Assembly (NCBI GenBank): GCA_015183035.1 | Contig: JACZZP010000009.1 | Coordinates: 2,294,001 to 2,358,000, forward strand | DNA: 64,000 nucleotides | Direction: 5' to 3' | From: Meloidogyne chitwoodi | Lineage: Eukaryota; Nematoda; Chromadorea; Rhabditida; Meloidogynidae | Part shown: piece by piece, positions 1-64,000 of the stretch | Layout: the number at the start of each line of letters is the position of its first letter | Position numbering within the stretch: the stretch's first letter is position 1 | Made by a program: the position numbers and the translations under genes | The notes under the pieces: generated by a model | What the model was told of the DNA's origin: nothing | Database searches by the model: none | The model's input: only the letters and a program-made list of their open reading frames with translations

Positions 1-595
1 AAAATTTTCCGAAAATACATCAATTTTGTTTAATAAATTATTAAAATTATTACTTTTTATATGTTAAAATTAATGTCTAAATCAAAATTTTTTGATATTA
101 GTTTAGAATAAATTTACTGGCTGCATCTGACACGATACAGTTGATTGTAGTCTTTGTTGTTGCGAAGAGTCAAAACAACTGTTGGATGAGGAAACGCAGT
201 ACTAATAACAAATTTGATCTCGCGTTTTGGATTAAGCTTCAACCTTTAAAAAATCCGTAATTTAATAGGCGAAAGAAGTATAAAACTTACATTTTAAAAG
301 AATATTAATTGATAAAAGAGTTGCCTAAAAAATTTTCTGTAAAACAGGTAAATTAGTAAAATAAGTGAAGTAATAAGAGACTATTAGTTGAGCTAGATAA
401 AGACGACTAGGAAAGGCTTATTCTATTATTTATTTATTAACAGAGTTCTGTGTGACGAGTAGGTGATGTGAGCATTTACTATATTCTTTTAAGATTTTTT
501 TTAATTTTTTGGCATAATGTTTTATAAAATGACATTTGATTTCAGCGTAATTTAGAGATGAAAAGTTTAAATAATATTAATTTTTCATGTCCACC
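1..595. other. AT-rich host DNA, no gene seen
   Basis: No convincing coding region, RNA gene or repeat is visible here. The sequence is AT-rich with frequent stops in all frames. It is probably intergenic DNA flanking the satellite array. Confidence 0.6.
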
Positions 596-1386
596 GATTT
601 CGTCAGAGGACGATTTCGTCAGAGTGTGATTTCGTCAGAAGACTATTTCGTCAGTAAACTATTTTTAATTTTTCCACTGTTTTCCGATTGTTTCGACAGT
701 ACTAAGATTTTTTTAAAAGAATTCACGTATATTTTTTAGCAAAAAAGTGATAAAAGGAAAGTAAAAAACATTTACCTATTTTTGACATTCCTTATCATAA
801 GAATTTGATCCAACATTAAACTAAAAATGTTTAATTAACTTGCTCTGATTGCGGAAGCGGGATAAAGTAAAATCTCGCACAGGATTCTGTAACTTGTCTC
901 TAATGCTAACTTTGGGATCACCCCTCTAGATCAAAACCCTATAGATCGCTTTGCCAATTGGTCAAATCCCTTAAACGGTAAAGTAATAAAACACTCCAAA
1001 TAGAGCCAAGTTTTTGCGAAGACCAACCGGCCATGGGCTCTAAAATGGAGAATTAATAAAATACCCCCAATCGGTCCAAGTTTGCGGTACCTAGTTATAA
1101 GAGATTTGACCGAATTGGCAATTGGACAAATTGGTTCATCGATCTATAGGGGTGAACCCCTCTTTGGTAATCTTATATTTTATGCCATCAAAAAATAATA
1201 AGCTTCCTTTATTCATTCTTTTGGTATTCACATATCTTTTAATCAACTATTTTATAATCATTAATTTTTATCTAACATTATATAGCTTTTTTAAAAACAA
1301 CGAAATAGCCTTCTGACGAAATAGCCCTCTGACGAAATCGACCTCTAACGAAATAGCCCTCTGCGAAATCGACCTCTGACGAAATC
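596..1386. mobile_element. Inverted-repeat element with TTTCGTCAGA motif clusters
   Basis: The left edge holds four copies of a motif close to GATTTCGTCAGA (596-655). The right edge holds several copies of its reverse complement, close to TCTGACGAAATC (about 1311-1386). The opposed clusters enclose about 650 bp of AT-rich sequence with no long reading frame. This is the layout of a fold-back or non-autonomous DNA transposon with repetitive termini. No clear target duplication was found, so the exact ends are uncertain. Confidence 0.45.
909..1168. mobile_element. Short palindromic MITE-like element, nested in the previous repeat
   Basis: The left side (CACCCCTCTAGATC, then ATAGATCG and CCAATTGGTCAAATC) is mirrored on the right (GATTTGACCGAATTGG, then CGATCTATAGGGGTG). 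The whole segment therefore reads as a long imperfect inverted repeat of about 260 bp. A related copy in opposite orientation lies at about 1875-2065, with matching blocks such as CGGTCAAAT followed by TCTTATAACTAGGTA. No coding capacity. Probably a small non-autonomous transposon family of the host. Confidence 0.5.
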
Positions 1387-1643
1387 GCATGGCACCTAAT
1401 TTTTTATCCTGATTTATATTTTTTCATTAAAATTAATTTAAATGAGGATATTAGCCCAGCTAAAATTTTATTAAAATTTTTTTTTATGTATATTTATTTT
1501 AAAAATTTGTTAGTGCTAAAATTTAAATTTTTACGGTTAATCACTTTAGTTTAAAATTTAAAGCTCTAAGTGAAAGCTGATTTAGGTTAATATTTTTTCC
1601 ATTGATGCAAATGATTCAACCATTTATCGGTAAGAATTTATTT

Positions 1644-2335
1644 CAGTGTTGCCAGATGAAAAAATGAAAAATCCGCAAATTCATTGGAAAAATCCTCATT
1701 TTTGGGCAAAAATCCGCAAATAATAAAAATGTTAACTGAAATTTTTTATTAATGATCATATTTTTCGCTATTAACAATGGATTTTAACAATTTATTATTC
1801 GAAATAATCATCTTGTAAAGTTCTGTGCAGGAAAAATCATAAATAATCTTCAATAGGATTGGTGATTGACGCGCCACATACGAAAAATTGCTCCACCCCA
1901 GAAGATCGAACCCAAAAGATCGTTCAACCAATTGCTAATTCGGTCAAATATCTTATAACTAGGTATTGCACAAACTTGGATCTATTGGGAGTGTTTTATT
2001 ACTTTTTCGTTTAAGTGATTGGCCAATTGATTGAATCTATTGAGTTGACCTCGAAAAATTTTGGAGATCTAATGTACTCATTTAACAAAAATTTAACTTT
2101 TTAGCGCCACAGGCAAAAAATTTTGGGAATTTTTGTATTCTAGTTGCCAAATTACCCAAAAATAGCAATTTTTAATAAATTTCTGATAAATACATCAAAA
2201 ATATCCAAAAATATCAAAAATCCTCAAAAAACACCAAAAATCCGCAAAAATCCACAAATCCTCATTTTCAAAAAATCCTCACCGAAATACTTAAAAATCA
2301 CAAAATGAGGATAAATCCGCAGTCTGGCATCACTG
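1644..2335. mobile_element. hAT-like non-autonomous transposon (692 bp)
   Basis: The element starts CAGTGTTGCCAGA and ends TCTGGCATCACTG, an imperfect terminal inverted repeat of about 13 bp beginning with CA(G). It is flanked on both sides by the same 8 bp, ATTTATTT (1636-1643 and 2336-2343). An 8-bp duplication with CAG-type ends is the signature of the hAT superfamily. Subterminal AAAATCCGCAAA and AAATCCTCA motifs recur inside both ends. No transposase is encoded, so it would depend on an autonomous relative. A copy of the short palindromic family (about 1875-2065) is inserted inside it. Confidence 0.75.
1875..2065. mobile_element. Second copy of the short palindromic MITE-like family
   Basis: This segment matches the reverse complement of about 930-1160 over several blocks (AAGATCG, AATTCGGTCAAAT, CTTATAACTAGGTA, AACTTGGA, GTGTTTTATTA). 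It is nested in the hAT-like element, so it probably inserted later. It has no coding capacity. Confidence 0.4.
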
Positions 2336-2343
2336 ATTTATTT

Positions 2344-2704
2344 TAATATAATCGTTATTTTAATTTTAAAAATTATATTTAAAATTTTTTATTTTTGTTA
2401 GGTCTATATCTTCATTCATTTTATGTTGTTAGGATCATATTTAATTTTAAATATAATATTTTTATTATTTTTGCATAAAGATGTATGCATTTATTTTTTA
2501 ATTTTATTTATAATAAATCGATTTATTATTTTATCTATTGAAGATACACATGTCTAACAGTTCTTCTTTATATTCAATCTTTATGAAATTGCGCATTACT
2601 TATTTTTAATAAATTTCAAATTATCTTTAATTTTTAATTTGATTTTCAGAAAATTATCAAAAATTTTAAATAACTTTATTTGTTTAATAAAAAAAATTTT
2701 TAAG
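2344..2704. other. AT-rich spacer before the satellite
   Basis: Very AT-rich DNA without a recognisable gene. The first full satellite unit begins at about 2705 after an A/T run, so this marks the left boundary of the array. Confidence 0.6.
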
Positions 2705-5700
2705 TATAAGTACAAAAAATATTAAATTGGTGGAATACAATATATGAGTATAATAGAAATAAATCCTCATCACTGTTATAAGTACAAAAAATATTAAATT
2801 GGTGGAATACAATATATGAGTATAATAGAAATAAATCTTCATCACTGTTATAAGTACAAAAAATATTAAATTGGTGGAATACAATATATGAGTATAATAG
2901 AAATAAATCTTCATCACTGTTATAAGTACAAAAAATATTAAATTGGTGGAATACAATATATGAGTATAATAGAAATAAATCCTCATCACTGTTATAAGTA
3001 CAAAAAATATTAAATTGGTGGAATACAATATATGAGTATAATAGAAATAAATCCTCATCACTGTTATAATTACAAAAAATATTAAATTGGTGGAATACAA
3101 TATATGAGTATAATAGAAATAAATCTTCATCACTGTTATAAGTACAAACAATATTAAATTGGTGGAATACAATATATGAGTATAATAGAAATAAATCTTC
3201 ATCACTGTTATAAGTACAAAAAATATTAAATTGGTGGAATACAATATATGAGTATAATAGAAATAAATCTTCATCACTGTTATAAGTACAAAAAATATTA
3301 AATTGGTGGAATACAATATATGAGTATAATAGAAATAAATCTTCATCACTGTTATAAGTACAAAAAATATTAAATTGGTGGAATACAATATATGAGTATA
3401 ATAGAAATAAATCCTCATCACTGTTATAATTACAAAAAATATTAAATTGGTGGAATACAATATATGAGTATAATAGAAATAAATCTTCATCACTGTTATA
3501 AGTACAAAAAATATTAAATTGGTGGAATACAATATATGAGTATAATAGAAATAAATCTTCATCACTGTTATAAGTACAAAAAATATTAAATTGGTGGAAT
3601 ACAATATATGAGTATAATAGAAATAAATCTTCATCACTGTTATAAGTACAAAAAATATTAAATTGGTGGAATACAATATATGAGTATAATAGAAATAAAT
3701 CTTCATCACTGTTATAAGTACAAAAAATATTAAATTGGTGGAATACAATATATGAGTATAATAGAAATAAATCCTCATCACTGTTATAAGTACAAAAAAT
3801 ATTAAATTGGTGGAATACAATATATGAGTATAATAGAAATAAAACTTCATCACTGTTATAAGTACAAAAAATATTAAATTGGTGGAATACAATATATGAG
3901 TATAATAGAAATAAATCTTCATCACTGTTATAAGTACAAAAAATATTAAATTGGTGGAATACAATATATGAGTATAATAGAAATAAATCCTCATCACTGT
4001 TATAAGTACAAAAAATATTAAATTGGTGGAATACAATATATGAGTATAATAGAAATAAATCCTCATCACTGTTATAAGTACAAAAAATATTAAATTGGTG
4101 GAATACAATATATGAGTATAATAGAAATAAATCCTCATCACTGTTATAAGTACAAAAAATATTAAATTGGTGGAATACAATATATGAGTATAATAGAAAT
4201 AAATCTTCATCACTGTTATAAGTACAAAAAATATTAAATTGGTGGAATACAATATATGAGTATAATAGAAATAAATCTTCATCACTGTTATAAGTACAAA
4301 AAATCTTAAATTGGTGGAATACAATATATGAGTATAATAGAAATAAATCTTCATCACTGTTATAAGTACAAAAAATATTAAATTGGTGGAATACAATATA
4401 TGAGTATAATAGAAATAAATCCTCATCACTGTTATAAGTACAAAAAATATTAAATTGGTGGAATACAATATATGAGTATAATAGAAATAAAACTTCATCA
4501 CTGTTATAAGTACAAAAAATATTAAATTGGTGGAATACAATATATGAGTATAATAGAAATAAATCTTCATCACTGTTATAAGTACAAAAAATATTAAATT
4601 GGTGGAATACAATATATGAGTATAATAGAAATAAATCCTCATCACTGTTATAAGTACAAAAAATATTAAATTGGTGGAATACAATATATGAGTATAATAG
4701 AAATAAATCCTCATCACTGTTATAAGTACAAAAAATATTAAATTGGTGGAATACAATATATGAGTATAATAGAAATAAATCTTCATCACTGTTATAAGTA
4801 CAAAAAATATTAAATTGGTGGAATACAATATATGAGTATAATAGAAATAAATCTTCATCACTGTTATAAGTACAAAAAATATTAAATTGGTGGAATACAA
4901 TATATGAGTATAATAGAAATAAATCTTCATCACTGTTATAAGTACAAAAAATATTAAATTGGTGGAATACAATATATGAGTATAATAGAAATAAATCCTC
5001 ATCACTGTTATAAGTACAAAAAATATTAAATTGGTGGAATACAATATATGAGTATAATAGAAATAAATCTTCATCACTGTTATAAGTACAAAAAATATTA
5101 AATTGGTGGAATACAATATATGAGTATAATAGAAATAAATCTTCATCACTGTTATAAGTACAAAAAATATTAAATTGGTGGAATACAATATATGAGTATA
5201 ATAGAAATAAATCTTCATCACTGTTATAAGTACAAAAAATATTAAATTGGTGGAATACAATATATGAGTATAATAGAAATAAATCTTCATCACTGTTATA
5301 AGTACAAAAAATATTAAATTGGTGGAATACAATATATGAGTATAATAGAAATAAATCCTCATCACTGTTATAAGTACAAAAAATATTAAATTGGTGGAAT
5401 ACAATATATGAGTATAATAGAAATAAATCTTCATCACTGTTATAAGTACAAAAAATATTAAATTGGTGGAATACAATATATGAGTATAATAGAAATAAAT
5501 CCTCATCACTGTTATAATTACAAAAAATATTAAATTGGTGGAATACAATATATGAGTATAATAGAAATAAATCTTCATCACTGTTATAAGTACAAAAAAT
5601 ATTAAATTGGTGGAATACAATATATGAGTATAATAGAAATAAATCTTCATCACTGTTATAAGTACAAAAAATATTAAATTGGTGGAATACAATATATGAG

Positions 5701-8700
5701 TATAATAGAAATAAATCTTCATCACTGTTATAAGTACAAAAAATATTAAATTGGTGGAATACAATATATGAGTATAATAGAAATAAATCTTCATCACTGT
5801 TATAAGTACAAAAAATATTAAATTGGTGGAATACAATATATGAGTATAATAGAAATAAATCTTCATCACTGTTATAAGTACAAAAAATATTAAATTGGTG
5901 GAATACAATATATGAGTATAATAGAAATAAATCCTCATCACTGTTATAAGTACAAAAAATATTAAATTGGTGGAATACAATATATGAGTATAATAGAAAT
6001 AAAACTTCATCACTGTTATAAGTACAAAAAATATTAAATTGGTGGAATACAATATATGAGTATAATAGAAATAAATCTTCATCACTGTTATAAGTACAAA
6101 AAATATTAAATTGGTGGAATACAATATATGAGTATAATAGAAATAAATCTTCATCACTGTTATAAGTACAAAAAATATTAAATTGGTGGAATACAATATA
6201 TGAGTATAATAGAAATAAATCTTCATCACTGTTATAAGTACAAAAAATATTAAATTGGTGGAATACAATATATGAGTATAATAGAAATAAATCTTCATCA
6301 CTGTTATAAGTACAAAAAATATTAAATTGGTGGAATACAATATATGAGTATAATAGAAATAAAACTTCATCACTGTTATAAGTACAAAAAATATTAAATT
6401 GGTGGAATACAATATATGAGTATAATAGAAATAAATCTTCATCACTGTTATAAGTACAAAAAATATTAAATTGGTGGAATACAATATATGAGTATAATAG
6501 AAATAAATCCTCATCACTGTTATAAGTACAAAAAATATTAAATTGGTGGAATACAATATATGAGTATAATAGAAATAAATCCTCATCACTGTTATAAGTA
6601 CAAAAAATATTAAATTGGTGGAATACAATATATGAGTATAATAGAAATAAATCCTCATCACTGTTATAAGTACAAAAAATATTAAATTGGTGGAATACAA
6701 TATATGAGTATAATAGAAATAAATCCTCATCACTGTTATAAGTACAAAAAATATTAAATTGGTGGAATACAATATATGAGTATAATAGAAATAAATCTTC
6801 ATCACTGTTATAAGTACAAAAAATATTAAATTGGTGGAATACAATATATGAGTATAATAGAAATAAATCTTCATCACTGTTATAAGTACAAAAAATCTTA
6901 AATTGGTGGAATACAATATATGAGTATAATAGAAATAAATCTTCATCACTGTTATAAGTACAAAAAATATTAAATTGGTGGAATACAATATATGAGTATA
7001 ATAGAAATAAATCCTCATCACTGTTATAAGTACAAAAAATATTAAATTGGTGGAATACAATATATGAGTATAATAGAAATAAAACTTCATCACTGTTATA
7101 AGTACAAAAAATATTAAATTGGTGGAATACAATATATGAGTATAATAGAAATAAATCTTCATCACTGTTATAAGTACAAAAAATATTAAATTGGTGGAAT
7201 ACAATATATGAGTATAATAGAAATAAATCCTCATCACTGTTATAAGTACAAAAAATATTAAATTGGTGGAATACAATATATGAGTATAATAGAAATAAAT
7301 CCTCATCACTGTTATAAGTACAAAAAATATTAAATTGGTGGAATACAATATATGAGTATAATAGAAATAAATCTTCATCACTGTTATAAGTACAAAAAAT
7401 ATTAAATTGGTGGAATACAATATATGAGTATAATAGAAATAAATCTTCATCACTGTTATAAGTACAAAAAATATTAAATTGGTGGAATACAATATATGAG
7501 TATAATAGAAATAAATCTTCATCACTGTTATAAGTACAAAAAATATTAAATTGGTGGAATACAATATATGAGTATAATAGAAATAAATCCTCATCACTGT
7601 TATAAGTACAAAAAATATTAAATTGGTGGAATACAATATATGAGTATAATAGAAATAAATCTTCATCACTGTTATAAGTACAAAAAATATTAAATTGGTG
7701 GAATACAATATATGAGTATAATAGAAATAAATCTTCATCACTGTTATAAGTACAAAAAATATTAAATTGGTGGAATACAATATATGAGTATAATAGAAAT
7801 AAATCTTCATCACTGTTATAAGTACAAAAAATATTAAATTGGTGGAATACAATATATGAGTATAATAGAAATAAATCTTCATCACTGTTATAAGTACAAA
7901 AAATATTAAATTGGTGGAATACAATATATGAGTATAATAGAAATAAATCCTCATCACTGTTATAAGTACAAAAAATATTAAATTGGTGGAATACAATATA
8001 TGAGTATAATAGAAATAAAACTTCATCACTGTTATAAGTACAAAAAATATTAAATTGGTGGAATACAATATATGAGTATAATAGAAATAAATCCTCATCA
8101 CTGTTATAAGTACAAAAAATATTAAATTGGTGGAATACAATATATGAGTATAATAGAAATAAATCTTCATCACTGTTATAAGTACAAAAAATATTAAATT
8201 GGTGGAATACAATATATGAGTATAATAGAAATAAATCTTCATCACTGTTATAAGTACAAAAAATATTAAATTGGTGGAATACAATATATGAGTATAATAG
8301 AAATAAATCTTCATCACTGTTATAAGTACAAAAAATATTAAATTGGTGGAATACAATATATGAGTATAATAGAAATAAATCCTCATCACTGTTATAAGTA
8401 CAAAAAATATTAAATTGGTGGAATACAATATATGAGTATAATAGAAATAAAACTTCATCACTGTTATAAGTACAAAAAATATTAAATTGGTGGAATACAA
8501 TATATGAGTATAATAGAAATAAATCTTCATCACTGTTATAAGTACAAAAAATATTAAATTGGTGGAATACAATATATGAGTATAATAGAAATAAATCCTC
8601 ATCACTGTTATAAGTACAAAAAATATTAAATTGGTGGAATACAATATATGAGTATAATAGAAATAAATCCTCATCACTGTTATAAGTACAAAAAATATTA

Positions 8701-11700
8701 AATTGGTGGAATACAATATATGAGTATAATAGAAATAAATCCTCATCACTGTTATAAGTACAAAAAATATTAAATTGGTGGAATACAATATATGAGTATA
8801 ATAGAAATAAAACTTCATCACTGTTATAAGTACAAAAAATATTAAATTGGTGGAATACAATATATGAGTATAATAGAAATAAATCTTCATCACTGTTATA
8901 AGTACAAAAAATATTAAATTGGTGGAATACAATATATGAGTATAATAGAAATAAATCCTCATCACTGTTATAAGTACAAAAAATATTAAATTGGTGGAAT
9001 ACAATATATGAGTATAATAGAAATAAATCCTCATCACTGTTATAAGTACAAAAAATATTAAATTGGTGGAATACAATATATGAGTATAATAGAAATAAAA
9101 CTTCATCACTGTTATAAGTACAAAAAATATTAAATTGGTGGAATACAATATATGAGTATAATAGAAATAAATCTTCATCACTGTTATAAGTACAAAAAAT
9201 ATTAAATTGGTGGAATACAATATATGAGTATAATAGAAATAAATCCTCATCACTGTTATAAGTACAAAAAATATTAAATTGGTGGAATACAATATATGAG
9301 TATAATAGAAATAAATCCTCATCACTGTTATAAGTACAAAAAATATTAAATTGGTGGAATACAATATATGAGTATAATAGAAATAAATCTTCATCACTGT
9401 TATAAGTACAAAAAATATTAAATTGGTGGAATACAATATATGAGTATAATAGAAATAAATCTTCATCACTGTTATAAGTACAAAAAATATTAAATTGGTG
9501 GAATACAATATATGAGTATAATAGAAATAAATCTTCATCACTGTTATAAGTACAAAAAATATTAAATTGGTGGAATACAATATATGAGTATAATAGAAAT
9601 AAATCCTCATCACTGTTATAAGTACAAAAAATATTAAATTGGTGGAATACAATATATGAGTATAATAGAAATAAATCTTCATCACTGTTATAAGTACAAA
9701 AAATATTAAATTGGTGGAATACAATATATGAGTATAATAGAAATAAATCTTCATCACTGTTATAAGTACAAAAAATATTAAATTGGTGGAATACAATATA
9801 TGAGTATAATAGAAATAAATCTTCATCACTGTTATAAGTACAAAAAATATTAAATTGGTGGAATACAATATATGAGTATAATAGAAATAAATCTTCATCA
9901 CTGTTATAAGTACAAAAAATATTAAATTGGTGGAATACAATATATGAGTATAATAGAAATAAATCCTCATCACTGTTATAAGTACAAAAAATATTAAATT
10001 GGTGGAATACAATATATGAGTATAATAGAAATAAATCTTCATCACTGTTATAAGTACAAAAAATATTAAATTGGTGGAATACAATATATGAGTATAATAG
10101 AAATAAATCCTCATCACTGTTATAATTACAAAAAATATTAAATTGGTGGAATACAATATATGAGTATAATAGAAATAAATCTTCATCACTGTTATAAGTA
10201 CAAAAAATATTAAATTGGTGGAATACAATATATGAGTATAATAGAAATAAATCTTCATCACTGTTATAAGTACAAAAAATATTAAATTGGTGGAATACAA
10301 TATATGAGTATAATAGAAATAAATCTTCATCACTGTTATAAGTACAAAAAATATTAAATTGGTGGAATACAATATATGAGTATAATAGAAATAAATCTTC
10401 ATCACTGTTATAAGTACAAAAAATATTAAATTGGTGGAATACAATATATGAGTATAATAGAAATAAATCCTCATCACTGTTATAAGTACAAAAAATATTA
10501 AATTGGTGGAATACAATATATGAGTATAATAGAAATAAATCCTCATCACTGTTATAAGTACAAAAAATATTAAATTGGTGGAATACAATATATGAGTATA
10601 ATAGAAATAAATCCTCATCACTGTTATAAGTACAAAAAATATTAAATTGGTGGAATACAATATATGAGTATAATAGAAATAAATCTTCATCACTGTTATA
10701 AGTACAAAAAATATTAAATTGGTGGAATACAATATATGAGTATAATAGAAATAAATCTTCATCACTGTTATAAGTACAAAAAATATTAAATTGGTGGAAT
10801 ACAATATATGAGTATAATAGAAATAAATCTTCATCACTGTTATAAGTACAAAAAATATTAAATAGGTGGAATACAATATATGAGTATAATAGAAATAAAT
10901 CTTCATCACTGTTATAAGTACAAAAAATATTAAATTGGTGGAATACAATATATGAGTATAATAGAAATAAATCCTCATCACTGTTATAAGTACAAAAAAT
11001 ATTAAATTGGTGGAATACAATATATGAGTATAATAGAAATAAATCTTCATCACTGTTATAAGTACAAAAAATATTAAATTGGTGGAATACAATATATGAG
11101 TATAATAGAAATAAATCTTCATCACTGTTATAAGTACAAAAAATATTAAATTGGTGGAATACAATATATGAGTATAATAGAAATAAATCTTCATCACTGT
11201 TATAAGTACAAAAAATATTAAATTGGTGGAATACAATATATGAGTATAATAGAAATAAATCTTCATCACTGTTATAAGTACAAAAAATATTAAATTGGTG
11301 GAATACAATATATGAGTATAATAGAAATAAATCCTCATCACTGTTATAAGTACAAAAAATATTAAATTGGTGGAATACAATATATGAGTATAATAGAAAT
11401 AAATCTTCATCACTGTTATAAGTACAAAAAATATTAAATTGGTGGAATACAATATATGAGTATAATAGAAATAAATCCTCATCACTGTTATAATTACAAA
11501 AAATATTAAATTGGTGGAATACAATATATGAGTATAATAGAAATAAATCTTCATCACTGTTATAAGTACAAAAAATATTAAATTGGTGGAATACAATATA
11601 TGAGTATAATAGAAATAAATCTTCATCACTGTTATAAGTACAAAAAATATTAAATTGGTGGAATACAATATATGAGTATAATAGAAATAAATCTTCATCA

Positions 11701-14700
11701 CTGTTATAAGTACAAAAAATATTAAATTGGTGGAATACAATATATGAGTATAATAGAAATAAATCTTCATCACTGTTATAAGTACAAAAAATATTAAATT
11801 GGTGGAATACAATATATGAGTATAATAGAAATAAATCCTCATCACTGTTATAAGTACAAAAAATATTAAATTGGTGGAATACAATATATGAGTATAATAG
11901 AAATAAATCCTCATCACTGTTATAAGTACAAAAAATATTAAATTGGTGGAATACAATATATGAGTATAATAGAAATAAATCCTCATCACTGTTATAAGTA
12001 CAAAAAATATTAAATTGGTGGAATACAATATATGAGTATAATAGAAATAAATCTTCATCACTGTTATAAGTACAAAAAATATTAAATTGGTGGAATACAA
12101 TATATGAGTATAATAGAAATAAATCTTCATCACTGTTATAAGTACAAAAAATATTAAATTGGTGGAATACAATATATGAGTATAATAGAAATAAATCTTC
12201 ATCACTGTTATAAGTACAAAAAATATTAAATAGGTGGAATACAATATATGAGTATAATAGAAATAAATCTTCATCACTGTTATAAGTACAAAAAATATTA
12301 AATTGGTGGAATACAATATATGAGTATAATAGAAATAAATCCTCATCACTGTTATAAGTACAAAAAATATTAAATTGGTGGAATACAATATATGAGTATA
12401 ATAGAAATAAATCTTCATCACTGTTATAAGTACAAAAAATATTAAATTGGTGGAATACAATATATGAGTATAATAGAAATAAATCCTCATCACTGTTATA
12501 ATTACAAAAAATATTAAATTGGTGGAATACAATATATGAGTATAATAGAAATAAATCTTCATCACTGTTATAAGTACAAAAAATATTAAATTGGTGGAAT
12601 ACAATATATGAGTATAATAGAAATAAATCTTCATCACTGTTATAAGTACAAAAAATATTAAATTGGTGGAATACAATATATGAGTATAATAGAAATAAAT
12701 CTTCATCACTGTTATAAGTACAAAAAATATTAAATTGGTGGAATACAATATATGAGTATAATAGAAATAAATCCTCATCACTGTTATAAGTACAAAAAAT
12801 ATTAAATTGGTGGAATACAATATATGAGTATAATAGAAATAAATCCTCATCACTGTTATAAGTACAAAAAATATTAAATTGGTGGAATACAATATATGAG
12901 TATAATAGAAATAAATCCTCATCACTGTTATAAGTACAAAAAATATTAAATTGGTGGAATACAATATATGAGTATAATAGAAATAAATCTTCATCACTGT
13001 TATAAGTACAAAAAATATTAAATTGGTGGAATACAATATATGAGTATAATAGAAATAAATCTTCATCACTGTTATAAGTACAAAAAATATTAAATTGGTG
13101 GAATACAATATATGAGTATAATAGAAATAAATCTTCATCACTGTTATAAGTACAAAAAATATTAAATTGGTGGAATACAATATATGAGTATAATAGAAAT
13201 AAATCCTCATCACTGTTATAATTACAAAAAATATTAAATTGGTGGAATACAATATATGAGTATAATAGAAATAAATCTTCATCACTGTTATAAGTACAAA
13301 AAATATTAAATTGGTGGAATACAATATATGAGTATAATAGAAATAAATCTTCATCACTGTTATAAGTACAAAAAATATTAAATTGGTGGAATACAATATA
13401 TGAGTATAATAGAAATAAATCCTCATCACTGTTATAAGTACAAAAAATATTAAATTGGTGGAATACAATATATGAGTATAATAGAAATAAATCCTCATCA
13501 CTGTTATAAGTACAAAAAATATTAAATTGGTGGAATACAATATATGAGTATAATAGAAATAAATCCTCATCACTGTTATAAGTACAAAAAATATTAAATT
13601 GGTGGAATACAATATATGAGTATAATAGAAATAAATCTTCATCACTGTTATAAGTACAAAAAATATTAAATTGGTGGAATACAATATATGAGTATAATAG
13701 AAATAAATCTTCATCACTGTTATAAGTACAAAAAATATTAAATTGGTGGAATACAATATATGAGTATAATAGAAATAAATCTTCATCACTGTTATAAGTA
13801 CAAAAAATATTAAATAGGTGGAATACAATATATGAGTATAATAGAAATAAATCTTCATCACTGTTATAAGTACAAAAAATATTAAATTGGTGGAATACAA
13901 TATATGAGTATAATAGAAATAAATCCTCATCACTGTTATAAGTACAAAAAATATTAAATTGGTGGAATACAATATATGAGTATAATAGAAATAAATCTTC
14001 ATCACTGTTATAAGTACAAAAAATATTAAATTGGTGGAATACAATATATGAGTATAATAGAAATAAATCCTCATCACTGTTATAATTACAAAAAATATTA
14101 AATTGGTGGAATACAATATATGAGTATAATAGAAATAAATCTTCATCACTGTTATAAGTACAAAAAATATTAAATTGGTGGAATACAATATATGAGTATA
14201 ATAGAAATAAATCTTCATCACTGTTATAAGTACAAAAAATATTAAATTGGTGGAATACAATATATGAGTATAATAGAAATAAATCCTCATCACTGTTATA
14301 AGTACAAAAAATATTAAATTGGTGGAATACAATATATGAGTATAATAGAAATAAATCTTCATCACTGTTATAAGTACAAAAAATATTAAATTGGTGGAAT
14401 ACAATATATGAGTATAATAGAAATAAATCCTCATCACTGTTATAAGTACAAAAAATATTAAATTGGTGGAATACAATATATGAGTATAATAGAAATAAAT
14501 CTTCATCACTGTTATAAGTACAAAAAATATTAAATTGGTGGAATACAATATATGAGTATAATAGAAATAAATCCTCATCACTGTTATAAGTACAAAAAAT
14601 ATTAAATTGGTGGAATACAATATATGAGTATAATAGAAATAAATCTTCATCACTGTTATAAGTACAAAAAATATTAAATTGGTGGAATACAATATATGAG

Positions 14701-15249
14701 TATAATAGAAATAAATCTTCATCACTGTTATAAGTACAAAAAATATTAAATTGGTGGAATACAATATATGAGTATAATAGAAATAAATCTTCATCACTGT
14801 TATAAGTACAAAAAATATTAAATTGGTGGAATACAATATATGAGTATAATAGAAATAAATCCTCATCACTGTTATAAGTACAAAAAATATTAAATTGGTG
14901 GAATACAATATATGAGTATAATAGAAATAAAACTTCATCACTGTTATAAGTACAAAAAATATTAAATTGGTGGAATACAATATATGAGTATAATAGAAAT
15001 AAATCTTCATCACTGTTATAATTACAAAAAATATTAAATTGGTGGAATACAATATATGAGTATAATAGAAATAAATCTTCATCACTGTTATAAGTACAAA
15101 AAATATTAAATTGGTGGAATACAATATATGAGTATAATAGAAATAAATCTTCATCACTGTTATAAGTACAAAAAATATTAAATTGGTGGAATACAATATA
15201 TGAGTATAATAGAAATAAATCTTCATCACTGTTATAAGTACAAAAAATA

Positions 15250-18200
15250 TTAAATTGGTGGATACAATATATGAGTATAATAGAAATAAATCTTCATCAC
15301 TGTTATAAGTACAAAAAATATTAAATTGGTGGAATACAATATATGAGTATAATAGAAATAAATCTTCATCACTGTTATAAGTACAAAAAATATTAAATTG
15401 GTGGAATACAATATATGAGTATAATAGAAATAAATCTTCATCACTGTTATAAGTACAAAAAATATTAAATTGGTGGAATACAATATATGAGTATAATAGA
15501 AATAAATCCTCATCACTGTTATAAGTACAAAAAATATTAAATTGGTGGAATACAATATATGAGTATAATAGAAATAAATCTTCATCACTGTTATAAGTAC
15601 AAAAAATATTAAATTGGTGGAATACAATATATGAGTATAATAGAAATAAATCTTCATCACTGTTATAAGTACAAAAAATATTAAATTGGTGGAATACAAT
15701 ATATGAGTATAATAGAAATAAATCTTCATCACTGTTATAAGTACAAAAAATATTAAATTGGTGGAATACAATATATGAGTATAATAGAAATAAATCCTCA
15801 TCACTGTTATAAGTACAAAAAATATTAAATTGGTGGAATACAATATATGAGTATAATAGAAATAAATCCTCATCACTGTTATAAGTACAAAAAATATTAA
15901 ATTGGTGGAATACAATATATGAGTATAATAGAAATAAATCTTCATCACTGTTATAAGTACAAAAAATATTAAATTGGTGGAATACAATATATGAGTATAA
16001 TAGAAATAAATCTTCATCACTGTTATAAGTACAAAAAATATTAAATTGGTGGAATACAATATATGAGTATAATAGAAATAAATCCTCATCACTGTTATAA
16101 GTACAAAAAATATTAAATTGGTGGAATACAATATATGAGTATAATAGAAATAAATCTTCATCACTGTTATAAGTACAAAAAATATTAAATTGGTGGAATA
16201 CAATATATGAGTATAATAGAAATAAATCTTCATCACTGTTATAAGTACAAAAAATATTAAATTGGTGGAATACAATATATGAGTATAATAGAAATAAATC
16301 CTCATCACTGTTATAAGTACAAAAAATATTAAATTGGTGGAATACAATATATGAGTATAATAGAAATAAATCTTCATCACTGTTATAAGTACAAAAAATA
16401 TTAAATTGGTGGAATACAATATATGAGTATAATAGAAATAAATCTTCATCACTGTTATAAGTACAAAAAATATTAAATTGGTGGAATACAATATATGAGT
16501 ATAATAGAAATAAATCTTCATCACTGTTATAAGTACAAAAAATATTAAATTGGTGGAATACAATATATGAGTATAATAGAAATAAATCTTCATCACTGTT
16601 ATAATTACAAAAAATATTAAATTGGTGGAATACAATATATGAGTATAATAGAAATAAATCTTCATCACTGTTATAAGTACAAAAAATATTAAATTGGTGG
16701 AATACAATATATGAGTATAATAGAAATAAATCTTCATCACTGTTATAAGTACAAAAAATATTAAATTGGTGGAATACAATATATGAGTATAATAGAAATA
16801 AATCTTCATCACTGTTATAAGTACAAAAAATATTAAATTGGTGGATACAATATATGAGTATAATAGAAATAAATCTTCATCACTGTTATAAGTACAAAAA
16901 ATATTAAATTGGTGGAATACAATATATGAGTATAATAGAAATAAATCTTCATCACTGTTATAAGTACAAAAAATATTAAATTGGTGGAATACAATATATG
17001 AGTATAATAGAAATAAATCCTCATCACTGTTATAAGTACAAAAAATATTAAATTGGTGGAATACAATATATGAGTATAATAGAAATAAATCCTCATCACT
17101 GTTATAAGTACAAAAAATATTAAATTGGTGGAATACAATATATGAGTATAATAGAAATAAATCTTCATCACTGTTATAAGTACAAAAAATATTAAATTGG
17201 TGGAATACAATATATGAGTATAATAGAAATAAATCTTCATCACTGTTATAAGTACAAAAAATATTAAATTGGTGGAATACAATATATGAGTATAATAGAA
17301 ATAAATCTTCATCACTGTTATAAGTACAAAAAATATTAAATAGGTGGAATACAATATATGAGTATAATAGAAATAAATCCTCATCACTGTTATAAGTACA
17401 AAAAATATTAAATTGGTGGAATACAATATATGAGTATAATAGAAATAAATCTTCATCACTGTTATAAGTACAAAAAATATTAAATTGGTGGAATACAATA
17501 TATGAGTATAATAGAAATAAATCTTCATCACTGTTATAAGTACAAAAAATATTAAATTGGTGGAATACAATATATGAGTATAATAGAAATAAATCTTCAT
17601 CACTGTTATAAGTACAAAAAATATTAAATAGGTGGAATACAATATATGAGTATAATAGAAATAAATCTTCATCACTGTTATAAGTACAAAAAATATTAAA
17701 TTGGTGGAATACAATATATGAGTATAATAGAAATAAATCCTCATCACTGTTATAAGTACAAAAAATATTAAATTGGTGGAATACAATATATGAGTATAAT
17801 AGAAATAAATCTTCATCACTGTTATAAGTACAAAAAATATTAAATTGGTGGAATACAATATATGAGTATAATAGAAATAAATCTTCATCACTGTTATAAG
17901 TACAAAAAATATTAAATTGGTGGAATACAATATATGAGTATAATAGAAATAAATCCTCATCACTGTTATAAGTACAAAAAATATTAAATTGGTGGAATAC
18001 AATATATGAGTATAATAGAAATAAATCCTCATCACTGTTATAAGTACAAAAAATATTAAATTGGTGGAATACAATATATGAGTATAATAGAAATAAATCC
18101 TCATCACTGTTATAAGTACAAAAAATATTAAATTGGTGGAATACAATATATGAGTATAATAGAAATAAATCTTCATCACTGTTATAAGTACAAAAAATAT

Positions 18201-21200
18201 TAAATTGGTGGAATACAATATATGAGTATAATAGAAATAAATCTTCATCACTGTTATAAGTACAAAAAATATTAAATTGGTGGAATACAATATATGAGTA
18301 TAATAGAAATAAATCTTCATCACTGTTATAAGTACAAAAAATATTAAATTGGTGGAATACAATATATGAGTATAATAGAAATAAATCCTCATCACTGTTA
18401 TAAGTACAAAAAATATTAAATTGGTGGAATACAATATATGAGTATAATAGAAATAAATCTTCATCACTGTTATAAGTACAAAAAATATTAAATTGGTGGA
18501 ATACAATATATGAGTATAATAGAAATAAATCTTCATCACTGTTATAAGTACAAAAAATATTAAATTGGTGGAATACAATATATGAGTATAATAGAAATAA
18601 ATCTTCATCACTGTTATAAGTACAAAAAATATTAAATTGGTGGAATACAATATATGAGTATAATAGAAATAAATCCTCATCACTGTTATAAGTACAAAAA
18701 ATATTAAATTGGTGGAATACAATATATGAGTATAATAGAAATAAATCCTCATCACTGTTATAAGTACAAAAAATATTAAATTGGTGGAATACAATATATG
18801 AGTATAATAGAAATAAATCTTCATCACTGTTATAAGTACAAAAAATATTAAATTGGTGGAATACAATATATGAGTATAATAGAAATAAATCTTCATCACT
18901 GTTATAAGTACAAAAAATATTAAATTGGTGGAATACAATATATGAGTATAATAGAAATAAATCCTCATCACTGTTATAAGTACAAAAAATATTAAATTGG
19001 TGGAATACAATATATGAGTATAATAGAAATAAATCTTCATCACTGTTATAAGTACAAAAAATATTAAATTGGTGGAATACAATATATGAGTATAATAGAA
19101 ATAAATCTTCATCACTGTTATAAGTACAAAAAATATTAAATTGGTGGAATACAATATATGAGTATAATAGAAATAAATCCTCATCACTGTTATAAGTACA
19201 AAAAATATTAAATTGGTGGAATACAATATATGAGTATAATAGAAATAAATCTTCATCACTGTTATAAGTACAAAAAATATTAAATTGGTGGAATACAATA
19301 TATGAGTATAATAGAAATAAATCTTCATCACTGTTATAAGTACAAAAAATATTAAATTGGTGGAATACAATATATGAGTATAATAGAAATAAATCTTCAT
19401 CACTGTTATAAGTACAAAAAATATTAAATTGGTGGAATACAATATATGAGTATAATAGAAATAAATCTTCATCACTGTTATAATTACAAAAAATATTAAA
19501 TTGGTGGAATACAATATATGAGTATAATAGAAATAAATCTTCATCACTGTTATAAGTACAAAAAATATTAAATTGGTGGAATACAATATATGAGTATAAT
19601 AGAAATAAATCTTCATCACTGTTATAAGTACAAAAAATATTAAATTGGTGGAATACAATATATGAGTATAATAGAAATAAATCTTCATCACTGTTATAAG
19701 TACAAAAAATATTAAATTGGTGGATACAATATATGAGTATAATAGAAATAAATCTTCATCACTGTTATAAGTACAAAAAATATTAAATTGGTGGAATACA
19801 ATATATGAGTATAATAGAAATAAATCTTCATCACTGTTATAAGTACAAAAAATATTAAATTGGTGGAATACAATATATGAGTATAATAGAAATAAATCCT
19901 CATCACTGTTATAAGTACAAAAAATATTAAATTGGTGGAATACAATATATGAGTATAATAGAAATAAATCCTCATCACTGTTATAAGTACAAAAAATATT
20001 AAATTGGTGGAATACAATATATGAGTATAATAGAAATAAATCTTCATCACTGTTATAAGTACAAAAAATATTAAATTGGTGGAATACAATATATGAGTAT
20101 AATAGAAATAAATCTTCATCACTGTTATAAGTACAAAAAATATTAAATTGGTGGAATACAATATATGAGTATAATAGAAATAAATCTTCATCACTGTTAT
20201 AAGTACAAAAAATATTAAATAGGTGGAATACAATATATGAGTATAATAGAAATAAATCCTCATCACTGTTATAAGTACAAAAAATATTAAATTGGTGGAA
20301 TACAATATATGAGTATAATAGAAATAAATCTTCATCACTGTTATAAGTACAAAAAATATTAAATTGGTGGAATACAATATATGAGTATAATAGAAATAAA
20401 TCTTCATCACTGTTATAAGTACAAAAAATATTAAATTGGTGGAATACAATATATGAGTATAATAGAAATAAATCTTCATCACTGTTATAAGTACAAAAAA
20501 TATTAAATAGGTGGAATACAATATATGAGTATAATAGAAATAAATCTTCATCACTGTTATAAGTACAAAAAATATTAAATTGGTGGAATACAATATATGA
20601 GTATAATAGAAATAAATCCTCATCACTGTTATAAGTACAAAAAATATTAAATTGGTGGAATACAATATATGAGTATAATAGAAATAAATCTTCATCACTG
20701 TTATAAGTACAAAAAATATTAAATTGGTGGAATACAATATATGAGTATAATAGAAATAAATCTTCATCACTGTTATAAGTACAAAAAATATTAAATTGGT
20801 GGAATACAATATATGAGTATAATAGAAATAAATCCTCATCACTGTTATAAGTACAAAAAATATTAAATTGGTGGAATACAATATATGAGTATAATAGAAA
20901 TAAATCCTCATCACTGTTATAAGTACAAAAAATATTAAATTGGTGGAATACAATATATGAGTATAATAGAAATAAATCCTCATCACTGTTATAAGTACAA
21001 AAAATATTAAATTGGTGGAATACAATATATGAGTATAATAGAAATAAATCTTCATCACTGTTATAAGTACAAAAAATATTAAATTGGTGGAATACAATAT
21101 ATGAGTATAATAGAAATAAATCTTCATCACTGTTATAAGTACAAAAAATATTAAATTGGTGGAATACAATATATGAGTATAATAGAAATAAATCTTCATC

Positions 21201-24200
21201 ACTGTTATAAGTACAAAAAATATTAAATAGGTGGAATACAATATATGAGTATAATAGAAATAAATCCTCATCACTGTTATAAGTACAAAAAATATTAAAT
21301 TGGTGGAATACAATATATGAGTATAATAGAAATAAATCTTCATCACTGTTATAAGTACAAAAAATATTAAATTGGTGGAATACAATATATGAGTATAATA
21401 GAAATAAATCTTCATCACTGTTATAAGTACAAAAAATATTAAATTGGTGGAATACAATATATGAGTATAATAGAAATAAATCTTCATCACTGTTATAAGT
21501 ACAAAAAATATTAAATAGGTGGAATACAATATATGATTATAATAGAAATAAATCTTCATCACTGTTATAAGTACAAAAAATATTAAATTGGTGGAATACA
21601 ATATATGAGTATAATAGAAATAAATCTTCATCACTGTTATAAGTACAAAAAATATTAAATTGGTGGAATACAATATATGAGTATAATAGAAATAAATCCT
21701 CATCACTGTTATAAGTACAAAAAATATTAAATTGGTGGAATACAATATATGAGTATAATAGAAATAAATCTTCATCACTGTTATAAGTACAAAAAATATT
21801 AAATTGGTGGAATACAATATATGAGTATAATAGAAATAAATCCTCATCACTGTTATAAGTACAAAAAATATTAAATTGGTGGAATACAATATATGAGTAT
21901 AATAGAAATAAATCCTCATCACTGTTATAAGTACAAAAAATATTAAATTGGTGGAATACAATATATGAGTATAATAGAAATAAATCTTCATCACTGTTAT
22001 AAGTACAAAAAATATTAAATTGGTGGAATACAATATATGAGTATAATAGAAATAAATCTTCATCACTGTTATAAGTACAAAAAATATTAAATTGGTGGAA
22101 TACAATATATGAGTATAATAGAAATAAATCCTCATCACTGTTATAAGTACAAAAAATATTAAATTGGTGGAATACAATATATGAGTATAATAGAAATAAA
22201 ACTTCATCACTGTTATAAGTACAAAAAATATTAAATTGGTGGAATACAATATATGAGTATAATAGAAATAAATCTTCATCACTGTTATAATTACAAAAAA
22301 TATTAAATTGGTGGAATACAATATATGAGTATAATAGAAATAAATCTTCATCACTGTTATAAGTACAAAAAATATTAAATTGGTGGAATACAATATATGA
22401 GTATAATAGAAATAAATCTTCATCACTGTTATAAGTACAAAAAATATTAAATTGGTGGAATACAATATATGAGTATAATAGAAATAAATCTTCATCACTG
22501 TTATAAGTACAAAAAATATTAAATTGGTGGATACAATATATGAGTATAATAGAAATAAATCTTCATCACTGTTATAAGTACAAAAAATATTAAATTGGTG
22601 GAATACAATATATGAGTATAATAGAAATAAATCTTCATCACTGTTATAAGTACAAAAAATATTAAATTGGTGGAATACAATATATGAGTATAATAGAAAT
22701 AAATCTTCATCACTGTTATAAGTACAAAAAATATTAAATTGGTGGAATACAATATATGAGTATAATAGAAATAAATCCTCATCACTGTTATAAGTACAAA
22801 AAATATTAAATTGGTGGAATACAATATATGAGTATAATAGAAATAAATCTTCATCACTGTTATAAGTACAAAAAATATTAAATTGGTGGAATACAATATA
22901 TGAGTATAATAGAAATAAATCTTCATCACTGTTATAAGTACAAAAAATATTAAATTGGTGGAATACAATATATGAGTATAATAGAAATAAATCTTCATCA
23001 CTGTTATAAGTACAAAAAATATTAAATTGGTGGAATACAATATATGAGTATAATAGAAATAAATCCTCATCACTGTTATAAGTACAAAAAATATTAAATT
23101 GGTGGAATACAATATATGAGTATAATAGAAATAAATCCTCATCACTGTTATAAGTACAAAAAATATTAAATTGGTGGAATACAATATATGAGTATAATAG
23201 AAATAAATCTTCATCACTGTTATAAGTACAAAAAATATTAAATTGGTGGAATACAATATATGAGTATAATAGAAATAAATCTTCATCACTGTTATAAGTA
23301 CAAAAAATATTAAATTGGTGGAATACAATATATGAGTATAATAGAAATAAATCCTCATCACTGTTATAAGTACAAAAAATATTAAATTGGTGGAATACAA
23401 TATATGAGTATAATAGAAATAAAACTTCATCACTGTTATAAGTACAAAAAATATTAAATTGGTGGAATACAATATATGAGTATAATAGAAATAAATCTTC
23501 ATCACTGTTATAAGTACAAAAAATATTAAATTGGTGGAATACAATATATGAGTATAATAGAAATAAATCTTCATCACTGTTATAAGTACAAAAAATATTA
23601 AATTGGTGGAATACAATATATGAGTATAATAGAAATAAATCCTCATCACTGTTATAAGTACAAAAAATATTAAATTGGTGGAATACAATATATGAGTATA
23701 ATAGAAATAAATCTTCATCACTGTTATAAGTACAAAAAATATTAAATTGGTGGAATACAATATATGAGTATAATAGAAATAAATCTTCATCACTGTTATA
23801 AGTACAAAAAATATTAAATTGGTGGAATACAATATATGAGTATAATAGAAATAAATCTTCATCACTGTTATAAGTACAAAAAATATTAAATTGGTGGAAT
23901 ACAATATATGAGTATAATAGAAATAAATCTTCATCACTGTTATAAGTACAAAAAATATTAAATTGGTGGAATACAATATATGAGTATAATAGAAATAAAT
24001 CCTCATCACTGTTATAAGTACAAAAAATATTAAATTGGTGGAATACAATATATGAGTATAATAGAAATAAATCTTCATCACTGTTATAAGTACAAAAAAT
24101 ATTAAATTGGTGGAATACAATATATGAGTATAATAGAAATAAATCCTCATCACTGTTATAAGTACAAAAAATATTAAATTGGTGGAATACAATATATGAG

Positions 24201-24831
24201 TATAATAGAAATAAATCCTCATCACTGTTATAAGTACAAAAAATATTAAATTGGTGGAATACAATATATGAGTATAATAGAAATAAATCTTCATCACTGT
24301 TATAAGTACAAAAAATATTAAATTGGTGGAATACAATATATGAGTATAATAGAAATAAATCTTCATCACTGTTATAAGTACAAAAAATATTAAATTGGTG
24401 GAATACAATATATGAGTATAATAGAAATAAATCCTCATCACTGTTATAAGTACAAAAAATATTAAATTGGTGGAATACAATATATGAGTATAATAGAAAT
24501 AAAACTTCATCACTGTTATAAGTACAAAAAATATTAAATTGGTGGAATACAATATATGAGTATAATAGAAATAAATCTTCATCACTGTTATAATTACAAA
24601 AAATATTAAATTGGTGGAATACAATATATGAGTATAATAGAAATAAATCTTCATCACTGTTATAAGTACAAAAAATATTAAATTGGTGGAATACAATATA
24701 TGAGTATAATAGAAATAAATCTTCATCACTGTTATAAGTACAAAAAATATTAAATTGGTGGAATACAATATATGAGTATAATAGAAATAAATCTTCATCA
24801 CTGTTATAAGTACAAAAAATATTAAATTGGT
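15250..24831. repeat. Higher-order repeat blocks of 22, 40, 39 and 32 satellite units
   Basis: A unit variant with one A missing (GGTGGATACAAT instead of GGTGGAATACAAT) occurs five times, at about 15260, 16843, 19722, 22529 and 24832. The spacings are 1583, 2879, 2807 and 2303 bp. Each is an exact multiple of 72 minus one (22, 40, 39, 32 units). The order of the other unit variants just next to each marker is also repeated. The blocks are therefore copies of one another made by unequal exchange, with later gain or loss of whole units. Confidence 0.85.
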
Positions 24832-25769
24832 GGATACAATATATGAGTATAATAGAAATAAATCTTCATCACTGTTATAAGTACAAAAAATATTAAATTG
24901 GTGGAATACAATATATGAGTATAATAGAAATAAATCTTCATCACTGTTATAAGTACAAAAAATATTAAATTGGTGGAATACAATATATGAGTATAATAGA
25001 AATAAATCTTCATCACTGTTATAAGTACAAAAAATATTAAATTGGTGGAATACAATATATGAGTATAATAGAAATAAATCCTCATCACTGTTATAATTAC
25101 AAAAAATATTAAATTGGTGGAATACAATATATGAGTATAATAGAAATAAATCTTCATCACTGTTATAAGTACAAAAAATATTAAATTGGTGGAATACAAT
25201 ATATGAGTATAATAGAAATAAATCTTCATCACTGTTATAAGTACAAAAAATATTAAATTGGTGGAATACAATATATGAGTATAATAGAAATAAATCTTCA
25301 TCACTGTTATAAGTACAAAAAATATTAAATTGGTGGAATACAATATATGAGTATAATAGAAATAAATCTTCATCACTGTTATAAGTACAAAAAATATTAA
25401 ATTGGTGGAATACAATATATGAGTATAATAGAAATAAATCCTCATCACTGTTATAAGTACAAAAAATATTAAATTGGTGGAATACAATATATGAGTATAA
25501 TAGAAATAAAACTTCATCACTGTTATAAGTACAAAAAATATTAAATTGGTGGAATACAATATATGAGTATAATAGAAATAAATCTTCATCACTGTTATAA
25601 GTACAAAAAATATTAAATTGGTGGAATACAATATATGAGTATAATAGAAATAAATCCTCATCACTGTTATAAGTACAAAAAATATTAAATTGGTGGAATA
25701 CAATATATGAGTATAATAGAAATAAATCCTCATCACTGTTATAATTACAAAAAATATTAAATTGGTGGA

Positions 25770-28700
25770 ATACAATATATTAGTATAATAGAAATAAATC
25801 CTCATCACTGTTATAAGTACAAAAAATATTAAATTGGTGGAATACAATATATGAGTATAATAGAAATAAATCTTCATCACTGTTATAAGTACAAAAAATA
25901 TTAAATTGGTGGAATACAATATATGAGTATAATAGAAATAAATCCTCATCACTGTTATAAGTACAAAAAATATTAAATTGGTGGAATACAATATATGAGT
26001 ATAATAAAATAAATCCTCATCACTGTTATAAGTACAAAAAATATTAAATTGGTGGAATACAATATATGAGTATAATAGAAATAAATCCTCATCACTGTTA
26101 TAAGTACAAAAAATATTAAATTGGTGGAATACAATATATGAGTATAATAGAAATAAATCTTCATCACTGTTATAAGTACAAAAAATATTAAATTGGTGGA
26201 ATACAATATATGAGTATAATAGAAATAAATCCTCATCACTGTTATAATTACAAAAAATATTAAATTGGTGGAATACAATATATGAGTATAATAGAAATAA
26301 ATCTTCATCACTGTTATAAGTACAAAAAATATTAAATTGGTGGAATACAATATATGAGTATAATAGAAATAAATCTTCATCACTGTTATAAGTACAAAAA
26401 ATATTAAATTGGTGGAATACAATATATGAGTATAATAGAAATAAATCTTCATCACTGTTATAAGTACAAAAAATATTAAATTGGTGGAATACAATATATG
26501 AGTATAATAGAAATAAATCTTCATCACTGTTATAAGTACAAAAAATATTAAATTGGTGGAATACAATATATGAGTATAATAGAAATAAATCTTCATCACT
26601 GTTATAAGTACTAAAAATATTAAATTGGTGGAATACAATATATGAGTATAATAGAAATAAATCCTCATCACTGTTATAAGTACAAAAAATATTAAATTGG
26701 TGGAATACAATATATGAGTATAATAGAAATAAATCTTCATCACTGTTATAAGTACAAAAAATATTAAATTGGTGGAATACAATATATGAGTATAATAGAA
26801 ATAAATCCTCATCACTGTTATAAGATCAATAAATTGGTGGAATACAATATATGAGTATAATAGAAATAAATCCTCATCACTGTTATAAGATCAATAAATT
26901 GGTGGAATACAATATATGAGTATAATAGAAATAAATCCTCATCACTGTTATAAGTACAAAAAATATTAAATTGGTGGAATACAATATATGAGTATAATAG
27001 AAATAAATCTTCATCACTGTTATAAGTACAAAAAATATTAAATTGGTGGAATACAATATATGAGTATAATAGAAATAAATCCTCATCACTGTTATAAGTA
27101 CAAAAAATATTAAATTGGTGGAATACAATATATGAGTATAATAGAAATAAATCTTCATCACTGTTATAAGTACAAAAAATATTAAATTGGTGGAATACAA
27201 TATATGAGTATAATAGAAATAAATCCTCATCACTGTTATAATTACAAAAAATATTAAATTGGTGGAATACAATATATGAGTATAATAGAAATAAATCTTC
27301 ATCACTGTTATAAGTACAAAAAATATTAAATTGGTGGAATACAATATATGAGTATAATAGAAATAAATCTTCATCACTGTTATAAGTACAAAAAATATTA
27401 AATTGGTGGAATACAATATATGAGTATAATAGAAATAAATCTTCATCACTGTTATAAGTACAAAAAATATTAAATTGGTGGAATACAATATATGAGTATA
27501 ATAGAAATAAATCTTCATCCCTGTTATAAGTACAAAAAATATTAAATTGGTGGAATACAATATATGAGTATAATAGAAATAAATCCTCATCACTGTTATA
27601 AGTACAAAAAATATTAAATTGGTGGAATACAATATATGAGTATAAAAGAAATAAAACTTCATCACTGTTATAAGTACAAAAAATATTAAATTGGTGGAAT
27701 ACAATATATGAGTATAATAGAAATAAATCTTCATCACTGTTATAAGTACAAAAAATATTAAATTGGTGGAATACAATATATGAGTATAATAGAAATAAAT
27801 CCTCATCACTGTTATAAGTACAAAAAATATTAAATTGGTGGAATACAATATATGAGTATAATAGAAATAAATCCTCATCACTGTTATAATTACAAAAAAT
27901 ATTAAATTGGTGGAATACAATATATTAGTATAATAGAAATAAATCCTCATCACTGTTATAAGTACAAAAAATATTAAATTGGTGGAATACAATATATGAG
28001 TATAATAGAAATAAATCTTCATCACTGTTATAAGTACAAAAAATATTAAATTGGTGGAATACAATATATGAGTATAATAGAAATAAATCCTCATCACTGT
28101 TATAAGTACAAAAAATATTAAATTGGTCGAATACAATATATGAGTATAATAGAAATAAATCCTCATCACTGTTATAATTACAAAAAATATTAAATTGGTG
28201 GAATACAATATATGAGTATAATAGAAATAAATCCTCATCACTGTTATAATTACAAAAAATATTAAATTGGTGGAATACAATATATGAGTATAATAAAATA
28301 AATCCTCATCACTGTTATAAGTACAAAAAATATTAAATTGGTGGAATACAATATATGAGTATAATAGAAATAAATCTTCATCACTGTTATAAGTACAAAA
28401 AATATTAAATTGGTGGAATACAATATATGAGTATAATAGTAATAAATCCTCATCACTGTTATAAGTACAAAAAATATTAAATTGGTGGAATACAATATAT
28501 GAGTATAATAGAAATAAATCCTCATCACTGTTATAAGTACAAAAAATATTAAATTGGTGGAATACAATATATGAGTATAATAGAAATAAATCCTCATCAC
28601 TGTTATAATTACAAAAAATATTAAATTGGTGGAATACAATATATGAGTATAATAGAAATAAATCCTCATCACTGTTATAAGTACAAAAAATATTAAATTG

Positions 28701-31700
28701 GTGGAATACAATATATGAGTATAATAGAAATAAATCCTCATCACTGTTATAAGTACAAAAAATATTAAATTGGTGGAATACAATATATGAGTATAATAGA
28801 AATAAATCTTCATCACTGTTATAAGTACAAAAAATATTAAATTGGTGGAATACAATATATGAGTATAATAGAAATAAATCCTCATCACTGTTATAAGTAC
28901 AAAAAATATTAAATTGGTGGAATACAATATATGAGTATAATAGAAATAAATCTTCATCACTGTTATAAGTACAAAAAATATTAAATTGGTGGAATACAAT
29001 ATATGAGTATAATAGAAATAAATCTTCATCACTGTTATAAGTACAAAAAATATTAAATTGGTGGAATACAATATATGAGTATAATAGAAATAAATCCTCA
29101 TCACTGTTATAAGTACAAAAAATATTAAATTGGTGGAATACAATATATGAGTATAATAGAAATAAATCTTCATCACTGTTATAAGTACAAAAAATATTAA
29201 ATTGGTGGAATACAATATATGAGTATAATAGAAATAAATCCTCATCACTGTTATAAGTACAAAAAATATTAAATTGGTGGAATACAATATATGAGTATAA
29301 TAGAAATAAATCTTCATCACTGTTATAAGTACAAAAAATATTAAATTGGTGGAATACAATATATGAGTATAATAGAAATAAATCTTCATCACTGTTATAA
29401 GTACAAAAAATATTAAATTGGTGGAATACAATATATGAGTATAATAGAAATAAATCTTCATCACTGTTATAAGTACAAAAAATATTAAATTGGTGGAATA
29501 CAATATATGAGTATAATAGAAATAAATCTTCATCACTGTTATAAGTACAAAAAATATTAAATTGGTGGAATACAATATATGAGTATAATAGAAATAAATC
29601 TTCATCACTGTTATAAGTACAAAAAATATTAAATTGGTGGAATACAATATATGAGTATAATAGAAATAAATCTTCATCACTGTTATAAGTACAAAAAATA
29701 TTAAATTGGTGGAATACAATATATGAGTATAATAGAAATAAATCCTCATCACTGTTATAAGTACAAAAAATATTAAATTGGTGGAATACAATATATGAGT
29801 ATAATAGAAATAAAACTTCATCACTGTTATAAGTACAAAAAATATTAAATTGGTGGAATACAATATATGAGTATAATAGAAATAAATCTTCATCACTGTT
29901 ATAAGTACAAAAAATATTAAATTGGTGGAATACAATATATGAGTATAATAGAAATAAATCCTCATCACTGTTATAAGTACAAAAAATATTAAATTGGTGG
30001 AATACAATATATGAGTATAATAGAAATAAATCATCACTGTTATAAGTACAAAAAATATTAAATTGGTGGAATACAATATATGAGTATAATAGAAATAAAT
30101 CCTCATCATGTTATAAGTACAAAAAATATTAAATTGGTGGAATACAATATATGAGTATAATAGAAATAAATCCTCATCACTGTTAACATTACAAAAAATA
30201 TTAAATTGGTGGAATACAATATATGAGTATAATAGAAATAAATCTTCATCACTGTTATAAGTACAAAAAATATTAAATTGGTGGAATACAATATATGAGT
30301 ATAATAGAAATAAATCTTCATCACTGTTATAAGTACAAAAAATATTAAATTGGTGGAATACAATATATGAGTATAATAGAAATAAATCTTCATCACTGTT
30401 ATAAGTACAAAAAATATTAAATTGGTGGAATACAATATATGAGTATAATAGAAATAAATCCTCATCACTGTTATAAGTACAAAAAATATTAAATTGGTGG
30501 AATACAATATATGAGTATAATAGAAATAAATCCTCATCACTGTTATAAGTACAAAAAATATTAAATTGGTGGAATACAATATATGAGTATAATAGAAATA
30601 AATCCTCATCACTGTTATAAGTACAAAAAATATTAAATTGGTGGAATACAATATATGAGTATAATAGAAATAAATCTTCATCACTGTTATAAGTACAAAA
30701 AATATTAAATTGGTGGAATACAATATATGAGTATAATAGAAATAAATCTTCATCACTGTTATAAGTACAAAAAATATTAAATTGGTGGAATACAATATAT
30801 GAGTATAATAGAAATAAATCTTCATCACTGTTATAAGTACAAAAAATATTAAATTGGTGGAATACAATATATGAGTATAATAGAAATAAATCTTCATCAC
30901 TGTTATAAGTACAAAAAATATTAAATTGGTGGAATACAATATATGTGTATAATAGAAATAAATCCTCATCACTGTTATAAGTACAAAAAATATTAAATTG
31001 GTGGAATACAATATATGAGTATAATAGAAATAAATCTTCATCACTGTTATAAGTACAAAAAATATTAAATTGGTGGAATACAATATATGAGTATAATAGA
31101 AATAAATCTTCATCACTGTTATAAGTACAAAAAATATTAAATTGGTGGAATACAATATATGAGTATAATAGAAATAAATCTTCATCACTGTTATAAGTAC
31201 AAAAAATATTAAATTGGTGGAATACAATATATGAGTATAATAGAAATAAATCTTCATCACTGTTATAAGTACAAAAAATATTAAATTGGTGGAATACAAT
31301 ATATGAGTATAATAGAAATAAATCTTCATCACTGTTATAAGTACAAAAAATATTAAATTGGTGGAATACAATATATGAGTATAATAGAAATAAATCCTCA
31401 TCACTGTTATAAGTACAAAAAATATTAAATTGGTGGAATACAATATATGAGTATAATAGAAATAAAACTTCATCACTGTTATAAGTACAAAAAATATTAA
31501 ATTGGTGGAATACAATATATGAGTATAATAGAAATAAATCTTCATCACTGTTATAAGTACAAAAAATATTAAATTGGTGGAATACAATATATGAGTATAA
31601 TAGAAATAAATCCTCATCACTGTTATAAGTACAAAAAATATTAAATTGGTGGAATACAATATATGAGTATAATAGAAATAAATCATCACTGTTATAAGTA

Positions 31701-32835
31701 CAAAAAATATTAAATTGGTGGAATACAATATATGAGTATAATAGAAATAAATCCTCATCACTGTTATAAGTACAAAAAATATTAAATTGGTGGAATACAA
31801 TATATGAGTATAATAGAAATAAATCCTCATCACTGTTAACATTACAAAAAATATTAAATTGGTGGAATACAATATATGAGTATAATAGAAATAAATCTTC
31901 ATCACTGTTATAAGTACAAAAAATATTAAATTGGTGGAATACAATATATGAGTATAATAGAAATAAATCTTCATCACTGTTATAAGTACAAAAAATATTA
32001 AATTGGTGGAATACAATATATGAGTATAATAGAAATAAATCTTCATCACTGTTATAAGTACAAAAAATATTAAATTGGTGGAATACAATATATGAGTATA
32101 ATAGAAATAAATCCTCATCACTGTTATAAGTACAAAAAATATTAAATTGGTGGAATACAATATATGAGTATAATAGAAATAAATCCTCATCACTGTTATA
32201 AGTACAAAAAATATTAAATTGGTGGAATACAATATATGAGTATAATAGAAATAAATCCTCATCACTGTTATAAGTACAAAAAATATTAAATTGGTGGAAT
32301 ACAATATATGAGTATAATAGAAATAAATCTTCATCACTGTTATAAGTACAAAAAATATTAAATTGGTGGAATACAATATATGAGTATAATAGAAATAAAT
32401 CTTCATCACTGTTATAAGTACAAAAAATATTAAATTGGTGGAATACAATATATGAGTATAATAGAAATAAATCTTCATCACTGTTATAAGTACAAAAAAT
32501 ATTAAATTGGTGGAATACAATATATGAGTATAATAGAAATAAATCTTCATCACTGTTATAAGTACAAAAAATATTAAATTGGTGGAATACAATATATGTG
32601 TATAATAGAAATAAATCCTCATCACTGTTATAAGTACAAAAAATATTAAATTGGTGGAATACAATATATGAGTATAATAGAAATAAATCTTCATCACTGT
32701 TATAAGTACAAAAAATATTAAATTGGTGGAATACAATATATGAGTATAATAGAAATAAATCCTCATCACTGTTATAAGATCAATAAATTGGTGGAATACA
32801 ATATATGAGTTAATAGAAATAAATCCTCATCACTG
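25770..32835. repeat. Satellite sub-domain with shortened units and further block duplication
   Basis: Here units with small deletions appear. There are 65-bp units with GATCAATAAATTGG replacing the usual GTAC...ATTGG (about 26823, 26888 and 32777), a 1-bp deletion (AATAAAATAAA, about 26005 and 28294), and a 3-bp deletion (AAATCATCACTG, about 30031 and 31681). Rare variants recur at exact distances. GTTAACATTAC and ATGTGTATAAT both repeat after 1653 bp (23 units minus the 3-bp deletion). ATATTAGTATA repeats after 2145 bp (30 units minus 15 bp, which equals the deletions in between). Confidence 0.8.
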
Positions 32836-34244
32836 TTATAAGTACAAAAAATATTAAATTGGTGGAATACAATATATGAGTATAATAGAAATAAATCTTC
32901 ATCACTGTTATAAGTACAAAAAATATTAAATAGGTGGAATACAATATATGAGTATAATAGAAATAAATCCTCATCACTGTTATAAGTACAAAAAATATTA
33001 AATTGGTGGAATACAATATATGAGTATAATAGAAATAAATCTTCATCACTGTTATAAGTACAAAAAATATTAAATTGGTGGAATACAATATATGAGTATA
33101 ATAGAAATAAATCTTCATCACTGTTATAAGTACAAAAAATATTAAATTGGTGGAATACAATATATGAGTATAATAGAAATAAATCTTCATCACTGTTATA
33201 AGTACAAAAAATATTAAATTGGTGGAATACAATATATGAGTATAATAGAAATAAATCTTCATCACTGTTATAAGTACAAAAAATATTAAATAGGTGGAAT
33301 ACAATATATGAGTATAATAGAAATAAATCCTCATCACTGTTATAAGTACAAAAAATATTAAATTGGTGGAATACAATATATGAGTATAATAGAAATAAAT
33401 CTTCATCACTGTTATAAGTACAAAAAATATTAAATTGGTGGAATACAATATATGAGTATAATAGAAATAAATTCTCATCACTGTTATAAGTACAAAAAAT
33501 ATTAAATTGTTGGAATACAATATATGAGTATAATAGAAATAAATCCTCTTCACTGTTATAAGTACAAAAAATATTAAATTGGTGGAATACAATATATGAG
33601 TATAATAGAAATAAATCCTCTTCACTGTTATAAGTACAAAAAATATTAAATTGGTGGAATACAATATATGAGTATAATAGAAATAAATCTTCATCACTGT
33701 TATAAGTACAAAAAATATTAAATTGGTGGAATACAATATATGACTATAATAGAAATAAATCCTCATCACTGTTATAAGTACAAAAAATATTAAATTGGTG
33801 GAATACAATATATGAGTATAATAGAAATAAATCCTCATCACTGTTATAAGTACAAAAAATATTAAATTGGTGGAATACAATATATGAGTATAATAGAAAT
33901 AAATCTTCATCACTGTTATAAGTACAAAAAATATTAAATTGGTGGAATACAATATATGAGTATAATAGAAATAAATCCTCATCACCGTTATAAGTACAAA
34001 AAATATTAAATTGGTGGAATACAATATATGAGTATAATAGAAATAAATCCTCATCACTGTTATAAGTACAAAAAATATTAATTTGGTGGAATACAATATA
34101 TGAGTATAATAGAAATAAAACTTCATCACTGTTATAAGTACAAAAAATATTAAATTGGTGGAATACAATATATGAGTATAATAGAAATAAATCTTCATCA
34201 CTGTTATAAGTACAAAAAATATTAAATTGGTGGAATACAATATA

Positions 34245-34250
34245 TGAGTA
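34245..34250. repeat. Left 6-bp target site duplication of Polinton copy 1
   Basis: The six bases TGAGTA directly before the element are repeated directly after it (53938-53943). Removing the element plus one copy restores an intact satellite unit (ATATGAGTATAATAG). A 6-bp duplication is the standard product of Polinton integrase. Confidence 0.93.
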
Positions 34251-34263
34251 AGTAGTGAACCCC

Positions 34264-34298
34264 CCCAATTTGTCCGACCTTGAAAAGGTTTCGGACAA
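34264..34298. promoter_or_regulatory. Terminal hairpin motif 1 in the left TIR
   Basis: Arms ATTTGTCCGA and TCGGACAAAT are exact reverse complements and enclose CCTTGAAAAGG, which itself can pair CCTT with AAGG. The same hairpin recurs about 107 bp further in (34371-34405) and again in the right TIR. It is a good candidate for a site bound by integrase or for a replication-end structure (inference). Confidence 0.6.
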
Positions 34299-34370
34299 AT
34301 CGGAGGAGTAAAAGCGGTAAAGATCAAAGGGAAGCCAAGACCTATTGGAAGATTTCGTGTGAAAAACCAC

Positions 34371-34405
34371 CAATTTGTCCGACCTTGAAAAGGTTTCGGA
34401 CAAAT
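34371..34405. promoter_or_regulatory. Terminal hairpin motif 2 in the left TIR
   Basis: Second copy of the ATTTGTCCGA...TCGGACAAAT inverted repeat with the same CCTTGAAAAGG core. Its repetition inside a short terminal region suggests a protein-binding or structural role. Confidence 0.55.
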
Positions 34406-34443
34406 TGGAGAGGAAAAGCGGCAAAATTAAAGAGAAGCCAATA

Positions 34444-34567
34444 CCTAAAGGACGATTCGGACATTTTGGATGAGAAAAAAACCAAAATCAAAGGGAAGCC
34501 AAGACCTAAAGGACGATTCGGACATTTTGGATGAGAAAAAAACCAAAATCAAAGGGAAGCCAATACC
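34444..34567. repeat. Tandem pair of ~62-bp sub-repeats in the TIR
   Basis: Two consecutive copies of a segment beginning CCTAAAGGACGATTCGG and continuing with CATTTTGGATGAG, then ACCAAAATCAAAGG. Related AAGCCAA(G/T)ACCTA pieces occur on either side. The same pair is present in the right TIR and in copy 2. Confidence 0.75.
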
Positions 34568-34614
34568 TAATGGATAATTTTAAGAGGAAATCAAGACCTT
34601 TTGAATGATTTGAT

Positions 34615-34638
34615 TGATAGGTACATATGTACCTATCA
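34615..34638. promoter_or_regulatory. 24-bp perfect palindrome in the TIR
   Basis: A perfect inverted repeat centred on CATATG, with core AGGTACATATGTACCT. It is also present in the right TIR (53550-53573) and in copy 2 (55745-55768). It could be a dimeric protein-binding site; no function is known. Confidence 0.6.
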
Positions 34639-35393
34639 TAAATGATTGACAGGGTAATGATTGATTGATAATTTGATTAATTCTCTGGATCTACCCCTCC
34701 CCCAATATAATTGATCTTTCTGGGTTCCAGATATTTTTTGGATTCCAGTTATTTTTTAAAAACTATTTTTCGCGTGCGAATGATCTAGGAATAATACAGT
34801 ATACATTTAAATAAATTAATTAAAATTAAATAAAAATTAAATTAAAAAATAAATTATTATTAAAGATAGGGGAGGAGATAAAAAAGTCGAAAATCATTAA
34901 AAATAAAAAAATGATTTTTTGATCTTGGGAGGGATAAGAAAATAAGCTCTTTTTGGATTATACCAACATTCCTTATATTATTACCATTTCAAAATATCAA
35001 ACTTACATAATATCAAAAAGTCAAAATGCCAACTGTTTAAATGATCAAATTTTTAAAATACCAAGTGATATTATTATGGGTGATCTTTTGGGTTCTACAT
35101 TTATTTTTTGAATTATTTTTCGCGCGCGGTGGCATTTTTTAGCGCTTGACCTTGATCAGATAAAAGCGTGAATAAAATAAAAAAATTCCGTTTTTTATTT
35201 AAATTTTCTTTTCCAGATCTTATCTTGATTCGTGAATAAAAATACTTTCTTTTAATTTAAAAATATTTTTGAAAATTGGGTTTGTGGTGATCTTTTGGGT
35301 ATTTTCTGTGGTGATCTTCTGGGTGTGCTATAATTTAAAGTATTCTAGAACGACTGACCTTGAACATACCAATAAATTACTCGAAAGCAGGAG

Positions 35394-35400
35394 TATAAAA
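35394..35400 (+). promoter_or_regulatory. TATA box of PolB
   Basis: GAGTATAAAAGC lies 80 bp before the PolB start codon. A TGACCTTGA motif lies at 35355-35363. The same AGTATAAAAGC context and the same 5'-UTR style precede the paralogous gene at 39768. Confidence 0.7.
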
Positions 35401-35473
35401 GCCGAGGTTTTTTGTCATTCTTTATCATTCTTCCTTCTCAATTAAAAACTTAAAAACTCAATTAAATTTAAAA

Positions 35474-36568
35474 ATGTCTTTTAATAATTGTCCTCCAGCT
35501 AGCAAGCGACCACGCTTCTTTATACAAAATGTGGTACCTCACCTATTTATTCAAGAAGGTTCTGGTACTGAAAATTTTAATAAATATTATAGACAAATAG
35601 ATTATGAATCTGACTACAGCAGAAAATTTAAAATGATGAAAACAACTGGAAAATTTATTATTGAAAAAATACCTGAAAATCCAGAGGAATTACTAAGAAA
35701 AATAATGAAAGAATGCATGGATAAAACCATCAAAGAATCGAGAAATAAATCAATTGAGCCGGATCATTTAGGTGCTCTAATTTCTTCAAAATTATTAGAC
35801 AACGATATATGGATACCAATTAGAAAAATTCAAGAAGATACTATTGAAAACATTTTAACTCGTTTTCAACTTGTTTCGCAATCAAAAATAGAAAAAGGAT
35901 CGCTTCTTGGACAGCCATTTACAATAACTTTTCAGACACTTGGTGTCTCTTCTCTACCAACGAATTCTTCAATTAGTGGTCGAGCACCACGAGAATCAAC
36001 AAATTTAAGTATTCGGATAAATGACGCTAGTTTAATAAAAATTAAAAACCAAAACAACTTATGCCTTTTTTATGCTCTAGAAATAGCTAAAAAATATGCT
36101 ACAAAAGAATTAGGTGATAGAAGAAAATTTTCCGACTATTTGAATTATGAGCACCGTCAATTGAAGGATGTTTTTAATCTTCTAAAAGATACAAAAATAC
36201 CAAATGATCTTCCGGAATATGATGCTGTGAAATTTGTACCCACCATCGTCGACTTTTGGAACAACAAATATAAAAATTCAGGATTTAAGTTCAAAGTTTT
36301 TGTTTTTGGAAGTGATAGCGAAAAGCCGAAATTTAAATATGGAAGTGATAATTTCAACTTACCAATATCAATTTATCACTCAAATAATCATTTTGATGGA
36401 ATAAGGAATGTTGGAGGGATGTTCGAATCGGGCTTTAAGTATTGTTTTGAATGTGAGAAGTGTTATAGAAAGGCAAAGGAACATGACACTAGATGTAAAG
36501 CACTCTGTCACCTTTGTGGACGAATTGGGAGTGATAGACCATGTTTGGCGACAGGCGACTTTTTTTAA
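35474..36568 (+). CDS. PolB: Polinton PolB, N-terminal part: OTU-like region and zinc-binding motifs
   Basis: 364 residues forming the front of the Polinton DNA polymerase. Residues 1-155 are a lysine-rich, helical-looking region duplicated as a separate gene at 39768. From about residue 190 comes NNLCLFYALE and later SNNHFDGI, resembling the Cys- and His-containing motifs of OTU-type papain-fold proteases in arthropod Polinton polymerases (family knowledge; catalysis unproven). Then come Cys/His pairs (CFECEKCY, RCKALCHLCG). The frame ends with TTT TTT TAA, and the same frame continues at once with KCDECGKKY, part of the same zinc-binding series. The TAA thus interrupts a single protein. The identical stop is in copy 2. 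Confidence 0.85.
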   Translation: MSFNNCPPASKRPRFFIQNVVPHLFIQEGSGTENFNKYYRQIDYESDYSRKFKMMKTTGKFIIEKIPENPEELLRKIMKECMDKTIKESRNKSIEPDHLGALISSKLLDNDIWIPIRKIQEDTIENILTRFQLVSQSKIEKGSLLGQPFTITFQTLGVSSLPTNSSISGRAPRESTNLSIRINDASLIKIKNQNNLCLFYALEIAKKYATKELGDRRKFSDYLNYEHRQLKDVFNLLKDTKIPNDLPEYDAVKFVPTIVDFWNNKYKNSGFKFKVFVFGSDSEKPKFKYGSDNFNLPISIYHSNNHFDGIRNVGGMFESGFKYCFECEKCYRKAKEHDTRCKALCHLCGRIGSDRPCLATGDFF

Positions 36569-36595
36569 AAATGTGATGAATGTGGAAAAAAATAT

Positions 36596-39500
36596 TTGAA
36601 TGATGATTGTTTCAAACATCACTTGGCAAGTAGCCATTGCCGACGTTCAAAGCAGTGTGATAAATGTGGAGTAATTTGGTCGTTAAAAAATTATAAAAGA
36701 GAACAATCAAAAAAACATATTTGCGGACAAAAGTGGTGCAAAATTTGTATACAATTTCATAGCATGAATAGAGGTTGCTTTATTCGACCACTAGAAATCA
36801 AAAAGTCAATACCCTATCGATTGGTTACATTCGATTTTGAGGCAACACAAAATGAACTGGTCAAGGAAGCTGGTAAAGAAGAAAAGCGGTTGCACAAAGT
36901 AAACTTCGTAGCAGCTATAGTCACTTGCACAAAATGTATGGAAGATGGACAATTATGGCGTTCACCTCTAAAACAAAATAAAAAATATTGCACAATTTGC
37001 GGAACATATCGATCAATAACATTTTCGCATCAACCTTTTACTCTTACAAAGGTTGATGAACAACGAATTACTGAAACACCATTAAAAGATTTTGTACATT
37101 GGATTCTTTTTGAACTTAACCAGCAATATACAACACTAGCATTTTCACACTTTGGAGGGCGTTATGATATGGTCATGACCTTCAGGGAAATATATTTGGC
37201 AGGAATTGTTCCATCAATGATACGCCGTGGCAATAAACTTTATGAACTGAAAGTGCCGCGCAATAGAAAATGCAATGAAGTGATATTTCGAGACTCGTTT
37301 AATCTTTGTCCAGTCGGTCTGGGAAAGCTGGTTGGTGCATTTGGACTCAAAATTACTGAAAAACAATTTTTCCCGCATTTGGCAAATATTCCCGCAAACT
37401 ATTGTAAAACTTTGCCTCAACTACCTTCAAGAGATGATTACATTTATGGAGGAATGTCAACTGAAAAACAAATTGAATTTGATAAATGGTATGCACAAGA
37501 GAAAAATGGAACATTTTGCTTAGATGAGGCTTTAGCGGAATATTGCATAAATGACGTTCAAATACTTACAAACGCACTTATTGCCTTCAGAACAAAATTC
37601 TCAGAAATTAGCAAGCAAAAAAACTCAACTCAAGAAGAAGCACAAGGAATCGATATTTTACGAGATGCAATGACTGTAGCATCCGCCTGCATGAAACATT
37701 TTCGCCTTAATCATCTAAAAGCTGAACATCTAGCAATTGTTCCAGAAAAAGGATATGACACTTGTGATAATCAAAGTGAGCTTGCCCTCAAGTATTTACA
37801 ATGGTATGAAGAAACAAAGGGAGTTAAAATAATAAGTGCACATTCTGAAGGCGGAGAGCATAAAGTAGGAAAATTCAAGGTCGACGGATATATTGAAGAA
37901 GAAGATAGAGCAATAGAAGTGAATGGTTGTGTTTGGCATGCCTGCCAAAAATGTTTTGGCGACGACCTTGAAAAAATATTACCAAATGGAAAGACAATTG
38001 AAGAAACACGTGTAAATGATGAAAATCGACTTTTGATTTTAAGAAAACACATAAAGAATGTTGACGTCATATGGGAATGTGAGATACATAAAATGCTTCG
38101 TCGCAATAGAAATATGAGAAAAGCTTTTGCAAATTATCACGACAAAGGCCCAATAAAAATGAGAGATTGCTACTTTGGTGGCAGAACTGGACCAGCCCAA
38201 CTGTACTTTGACGCAGATAAAGAACAACATAAAATTTCATACCTGGACTTCAATTCACTTTACCCCTCAACAATTGCTACAACATCATTCCCGGTTGGAC
38301 ACCCAAAAATACATGTTGTGCCATTTGATGAGCAAAAAGTAAATTGGACTAAAAGCGAGCAAATTCCATTCAAAGGAATTTTGAAAGTATTTATTAATCC
38401 ACCACCGAAACTGGAAGTCCCTGTAATTCCAGTCAAATTTGATGACCGTCTTCTTTTCCCATTATGCAGAAAATGCTCACTCGCATATCCAAATGGCGCA
38501 AACATCAAAAATTATCTCTGCCCGCACAATGATGATGAAAGAGGATGGGTCTCAACTTGCACGTCAATAGAATTAGAAGAGGCATTAAAAGTTGGATATC
38601 GAGTAAGCAGATTTTACAGAGCATTGCATTATGAGAATTGGGATGACCAATTATTCAAAAACTATGTAGCCGAATTTATGGCAATGAAAATTCATGCTAG
38701 TGGTTTTCCTGAAGGAATAATTGGTAAAGAAAATGAAGATAAATTTATGTTGGAATGTAAAGAAAGATTTGGAATTGAAGTTCAAAGAGAAAAAATGGTG
38801 CCAGACAAAGCAATGCGGTACATCTCAAAATTAATGCTGAATTCTCTTTGGGGTCGGTTCAGCCTTAGAAATACATTGTCAAAAAGTGTAATAACCGACT
38901 CGCCTAATGAACTGCGCGAATATGCTACTAATTTTTCGATTGAATTACAATCGATAGACAAATTAACTGAAGAGACTGCTTTAATAACATACAAGCAAAA
39001 AGAAGAGTTCATCGTTGAACATGACACTTCAAATATCACTGTTTCATTATGGACAACGTCAGCAGCAAGAATTAGGCTATTGAAAGCAATGCAAAAGGTC
39101 GCTGGTTCGACAGGATGTAACATTCTCTATGGGGACACCGACAGCATACTTTTTTCGCATCCAAAGGACATGGAATGTCCTCTTCAGACAGGTCCCCACC
39201 TGGGCGATTTGGCGAGAGAATATGTTGGATATGATATTAAGGAATATGTTGGCGGTGCGTGTAAGGCTTATGGACTAAAAATGGAAAGTGATAAAAATGC
39301 AAAAATCAATACTGTATTAAAAGTGCGCGGAATTACCTTAACTGTTGACACTTGCAAGATTTTGCACTTTGAAAACTTCAAAGAAAGTGTTCTTCAATAT
39401 GCAAACGGTGAAAATGAAGAGAGCGAGGAAGATGTTGAAATTGATAGACGAAGAATTATTGTAGAAAATTCAAATTTTTTACGACCTAATGTGAAGGAAG

Positions 39501-39598
39501 GAAGGATTTACTCAACAGGGATGAAAAAGATGTTTAGACCTATCATTCAAAAAGGTATTATTTCAAACCACAAAATTGTACATTTCGGACAAAAATAA
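36596..39598 (+). CDS. PolB: Polinton family-B DNA polymerase, exonuclease and polymerase part
   Basis: About 1000 residues of the protein-primed-type DNA polymerase that replicates the element. From the first ATG here, Exo I is TFDFEAT (Asp80, Glu82), Exo II is GGRYDMVM (Asp191) and Exo III is YCIND (Tyr316-Asp320). Motif A is DFNSLYPS (from Asp551), motif B is KLMLNSLWG (745-753) and motif C is YGDTDS (845-850). Between Exo III and motif A lies the nuclease-like insertion typical of Polinton polymerases (GKFKVDGY, then IEVNGCVWHACQKC). All catalytic residues are present. It is in the same frame as the N-terminal part; only the TAA at 36566 separates them. It is either one protein made by readthrough or a mutated gene. 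The ATG at 36596 is only nominal, because homology to the zinc-binding series begins upstream. Confidence 0.95.
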   Translation: MNDDCFKHHLASSHCRRSKQCDKCGVIWSLKNYKREQSKKHICGQKWCKICIQFHSMNRGCFIRPLEIKKSIPYRLVTFDFEATQNELVKEAGKEEKRLHKVNFVAAIVTCTKCMEDGQLWRSPLKQNKKYCTICGTYRSITFSHQPFTLTKVDEQRITETPLKDFVHWILFELNQQYTTLAFSHFGGRYDMVMTFREIYLAGIVPSMIRRGNKLYELKVPRNRKCNEVIFRDSFNLCPVGLGKLVGAFGLKITEKQFFPHLANIPANYCKTLPQLPSRDDYIYGGMSTEKQIEFDKWYAQEKNGTFCLDEALAEYCINDVQILTNALIAFRTKFSEISKQKNSTQEEAQGIDILRDAMTVASACMKHFRLNHLKAEHLAIVPEKGYDTCDNQSELALKYLQWYEETKGVKIISAHSEGGEHKVGKFKVDGYIEEEDRAIEVNGCVWHACQKCFGDDLEKILPNGKTIEETRVNDENRLLILRKHIKNVDVIWECEIHKMLRRNRNMRKAFANYHDKGPIKMRDCYFGGRTGPAQLYFDADKEQHKISYLDFNSLYPSTIATTSFPVGHPKIHVVPFDEQKVNWTKSEQIPFKGILKVFINPPPKLEVPVIPVKFDDRLLFPLCRKCSLAYPNGANIKNYLCPHNDDERGWVSTCTSIELEEALKVGYRVSRFYRALHYENWDDQLFKNYVAEFMAMKIHASGFPEGIIGKENEDKFMLECKERFGIEVQREKMVPDKAMRYISKLMLNSLWGRFSLRNTLSKSVITDSPNELREYATNFSIELQSIDKLTEETALITYKQKEEFIVEHDTSNITVSLWTTSAARIRLLKAMQKVAGSTGCNILYGDTDSILFSHPKDMECPLQTGPHLGDLAREYVGYDIKEYVGGACKAYGLKMESDKNAKINTVLKVRGITLTVDTCKILHFENFKESVLQYANGENEESEEDVEIDRRRIIVENSNFLRPNVKEGRIYSTGMKKMFRPIIQKGIISNHKIVHFGQK

Positions 39599-39643
39599 TT
39601 TCACTATATATTTTTAATTTTATATAAATATTTAAATTAAAAT

Positions 39644-39699
39644 TGACCTTCAAATGTTAAAATAATCTTAGTCACAACCAGAAAAATGGTAGTATAAAA
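39644..39699 (+). promoter_or_regulatory. Promoter of the PolB N-terminal paralogue
   Basis: TATAAAA at 39693-39699 lies 75 bp before the ATG, in the same AGTATAAAAGC context as the PolB promoter. An imperfect TGACCTTCA lies at 39644. The resemblance of both promoters and both N-termini shows that the duplication included the promoter. Confidence 0.65.
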
Positions 39700-39767
39700 G
39701 CAAAAGATTTTACCTTTATTCATTCATTCTTAAAATAAAACCTAAAAATTTATTTAAATTTTTAAAA

Positions 39768-40385
39768 ATGTCTTTTAATAATGGTCCTTCAGCTAAAAAA
39801 CGACCACACTTTATAGAAAATTTACTACCTCATCTATTTATTCAAGAGGGTGGCTGTACTGAAAATTTAAATAAATATTATAGTCAAATTTATTATGAAG
39901 TTGACTGCAACATAAAATTTAAAATCGTGAAAACTATTTCAAAATTTATTATTGAAAAAATATCTCATAATTCGGAAGAAATATTAAGAATAATTATCAA
40001 AAAATGTTTTGATAAAATTATCAAGGAGTCTAGAAGTAGATTAATTGAACCTGATCGACTAGGAGCACACATTTCTTCACAATTGTTAGGCAAAGATATA
40101 TTGATATCATTTAGTAAAATTGAAAAAGGTACAATTGATAACATTTTAATGCAAGTTCAAAATGCTTTAGATTCAAAAATAGGAGTATTACTTGCTGGTC
40201 AGCAGTTAAAAATAACACTTCAGACACTAAGTATCTCTTCACTTCCGAAAAAGTTCAACAATCGTAATTTTAAAATAGTTAAGAACAGACGAGAAAGAAG
40301 GAGGGATTTATTCAAAAAGCATGGTATTGCTTCAGATATATTATATGAAGATGTATTATTTGAAACCTCAAAATTGCACATTTAA
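39768..40385 (+). CDS. Stand-alone paralogue of the PolB N-terminal region
   Basis: 205 residues. The first about 155 residues align closely with the PolB N-terminus: both start MSFNN, then KRP, PHLFIQEG, TEN(F/L)NKYY and KFIIEKI, and both carry LGAxISSxLL and (I/L)xISSLP. It lacks the OTU-like and zinc regions and ends in a basic tail (NRRERRRDLFKKHG). It is a partial duplication of PolB with its own TATA promoter. It might compete with or assist the polymerase N-terminus, for instance by binding the same partner, or act as a small DNA-binding protein (inference). It is intact and identical in both copies, so it is probably functional rather than a remnant. The function of this domain is not known to me. 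Confidence 0.75.
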   Translation: MSFNNGPSAKKRPHFIENLLPHLFIQEGGCTENLNKYYSQIYYEVDCNIKFKIVKTISKFIIEKISHNSEEILRIIIKKCFDKIIKESRSRLIEPDRLGAHISSQLLGKDILISFSKIEKGTIDNILMQVQNALDSKIGVLLAGQQLKITLQTLSISSLPKKFNNRNFKIVKNRRERRRDLFKKHGIASDILYEDVLFETSKLHI

Positions 40386-40683
40386 TTCACCATTTATTTT
40401 TATATTATTATAAATTTGTGAAATAAAATTATAAAAATATTAAGGTTTACAAGATGAAATTTTTAAAATATTAAGGGCTTAGGATGAATTTATTAAAAAT
40501 TAAGAAATATAAGTTAATTTTCATTAAAAATTAAGAAATAAAGATGAAATTTAAGAAAAATTAAGGGAAAGAAGATAGAGATTTTAGGGGTAAAAATACA
40601 ATATTAAGGGATAGAAGATGAAATTTCAAAAAAATTAAGAAAAGAAAAACATTTTTCAAAAAAATTAGTAGAAATAAATGTAA
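40386..40683. other. AT-rich convergent intergenic region with degenerate repeats
   Basis: 298 bp between two convergent genes. It contains several degenerate copies of a GATGAAATTT...AAATTAAG(G/A) segment of roughly 35-45 bp. No reading frame is convincing. It must hold the 3' ends of both flanking transcripts. Confidence 0.5.
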
Positions 40684-41295
40684 TTAATCGAAAAATATGA
40701 GTATATTTCGCTTTTCCCACTGATTGGGACAGCCATCTACCTCCATCCATACAATGCCAGGTCTAGATTTCCTAGGGGTGGGTGAAGGGGTGATCGATGT
40801 ACTCAAGGATAGAGGATCACTAGAAATACTTGATGTTGAAATTGACCAAGTAGCTTGGGTTCGTCTCAACGTTTGAGAGCAGATTGTTGAAGACGACGAT
40901 GAATTTGTGCGAGGGATGAAACGTAAAAGTTCCAATGGATAATACTTTTGACATATTCCTCCATCTGATGTACTTGTTCTTTCAATAATACATTGATGAA
41001 AGGGGTAAAGCAGACGAATCTTGTGATGAGCAAAAAAATATGCGGCAATTGAAATATTAAAGGGATAGCTCAGGTCTCCGAATGCTTTTATTAAATGTGC
41101 CCCAGCTGTGCTAACTCCACTGCAATTAATCATTCTTCTCTGACCATTTCTGTCTTGGTATGTAGTTTCAAGCGGTCCATTTTCTTTTATATATTTTGCG
41201 ATTATATCTACATTTTCCTGATACATAAGCCTATATCTTACTAAATAAACGGGACAATTTAATTTTTTTGAAATTTCTTCAAGAATAGAGCTCAT
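40684..41295 (-). CDS. PAZ-domain-like protein
   Basis: 203 residues; I read residues about 28-127 as a PAZ-like domain. Visible PAZ hallmarks, in the right order and spacing, are LETTYQDRNGQRR (an early strand, like the TTY...RR of Argonautes), ISIAAYFFAHHKIRLLYP (compare the V.YF...Y.I.L.YP core of Argonaute PAZ) and KYYPLELLRFI (compare YLPLELC.I). PAZ domains bind the 3' end of small RNAs in Argonaute and Dicer. No PIWI, MID or RNase III part is present. Residues 132-175 are a Ser/Thr-rich low-complexity linker, followed by a short C-terminal piece with WMEVDG. A plausible role is to sequester siRNA or piRNA ends and suppress host silencing (inference). It is transcribed divergently from 41543 with its own TATA box and is identical in copy 2. 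The assignment rests on motif reading only. Confidence 0.65.
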   Translation of the reverse strand: MSSILEEISKKLNCPVYLVRYRLMYQENVDIIAKYIKENGPLETTYQDRNGQRRMINCSGVSTAGAHLIKAFGDLSYPFNISIAAYFFAHHKIRLLYPFHQCIIERTSTSDGGICQKYYPLELLRFIPRTNSSSSSTICSQTLRRTQATWSISTSSISSDPLSLSTSITPSPTPRKSRPGIVWMEVDGCPNQWEKRNILIFFD

Positions 41296-41345
41296 TTTTT
41301 ATGATTGATTAATTTAAAATGAGCTTTTGATCTTGAAATTTGCCC

Positions 41346-41369
41346 TTTTATACTTGAGCTTGACCTTGA
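41346..41369 (-). promoter_or_regulatory. TATA box and TCAAGGTCA site of the PAZ-like gene
   Basis: On the - strand, TATAAAAG (41352 down to 41346) lies about 55 bp before the ATG. TCAAGGTCA (41369 down to 41361) sits directly upstream. TCAAGGTCA matches the extended half-site bound by FTZ-F1/ERR-type nuclear receptors. The same 9-mer precedes PolB (35355) and lies in both TIRs. Confidence 0.55.
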
Positions 41370-41437
41370 AAATCTAGACAAGCCAATTACACATATTACT
41401 CTGAGTGAATTTTTGGAATATAGAATTTAATAAGGTT

Positions 41438-41467
41438 AGGCTCCACCCATTTTTTCTGAGTATAAAT
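41438..41467 (+). promoter_or_regulatory. Promoter module A (CTCCACCCAT + TATAAAT)
   Basis: AGGCTCCACCCATT is followed by TCTGAGTATAAATA. The same arrangement, one base different in the CTCC box and slightly shorter in the T run, occurs at 42098-42126. The TATA lies 82 bp before the ATG at 41543. Confidence 0.7.
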
Positions 41468-41542
41468 ATCCGAAAATTTTCCCATCATTAAATCATTTTC
41501 ATTTTTAAAATATTATTAAAAACATTATTATTAAAATTAAAT

Positions 41543-41950
41543 ATGAATACACCACCGCAACAAGTACAAGAAAATCAACAAGAAATTGAAGAAATTCCAA
41601 AAGATGAAGATATTATAGAAGTAAAAGTTGAAAAGAAAGATGATAAAATCAGTAAATTAAGTAATACGCCTTCAACTTCGGCTCGGGGAAAAATTGAAAA
41701 GAAAAACGGGGTCAATTCTCGCATGCTTTGGAAGCTTGTACGAATGAAATATATTCCTAGGATTGAAATCCGTCTCTGCAAAAAATGTGCAAACGCACTC
41801 TACTACAACAAAAATAAATTTAGTGAAAAGGACAATGGAAAGATTGGGATAAGCTTTGACCTTTGTGAAAATTGTGCAAAGCTTAATATGAGTCTCAAGG
41901 ACTTTCTATGTGAATGGGATGAAAAGAATGAGATGACTGAGAAAAAATGA
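41543..41950 (+). CDS. Small acidic/basic protein with paired CxxC motifs
   Basis: 135 residues, not a family I recognise. The N-terminal 40 residues are acidic and Gln-rich and contain DEDIIEVKVE, which fits a SUMO-interaction motif pattern (hydrophobic core with acidic flanks). After a basic Ser/Thr stretch, CKKC (79-82) and CENC (108-111) form a likely zinc ribbon or treble-clef-like unit. With its own TATA promoter and position among the non-structural genes, it could be an early regulatory protein (inference). Identical in copy 2 (62674-63081). Confidence 0.75.
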   Translation: MNTPPQQVQENQQEIEEIPKDEDIIEVKVEKKDDKISKLSNTPSTSARGKIEKKNGVNSRMLWKLVRMKYIPRIEIRLCKKCANALYYNKNKFSEKDNGKIGISFDLCENCAKLNMSLKDFLCEWDEKNEMTEKK

Positions 41951-42097
41951 TGAATTAAGAAAATTTTAACTTCTTAAAATTTAATATTATTTTTATTTTT
42001 ATTATTGTATTTTTATTTTTAATTAAATAAATTTGTTTATAATTACTATTTTCTATTATTACTAGTTTAAAACTAGGGCTTTAGTATTAATATTATA

Positions 42098-42126
42098 AGG
42101 CTCCGCCCATTCTCTGAGTATAAATA
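42098..42126 (+). promoter_or_regulatory. Promoter module B (CTCCGCCCAT + TATAAATA)
   Basis: AGGCTCCGCCCATT, then CTCTGAGTATAAATAG, nearly identical to module A. TATA at 42119-42126 is 76 bp before the ATG at 42195. Two genes with one promoter type are probably expressed together. Confidence 0.7.
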
Positions 42127-42194
42127 GTCAAAATTTTTCATAGAAATTAAATTCTAAGCAAAATTCAAAATCACTAATTCAGTTCCACCTTAAA

Positions 42195-42731
42195 ATGGCA
42201 TTAATCACGACTAAAGAACAATTAATTGAAAAAATGATTCCCGAGGTCACATTCACTACATCATCAACCGGAATAACTATTTCATCAGCACGTCTTAACA
42301 CTTCACGCTTTATTGAATATGATTTTATTGGAAAGTGTCGAAATTGTAAAGGAGAAAGTATTGACATTGACTTTATCGTCACTCCAAGAAGTGTAACTTT
42401 GTACTGTAATCGTATGAAATCCGAAAAAGTTATTTTATTTGATAATTTTTATGAAATTCCACAATACTGCATTTTTCGACTGAAAGCGAAAGGTAAATGC
42501 TACAACGTCATGCACAATGTACAGCAGACGGCAGAGTCACATTTTAACAAAGGAACTGGACAATTGACTATAGAGGAATTTTTGACGACGATAGCTCAAA
42601 AGAAGGAAGAAGTTGTGGAATCTTACGGAAAAGAGAAAACTGATAATGGAGAATCATGCGGAATAGAACAAGAAAAAATTTTTGAAGGGGATGAACTAGG
42701 TACAGATACATTCCTTCATAATATTCCTTAA
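42195..42731 (+). CDS. Unknown 178-residue Cys-containing protein
   Basis: I do not recognise this protein. The first about 130 residues look folded, with alternating hydrophobic strands. They contain CRNC (48-51) and a later C (71), a possible single zinc site. The C-terminal 45 residues are acidic and Lys/Glu-rich and probably disordered. It shares a promoter type with the gene before it and lies 67 bp upstream of the ATPase, which has its own weak TATA-like box. Identical in copy 2 (63326-63862). Confidence 0.75.
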   Translation: MALITTKEQLIEKMIPEVTFTTSSTGITISSARLNTSRFIEYDFIGKCRNCKGESIDIDFIVTPRSVTLYCNRMKSEKVILFDNFYEIPQYCIFRLKAKGKCYNVMHNVQQTAESHFNKGTGQLTIEEFLTTIAQKKEEVVESYGKEKTDNGESCGIEQEKIFEGDELGTDTFLHNIP

Positions 42732-42737
42732 TCATTT

Positions 42738-42744
42738 TATAAAT
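42738..42744 (+). promoter_or_regulatory. Possible TATA box of the ATPase gene
   Basis: TTTATAAATTT lies 61 bp before the ATPase ATG, at the spacing seen for the other genes. In DNA this AT-rich the match may be accidental. Confidence 0.4.
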
Positions 42745-42798
42745 TTTAACATTTTTCTTTACCATTTTATTCATTTCTATCCTTTCTATTAATCAATC

Positions 42799-43479
42799 AT
42801 GAATTATCAAATATATTCGAATAAAGACTTGAAACTTAAATTACCATTTGGTTGTATTATAAGCGGACCCAGTTCAAGCGGTAAAAGTACTTTTGTACAA
42901 AAATTAATTCTTAATTCAACTCAGTTAATTGACCCACCGCCCAAAGAAATTCTCTATTGCTATGGTGAATATAACCCACTTGTACCAATATTACAAAATG
43001 CTGGAGTCTTCATTTATTCAGGAGTCCCCCCAGAGGACCTCATTAAAAGATTGTCGAAGCCTGCCCTTGTTATTCTAGATGATTTGATGTATTCGATTGA
43101 CGAAAAATATTTATCTGAACTTTTCACTAAAAAATCTCACCACCTTAATTTTGGCATAGTATTCATCACACAGAATCTATTTGAAAAAAGACTTAAAGTA
43201 GCGAGGCAGAACTCTATGTATATTGTATTAGCACGCGCTCCTAATAATGCGCTTTCCATTAGAAATCTTGGTGTTCAACTATTCCCTGGAAGACTAAATT
43301 ATTTTCTTGACGCATATCAACAGGCTACTCATACTAATTATTCCTATCTATTTATCGATCTACACCCTTCATCAGATAATACATTAAGGCTAAGAACAAA
43401 TATATTTAAGGAAGAATCAGAAGACCCAGATATCAGTCCTTATACTATTATATTTCTACCCAAAAATTTCTCTCTATAA
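42799..43479 (+). CDS. ATP: A32/FtsK-HerA-type genome-packaging ATPase
   Basis: 226 residues, the usual length for Polinton packaging ATPases. Walker A is GPSSSGKST (23-31), Walker B is ALVILDDLM (89-97) with Asp94-Asp95, and a downstream FITQN (123-127) is the expected sensor strand. By family knowledge it pumps element DNA into preformed capsids. It is followed after 5 bp by a small protein gene, so the two may share a transcript. Intact here; in copy 2 only the first 71 bases lie in the window. Confidence 0.95.
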   Translation: MNYQIYSNKDLKLKLPFGCIISGPSSSGKSTFVQKLILNSTQLIDPPPKEILYCYGEYNPLVPILQNAGVFIYSGVPPEDLIKRLSKPALVILDDLMYSIDEKYLSELFTKKSHHLNFGIVFITQNLFEKRLKVARQNSMYIVLARAPNNALSIRNLGVQLFPGRLNYFLDAYQQATHTNYSYLFIDLHPSSDNTLRLRTNIFKEESEDPDISPYTIIFLPKNFSL

Positions 43480-43484
43480 ATAAA

Positions 43485-43835
43485 ATGTCTTCAAATATCT
43501 GTCAAATTGTCAAGGACAATTTTCCTTTTATTAAACAACTTGCAAACACTCGCTCATTGAGGAAGAGAAAGAGACTTTTAAAGAAGGCAACAAACAATCA
43601 ATTACTTTCTATTACCGAAGTTTGTTTAAATATTGTGCGTAATAGATTTCCTTTAACAAAGAGACAAAAATACCGCCTTCTCCCATTCGCTGATTTTGTC
43701 CGAAAAGTGAGTAGAATAAGAACAGAGAGAGGAGCCCGACATACTGTAGTACAAAAAGGCAGTGGACTACCAATAGGAATTTTCCCCGCCTTACTTACAC
43801 CAATCATTATTGAACTAGCTAAAAATCTTATTTAA
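43485..43835 (+). CDS. Small basic protein with C-terminal hydrophobic segment, virion-associated type
   Basis: 116 residues. The N-terminal half is very basic (SLRKRKRLLKK), with a conserved middle (LLSITEVCLNIVRNRFPLT). The end is a glycine-containing hydrophobic segment (GSGLPIGIFPALLTPIII). Proteins of this shape are common next to the ATPase in Polintons and adintoviruses and are usually considered minor virion or core proteins; I recall no demonstrated function. It starts 5 bp after the ATPase stop. It may bind packaged DNA through the basic half and membranes through the hydrophobic end (inference). Confidence 0.75.
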   Translation: MSSNICQIVKDNFPFIKQLANTRSLRKRKRLLKKATNNQLLSITEVCLNIVRNRFPLTKRQKYRLLPFADFVRKVSRIRTERGARHTVVQKGSGLPIGIFPALLTPIIIELAKNLI

Positions 43836-43850
43836 AAATAACTAGAAGAG

Positions 43851-44684
43851 ATGGCCAATAAATTTATTCTTGTCCCAGAAGATATATATCATGGACTTAT
43901 TACTCAACCTTTACCAAATACTGGAAATATTAATTTGGATTACACCAGAAAAAATTTAGAAGATGTTAAAAGGCAACACACAAATTTAGAGACTAAAAAT
44001 ATCAATTACAATCAAGAATTAAGAAGATATTTACACATGTTGAAAGAGCAAAATGATACTCCGATGAATGTATCAGTAAGGAAAATGGAAGATCCAGCAA
44101 TTGAACAGATCAAAAATATATTGCCTTTTTTATCCTCATCTAGTAACGAAGACAATCAAATGCATAAAAATATTTCAAATACCAATACTAGAAATACTGT
44201 GGTCGTCCCTTCTCCAAAAAGTGATAATTCTGGCTTTATAGATGATGAAATTAGAATACACACAGAAGAAGAATCTCCTGAAGATAAGCTTAAACCATTA
44301 CCCTCTAATATAAAAGAAAAAACAAGGGAAATATTAGATTTTATGAAAGAAAACCTTGAAAAATATAATGTGAACCCCGACGGTAAAATTCTAAATAAAA
44401 TTGGTGGAAGAGAAATCTTAGGAAGTAATGCTCAAAAATCAATAGAATGCATTCTTCGAACTGGAATCAGAGGGAAATTGAGATGGGGTGAAATAACACC
44501 GCCTGGAACAGAAGAGTTAGAGGAAAAACTAAAAAAGGATAAGAAAATTTGGTCTTTAATAGAAAAGCTTAGAGAGAATTCTACTCTAAAACGTATTTCA
44601 ACAAAGCATAAACGTAAATTAGGAGAATCAAGCCAAATAACAGACTCAAAATGGAGAACTCCAACTCTATGGAAAAAATATTAA
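43851..44684 (+). CDS. Conserved Polinton protein upstream of integrase, unknown function
   Basis: 277 residues, starting MANKFILVPEDIY, an N-terminus seen in Polinton proteins of this position. Residues 30-70 are predicted coiled coil (charged heptad-like). The middle is a low-complexity Ser/Asn stretch. The C-terminal part has a small conserved core (GGREILGSNAQKSIECILR) and a basic end. Its last 34 bp overlap the integrase frame. It is probably a structural or scaffolding protein, since it lies between virion genes (inference). Confidence 0.7.
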   Translation: MANKFILVPEDIYHGLITQPLPNTGNINLDYTRKNLEDVKRQHTNLETKNINYNQELRRYLHMLKEQNDTPMNVSVRKMEDPAIEQIKNILPFLSSSSNEDNQMHKNISNTNTRNTVVVPSPKSDNSGFIDDEIRIHTEEESPEDKLKPLPSNIKEKTREILDFMKENLEKYNVNPDGKILNKIGGREILGSNAQKSIECILRTGIRGKLRWGEITPPGTEELEEKLKKDKKIWSLIEKLRENSTLKRISTKHKRKLGESSQITDSKWRTPTLWKKY

Positions 44685-45748
44685 ATAAACTTTATAACGA
44701 CCCAGCAAATCCTGCAGGATTCGCAGGTTTAAATCAATTATGGATTGAGGCAAAGAAAAAAGACCCAAGAATAAGAAGAAAAGATGTAAAGACATATTTG
44801 GAGGGTCATAGGACATATACTCTACATCGTCCTCGTCGGGTACACTTTAAGAGATCAGTAACATACCCAGCTGGCTACATGACCGATGTTCAGTGTGATC
44901 TTGCAGATTTTCAAAAATTGTCACGTCAAAATAATGGAAATAATTATGCACTTGTTGCAATAGATGTTTTGAGTAAAAGGGTATTTGCTGAACCAGTTCG
45001 CACCAAAAAATCAAAAGATATGATTAAGGCATTTGAAAAAATTTTATCGAAAATGGAAATGTATCCTCATCGCATATTTAGTGATAAGGGAAAAGAATTT
45101 ACAAGTAAGGAAATTATGGATTTTTTCAAAGAAAAGGATATAGAAAAATACATACCAAATGCATCGGTAGTCAAGGCATCTTTGGCAGAACGTTGTATTA
45201 GAAATTTAAAACAGAGATTATATCGATTTATGAGTGAGAAGCATACATTAAAATGGACTGAGGCATTATCAAAGATAGTTAATTCGATAAATCATTCTAA
45301 GTGTCGGGTTCTTGGAGGATTAAGACCTGTCGATGTTAGCTTTAATAATGCAAAAAATGTTCGTGAATTTGTATTTGGTCCAGTCGGTAGTAAGCATTCA
45401 CGGAAAAAACCACGCTTCAATGAAAATGACTATGTGAGAATGAGCCGAAATAAAAATGTGTTCGCAAAAGGCTATCTCCCCAATTACAGCGATGAAATTC
45501 TTCAGATAGATCGTGTAAAAAATAAAGCCAATCCAAACAGATACAGAATTCGCGATGACAAAGGTGAACTTTTCAAAGGATATTTTTACCCGGAAGAACT
45601 GACTAGAGTAAGAAAAGATAAGAATACAAGCTATAGAATCGAAAAAGTCATTAAGAGTCGCAAGAAAAAAGATGGAGGAAAAGAATATTATGTTAAATTT
45701 TTAGAATACCCAGAACCTGAGTGGATAGACGAAAAATATTTTGTATAA
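44651..45748 (+). CDS. INT: Retroviral-type DDE integrase with C-terminal chromodomain
   Basis: 365 residues. An N-terminal helical region is followed by the RNase-H-fold core. Asp83 in QCDLADF, Asp145 in FSDKGKEF and Glu180 in KASLAERCIRN form the D,D(~35)E triad. Residues about 328-365 (YRIEKVIKSR...YYVKFLEYPEPEW) are a chromodomain. By family knowledge it inserts the linear element and makes the 6-bp duplication seen here. The chromodomain probably guides it to methylated-histone chromatin. Both copies sit at one satellite nucleotide, which makes targeting of special interest. The first ATG overlaps the preceding gene; a second in-frame ATG at 44669 is an equally possible start. Confidence 0.95.
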   Translation: MENSNSMEKILNKLYNDPANPAGFAGLNQLWIEAKKKDPRIRRKDVKTYLEGHRTYTLHRPRRVHFKRSVTYPAGYMTDVQCDLADFQKLSRQNNGNNYALVAIDVLSKRVFAEPVRTKKSKDMIKAFEKILSKMEMYPHRIFSDKGKEFTSKEIMDFFKEKDIEKYIPNASVVKASLAERCIRNLKQRLYRFMSEKHTLKWTEALSKIVNSINHSKCRVLGGLRPVDVSFNNAKNVREFVFGPVGSKHSRKKPRFNENDYVRMSRNKNVFAKGYLPNYSDEILQIDRVKNKANPNRYRIRDDKGELFKGYFYPEELTRVRKDKNTSYRIEKVIKSRKKKDGGKEYYVKFLEYPEPEWIDEKYFV

Positions 45749-45751
45749 ATA
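45744..45751 (+). promoter_or_regulatory. TATA box of the minor capsid gene, overlapping the integrase stop
   Basis: TGTATAAATAGG contains the integrase stop codon (GTA TAA) and lies 86 bp before the minor capsid ATG. A CTCCACCCA box, like that of the two upstream promoters but on the downstream side, lies at about 45763. Confidence 0.6.
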
Positions 45752-45829
45752 GGCAGACCTTTCCCTCCACCCAATCATATTCATTAATCTTTTTCATTTA
45801 TAATTGTAAAATTTTGCTTAATAAAATAA

Positions 45830-47914
45830 ATGGTTAATACATTCTTTGTTGTTCTTCCTAGTAATGTTAGTGACTATCCAAACAATAGACCTAATAAATA
45901 CAGAGTACATCTTCCAAAATCGATAGAATTTCAAGGAGGAAATTGGGTTTGTGGTTTATACAGTATCCAATATCCCCAATCTTGGGCTGCTACAATAGGT
46001 ACTAACGAAAAACAGTGGATACAAATTAATTACAAGCAAAAAGAAGCCTTAAAACTCGGTATACCTAAAACTACACAATTAACACCAAAAGGTCTAAGCT
46101 TCTTTCTGAAACTTGCACTAGCGAGAATACAAAGTGATACACATAGAAAAAGACGAGAGATATTGGAAGATGATATTGAAGATAATGAAATAATCATAAG
46201 TCCTGAAATTGATATAATAGGAACCCCAAGTAAAAAAAGATTGAGGAGAGAAACAATTAATCTTAGTAAGCTTGAAGAAATTCAAAAACAGGGTTTTGTT
46301 GATGGATTTTTTCTTATGCATGCCACAGACTATTGGGATGGTATTAGCACGTTCGAACACGAATTGGAAGTTCATAAACTTGATATCGAGAAAAAAACAA
46401 AAGAAATTAAAGAGGCAAAAGATCCTTATTATAAAGCTGGTCTTCAGGAACACCTTGATCATTTAAACTCATTGTCAGAAGAGAAAAAAGAAAATATAGC
46501 TATCTTAAAGGAAGAAGCTAGAAAAAGAGATAATCTTGATGAAAGACAAATTGCAAATCAATTTTTAGAAAAAAATAAAGATGATTATCATGAAAAAATT
46601 ATAGGATTGGAAGTAAATATTTTAAAAAAATATATTGCATTAATACAAAAGATTAAAGAAAGCGAAGAAGAAGGCGTAAATATTCGTTCAACTCAAGAAA
46701 TTCAAAGACTTATTACCAGAATAAAACAGATGAGAAAAAATTTACAAATATTGGAATCAGCTATTATAGAAAGAGATTTTAAAACAACCAGTGAAGAATT
46801 TCACCAGCAAAATTCAGAAAAGCATAAAGACTATGTTGAAAATTTTTTTGACAACCATCCAGAAGATCATCTGATTACGCTTGGAAAAAATTTGTACGAT
46901 TTAGAAGAATTTCATGCACAACTACGTGAAAAAAGAGATGCTCACAGCAATGAGCAAAATGAAGAGGAAAAAGAAAAACTTAGCAGAGAAATTGATGAAA
47001 AAAATAGATTATTTTTATATAGAAAACAAAGATTTATGGCAATAAGGCAAGAAGCAATTAAAAAATATTTAAAACTTGAACTCCCAATTCCACCTTCAAA
47101 TGATGATATAAAGAAGATGCAGCAAATCGAAGAGAAAACTCATCCAGAGTATTTAAAGCATGCAAGAAAAATAGATGAAGAAATACCTATTCCTCCTCCA
47201 GAAATTACACAGGAAATGACTGATGTTCTTAAAGAAAGACATAAATCCGAGCAAGAAGAAACATTTAAGCGGATCCAAAAACATATGGAAATAGTAGAAA
47301 AAGAACATGAGAAAAAAGTAGAGGACATTATTAGCAAGGATGGTCCGCAAATGCAAGATGTGGAAATATCTGATGAAGAACTCAAAGAAATAAACGAAAA
47401 TGAAAAAGAGGAACAAAAAATGCAACTATTAGCTGGAGAAAAAGATATAAAAAATAAGGAATTGTATTCTGATATTGAATTTGAATACTTGGAAAGTATT
47501 GATCGTTTTCGTATAAAATTCAATGATCCAGAAATTTTTTCAATTAATATATCATCACAACTCTGTTATGTGCTAGGTTTTCCTGCTCATGCTGCAATAA
47601 AAAATGGCCAAATTGGAAAATATGGGATTGATTTAAAGGGTGGCTTTACCAGTTTTGCAGTGTATTCAAAGGGGTTAACAAGTAGTGTAATATTGGGAAA
47701 TTCTATTAGTTCACTACTAAGAATTGTGGCTGTTGAGAATAAATCGGGAGGTGTTATAGAGAGGGTTTACGATAACCCGATGTTTATTCCTGTACAACCA
47801 AGGGAGATAAATGAAGTAGAGATTGAGTTAAGATGGATGAATGGAAATTTTGTGAAATTTGAACATGGAACTGTGATTATAACCTTAATGTTCAATAAAA
47901 TGTTAAAATTCTAA
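45830..47914 (+). CDS. mCP: Penton-like minor capsid protein with long coiled-coil insertion
   Basis: 694 residues. The N-terminal 100 residues (FFVVLPSNVSDYPNNRPNKY, then GGNWVCGLYSIQYPQSW) match the start of Polinton minor capsid proteins, which form single-jelly-roll pentons. The matching end is at about 560-694 (SSQLCYVLGF, GNSISSLLRIVAV, MFIPVQPREINEVEIELR, then FEHGTVIITL). Between them about 400 residues are almost entirely Glu/Lys/Gln/Leu with heptad-like spacing, a long coiled coil. It would project from the capsid vertex as a fibre or stalk (inference). It is unusually long for the family. It converges on the protease gene with only 16 bp between stops. Confidence 0.88.
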   Translation: MVNTFFVVLPSNVSDYPNNRPNKYRVHLPKSIEFQGGNWVCGLYSIQYPQSWAATIGTNEKQWIQINYKQKEALKLGIPKTTQLTPKGLSFFLKLALARIQSDTHRKRREILEDDIEDNEIIISPEIDIIGTPSKKRLRRETINLSKLEEIQKQGFVDGFFLMHATDYWDGISTFEHELEVHKLDIEKKTKEIKEAKDPYYKAGLQEHLDHLNSLSEEKKENIAILKEEARKRDNLDERQIANQFLEKNKDDYHEKIIGLEVNILKKYIALIQKIKESEEEGVNIRSTQEIQRLITRIKQMRKNLQILESAIIERDFKTTSEEFHQQNSEKHKDYVENFFDNHPEDHLITLGKNLYDLEEFHAQLREKRDAHSNEQNEEEKEKLSREIDEKNRLFLYRKQRFMAIRQEAIKKYLKLELPIPPSNDDIKKMQQIEEKTHPEYLKHARKIDEEIPIPPPEITQEMTDVLKERHKSEQEETFKRIQKHMEIVEKEHEKKVEDIISKDGPQMQDVEISDEELKEINENEKEEQKMQLLAGEKDIKNKELYSDIEFEYLESIDRFRIKFNDPEIFSINISSQLCYVLGFPAHAAIKNGQIGKYGIDLKGGFTSFAVYSKGLTSSVILGNSISSLLRIVAVENKSGGVIERVYDNPMFIPVQPREINEVEIELRWMNGNFVKFEHGTVIITLMFNKMLKF

Positions 47915-47930
47915 TCTTTTTTTGATATTT

Positions 47931-48392
47931 TTATTTATTTTTAATCATTTTATTAATAAATTGTGAAACAAATTCGTCTGGTTTTGGATAATGTGATAAT
48001 AGGGAAAGATATTTATCATAAGAAAATCCAGAGGAAATAAAATATATAAATGAAATACAATGTTGTCCACATGTTGACGAAATAGGGTCTTGAAGGGGAA
48101 TACTGTTTTTAATTTGAGTAGAAAATTTTGAAATAAAATTTTTAATTTGTAAGCTAAAATCGGGAAGTAATAATGAATCAAAAATAAATATTTTTTCTTG
48201 ATTTATAATAAAAAATGCAATCCAGTGTGATCCTTTTTGTCCTGCTTTTTCCGTGTTAACTACCAAAGATGAAGGATATTCTCTAAATTCTTGAGGAATT
48301 TTATCTGCTGCAAAACATCCTCTAAAATATCTTCTAGTTATCCGATTTTGATCCAAAATTTTCTCGATTTGTAAAGTGTCCATTTTCATCAA
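47931..48392 (-). CDS. PRO: Adenain-like maturation cysteine protease
   Basis: 153 residues, Ulp1/adenain family. The catalytic set is visible: His56 in GSHWIAFF, Asp72 in FIFDS, Gln101 in PLQDP and Cys108 in STCGQHC. The Gln-to-Cys spacing of 7 equals that of adenovirus protease. It would cleave capsid precursor proteins during virion maturation. The start overlaps the end of the membrane-protein gene upstream by 59 bp in another frame, so the two are probably on one transcript. A second Met at position 4 is an alternative start. Confidence 0.92.
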   Translation of the reverse strand: MMKMDTLQIEKILDQNRITRRYFRGCFAADKIPQEFREYPSSLVVNTEKAGQKGSHWIAFFIINQEKIFIFDSLLLPDFSLQIKNFISKFSTQIKNSIPLQDPISSTCGQHCISFIYFISSGFSYDKYLSLLSHYPKPDEFVSQFINKMIKNK

Positions 48393-48927
48393 AGAAGGGG
48401 ATTATTACCTTATTTGAATATTTTCTTTGTATTCCTTTTAGTTCAATTTCTTTTTTATTTTCTGTTATATTTCGAAGATTGACAAATTTTCTAAGTTGAT
48501 AAGCTAAAGCTGATGCTATAAGTAAGAACCATAGAGCAACCAGTGATACACAGTAAATAGTTTGTGCAATTGATGTTTCAGATGAAGGGAATTCTTTGCA
48601 CGGCGATGGAAATTGTACATTATTTACATGTTCCATTGCCCAGAAATCGAGGATTGTGATATTTTTTTCAGGGTTATATGATGTAGCAAGCCCAATGCTA
48701 TTTTGAACTCTTTCAGAAATTTTTGGGAATGTAGTAGAAGTTTGAATAATTTCTTTCGGGCTAGGAGGAATTGTCTTATTATAACCAATAAATTCTTTCA
48801 ATTTTTCTGTATATTCAGGATTCTCAGATTCTTTAGAAATAACAAATGATTGGGATAATTTATACAAGAAGAAAAATAGTACAACACTAATTAAACAAAA
48901 TTCGATTTTAATAGTAATGTAGCACAT
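48334..48927 (-). CDS. Two-transmembrane protein, unknown
   Basis: 197 residues. A first hydrophobic helix spans residues 8-30 and a second about 122-144. The loop between them has two N-glycosylation sequons (NKT 50-52, NIT 89-91) and a Cys just before TM2. The C-terminal 50 residues are charged. This suggests both ends in the cytoplasm and an outside or lumenal loop (inference). It lies between the major capsid and protease genes. It is far too small for the large fusogens reported in some nematode Mavericks and shows no fusion-peptide-like feature. It could be a membrane or egress factor of the virion. Confidence 0.7.
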   Translation of the reverse strand: MCYITIKIEFCLISVVLFFFLYKLSQSFVISKESENPEYTEKLKEFIGYNKTIPPSPKEIIQTSTTFPKISERVQNSIGLATSYNPEKNITILDFWAMEHVNNVQFPSPCKEFPSSETSIAQTIYCVSLVALWFLLIASALAYQLRKFVNLRNITENKKEIELKGIQRKYSNKVIIPFFDENGHFTNRENFGSKSDN

Positions 48928-48989
48928 AATATGAGCAAAATTAAGTAAATGATTTTTAAAATAAATGAAAATGAAAAATTTACGAGTAT

Positions 48990-50333
48990 TTATACTGAAA
49001 TATCTGTCGTTATAGTTCTATTCCTATCTAACATCAATAATGAATCAATTTCTCCCATTGCTATTAAGACAATCCCTCCACTTGGAACTGGTTCATTGAA
49101 GGTCAATTTTACACTTGTAGTACCATTTTTTATTAAATCGAACACTTCTGGTCCATTATCCTCTTGACTATTTGTAAGATTGAAAACAAAAAAGCAAAAT
49201 CCTGCGTTGGCATATCTAAACATAGATATGCCATTGCTTTCAGGTGTTCCTGCATATCCAATCGCTTCTTGCATGTCATGATATGCCCGCGCATACTTTC
49301 CGTTTGGAAAATCAAGGGAGTAAGGTGTTGTGGGATAAGTAACTCCTCCTGTTGTTATAGAAATATCTCTCAAATTAAAGTGACGAAAATAGAATGGTAC
49401 ATATTTTTGATGACCGACAAAGCTTCTATTATCAATCATTCCTAATATTATTCTTCTTGGGACTTGGTCCATCCATAAATTTGCGTTAAACTCCGTTCGG
49501 TGTTCGCTTATAAATAATGATTTTAATGAAGTTTTTCTCATAGGGTAGCGTGCTGGTTTTAATTCTAACTTTTTTGAAATATCGAAGGCTAGACTGTCCA
49601 TTAGTTCAATTTTCTTAACATAAAGCTTGCATGACTGGATTTCCAAGTGATATGTAGGCGCAGTATCCCATGGAGCGCTTATCAAAAATTTGGACTCGTT
49701 AGGTAATAATTCAATGTCCACTTCACATTGATTAACTAAATATCGCGGTTGATTGCAAATATCAATATCTAATTTGGCCATAAATTGAGCACTTTTAGGT
49801 TTTCCATCCTCGAAAAATAATCTCTTCCTTGATTTATAGCCATAATTAGTTTCAATTACTCCTGCAGCAGTTTGAGTATCTCCATCGTCGTAATATCCTG
49901 CTACAGAGAGATATGAATTTTTTACACTTTGCGGATAAGTGAGCTCATAATCGAAAATACTTTTATAAGCCATAAGAGAATTTCCTTCAAATACTTGGGT
50001 ACCATTTATACTCATTCGACAATTTTTCCAAATTGTGTGTCCAATGAGCTGACATATACCTACATTATCATCTTTATCTATATCAACGAGCTTTCCGTCC
50101 TTTTCTTTTTTTATTCTTAGTTCAGTAAAAATATAACATTTGGCCAAATCAATATAATTTGTTGTTGCGTGAATTTTAAAATGAAACGGGGTAATATTTA
50201 CAGGGTTAAGAGTGAGTAGTTCAATGAAAGATGAGCTGCTAATACTAACATTTGTACTGGGAGTTTCGAAAAAAGAGAGTGCATTAGTTATTGCATTTCC
50301 AGAATCACGATCAATTTTTTGATGAATGGACAT
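48990..50333 (-). CDS. MCP: Double-jelly-roll major capsid protein
   Basis: 447 residues, normal length for Polinton hexon-like proteins. Recognisable family stretches are FELLTLNPV-like SFIELLTLNPVN near the start, IGHTIWKNCRMSINGTQVFE, YKSIFDYELTYPQ, RKRLFFEDGK, QVPRRIILGMIDN and FPNGKYARAYHDMQEAIG. Trimers of this fold build the icosahedral shell. No breaks are present. It is second in the - strand virion operon-like block, 81 bp after the pX-like gene and 62 bp before the membrane protein. Confidence 0.95.
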   Translation of the reverse strand: MSIHQKIDRDSGNAITNALSFFETPSTNVSISSSSFIELLTLNPVNITPFHFKIHATTNYIDLAKCYIFTELRIKKEKDGKLVDIDKDDNVGICQLIGHTIWKNCRMSINGTQVFEGNSLMAYKSIFDYELTYPQSVKNSYLSVAGYYDDGDTQTAAGVIETNYGYKSRKRLFFEDGKPKSAQFMAKLDIDICNQPRYLVNQCEVDIELLPNESKFLISAPWDTAPTYHLEIQSCKLYVKKIELMDSLAFDISKKLELKPARYPMRKTSLKSLFISEHRTEFNANLWMDQVPRRIILGMIDNRSFVGHQKYVPFYFRHFNLRDISITTGGVTYPTTPYSLDFPNGKYARAYHDMQEAIGYAGTPESNGISMFRYANAGFCFFVFNLTNSQEDNGPEVFDLIKNGTTSVKLTFNEPVPSGGIVLIAMGEIDSLLMLDRNRTITTDISV

Positions 50334-50414
50334 TTTTAAATATTTAATAAAGACCGAAGGTATCTATTTTTTGACGTTTCTTTTTTTGAATAAGAGAGGG
50401 TCGTTTTCCAACAA

Positions 50415-50885
50415 TTATTTGATGACTATTTTCTTTTGAAAATGGTGAATTTTCCTTTTGAGGCCTTTTATACTACTTTTTCTAATGCGTAATCCTGTAC
50501 CGAACTGTTTTGGCATCCCTCCTTGCTCAAGAAGTCTATCTAAGCCACGCTTTCCCTCATTTATTACATTCTGCTTCAGATTTAATTGTGGACTTTCTTT
50601 ATCTGATTGGACATTTTCTGCATTCTCTAATATTCTCCCCCCAGTTGCTAAAGCCTCTTTAGCAACCGCTGTGCCCGCGCGTTTTGCATAAGGTAAAAGA
50701 AAGCGCCAAAAATGTCTGAGTACATCTCCGACACCACCTCCTGTTTGTCTACCGTATCCTCGTTGATAAGGAGCAAGTCCCCGGAAATAATGTATAGGCT
50801 CATTGGAGCCTTCCCCTATCTGATTAATAGAAATGTGATAATCATCATATCCAACTGTTCTGGTGTCGAATGGAATATGAACCAT
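50415..50885 (-). CDS. pX-like minor virion protein
   Basis: 156 residues. The core (HYFRGLAPYQRGYG, then GGGVGDVLRHFWRFLLPYAKRAG, then AVAKEALATGGRIL) is the Tyr/Gly-rich plus amphipathic-helix arrangement of the small protein that precedes the major capsid gene in many Polintons and adintoviruses, compared with adenovirus core or membrane-lytic proteins. The C-terminus is strongly basic. It probably binds DNA or helps membrane penetration (inference from family). Confidence 0.8.
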   Translation of the reverse strand: MVHIPFDTRTVGYDDYHISINQIGEGSNEPIHYFRGLAPYQRGYGRQTGGGVGDVLRHFWRFLLPYAKRAGTAVAKEALATGGRILENAENVQSDKESPQLNLKQNVINEGKRGLDRLLEQGGMPKQFGTGLRIRKSSIKGLKRKIHHFQKKIVIK

Positions 50886-50938
50886 GTTATGATAAATCTA
50901 TGATAATTTAATTTAAAAAATGAGCAGAAATTTGAATG

Positions 50939-50946
50939 CTTAAATA
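50939..50946 (-). promoter_or_regulatory. TATA-like box before the - strand virion block
   Basis: On the - strand TATTTAAGC lies about 55 bp before the pX-like ATG, at the usual distance for this element. The match to TATAAA is weak. Confidence 0.35.
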
Positions 50947-51075
50947 GTAGGGTGGAAACGTATCCGTCATAACAACAAACAAATTAGGATTCTAAATTTC
51001 TATATTTAATAAATAAATAAATTTAAAACAAAAGTATTATAAAATCTATTTTTATTTATTTAAAAAAATCTATTC

Positions 51076-51990
51076 TCATAAATTCATATCATTTGATGTT
51101 CCTTCTCCAGATTGTTTACAGACTTGTCTTCGACGTCTCCTCTCAGCTCCAGAACGAGCCTTTAAAAGATTATAATTTTATTCGTTATTAAAAGTAATAA
51201 ATTCAGGTTAAGAGTAAACATAATTTAAATGTTTAAACGAACTTTTCCAGTTCTTTGTCCCCGGTTCTCCTGGATTATTGATGAAGTACATTCATCCATA
51301 TGGACTGACTCAATCTAAAAATATTTTTAAAAAAGAAAAAGTTTTAAATTTTACGTTAAGAGGATAAATGTCCATCTCTTGGTAGGCAAGTTCATGAACA
51401 ATTTCGATGGTTCCTTGCTGTGAACTATTCCTGACTGTAAAATGAAATTAGAAAAATGATCAATTTAAATATTTACTAGCAGATTTTTTGAATCGTTTTC
51501 TTTTTGATGGTTGCCAATCTGGATCATTTTCATCCTCTTCTGAGAGTTCTGCATCAGTCCATTCGTCGCAGTAAATTGAAGGGGGTGGCGGTAGATCGGC
51601 GGCGGTCAAACTATGGAAAACTGGTGTTGTTGAGTCACGCTCCAAATGTTCAAGCGCCCATTTATTTTTTAGCACGGTACAACCCTTAGGAAAAATAAAA
51701 ATAAATTTAATAAAAATTTAAAAATATATTAATTAATTATAAAAAGTTTAAATTTAATAGTTGTTGAAATATACCTCCAAGTGCGACTCGTCTTCCCAAG
51801 ATAGTGCGTCAAAACCATAATTCTTCCATTTAATTAAATATTGCCGTTGTCTTTGTCCAGTCCTTTCATTTTGCACAATTCTAGATGTTAGAATTGATTG
51901 AACTTCGAATTGGCCTTCATTAATTGGCGTTGTTGTTTGTCTCGGTGGAGTTGAAAGACCATTTCTTGAAGGAGGTCGTAAATTAAACAT
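51076..51990 (-). CDS. Spliced five-exon chromodomain protein
   Basis: I join five exons: 51990-51775, 51684-51477, 51434-51355, 51314-51243 and 51159-51076. All four introns have GT...AG ends (90, 42, 40 and 83 bp). The phases agree throughout, giving 219 codons plus a stop. The donor of intron 4 (AAAA/GTTCGT) is weak. Residues about 27-85 are a chromodomain: FEVQSILTSRI, then YLIKWKNYGFDALSWEDESHLEG. The last strand and helix are completed only by splicing exon 1 to exon 2, which supports that junction. Then follow an acidic stretch (ELSEEDENDPDW), a basic stretch (KRKRFKK) and an Arg-rich end (AERRRRRQVC). It resembles an HP1/Polycomb-type reader without a second domain. It is separate from the integrase chromodomain. 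It probably acts in host nuclear chromatin (inference). Introns suggest capture from a host gene. Confidence 0.72.
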
Positions 51991-52057
51991 TATTATCTTT
52001 AAAATTGATAAAAAATTAAAAATAAAAAGATTTTTAAATTCAAAAAATTATGAAATG

Positions 52058-52064
52058 TTATATA
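52058..52064 (-). promoter_or_regulatory. TATA-like box of the chromodomain gene
   Basis: TATATAA on the - strand lies about 70 bp before the ATG at 51990, the spacing seen for other genes of the element. Confidence 0.4.
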
Positions 52065-52163
52065 ATGATAAATTTTAGAAAAATGGTAAAATGCAAAATA
52101 TTTAAAAATGAACTATGAAATGAGTGAAAATTAAGAGGCATAAAGTAACCAGACCAATCAGAA

Positions 52164-52491
52164 ATCAAGTATCCAGGCCAAAGCCGGTCCCTGAAGTCAA
52201 GTATCCAGGCCAAAGCCGGTCCCTGAAGTCAAGTATCCAGGCCAAAGCCGGTCCCTGAAGTCAAGTATCCAGGCCAAAGCCGGTCCCTGAAGTCAAGTAT
52301 CCAGGCCAAAGCCGGTCCCTGAAGTCAAGTATCCAGGCCAAAGCCGGTCCCTGAAGTCAAGTATCCAGGCCAAAGCCGGTCCCTGAAGTCAAGTATCCAG
52401 GCCAAAGCCGGTCTCTGAAGTCAAGTATCCAGGCCAAAGCCGGTCCCTGAAGTCAAGTTTCCAGGCCAAAGCCGATCCCTGAAATCAAGGT
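52164..52491. repeat. 32-bp minisatellite, ten copies
   Basis: Ten tandem copies of a 32-bp unit (CCAGGCCAAAGCCGGTCCCT, then GAAGTCAAGTAT) start at 52173, 52205 and so on to 52461. They are nearly identical; only the eighth and the last unit carry changes. The unit is GC-rich in an AT-rich element. It lies between the chromodomain gene and the right TIR. It could act as an insulator, a packaging or replication signal, or a protein-binding array (inference); it does not look coding. Confidence 0.93.
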
Positions 52492-52945
52492 AGGGCCCCC
52501 AAACTAAATTTAAAATTTAAATATTTTATTAAAAATGGGAACTTAGGAAAGGAAAAATTAACCAATCTATATATAAAAGGAATGTTTGTTTGTTTTGTTT
52601 GTCCTTTTATAGACAAATGTTTGAGGGGAAGTGAAAATAAATATTTAAAATAAAATAAATAAAACAAATTTAAATTAAAAATAAATAAAGATAAAATTAA
52701 AAATAAATAAAATTAATATTTAAATTAAAAATAAATAATAAAATAAATATTAAAATAAATAATAAAATAAATAGTAAATTAAAATAAATAAAAATAAAAA
52801 TAAATAATTTAAATAAATAAAAAAAATATAAATAAAAAATATAAATGAAAATAAATGAAAAAAGTTCCATTTATATATTGAAGTCGATGTCGTTTATTCA
52901 ATAATTTTTTATTGCACTTTTTGACTTTTGCCGCCGATTTTTCTG
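52492..52945. other. Low-complexity AT-rich spacer inside the right TIR
   Basis: 454 bp dominated by AAATAAATAAAAT-type low-complexity sequence. No gene is visible. Confidence 0.6.
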
Positions 52946-53937
52946 TTTTTATTCACGAATCAAGATAAGATCTGGAAAAGAAAATTTAAATAAAAAACGG
53001 AATTTTTTTATTTTATTCACGCTTTTATCTGATCAAGGTCAAGCGCTAAAAAATGCCACCGCGCGCGAAAAATAATTCAAAAAATAAATGTAGAACCCAA
53101 AAGATCACCCATAATAATATCACTTGGTATTTTAAAAATTTGATCATTTAAACATTTGGCATTTTGACTTTTTGATATTATGTAAGTTTGATATTTTGAA
53201 ATGGTAATAATATAAGGAATGTTGGTATAATCCAAAAAGAGCTTATTTTCTTATCCCTCCCAAGATCAAAAAATCATTTTTTTATTTTTAATGATTTTCG
53301 ACTTTTTTATCTCCTCCCCTATCTTTAATAATAATTTATTTTTTAATTTAATTTTTATTTAATTTTAATTAATTTATTTAAATGTATACTGTATTATTCC
53401 TAGATCATTCGCACGCGAAAAATAGTTTTTAAAAAATAACTGGAATCCAAAAAATATCTGGAACCCAGAAAGATCAATTATATTGGGGGAGGGGTAGATC
53501 CAGAGAATTAATCAAATTATCAATCAATCATTACCCTGTCAATCATTTATGATAGGTACATATGTACCTATCAATCAAATCATTTAAAGGTCTTGATTTC
53601 CTCTTAAAATTATCCATTAGGTATTGGCTTCCCTTTGATTTTGGTTTTTTTTCTCATCCAAAATGTCCGAATCGTCCTTTAGGTCTTGGCTTCCCTTTGA
53701 TTTTGGTTTTTTTCTCATCCAAAATGTCCGAATCGTCCTTTAGGTATTGGCTTCTCTTTAATTTTGCCGCTTTTCCTCTCCAATTTGTCCGAAACCTTTT
53801 CAAGGTCGGACAAATTGGTGGTTTTTCACACGAAATCCTCCAATAGGTCTTGGCTTCCCTTTGATCTTTACCGCTTTTACTCCTCCGATTTGTCCGAAAC
53901 CTTTTCAAGGTCGGACAAATTGGGGGGGTTCACTACT
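52946..53937 (-). repeat. Right terminal inverted repeat of copy 1 (992 bp)
   Basis: Reverse complement of 34251-35242, with the same length and internal hairpins, palindrome (53550-53573) and sub-repeats. It ends GGTTCACTACT and is followed at once by the target duplication TGAGTA. It also holds the TCAAGGTCA motif at 53033-53041. Confidence 0.95.
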
Positions 53938-53943
53938 TGAGTA
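53938..53943. repeat. Right 6-bp target site duplication of copy 1
   Basis: TGAGTA, identical to 34245-34250, and continuous with the satellite unit that follows. Confidence 0.93.
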
Positions 53944-55377
53944 TAATAGAAATAAATCCTCATCACTGTTATAAGTACAAAAAATATTAAATTGGTGGAA
54001 TACAATATATGAGTATAATAGAAATAAATCTTCATCACTGTTATAAGTACAAAAAATATTAAATTGGTGGAATACAATATATGAGTATAATAGAAATAAA
54101 TCCTCATCACTGTTATAAGTACAAAAAATATTAAATTGGTGGAATACAATATATGAGTATAATAGAAATAAATCCTCATCACTGTTATAATTACAAAAAA
54201 TATTAAATTGGTGGAATACAATATATGAGTATAATAGAAATAAATCTTCATCACTGTTATAAGTACAAAAAATATTAAATTGGTGGAATACAATATATGA
54301 GTATAATAGAAATAAATCCTCATCACTGTTATAAGTACAAAAAATATTAAATTGGTGGAATACAATATATGAGTATAATATAAATAAATCCTCATCACTG
54401 TTATAAGTACAAAAAATATTAAATTGGTGGAATACAATATATGAGTATAATAGAAATAAATTCTCATCACTGTTATAAGTACAAAAAATATTAAATTGGT
54501 GGAATACAATATATGAGTATAATAGAAATAAATCCTCTTCACTGTTATAAGTACAAAAAATATTAAATTGGTGGAATACAATATATGAGTATAATAGAAA
54601 TAAATCCTCATCACTGTTATAAGTACAAAAAATATTAAATTGGTGGAATACAATATATGAGTATAATAGAAATAAATTCCTCATTCACTGTTATAATTAC
54701 AAAAAATATTAAATTGGTGGAATACAATATATGAGTATAATAGAAATAAATCTTCATCACTGTTATAAGTACAAAAAATATTAAATTGGTGGAATACAAT
54801 ATATGAGTATAATAGAAATAAATCTCATCACTGTTATAAGTACAAAAAATATTAAATTGGTGGAATACAATATATGAGTATAATAGAAATAAATCCTTCA
54901 TCACTGCTATAAGTACAAAAAATATTAAATTGGTGGAATACAATATATGAGTATAACAGAAATAAATCCTCATCACTGTTATAAGTACAAAAAATATTAA
55001 ATTGGTGGAATACAATATATGAGTATAATAGAAATAAATCTTCATCACTGTTATAAGTACAAAAAATATTAAATTGGTGGAATACAATATATGAGTATAA
55101 TAGAAATAAATCCTCATCACTGTTATAAGTACAAAAAATATTAAATTGGTGGAATACAATATATGAGTATAATAGAAATAAATCTTCATCACTGTTATAA
55201 GTACAAAAAATATTAAATTGGTGGAATACAATATATGAGTATAATAGAAATAAATCCTCATCACTGTTATAAGTACAAAAAATATTAAATTGGTGGAATA
55301 CAATATATGAGTAATAGAAATAAATCTTCATCACTGTTATAAGTACAAAAAATATTAAATTGGTGGAATACAATATA

Positions 55378-55383
55378 TGAGTA
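55378..55383. repeat. Left 6-bp target site duplication of copy 2
   Basis: TGAGTA, the same six satellite bases used by copy 1. The matching right copy lies outside the window. Confidence 0.8.
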
Positions 55384-56372
55384 AGTAGTGAACCCCCCCA
55401 ATTTGTCCGACCTTGAAAAGGTTCGGACAAATCGGAGGAGTAAAAGCGGTAAAGATCAAAGGGAAGCCAAGACCTATTGGAAGATTTCGTGTGAAAAACC
55501 ACCAATTTGTCCGACCTTGAAAGGTTTCGGACAAATTGGAGAGGAAAGCGGCAAAATTAAAGAGAAGCCAATACCTAAAGGACGATTCGGACATTTTGGA
55601 TGAGAAAAAAACCAAAATCAAAGGGAAGCCAAGACCTAAAGGACGATTCGGACATTTTGGATGAGAAAAAAACCAAAATCAAAGGGAAGCCAATACCTAA
55701 TGGATAATTTTAAGAGGAAATCAAGACCTTTTGAATGATTTGATTGATAGGTACATATGTACCTATCATAAATGATTGACAGGGTAATGATTGATTGATA
55801 ATTTGATTAATTCTCTGGATCTACCCCTCCCCCAATATAATTGATCTTTCTGGGTTCCAGATATTTTTTGGATTCCAGTTATTTTTTAAAAACTATTTTT
55901 CGCGTGCGAATGATCTAGGAATAATACAGTATACATTTAAATAAATTAATTAAAATTAAATAAAAATTAAATTAAAAAATAAATTATTATTAAAGATAGG
56001 GGAGGAGATAAAAAAGTCGAAAATCATTAAAAATAAAAAAATGATTTTTTGATCTTGGGAGGGATAAGAAAATAAGCTCTTTTTGGATTATACCAACATT
56101 CCTTATATTATTACCATTTCAAAATATCAAACTTACATAATATCAAAAAGTCAAAATGCCAACTGTTTAAATGATCAAATTTTTAAAATACCAAGTGATA
56201 TTATTATGGGTGATCTTTTGGGTTCTACATTTATTTTTTGAATTATTTTTCGCGCGCGGTGGCATTTTTTAGCGCTTGACCTTGATCAGATAAAAGCGTG
56301 AATAAAATAAAAAAATTCCGTTTTTTATTTAAATTTTCTTTTCCAGATCTTATCTTGATTCGTGAATAAAAA
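55384..56372 (+). repeat. Left terminal inverted repeat of copy 2
   Basis: Same as 34251-35242 with three single-base deletions, in AAAAGGTTTCGG (about 55424), GAAAAGG (about 55521) and GGAAAAGCGG (about 55548). All fall in short homopolymers. The palindrome is at 55745-55768. Confidence 0.9.
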
Positions 56373-56523
56373 TACTTTCTTTTAATTTAAAAATATTTTT
56401 GAAAATTGGGTTTGTGGTGATCTTTTGGGTATTTTCTGTGGTGATCTTCTGGGTGTGCTATAATTTAAAGTATTCTAGAACGACTGACCTTGAACATACC
56501 AATAAATTACTCGAAAGCAGGAG

Positions 56524-56530
56524 TATAAAA
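56524..56530 (+). promoter_or_regulatory. TATA box of PolB, copy 2
   Basis: Same GAGTATAAAAGC context as copy 1, 80 bp before the PolB ATG. The TGACCTTGA motif lies about 40 bp upstream. Confidence 0.65.
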
Positions 56531-56603
56531 GCCGAGGTTTTTTGTCATTCTTTATCATTCTTCCTTCTCAATTAAAAACTTAAAAACTCAATTAAATTTA
56601 AAA

Positions 56604-57698
56604 ATGTCTTTTAATAATTGTCCTCCAGCTAGCAAGCGACCACGCTTCTTTATACAAAATGTGGTACCTCACCTATTTATTCAAGAAGGTTCTGGTACTG
56701 AAAATTTTAATAAATATTATAGACAAATAGATTATGAATCTGACTACAGCAGAAAATTTAAAATGATGAAAACAACTGGAAAATTTATTATTGAAAAAAT
56801 ACCTGAAAATCCAGAGGAATTACTAAGAAAAATAATGAAAGAATGCATGGATAAAACCATCAAAGAATCGAGAAATAAATCAATTGAGCCGGATCATTTA
56901 GGTGCTCTAATTTCTTCAAAATTATTAGACAACGATATATGGATACCAATTAGAAAAATTCAAGAAGATACTATTGAAAACATTTTAACTCGTTTTCAAC
57001 TTGTTTCGCAATCAAAAATAGAAAAAGGATCGCTTCTTGGACAGCCATTTACAATAACTTTTCAGACACTTGGTGTCTCTTCTCTACCAACGAATTCTTC
57101 AATTAGTGGTCGAGCACCACGAGAATCAACAAATTTAAGTATTCGGATAAATGACGCTAGTTTAATAAAAATTAAAAACCAAAACAACTTATGCCTTTTT
57201 TATGCTCTAGAAATAGCTAAAAAATATGCTACAAAAGAATTAGGTGATAGAAGAAAATTTTCCGACTATTTGAATTATGAGCACCGTCAATTGAAGGATG
57301 TTTTTAATCTTCTAAAAGATACAAAAATACCAAATGATCTTCCGGAATATGATGCTGTGAAATTTGTACCCACCATCGTCGACTTTTGGAACAACAAATA
57401 TAAAAATTCAGGATTTAAGTTCAAAGTTTTTGTTTTTGGAAGTGATAGCGAAAAGCCGAAATTTAAATATGGAAGTGATAATTTCAACTTACCAATATCA
57501 ATTTATCACTCAAATAATCATTTTGATGGAATAAGGAATGTTGGAGGGATGTTCGAATCGGGCTTTAAGTATTGTTTTGAATGTGAGAAGTGTTATAGAA
57601 AGGCAAAGGAACATGACACTAGATGTAAAGCACTCTGTCACCTTTGTGGACGAATTGGGAGTGATAGACCATGTTTGGCGACAGGCGACTTTTTTTAA
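56604..57698 (+). CDS. PolB: PolB N-terminal part, copy 2
   Basis: Identical in translation to 35474-36568, including the in-frame TAA after ATGDFF. The shared stop shows that it existed before the two copies separated, or that both are under the same constraint. Confidence 0.85.
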   Translation: MSFNNCPPASKRPRFFIQNVVPHLFIQEGSGTENFNKYYRQIDYESDYSRKFKMMKTTGKFIIEKIPENPEELLRKIMKECMDKTIKESRNKSIEPDHLGALISSKLLDNDIWIPIRKIQEDTIENILTRFQLVSQSKIEKGSLLGQPFTITFQTLGVSSLPTNSSISGRAPRESTNLSIRINDASLIKIKNQNNLCLFYALEIAKKYATKELGDRRKFSDYLNYEHRQLKDVFNLLKDTKIPNDLPEYDAVKFVPTIVDFWNNKYKNSGFKFKVFVFGSDSEKPKFKYGSDNFNLPISIYHSNNHFDGIRNVGGMFESGFKYCFECEKCYRKAKEHDTRCKALCHLCGRIGSDRPCLATGDFF

Positions 57699-57725
57699 AA
57701 ATGTGATGAATGTGGAAAAAAATAT

Positions 57726-60700
57726 TTGAATGATGATTGTTTCAAACATCACTTGGCAAGTAGCCATTGCCGACGTTCAAAGCAGTGTGATAAATGTGGA
57801 GTAATTTGGTCGTTAAAAAATTATAAAAGAGAACAATCAAAAAAACATATTTGCGGACAAAAGTGGTGCAAAATTTGTATACAATTTCATAGCATGAATA
57901 GAGGTTGCTTTATTCGACCACTAGAAATCAAAAAGTCAATACCCTATCGATTGGTTACATTCGATTTTGAGGCAACACAAAATGAACTGGTCAAGGAAGC
58001 TGGTAAAGAAGAAAAGCGGTTGCACAAAGTAAACTTCGTAGCAGCTATAGTCACTTGCACAAAATGTATGGAAGATGGACAATTATGGCGTTCACCTCTA
58101 AAACAAAATAAAAAATATTGCACAATTTGCGGAACATATCGATCAATAACATTTTCGCATCAACCTTTTACTCTTACAAAGGTTGATGAACAACGAATTA
58201 CTGAAACACCATTAAAAGATTTTGTACATTGGATTCTTTTTGAACTTAACCAGCAATATACAACACTAGCATTTTCACACTTTGGAGGGCGTTATGATAT
58301 GGTCATGACCTTCAGGGAAATATATTTGGCAGGAATTGTTCCATCAATGATACGCCGTGGCAATAAACTTTATGAACTGAAAGTGCCGCGCAATAGAAAA
58401 TGCAATGAAGTGATATTTCGAGACTCGTTTAATCTTTGTCCAGTCGGTCTGGGAAAGCTGGTTGGTGCATTTGGACTCAAAATTACTGAAAAACAATTTT
58501 TCCCGCATTTGGCAAATATTCCCGCAAACTATTGTAAAACTTTGCCTCAACTACCTTCAAGAGATGATTACATTTATGGAGGAATGTCAACTGAAAAACA
58601 AATTGAATTTGATAAATGGTATGCACAAGAGAAAAATGGAACATTTTGCTTAGATGAGGCTTTAGCGGAATATTGCATAAATGACGTTCAAATACTTACA
58701 AACGCACTTATTGCCTTCAGAACAAAATTCTCAGAAATTAGCAAGCAAAAAAACTCAACTCAAGAAGAAGCACAAGGAATCGATATTTTACGAGATGCAA
58801 TGACTGTAGCATCCGCCTGCATGAAACATTTTCGCCTTAATCATCTAAAAGCTGAACATCTAGCAATTGTTCCAGAAAAAGGATATGACACTTGTGATAA
58901 TCAAAGTGAGCTTGCCCTCAAGTATTTACAATGGTATGAAGAAACAAAGGGAGTTAAAATAATAAGTGCACATTCTGAAGGCGGAGAGCATAAAGTAGGA
59001 AAATTCAAGGTCGACGGATATATTGAAGAAGAAGATAGAGCAATAGAAGTGAATGGTTGTGTTTGGCATGCCTGCCAAAAATGTTTTGGCGACGACCTTG
59101 AAAAAATATTACCAAATGGAAAGACAATTGAAGAAACACGTGTAAATGATGAAAATCGACTTTTGATTTTAAGAAAACACATAAAGAATGTTGACGTCAT
59201 ATGGGAATGTGAGATACATAAAATGCTTCGTCGCAATAGAAATATGAGAAAAGCTTTTGCAAATTATCACGACAAAGGCCCAATAAAAATGAGAGATTGC
59301 TACTTTGGTGGCAGAACTGGACCAGCCCAACTGTACTTTGACGCAGATAAAGAACAACATAAAATTTCATACCTGGACTTCAATTCACTTTACCCCTCAA
59401 CAATTGCTACAACATCATTCCCGGTTGGACACCCAAAAATACATGTTGTGCCATTTGATGAGCAAAAAGTAAATTGGACTAAAAGCGAGCAAATTCCATT
59501 CAAAGGAATTTTGAAAGTATTTATTAATCCACCACCGAAACTGGAAGTCCCTGTAATTCCAGTCAAATTTGATGACCGTCTTCTTTTCCCATTATGCAGA
59601 AAATGCTCACTCGCATATCCAAATGGCGCAAACATCAAAAATTATCTCTGCCCGCACAATGATGATGAAAGAGGATGGGTCTCAACTTGCACGTCAATAG
59701 AATTAGAAGAGGCATTAAAAGTTGGATATCGAGTAAGCAGATTTTACAGAGCATTGCATTATGAGAATTGGGATGACCAATTATTCAAAAACTATGTAGC
59801 CGAATTTATGGCAATGAAAATTCATGCTAGTGGTTTTCCTGAAGGAATAATTGGTAAAGAAAATGAAGATAAATTTATGTTGGAATGTAAAGAAAGATTT
59901 GGAATTGAAGTTCAAAGAGAAAAAAATGGTGCCAGACAAAGCAATGCGGTACATCTCAAAATTAATGCTGAATTCTCTTTGGGGTCGGTTCAGCCTTAGA
60001 AATACATTGTCAAAAAGTGTAATAACCGACTCGCCTAATGAACTGCGCGAATATGCTACTAATTTTTCGATTGAATTACAATCGATAGACAAATTAACTG
60101 AAGAGACTGCTTTAATAACATACAAGCAAAAAGAAGAGTTCATCGTTGAACATGACACTTCAAATATCACTGTTTCATTATGGACAACGTCAGCAGCAAG
60201 AATTAGGCTATTGAAAGCAATGCAAAAGGTCGCTGGTTCGACAGGATGTAACATTCTCTATGGGGACACCGACAGCATACTTTTTTCGCATCCAAAGGAC
60301 ATGGAATGTCCTCTTCAGACAGGTCCCCACCTGGGCGATTTGGCGAGAGAATATGTTGGATATGATATTAAGGAATATGTTGGCGGTGCGTGTAAGGCTT
60401 ATGGACTAAAAATGGAAAGTGATAAAAATGCAAAAATCAATACTGTATTAAAAGTGCGCGGAATTACCTTAACTGTTGACACTTGCAAGATTTTGCACTT
60501 TGAAAACTTCAAAGAAAGTGTTCTTCAATATGCAAACGGTGAAAATGAAGAGAGCGAGGAAGATGTTGAAATTGATAGACGAAGAATTATTGTAGAAAAT
60601 TCAAATTTTTTACGACCTAATGTGAAGGAAGGAAGGATTTACTCAACAGGGATGAAAAAGATGTTTAGACCTATCATTCAAAAAGGTATTATTTCAAACC

Positions 60701-60729
60701 ACAAAATTGTACATTTCGGACAAAAATAA
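57726..60729 (+). pseudogene. PolB: PolB exonuclease/polymerase part, copy 2, frameshifted
   Basis: Same protein as 36596-39598 up to codon about 733. There an extra A (seven instead of six As at 59920-59926) shifts the frame, and a stop follows at 59997. Motifs Exo I-III and motif A lie before the shift. Motifs B and C lie after it, in another frame that is open to 60729. If real, this copy makes no active polymerase. Because the change is a homopolymer length difference and the rest is intact, a sequencing or assembly error is equally possible. Confidence 0.8.
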
Positions 60730-60898
60730 TTTCACTATATATTTTTAATTTTATATAAATATTTAAATTAAAATTGACCTTCAAATGTTAAAATAATCTT
60801 AGTCACAACCAGAAAAATGGTAGTATAAAAGCAAAAGATTTTACCTTTATTCATTCATTCTTAAAATAAAACCTAAAAATTTATTTAAATTTTTAAAA

Positions 60899-61516
60899 AT
60901 GTCTTTTAATAATGGTCCTTCAGCTAAAAAACGACCACACTTTATAGAAAATTTACTACCTCATCTATTTATTCAAGAGGGTGGCTGTACTGAAAATTTA
61001 AATAAATATTATAGTCAAATTTATTATGAAGTTGACTGCAACATAAAATTTAAAATCGTGAAAACTATTTCAAAATTTATTATTGAAAAAATATCTCATA
61101 ATTCGGAAGAAATATTAAGAATAATTATCAAAAAATGTTTTGATAAAATTATCAAGGAGTCTAGAAGTAGATTAATTGAACCTGATCGACTAGGAGCACA
61201 CATTTCTTCACAATTGTTAGGCAAAGATATATTGATATCATTTAGTAAAATTGAAAAAGGTACAATTGATAACATTTTAATGCAAGTTCAAAATGCTTTA
61301 GATTCAAAAATAGGAGTATTACTTGCTGGTCAGCAGTTAAAAATAACACTTCAGACACTAAGTATCTCTTCACTTCCGAAAAAGTTCAACAATCGTAATT
61401 TTAAAATAGTTAAGAACAGACGAGAAAGAAGGAGGGATTTATTCAAAAAGCATGGTATTGCTTCAGATATATTATATGAAGATGTATTATTTGAAACCTC
61501 AAAATTGCACATTTAA
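60899..61516 (+). CDS. Stand-alone PolB N-terminal paralogue, copy 2
   Basis: Same 205-residue protein as at 39768, with the same TATA-containing promoter (about 60824). Intact. Confidence 0.75.
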   Translation: MSFNNGPSAKKRPHFIENLLPHLFIQEGGCTENLNKYYSQIYYEVDCNIKFKIVKTISKFIIEKISHNSEEILRIIIKKCFDKIIKESRSRLIEPDRLGAHISSQLLGKDILISFSKIEKGTIDNILMQVQNALDSKIGVLLAGQQLKITLQTLSISSLPKKFNNRNFKIVKNRRERRRDLFKKHGIASDILYEDVLFETSKLHI

Positions 61517-61814
61517 TTCACCATTTATTTTTATATTATTATAAATTTGTGAAATAAAATTATAAAAATATTAAGGTTTACAAGATGAAATTTTTAAAAT
61601 ATTAAGGGCTTAGGATGAATTTATTAAAAATTAAGAAATATAAGTTAATTTTCATTAAAAATTAAGAAATAAAGATGAAATTTAAGAAAAATTAAGGGAA
61701 AGAAGATAGAGATTTTAGGGGTAAAAATACAATATTAAGGGATAGAAGATGAAATTTCAAAAAAATTAAGAAAAGAAAAACATTTTTCAAAAAAATTAGT
61801 AGAAATAAATGTAA
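61517..61814. other. AT-rich convergent intergenic region, copy 2
   Basis: Equivalent of 40386-40683, with the same degenerate GATGAAATTT/AAATTAAG repeats and no gene. Confidence 0.5.
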
Positions 61815-62426
61815 TTAATCGAAAAATATGAGTATATTTCGCTTTTCCCACTGATTGGGACAGCCATCTACCTCCATCCATACAATGCCAGGTCTAGATT
61901 TCCTAGGGGTGGGTGAAGGGGTGATCGATGTACTCAAGGATAGAGGATCACTAGAAATACTTGATGTTGAAATTGACCAAGTAGCTTGGGTTCGTCTCAA
62001 CGTTTGAGAGCAGATTGTTGAAGACGACGATGAATTTGTGCGAGGGATGAAACGTAAAAGTTCCAATGGATAATACTTTTGACATATTCCTCCATCTGAT
62101 GTACTTGTTCTTTCAATAATACATTGATGAAAGGGGTAAAGCAGACGAATCTTGTGATGAGCAAAAAAATATGCGGCAATTGAAATATTAAAGGGATAGC
62201 TCAGGTCTCCGAATGCTTTTATTAAATGTGCCCCAGCTGTGCTAACTCCACTGCAATTAATCATTCTTCTCTGACCATTTCTGTCTTGGTATGTAGTTTC
62301 AAGCGGTCCATTTTCTTTTATATATTTTGCGATTATATCTACATTTTCCTGATACATAAGCCTATATCTTACTAAATAAACGGGACAATTTAATTTTTTT
62401 GAAATTTCTTCAAGAATAGAGCTCAT
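61815..62426 (-). CDS. PAZ-domain-like protein, copy 2
   Basis: Identical in translation to the 203-residue protein at 40684-41295. The PAZ-like core and its divergent TATA/TCAAGGTCA promoter are conserved. Its intactness next to a frameshifted PolB is compatible with a very recent duplication. Confidence 0.65.
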   Translation of the reverse strand: MSSILEEISKKLNCPVYLVRYRLMYQENVDIIAKYIKENGPLETTYQDRNGQRRMINCSGVSTAGAHLIKAFGDLSYPFNISIAAYFFAHHKIRLLYPFHQCIIERTSTSDGGICQKYYPLELLRFIPRTNSSSSSTICSQTLRRTQATWSISTSSISSDPLSLSTSITPSPTPRKSRPGIVWMEVDGCPNQWEKRNILIFFD

Positions 62427-62673
62427 TTTTTATGATTGATTAATTTAAAATGAGCTTTTGATCTTGAAATTTGCCCTTTTATACTTGAGCTTGACCTTGA
62501 AAATCTAGACAAGCCAATTACACATATTACTCTGAGTGAATTTTTGGAATATAGAATTTAATAAGGTTAGGCTCCACCCATTTTTTCTGAGTATAAATAT
62601 CCGAAAATTTTCCCATCATTAAATCATTTTCATTTTTAAAATATTATTAAAAACATTATTATTAAAATTAAAT

Positions 62674-63081
62674 ATGAATACACCACCGCAACAAGTACAA
62701 GAAAATCAACAAGAAATTGAAGAAATTCCAAAAGATGAAGATATTATAGAAGTAAAAGTTGAAAAGAAAGATGATAAAATCAGTAAATTAAGTAATACGC
62801 CTTCAACTTCGGCTCGGGGAAAAATTGAAAAGAAAAACGGGGTCAATTCTCGCATGCTTTGGAAGCTTGTACGAATGAAATATATTCCTAGGATTGAAAT
62901 CCGTCTCTGCAAAAAATGTGCAAACGCACTCTACTACAACAAAAATAAATTTAGTGAAAAGGACAATGGAAAGATTGGGATAAGCTTTGACCTTTGTGAA
63001 AATTGTGCAAAGCTTAATATGAGTCTCAAGGACTTTCTATGTGAATGGGATGAAAAGAATGAGATGACTGAGAAAAAATGA
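62674..63081 (+). CDS. Paired-CxxC small protein, copy 2
   Basis: Identical to the 135-residue protein at 41543. Promoter module A (CTCCACCCAT + TATAAAT) is present upstream, with the TATA at about 62592. Confidence 0.75.
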   Translation: MNTPPQQVQENQQEIEEIPKDEDIIEVKVEKKDDKISKLSNTPSTSARGKIEKKNGVNSRMLWKLVRMKYIPRIEIRLCKKCANALYYNKNKFSEKDNGKIGISFDLCENCAKLNMSLKDFLCEWDEKNEMTEKK

Positions 63082-63325
63082 TGAATTAAGAAAATTTTAA
63101 CTTCTTAAAATTTAATATTATTTTTATTTTTATTATTGTATTTTTATTTTTAATTAAATAAATTTGTTTATAATTACTATTTTCTATTATTACTAGTTTA
63201 AAACTAGGGCTTTAGTATTAATATTATAAGGCTCCGCCCATTCTCTGAGTATAAATAGTCAAAATTTTTCATAGAAATTAAATTCTAAGCAAAATTCAAA
63301 ATCACTAATTCAGTTCCACCTTAAA

Positions 63326-63862
63326 ATGGCATTAATCACGACTAAAGAACAATTAATTGAAAAAATGATTCCCGAGGTCACATTCACTACATCATCAACC
63401 GGAATAACTATTTCATCAGCACGTCTTAACACTTCACGCTTTATTGAATATGATTTTATTGGAAAGTGTCGAAATTGTAAAGGAGAAAGTATTGACATTG
63501 ACTTTATCGTCACTCCAAGAAGTGTAACTTTGTACTGTAATCGTATGAAATCCGAAAAAGTTATTTTATTTGATAATTTTTATGAAATTCCACAATACTG
63601 CATTTTTCGACTGAAAGCGAAAGGTAAATGCTACAACGTCATGCACAATGTACAGCAGACGGCAGAGTCACATTTTAACAAAGGAACTGGACAATTGACT
63701 ATAGAGGAATTTTTGACGACGATAGCTCAAAAGAAGGAAGAAGTTGTGGAATCTTACGGAAAAGAGAAAACTGATAATGGAGAATCATGCGGAATAGAAC
63801 AAGAAAAAATTTTTGAAGGGGATGAACTAGGTACAGATACATTCCTTCATAATATTCCTTAA
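63326..63862 (+). CDS. Unknown 178-residue Cys-containing protein, copy 2
   Basis: Identical to the protein at 42195. Promoter module B with TATAAATA at about 63250 is present upstream. Confidence 0.75.
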   Translation: MALITTKEQLIEKMIPEVTFTTSSTGITISSARLNTSRFIEYDFIGKCRNCKGESIDIDFIVTPRSVTLYCNRMKSEKVILFDNFYEIPQYCIFRLKAKGKCYNVMHNVQQTAESHFNKGTGQLTIEEFLTTIAQKKEEVVESYGKEKTDNGESCGIEQEKIFEGDELGTDTFLHNIP

Positions 63863-63929
63863 TCATTTTATAAATTTTAACATTTTTCTTTACCATTTTA
63901 TTCATTTCTATCCTTTCTATTAATCAATC

Positions 63930-64000
63930 ATGAATTATCAAATATATTCGAATAAAGACTTGAAACTTAAATTACCATTTGGTTGTATTATAAGCGGACC
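63930..64000 (+). CDS. ATP: Packaging ATPase, copy 2, start only
   Basis: The first 23 codons match the ATPase of copy 1 up to the beginning of Walker A. The gene continues beyond the window. Confidence 0.9.
   Translation, partial: MNYQIYSNKDLKLKLPFGCIISG

What the first reader, a model, noticed from the sequence alone, without database searches (positions are those of the whole stretch)
40684..41295. A Polinton-encoded free-standing PAZ-like protein: candidate RNA-silencing suppressor
Seen: a 203-residue protein whose residues 28-127 carry PAZ-type blocks in order (TTYQDRNGQRR; ISIAAYFFAHHKIRLLYP; KYYPLELLRFI), with no MID, PIWI or RNase III domain. Known: PAZ domains hold the 3' end of small RNAs in Argonaute, Piwi and Dicer. 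Inference: a PAZ-only protein in a virus-like transposon could bind siRNA or piRNA ends, or load-compete with host Argonautes, and protect the element from silencing. I am not aware of a described Polinton gene of this kind. It is intact and identical in both copies and has its own promoter.
Basis: partly seen in the sequence, partly recalled or inferred. Interest (0 to 1): 0.92.

Follow-up and report, generated by a model that had tools for sequence, protein, structure and literature searches.

The report
Argonaute PAZ fragment in nematode Polintons
Virus-like transposons in what is probably a root-knot nematode carry a small, conserved gene that is one detached piece of the host's RNA-silencing protein Argonaute, the piece that grips the end of small RNAs, which makes it a good candidate for a tool against host silencing.

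The parts
40684..41295 (-). lone-PAZ gene, 203 aa, Polinton copy 1
40903..41295 (-). codons 1-131: Argonaute L1-linker helices (4-39) plus PAZ fold; pocket residues Y46, Y86, H91
40783..40902 (-). codons 132-171: Ser/Thr-rich linker, predicted disordered
   Evidence: pLDDT below 50 at 132-171
40693..40767 (-). codons 177-201: C-terminal beta hairpin with W179 and W193, typical of the window's subfamily
   Evidence: similar ends in relatives
61815..62426 (-). identical lone-PAZ gene in the second Polinton copy
34600..53588 (.). Polinton copy 1, between 643-bp terminal inverted repeats 34600-35242 and 52946-53588
55730..64000 (.). second Polinton copy, cut by the window end; its TIR copy is 55730-56372
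36596..39598 (+). pPolB (DNA_pol_B_2), whose 3' end faces the PAZ gene
   Evidence: E 2.2e-43
42799..43479 (+). packaging ATPase-like (Adeno_IVa2)
   Evidence: 24.7 bits, cut-off 21
44651..45748 (+). integrase (rve) with chromodomain-like tail
   Evidence: rve 39.3 bits over cut-off 32.6; Chromo 22.1 below cut-off 25.1
47931..48392 (-). adenain-like protease (Peptidase_C5)
   Evidence: 25 bits, cut-off 21.3
48990..50333 (-). 447-aa putative capsid protein; assignment by position and recalled likeness only
   Evidence: no support from Pfam, NCBIfam, phages or IMG/VR; PDB only one chance-level row at E 0.51

Best explanation
The protein is the L1-linker plus PAZ piece of an Argonaute, captured long ago by Polintons of plant-parasitic nematodes and kept as a regular element gene. 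Shown by computation: homology, fold, Polinton residence in this genome, co-divergence with pPolB, purifying selection, and retention of much of the 3'-end pocket. Inferred: the free PAZ binds 3' ends of host small RNAs (siRNA, WAGO-bound small RNA or miRNA) and keeps them from host Argonautes, or competes for the place of PAZ in Argonaute/Dicer complexes, so that the element is less silenced. Further inference: the C-terminal module (an acidic tail ending in Trp in many members, a W-containing beta hairpin in the window's subfamily) docks the protein on a partner, possibly the Trp pockets of Argonaute, as viral GW/WG suppressors do.
Against: No binding, expression or silencing data. hAGO2 K335 is Glu, Cys or Asp in 46 of 57 and F294 is Ala in 53 of 57, with Tyr/Phe at the next position, so specificity may have changed. 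The window's subfamily, most of the environmental clade and the second Polinton group lack the terminal Trp. 11 of 54 capsid-gene loci and 4 of 37 pPolB loci have no lone PAZ within 12 kb. In the second group many matches contain stops (introns or decay, not resolved). The gene sits beside pPolB, which suits a replication role equally. The PAZ part shows no arms-race signature; only some diverged tail pairs reach 0.6-1.1. The single-sequence PDB search gave a replication factor A chain at E 0.62, not an Argonaute.
Confidence: 0.5

Rival explanations
1. Replication accessory: the PAZ OB-like fold was recruited as the Polinton's single-strand or 3'-end DNA-binding protein for protein-primed replication, with an acidic tail ending in an aromatic residue that contacts the polymerase, as in bacterial SSB and T7 gp2.5 (recalled).
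For: Within 12 kb of pPolB in 33 of 37 pPolB loci, usually just beyond its 3' end; co-divergence with pPolB; 41 of 48 members outside the hairpin and environmental groups end in Trp, and these average 11 acidic against 4 basic residues in the last 45; weak single-sequence likeness to replication factor A, E 0.62.
Against: The His of the RNA 3'-end pocket is invariant. The piece comes from the silencing machinery. The window's subfamily lacks the acidic Trp tail.
Confidence: 0.22
2. The element uses host small RNAs positively: the protein carries small RNAs or tethers Argonaute to element transcripts or chromatin, for example to regulate copy number or exclude related elements.
For: Conserved pocket and tail; many related copies coexist in one genome.
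Against: No direct evidence; needs more assumptions than blocking.
Confidence: 0.1
3. Retained structural role only: the PAZ fold serves as a protein-protein or virion module with no nucleic-acid binding.
For: K335 and F294 positions changed.
Against: Invariant T44, Y46, H91, C102, P120 and E122 across 57 sequences.
Confidence: 0.1
4. Chance likeness or passenger host gene fragment.
For: The window protein alone is below the Pfam cut-off and finds no Argonaute in the PDB.
Against: Family-wide profile, fold, selection and co-divergence results.
Confidence: 0.02

Closest known systems
Argonaute L1-linker + PAZ (human AGO2 residues 227-350; PF02170)
   Different: No N, MID or PIWI domain found; extra C-terminal tail; encoded by a mobile element; H271, K335 and F294 positions changed
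Lone 'PAZ domain-containing proteins' of Meloidogyne, Heterodera and Globodera in UniProt/NCBI
   Same: Same family; an M. hapla relative is 71% identical over the full length
   Different: The names shown give only the domain, or 'hypothetical', 'unnamed', 'uncharacterized' or once 'Effector protein'; no Polinton link in them
GW/WG-motif viral silencing suppressors (SPMMV P1, PMC2904775, abstract read)
   Same: Virus-like element; of the 41 Trp-ended members, 21 end in GW
   Different: The abstract describes a serine protease with GW motifs and mentions no PAZ; Argonaute binding untested here
Cargo genes of nematode Mavericks (wosp, krma; meeting report PMC10680173, passage read)
   Same: Host-derived genes carried by nematode Polintons
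   Different: PAZ co-diverges with pPolB and is near 33 of 37 pPolB loci, so it looks like a standing element gene rather than recent cargo

Membership tests
PAZ domain (PF02170) | Profile match above the curated cut-off | tested here: met
   Met by many family members, best 37.1 bits; the window member itself is below it, 18.9 of 28.8
PAZ domain (PF02170) | PAZ fold | tested here: met
PAZ domain (PF02170) | 3'-end binding pocket residues | tested here: inconclusive
   H316 and F312 positions kept, Y338 is Tyr/Phe in 55 of 57, Y311 is His/Tyr in 56 of 57, H271 is Tyr; K335 and F294 changed; residue roles recalled
PAZ domain (PF02170) | Binding of small-RNA 3' ends | not testable with these tools
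   needs a binding assay
Argonaute/Piwi protein | MID and PIWI domains | tested here: not met
   Only PAZ in the Pfam scan of the window protein; no PIWI exon within 12 kb of the 51 counted loci
Dicer | RNase III domains | tested here: not met
   None in the protein; a host Dicer candidate is elsewhere, PAZ C1:1141259 with RNase III at C1:1143412
Polinton gene | Lies inside elements with TIRs, pPolB, integrase, protease and ATPase, repeatedly | tested here: met
   tested in this genome only
Viral suppressor of RNA silencing | Suppresses silencing | not testable with these tools
   none
GW/WG Argonaute-hook protein | GW/WG motif that binds Argonaute | tested here: inconclusive
   GW end in 21 of 48 members outside the hairpin and environmental groups; absent from the window's subfamily; binding untested
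Single-stranded DNA-binding protein | Binds ssDNA and contacts the polymerase | not testable with these tools
   acidic, Trp-ended tail is only suggestive

The most novel reading that the evidence does not exclude
A new class of silencing suppressor: virus-like transposons captured the small-RNA 3'-end grip of an Argonaute, freed it from the slicer, added a docking tail that often ends in Trp, and use it against the host's siRNA-type pathway. The gene is kept in at least two deeply diverged Polinton groups of this genome, with relatives in three plant-parasitic nematode genera.
Probability: 0.42. Interest if true: 0.92.

Novelty: new variant of a known kind. Interest (0 to 1): 0.8.

Why it matters
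Nematodes silence transposons with small RNAs (recalled), and how Polintons persist in them is open. A conserved element gene made from Argonaute's own small-RNA grip gives a direct, testable candidate. It also shows a standing Polinton gene that descends from the silencing machinery, and a natural stand-alone PAZ protein that could be used to study 3'-end recognition.

Tried and rejected
Chance likeness: rejected after the family, fold and selection tests. Dicer origin: not favoured; PDB profile hits are Argonautes only and the structural match includes the Argonaute L1 linker. Recent passenger cargo: not favoured, because PAZ co-diverges with pPolB. piRNA as target: not favoured (PMC5934874). 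Viral relatives: BFVD gave no match at E <= 0.001; IMG/VR none (and none for the 447-aa gene or the polymerase); phage records none. These absences do not exclude relatives.

Not resolved: which Argonaute was the donor. The best host score with the family profile is the gene at C28:1693640 (38.5 bits), which has a PIWI exon at C28:1692057, but no tree was built because host PAZ exons are fragmentary. Whether lone-PAZ genes of the other species also lie in Polintons was not tested. The 447-aa gene used as a Polinton marker has no tool support as a capsid protein, but in the fetched loci that hold it pPolB and the protease are matched too. Three further PAZ exons over the Pfam cut-off (C25:530607, C11:462069, C11:624827) have neither a PIWI match on their contigs nor Polinton markers near; they were not counted among the 51 and may be diverged Argonautes.

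Rows left out of counts: the PAZ list is all 35 rows plus 18 entries that I merged by hand (its rows already and the host Argonaute row C28:1693649 left out); a few entries are short, weak fragments. A1 holds 19 of the own-genome members (identical and truncated copies left out; one, L024, has an open frame without a start Met). A2 holds 12 own-genome members and 45 of the 50 proteins. The tail groups were set partly by hand. One search used 16 of the A1 members, those with a usable pPolB end piece.

Literature: listings only for most hits. The survey PMC10748475 is not held. The Maverick gene-transfer study of Widen and co-workers was not looked up; I saw only the meeting report passage.

Full report
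What is there. The ORF is on the minus strand at 40684-41295, 203 codons, with an identical DNA copy at 61815-62426. It lies in a Polinton bounded by 643-bp inverted repeats (34600-35242 and 52946-53588) that also encodes pPolB, an IVa2-like ATPase, an rve integrase and an adenain-like protease. The window is part of a 47.5 Mb, 30-contig genome. The nearest named relatives are Meloidogyne proteins, so the host is probably a root-knot nematode; this is inferred, as no name is given.

Is it a Polinton gene? In 28 of 28 fetched loci (L001-L028) other Polinton ORFs lie beside it. A second, deeply diverged lone-PAZ group (such as the ORF at L029:427-933, Pfam PAZ E 1.7e-5; genome search) sits beside a diverged set of the 447-aa gene; many of its matches contain stops, from introns or decay. 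Of 51 counted loci, 48 are within 12 kb of pPolB or the 447-aa gene, a zone that makes up 3.4% of the genome. One of the three exceptions (C25:897259, locus L006) still has other Polinton ORFs beside it. Of 37 pPolB loci 33, and of 54 loci of the 447-aa gene 43, have a lone PAZ within 12 kb; 4 and 11 do not. None of the 51 is within 12 kb of a PIWI exon. Three other PAZ exons without PIWI or Polinton markers nearby were not counted.

Is it functional? PAZ-part dN/dS is 0-0.24 for 13 of 15 pairs; dS was saturated in the other two and above 1 in four more. The pairs are not all independent. Tails evolve faster, up to about 1.1. PAZ identity tracks pPolB identity: r 0.86, p 1e-4 over 16 loci; r 0.76, p 0.0043 over 9 representatives. 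Near-identical copies are included in the first test, so the second is the safer figure.

Pocket. Mapped on human AGO2 by sequence alignment: H316 is His in 57 of 57; Y311 is His in 40, Tyr in 16 (the window protein among them), Phe in 1; H271 is Tyr in 57; F312 is Phe in 51 and Tyr in 6; C327, P340 and E342 are invariant; K335 is Glu in 30, Cys in 12, Lys in 8, Asp in 4; F294 is Ala in 53, with Tyr or Phe at the next position in 57. The roles of these residues in 3'-end binding are recalled. The pocket looks kept but modified.

Tail. Of 84 distinct proteins of at least 150 aa, 19 belong to an unnamed environmental clade, 17 have the W-containing hairpin, and of the other 48, 41 end exactly in Trp, 21 of them as GW, usually after an acidic stretch. 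A later look shows Heterodera 16 of 18 and Globodera 6 of 8 ending in Trp, often after GRxECSQ, and 70 of all 156 database proteins; the second group and most of the environmental clade lack it. This can be read as an Argonaute-hook-like end or as an SSB-like polymerase-contact end; the data do not decide.

Distribution. Named relatives are Meloidogyne hapla, enterolobii, graminicola and incognita, Heterodera schachtii and trifolii, and Globodera rostochiensis and pallida. Others are unnamed. The 156 distinct proteins recovered are 108-253 aa long; the search itself limits candidate length to 0.55-1.75 of the query.

Mechanism. Small-RNA interference by a detached PAZ is the best reading (0.5), because the gene is the 3'-end grip of the silencing machinery, its pocket His never varies in the alignment, and Meloidogyne has siRNA, WAGO and miRNA Argonautes (PMC5934874, passages, M. 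incognita and M. hapla). A replication or ssDNA role (0.22) is the main rival.

Novelty. Searches for PAZ or Argonaute with Polinton or Maverick, nematode Polintons and PAZ with Meloidogyne listed no paper that, by title or by the passages read, describes this gene. Two key papers on nematode Polintons were not read, so priority is not certain. Databases already label relatives 'PAZ domain-containing protein'.

Noticed in passing
window about 2571-34500 and 53900-55500: A 72-bp satellite (one repeat family lists 460 copies) flanks the first Polinton and separates it from the second copy.
   Followed up: no
L025, L027, L028; G000 C6:110779-141050, C12:2246339-2257453, C26:1779114-1790207: Several Polintons occur as head-to-head pairs with opposed pPolB genes and the PAZ genes near the junction; replication products or assembly artefacts.
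   Followed up: no
window 39768-40385: A 205-aa ORF that resembles the start of the ORF at 35474-36568, upstream of pPolB, at 61% identity, next to the PAZ gene.
   Followed up: no
window 51754-51990: A stand-alone 78-aa chromodomain protein (Chromo 35.7 bits), a second chromatin-related domain besides the integrase tail.
   Followed up: no
window 57726-60729: In the second copy pPolB is split into two frames, while its PAZ gene is intact.
   Followed up: partly
G000 C25:530607, C11:462069, C11:624827 (L043-L045): PAZ exons over the Pfam cut-off without a PIWI match on their contigs or Polinton markers near; perhaps diverged Argonautes.
   Followed up: partly
P0144: A Heterodera trifolii lone-PAZ relative is named 'Effector protein' by a source; this is a label only.
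   Followed up: no
P0047-P0070 and others: A large unnamed environmental clade of lone-PAZ proteins, mostly without the Trp end, of unknown host.
   Followed up: partly
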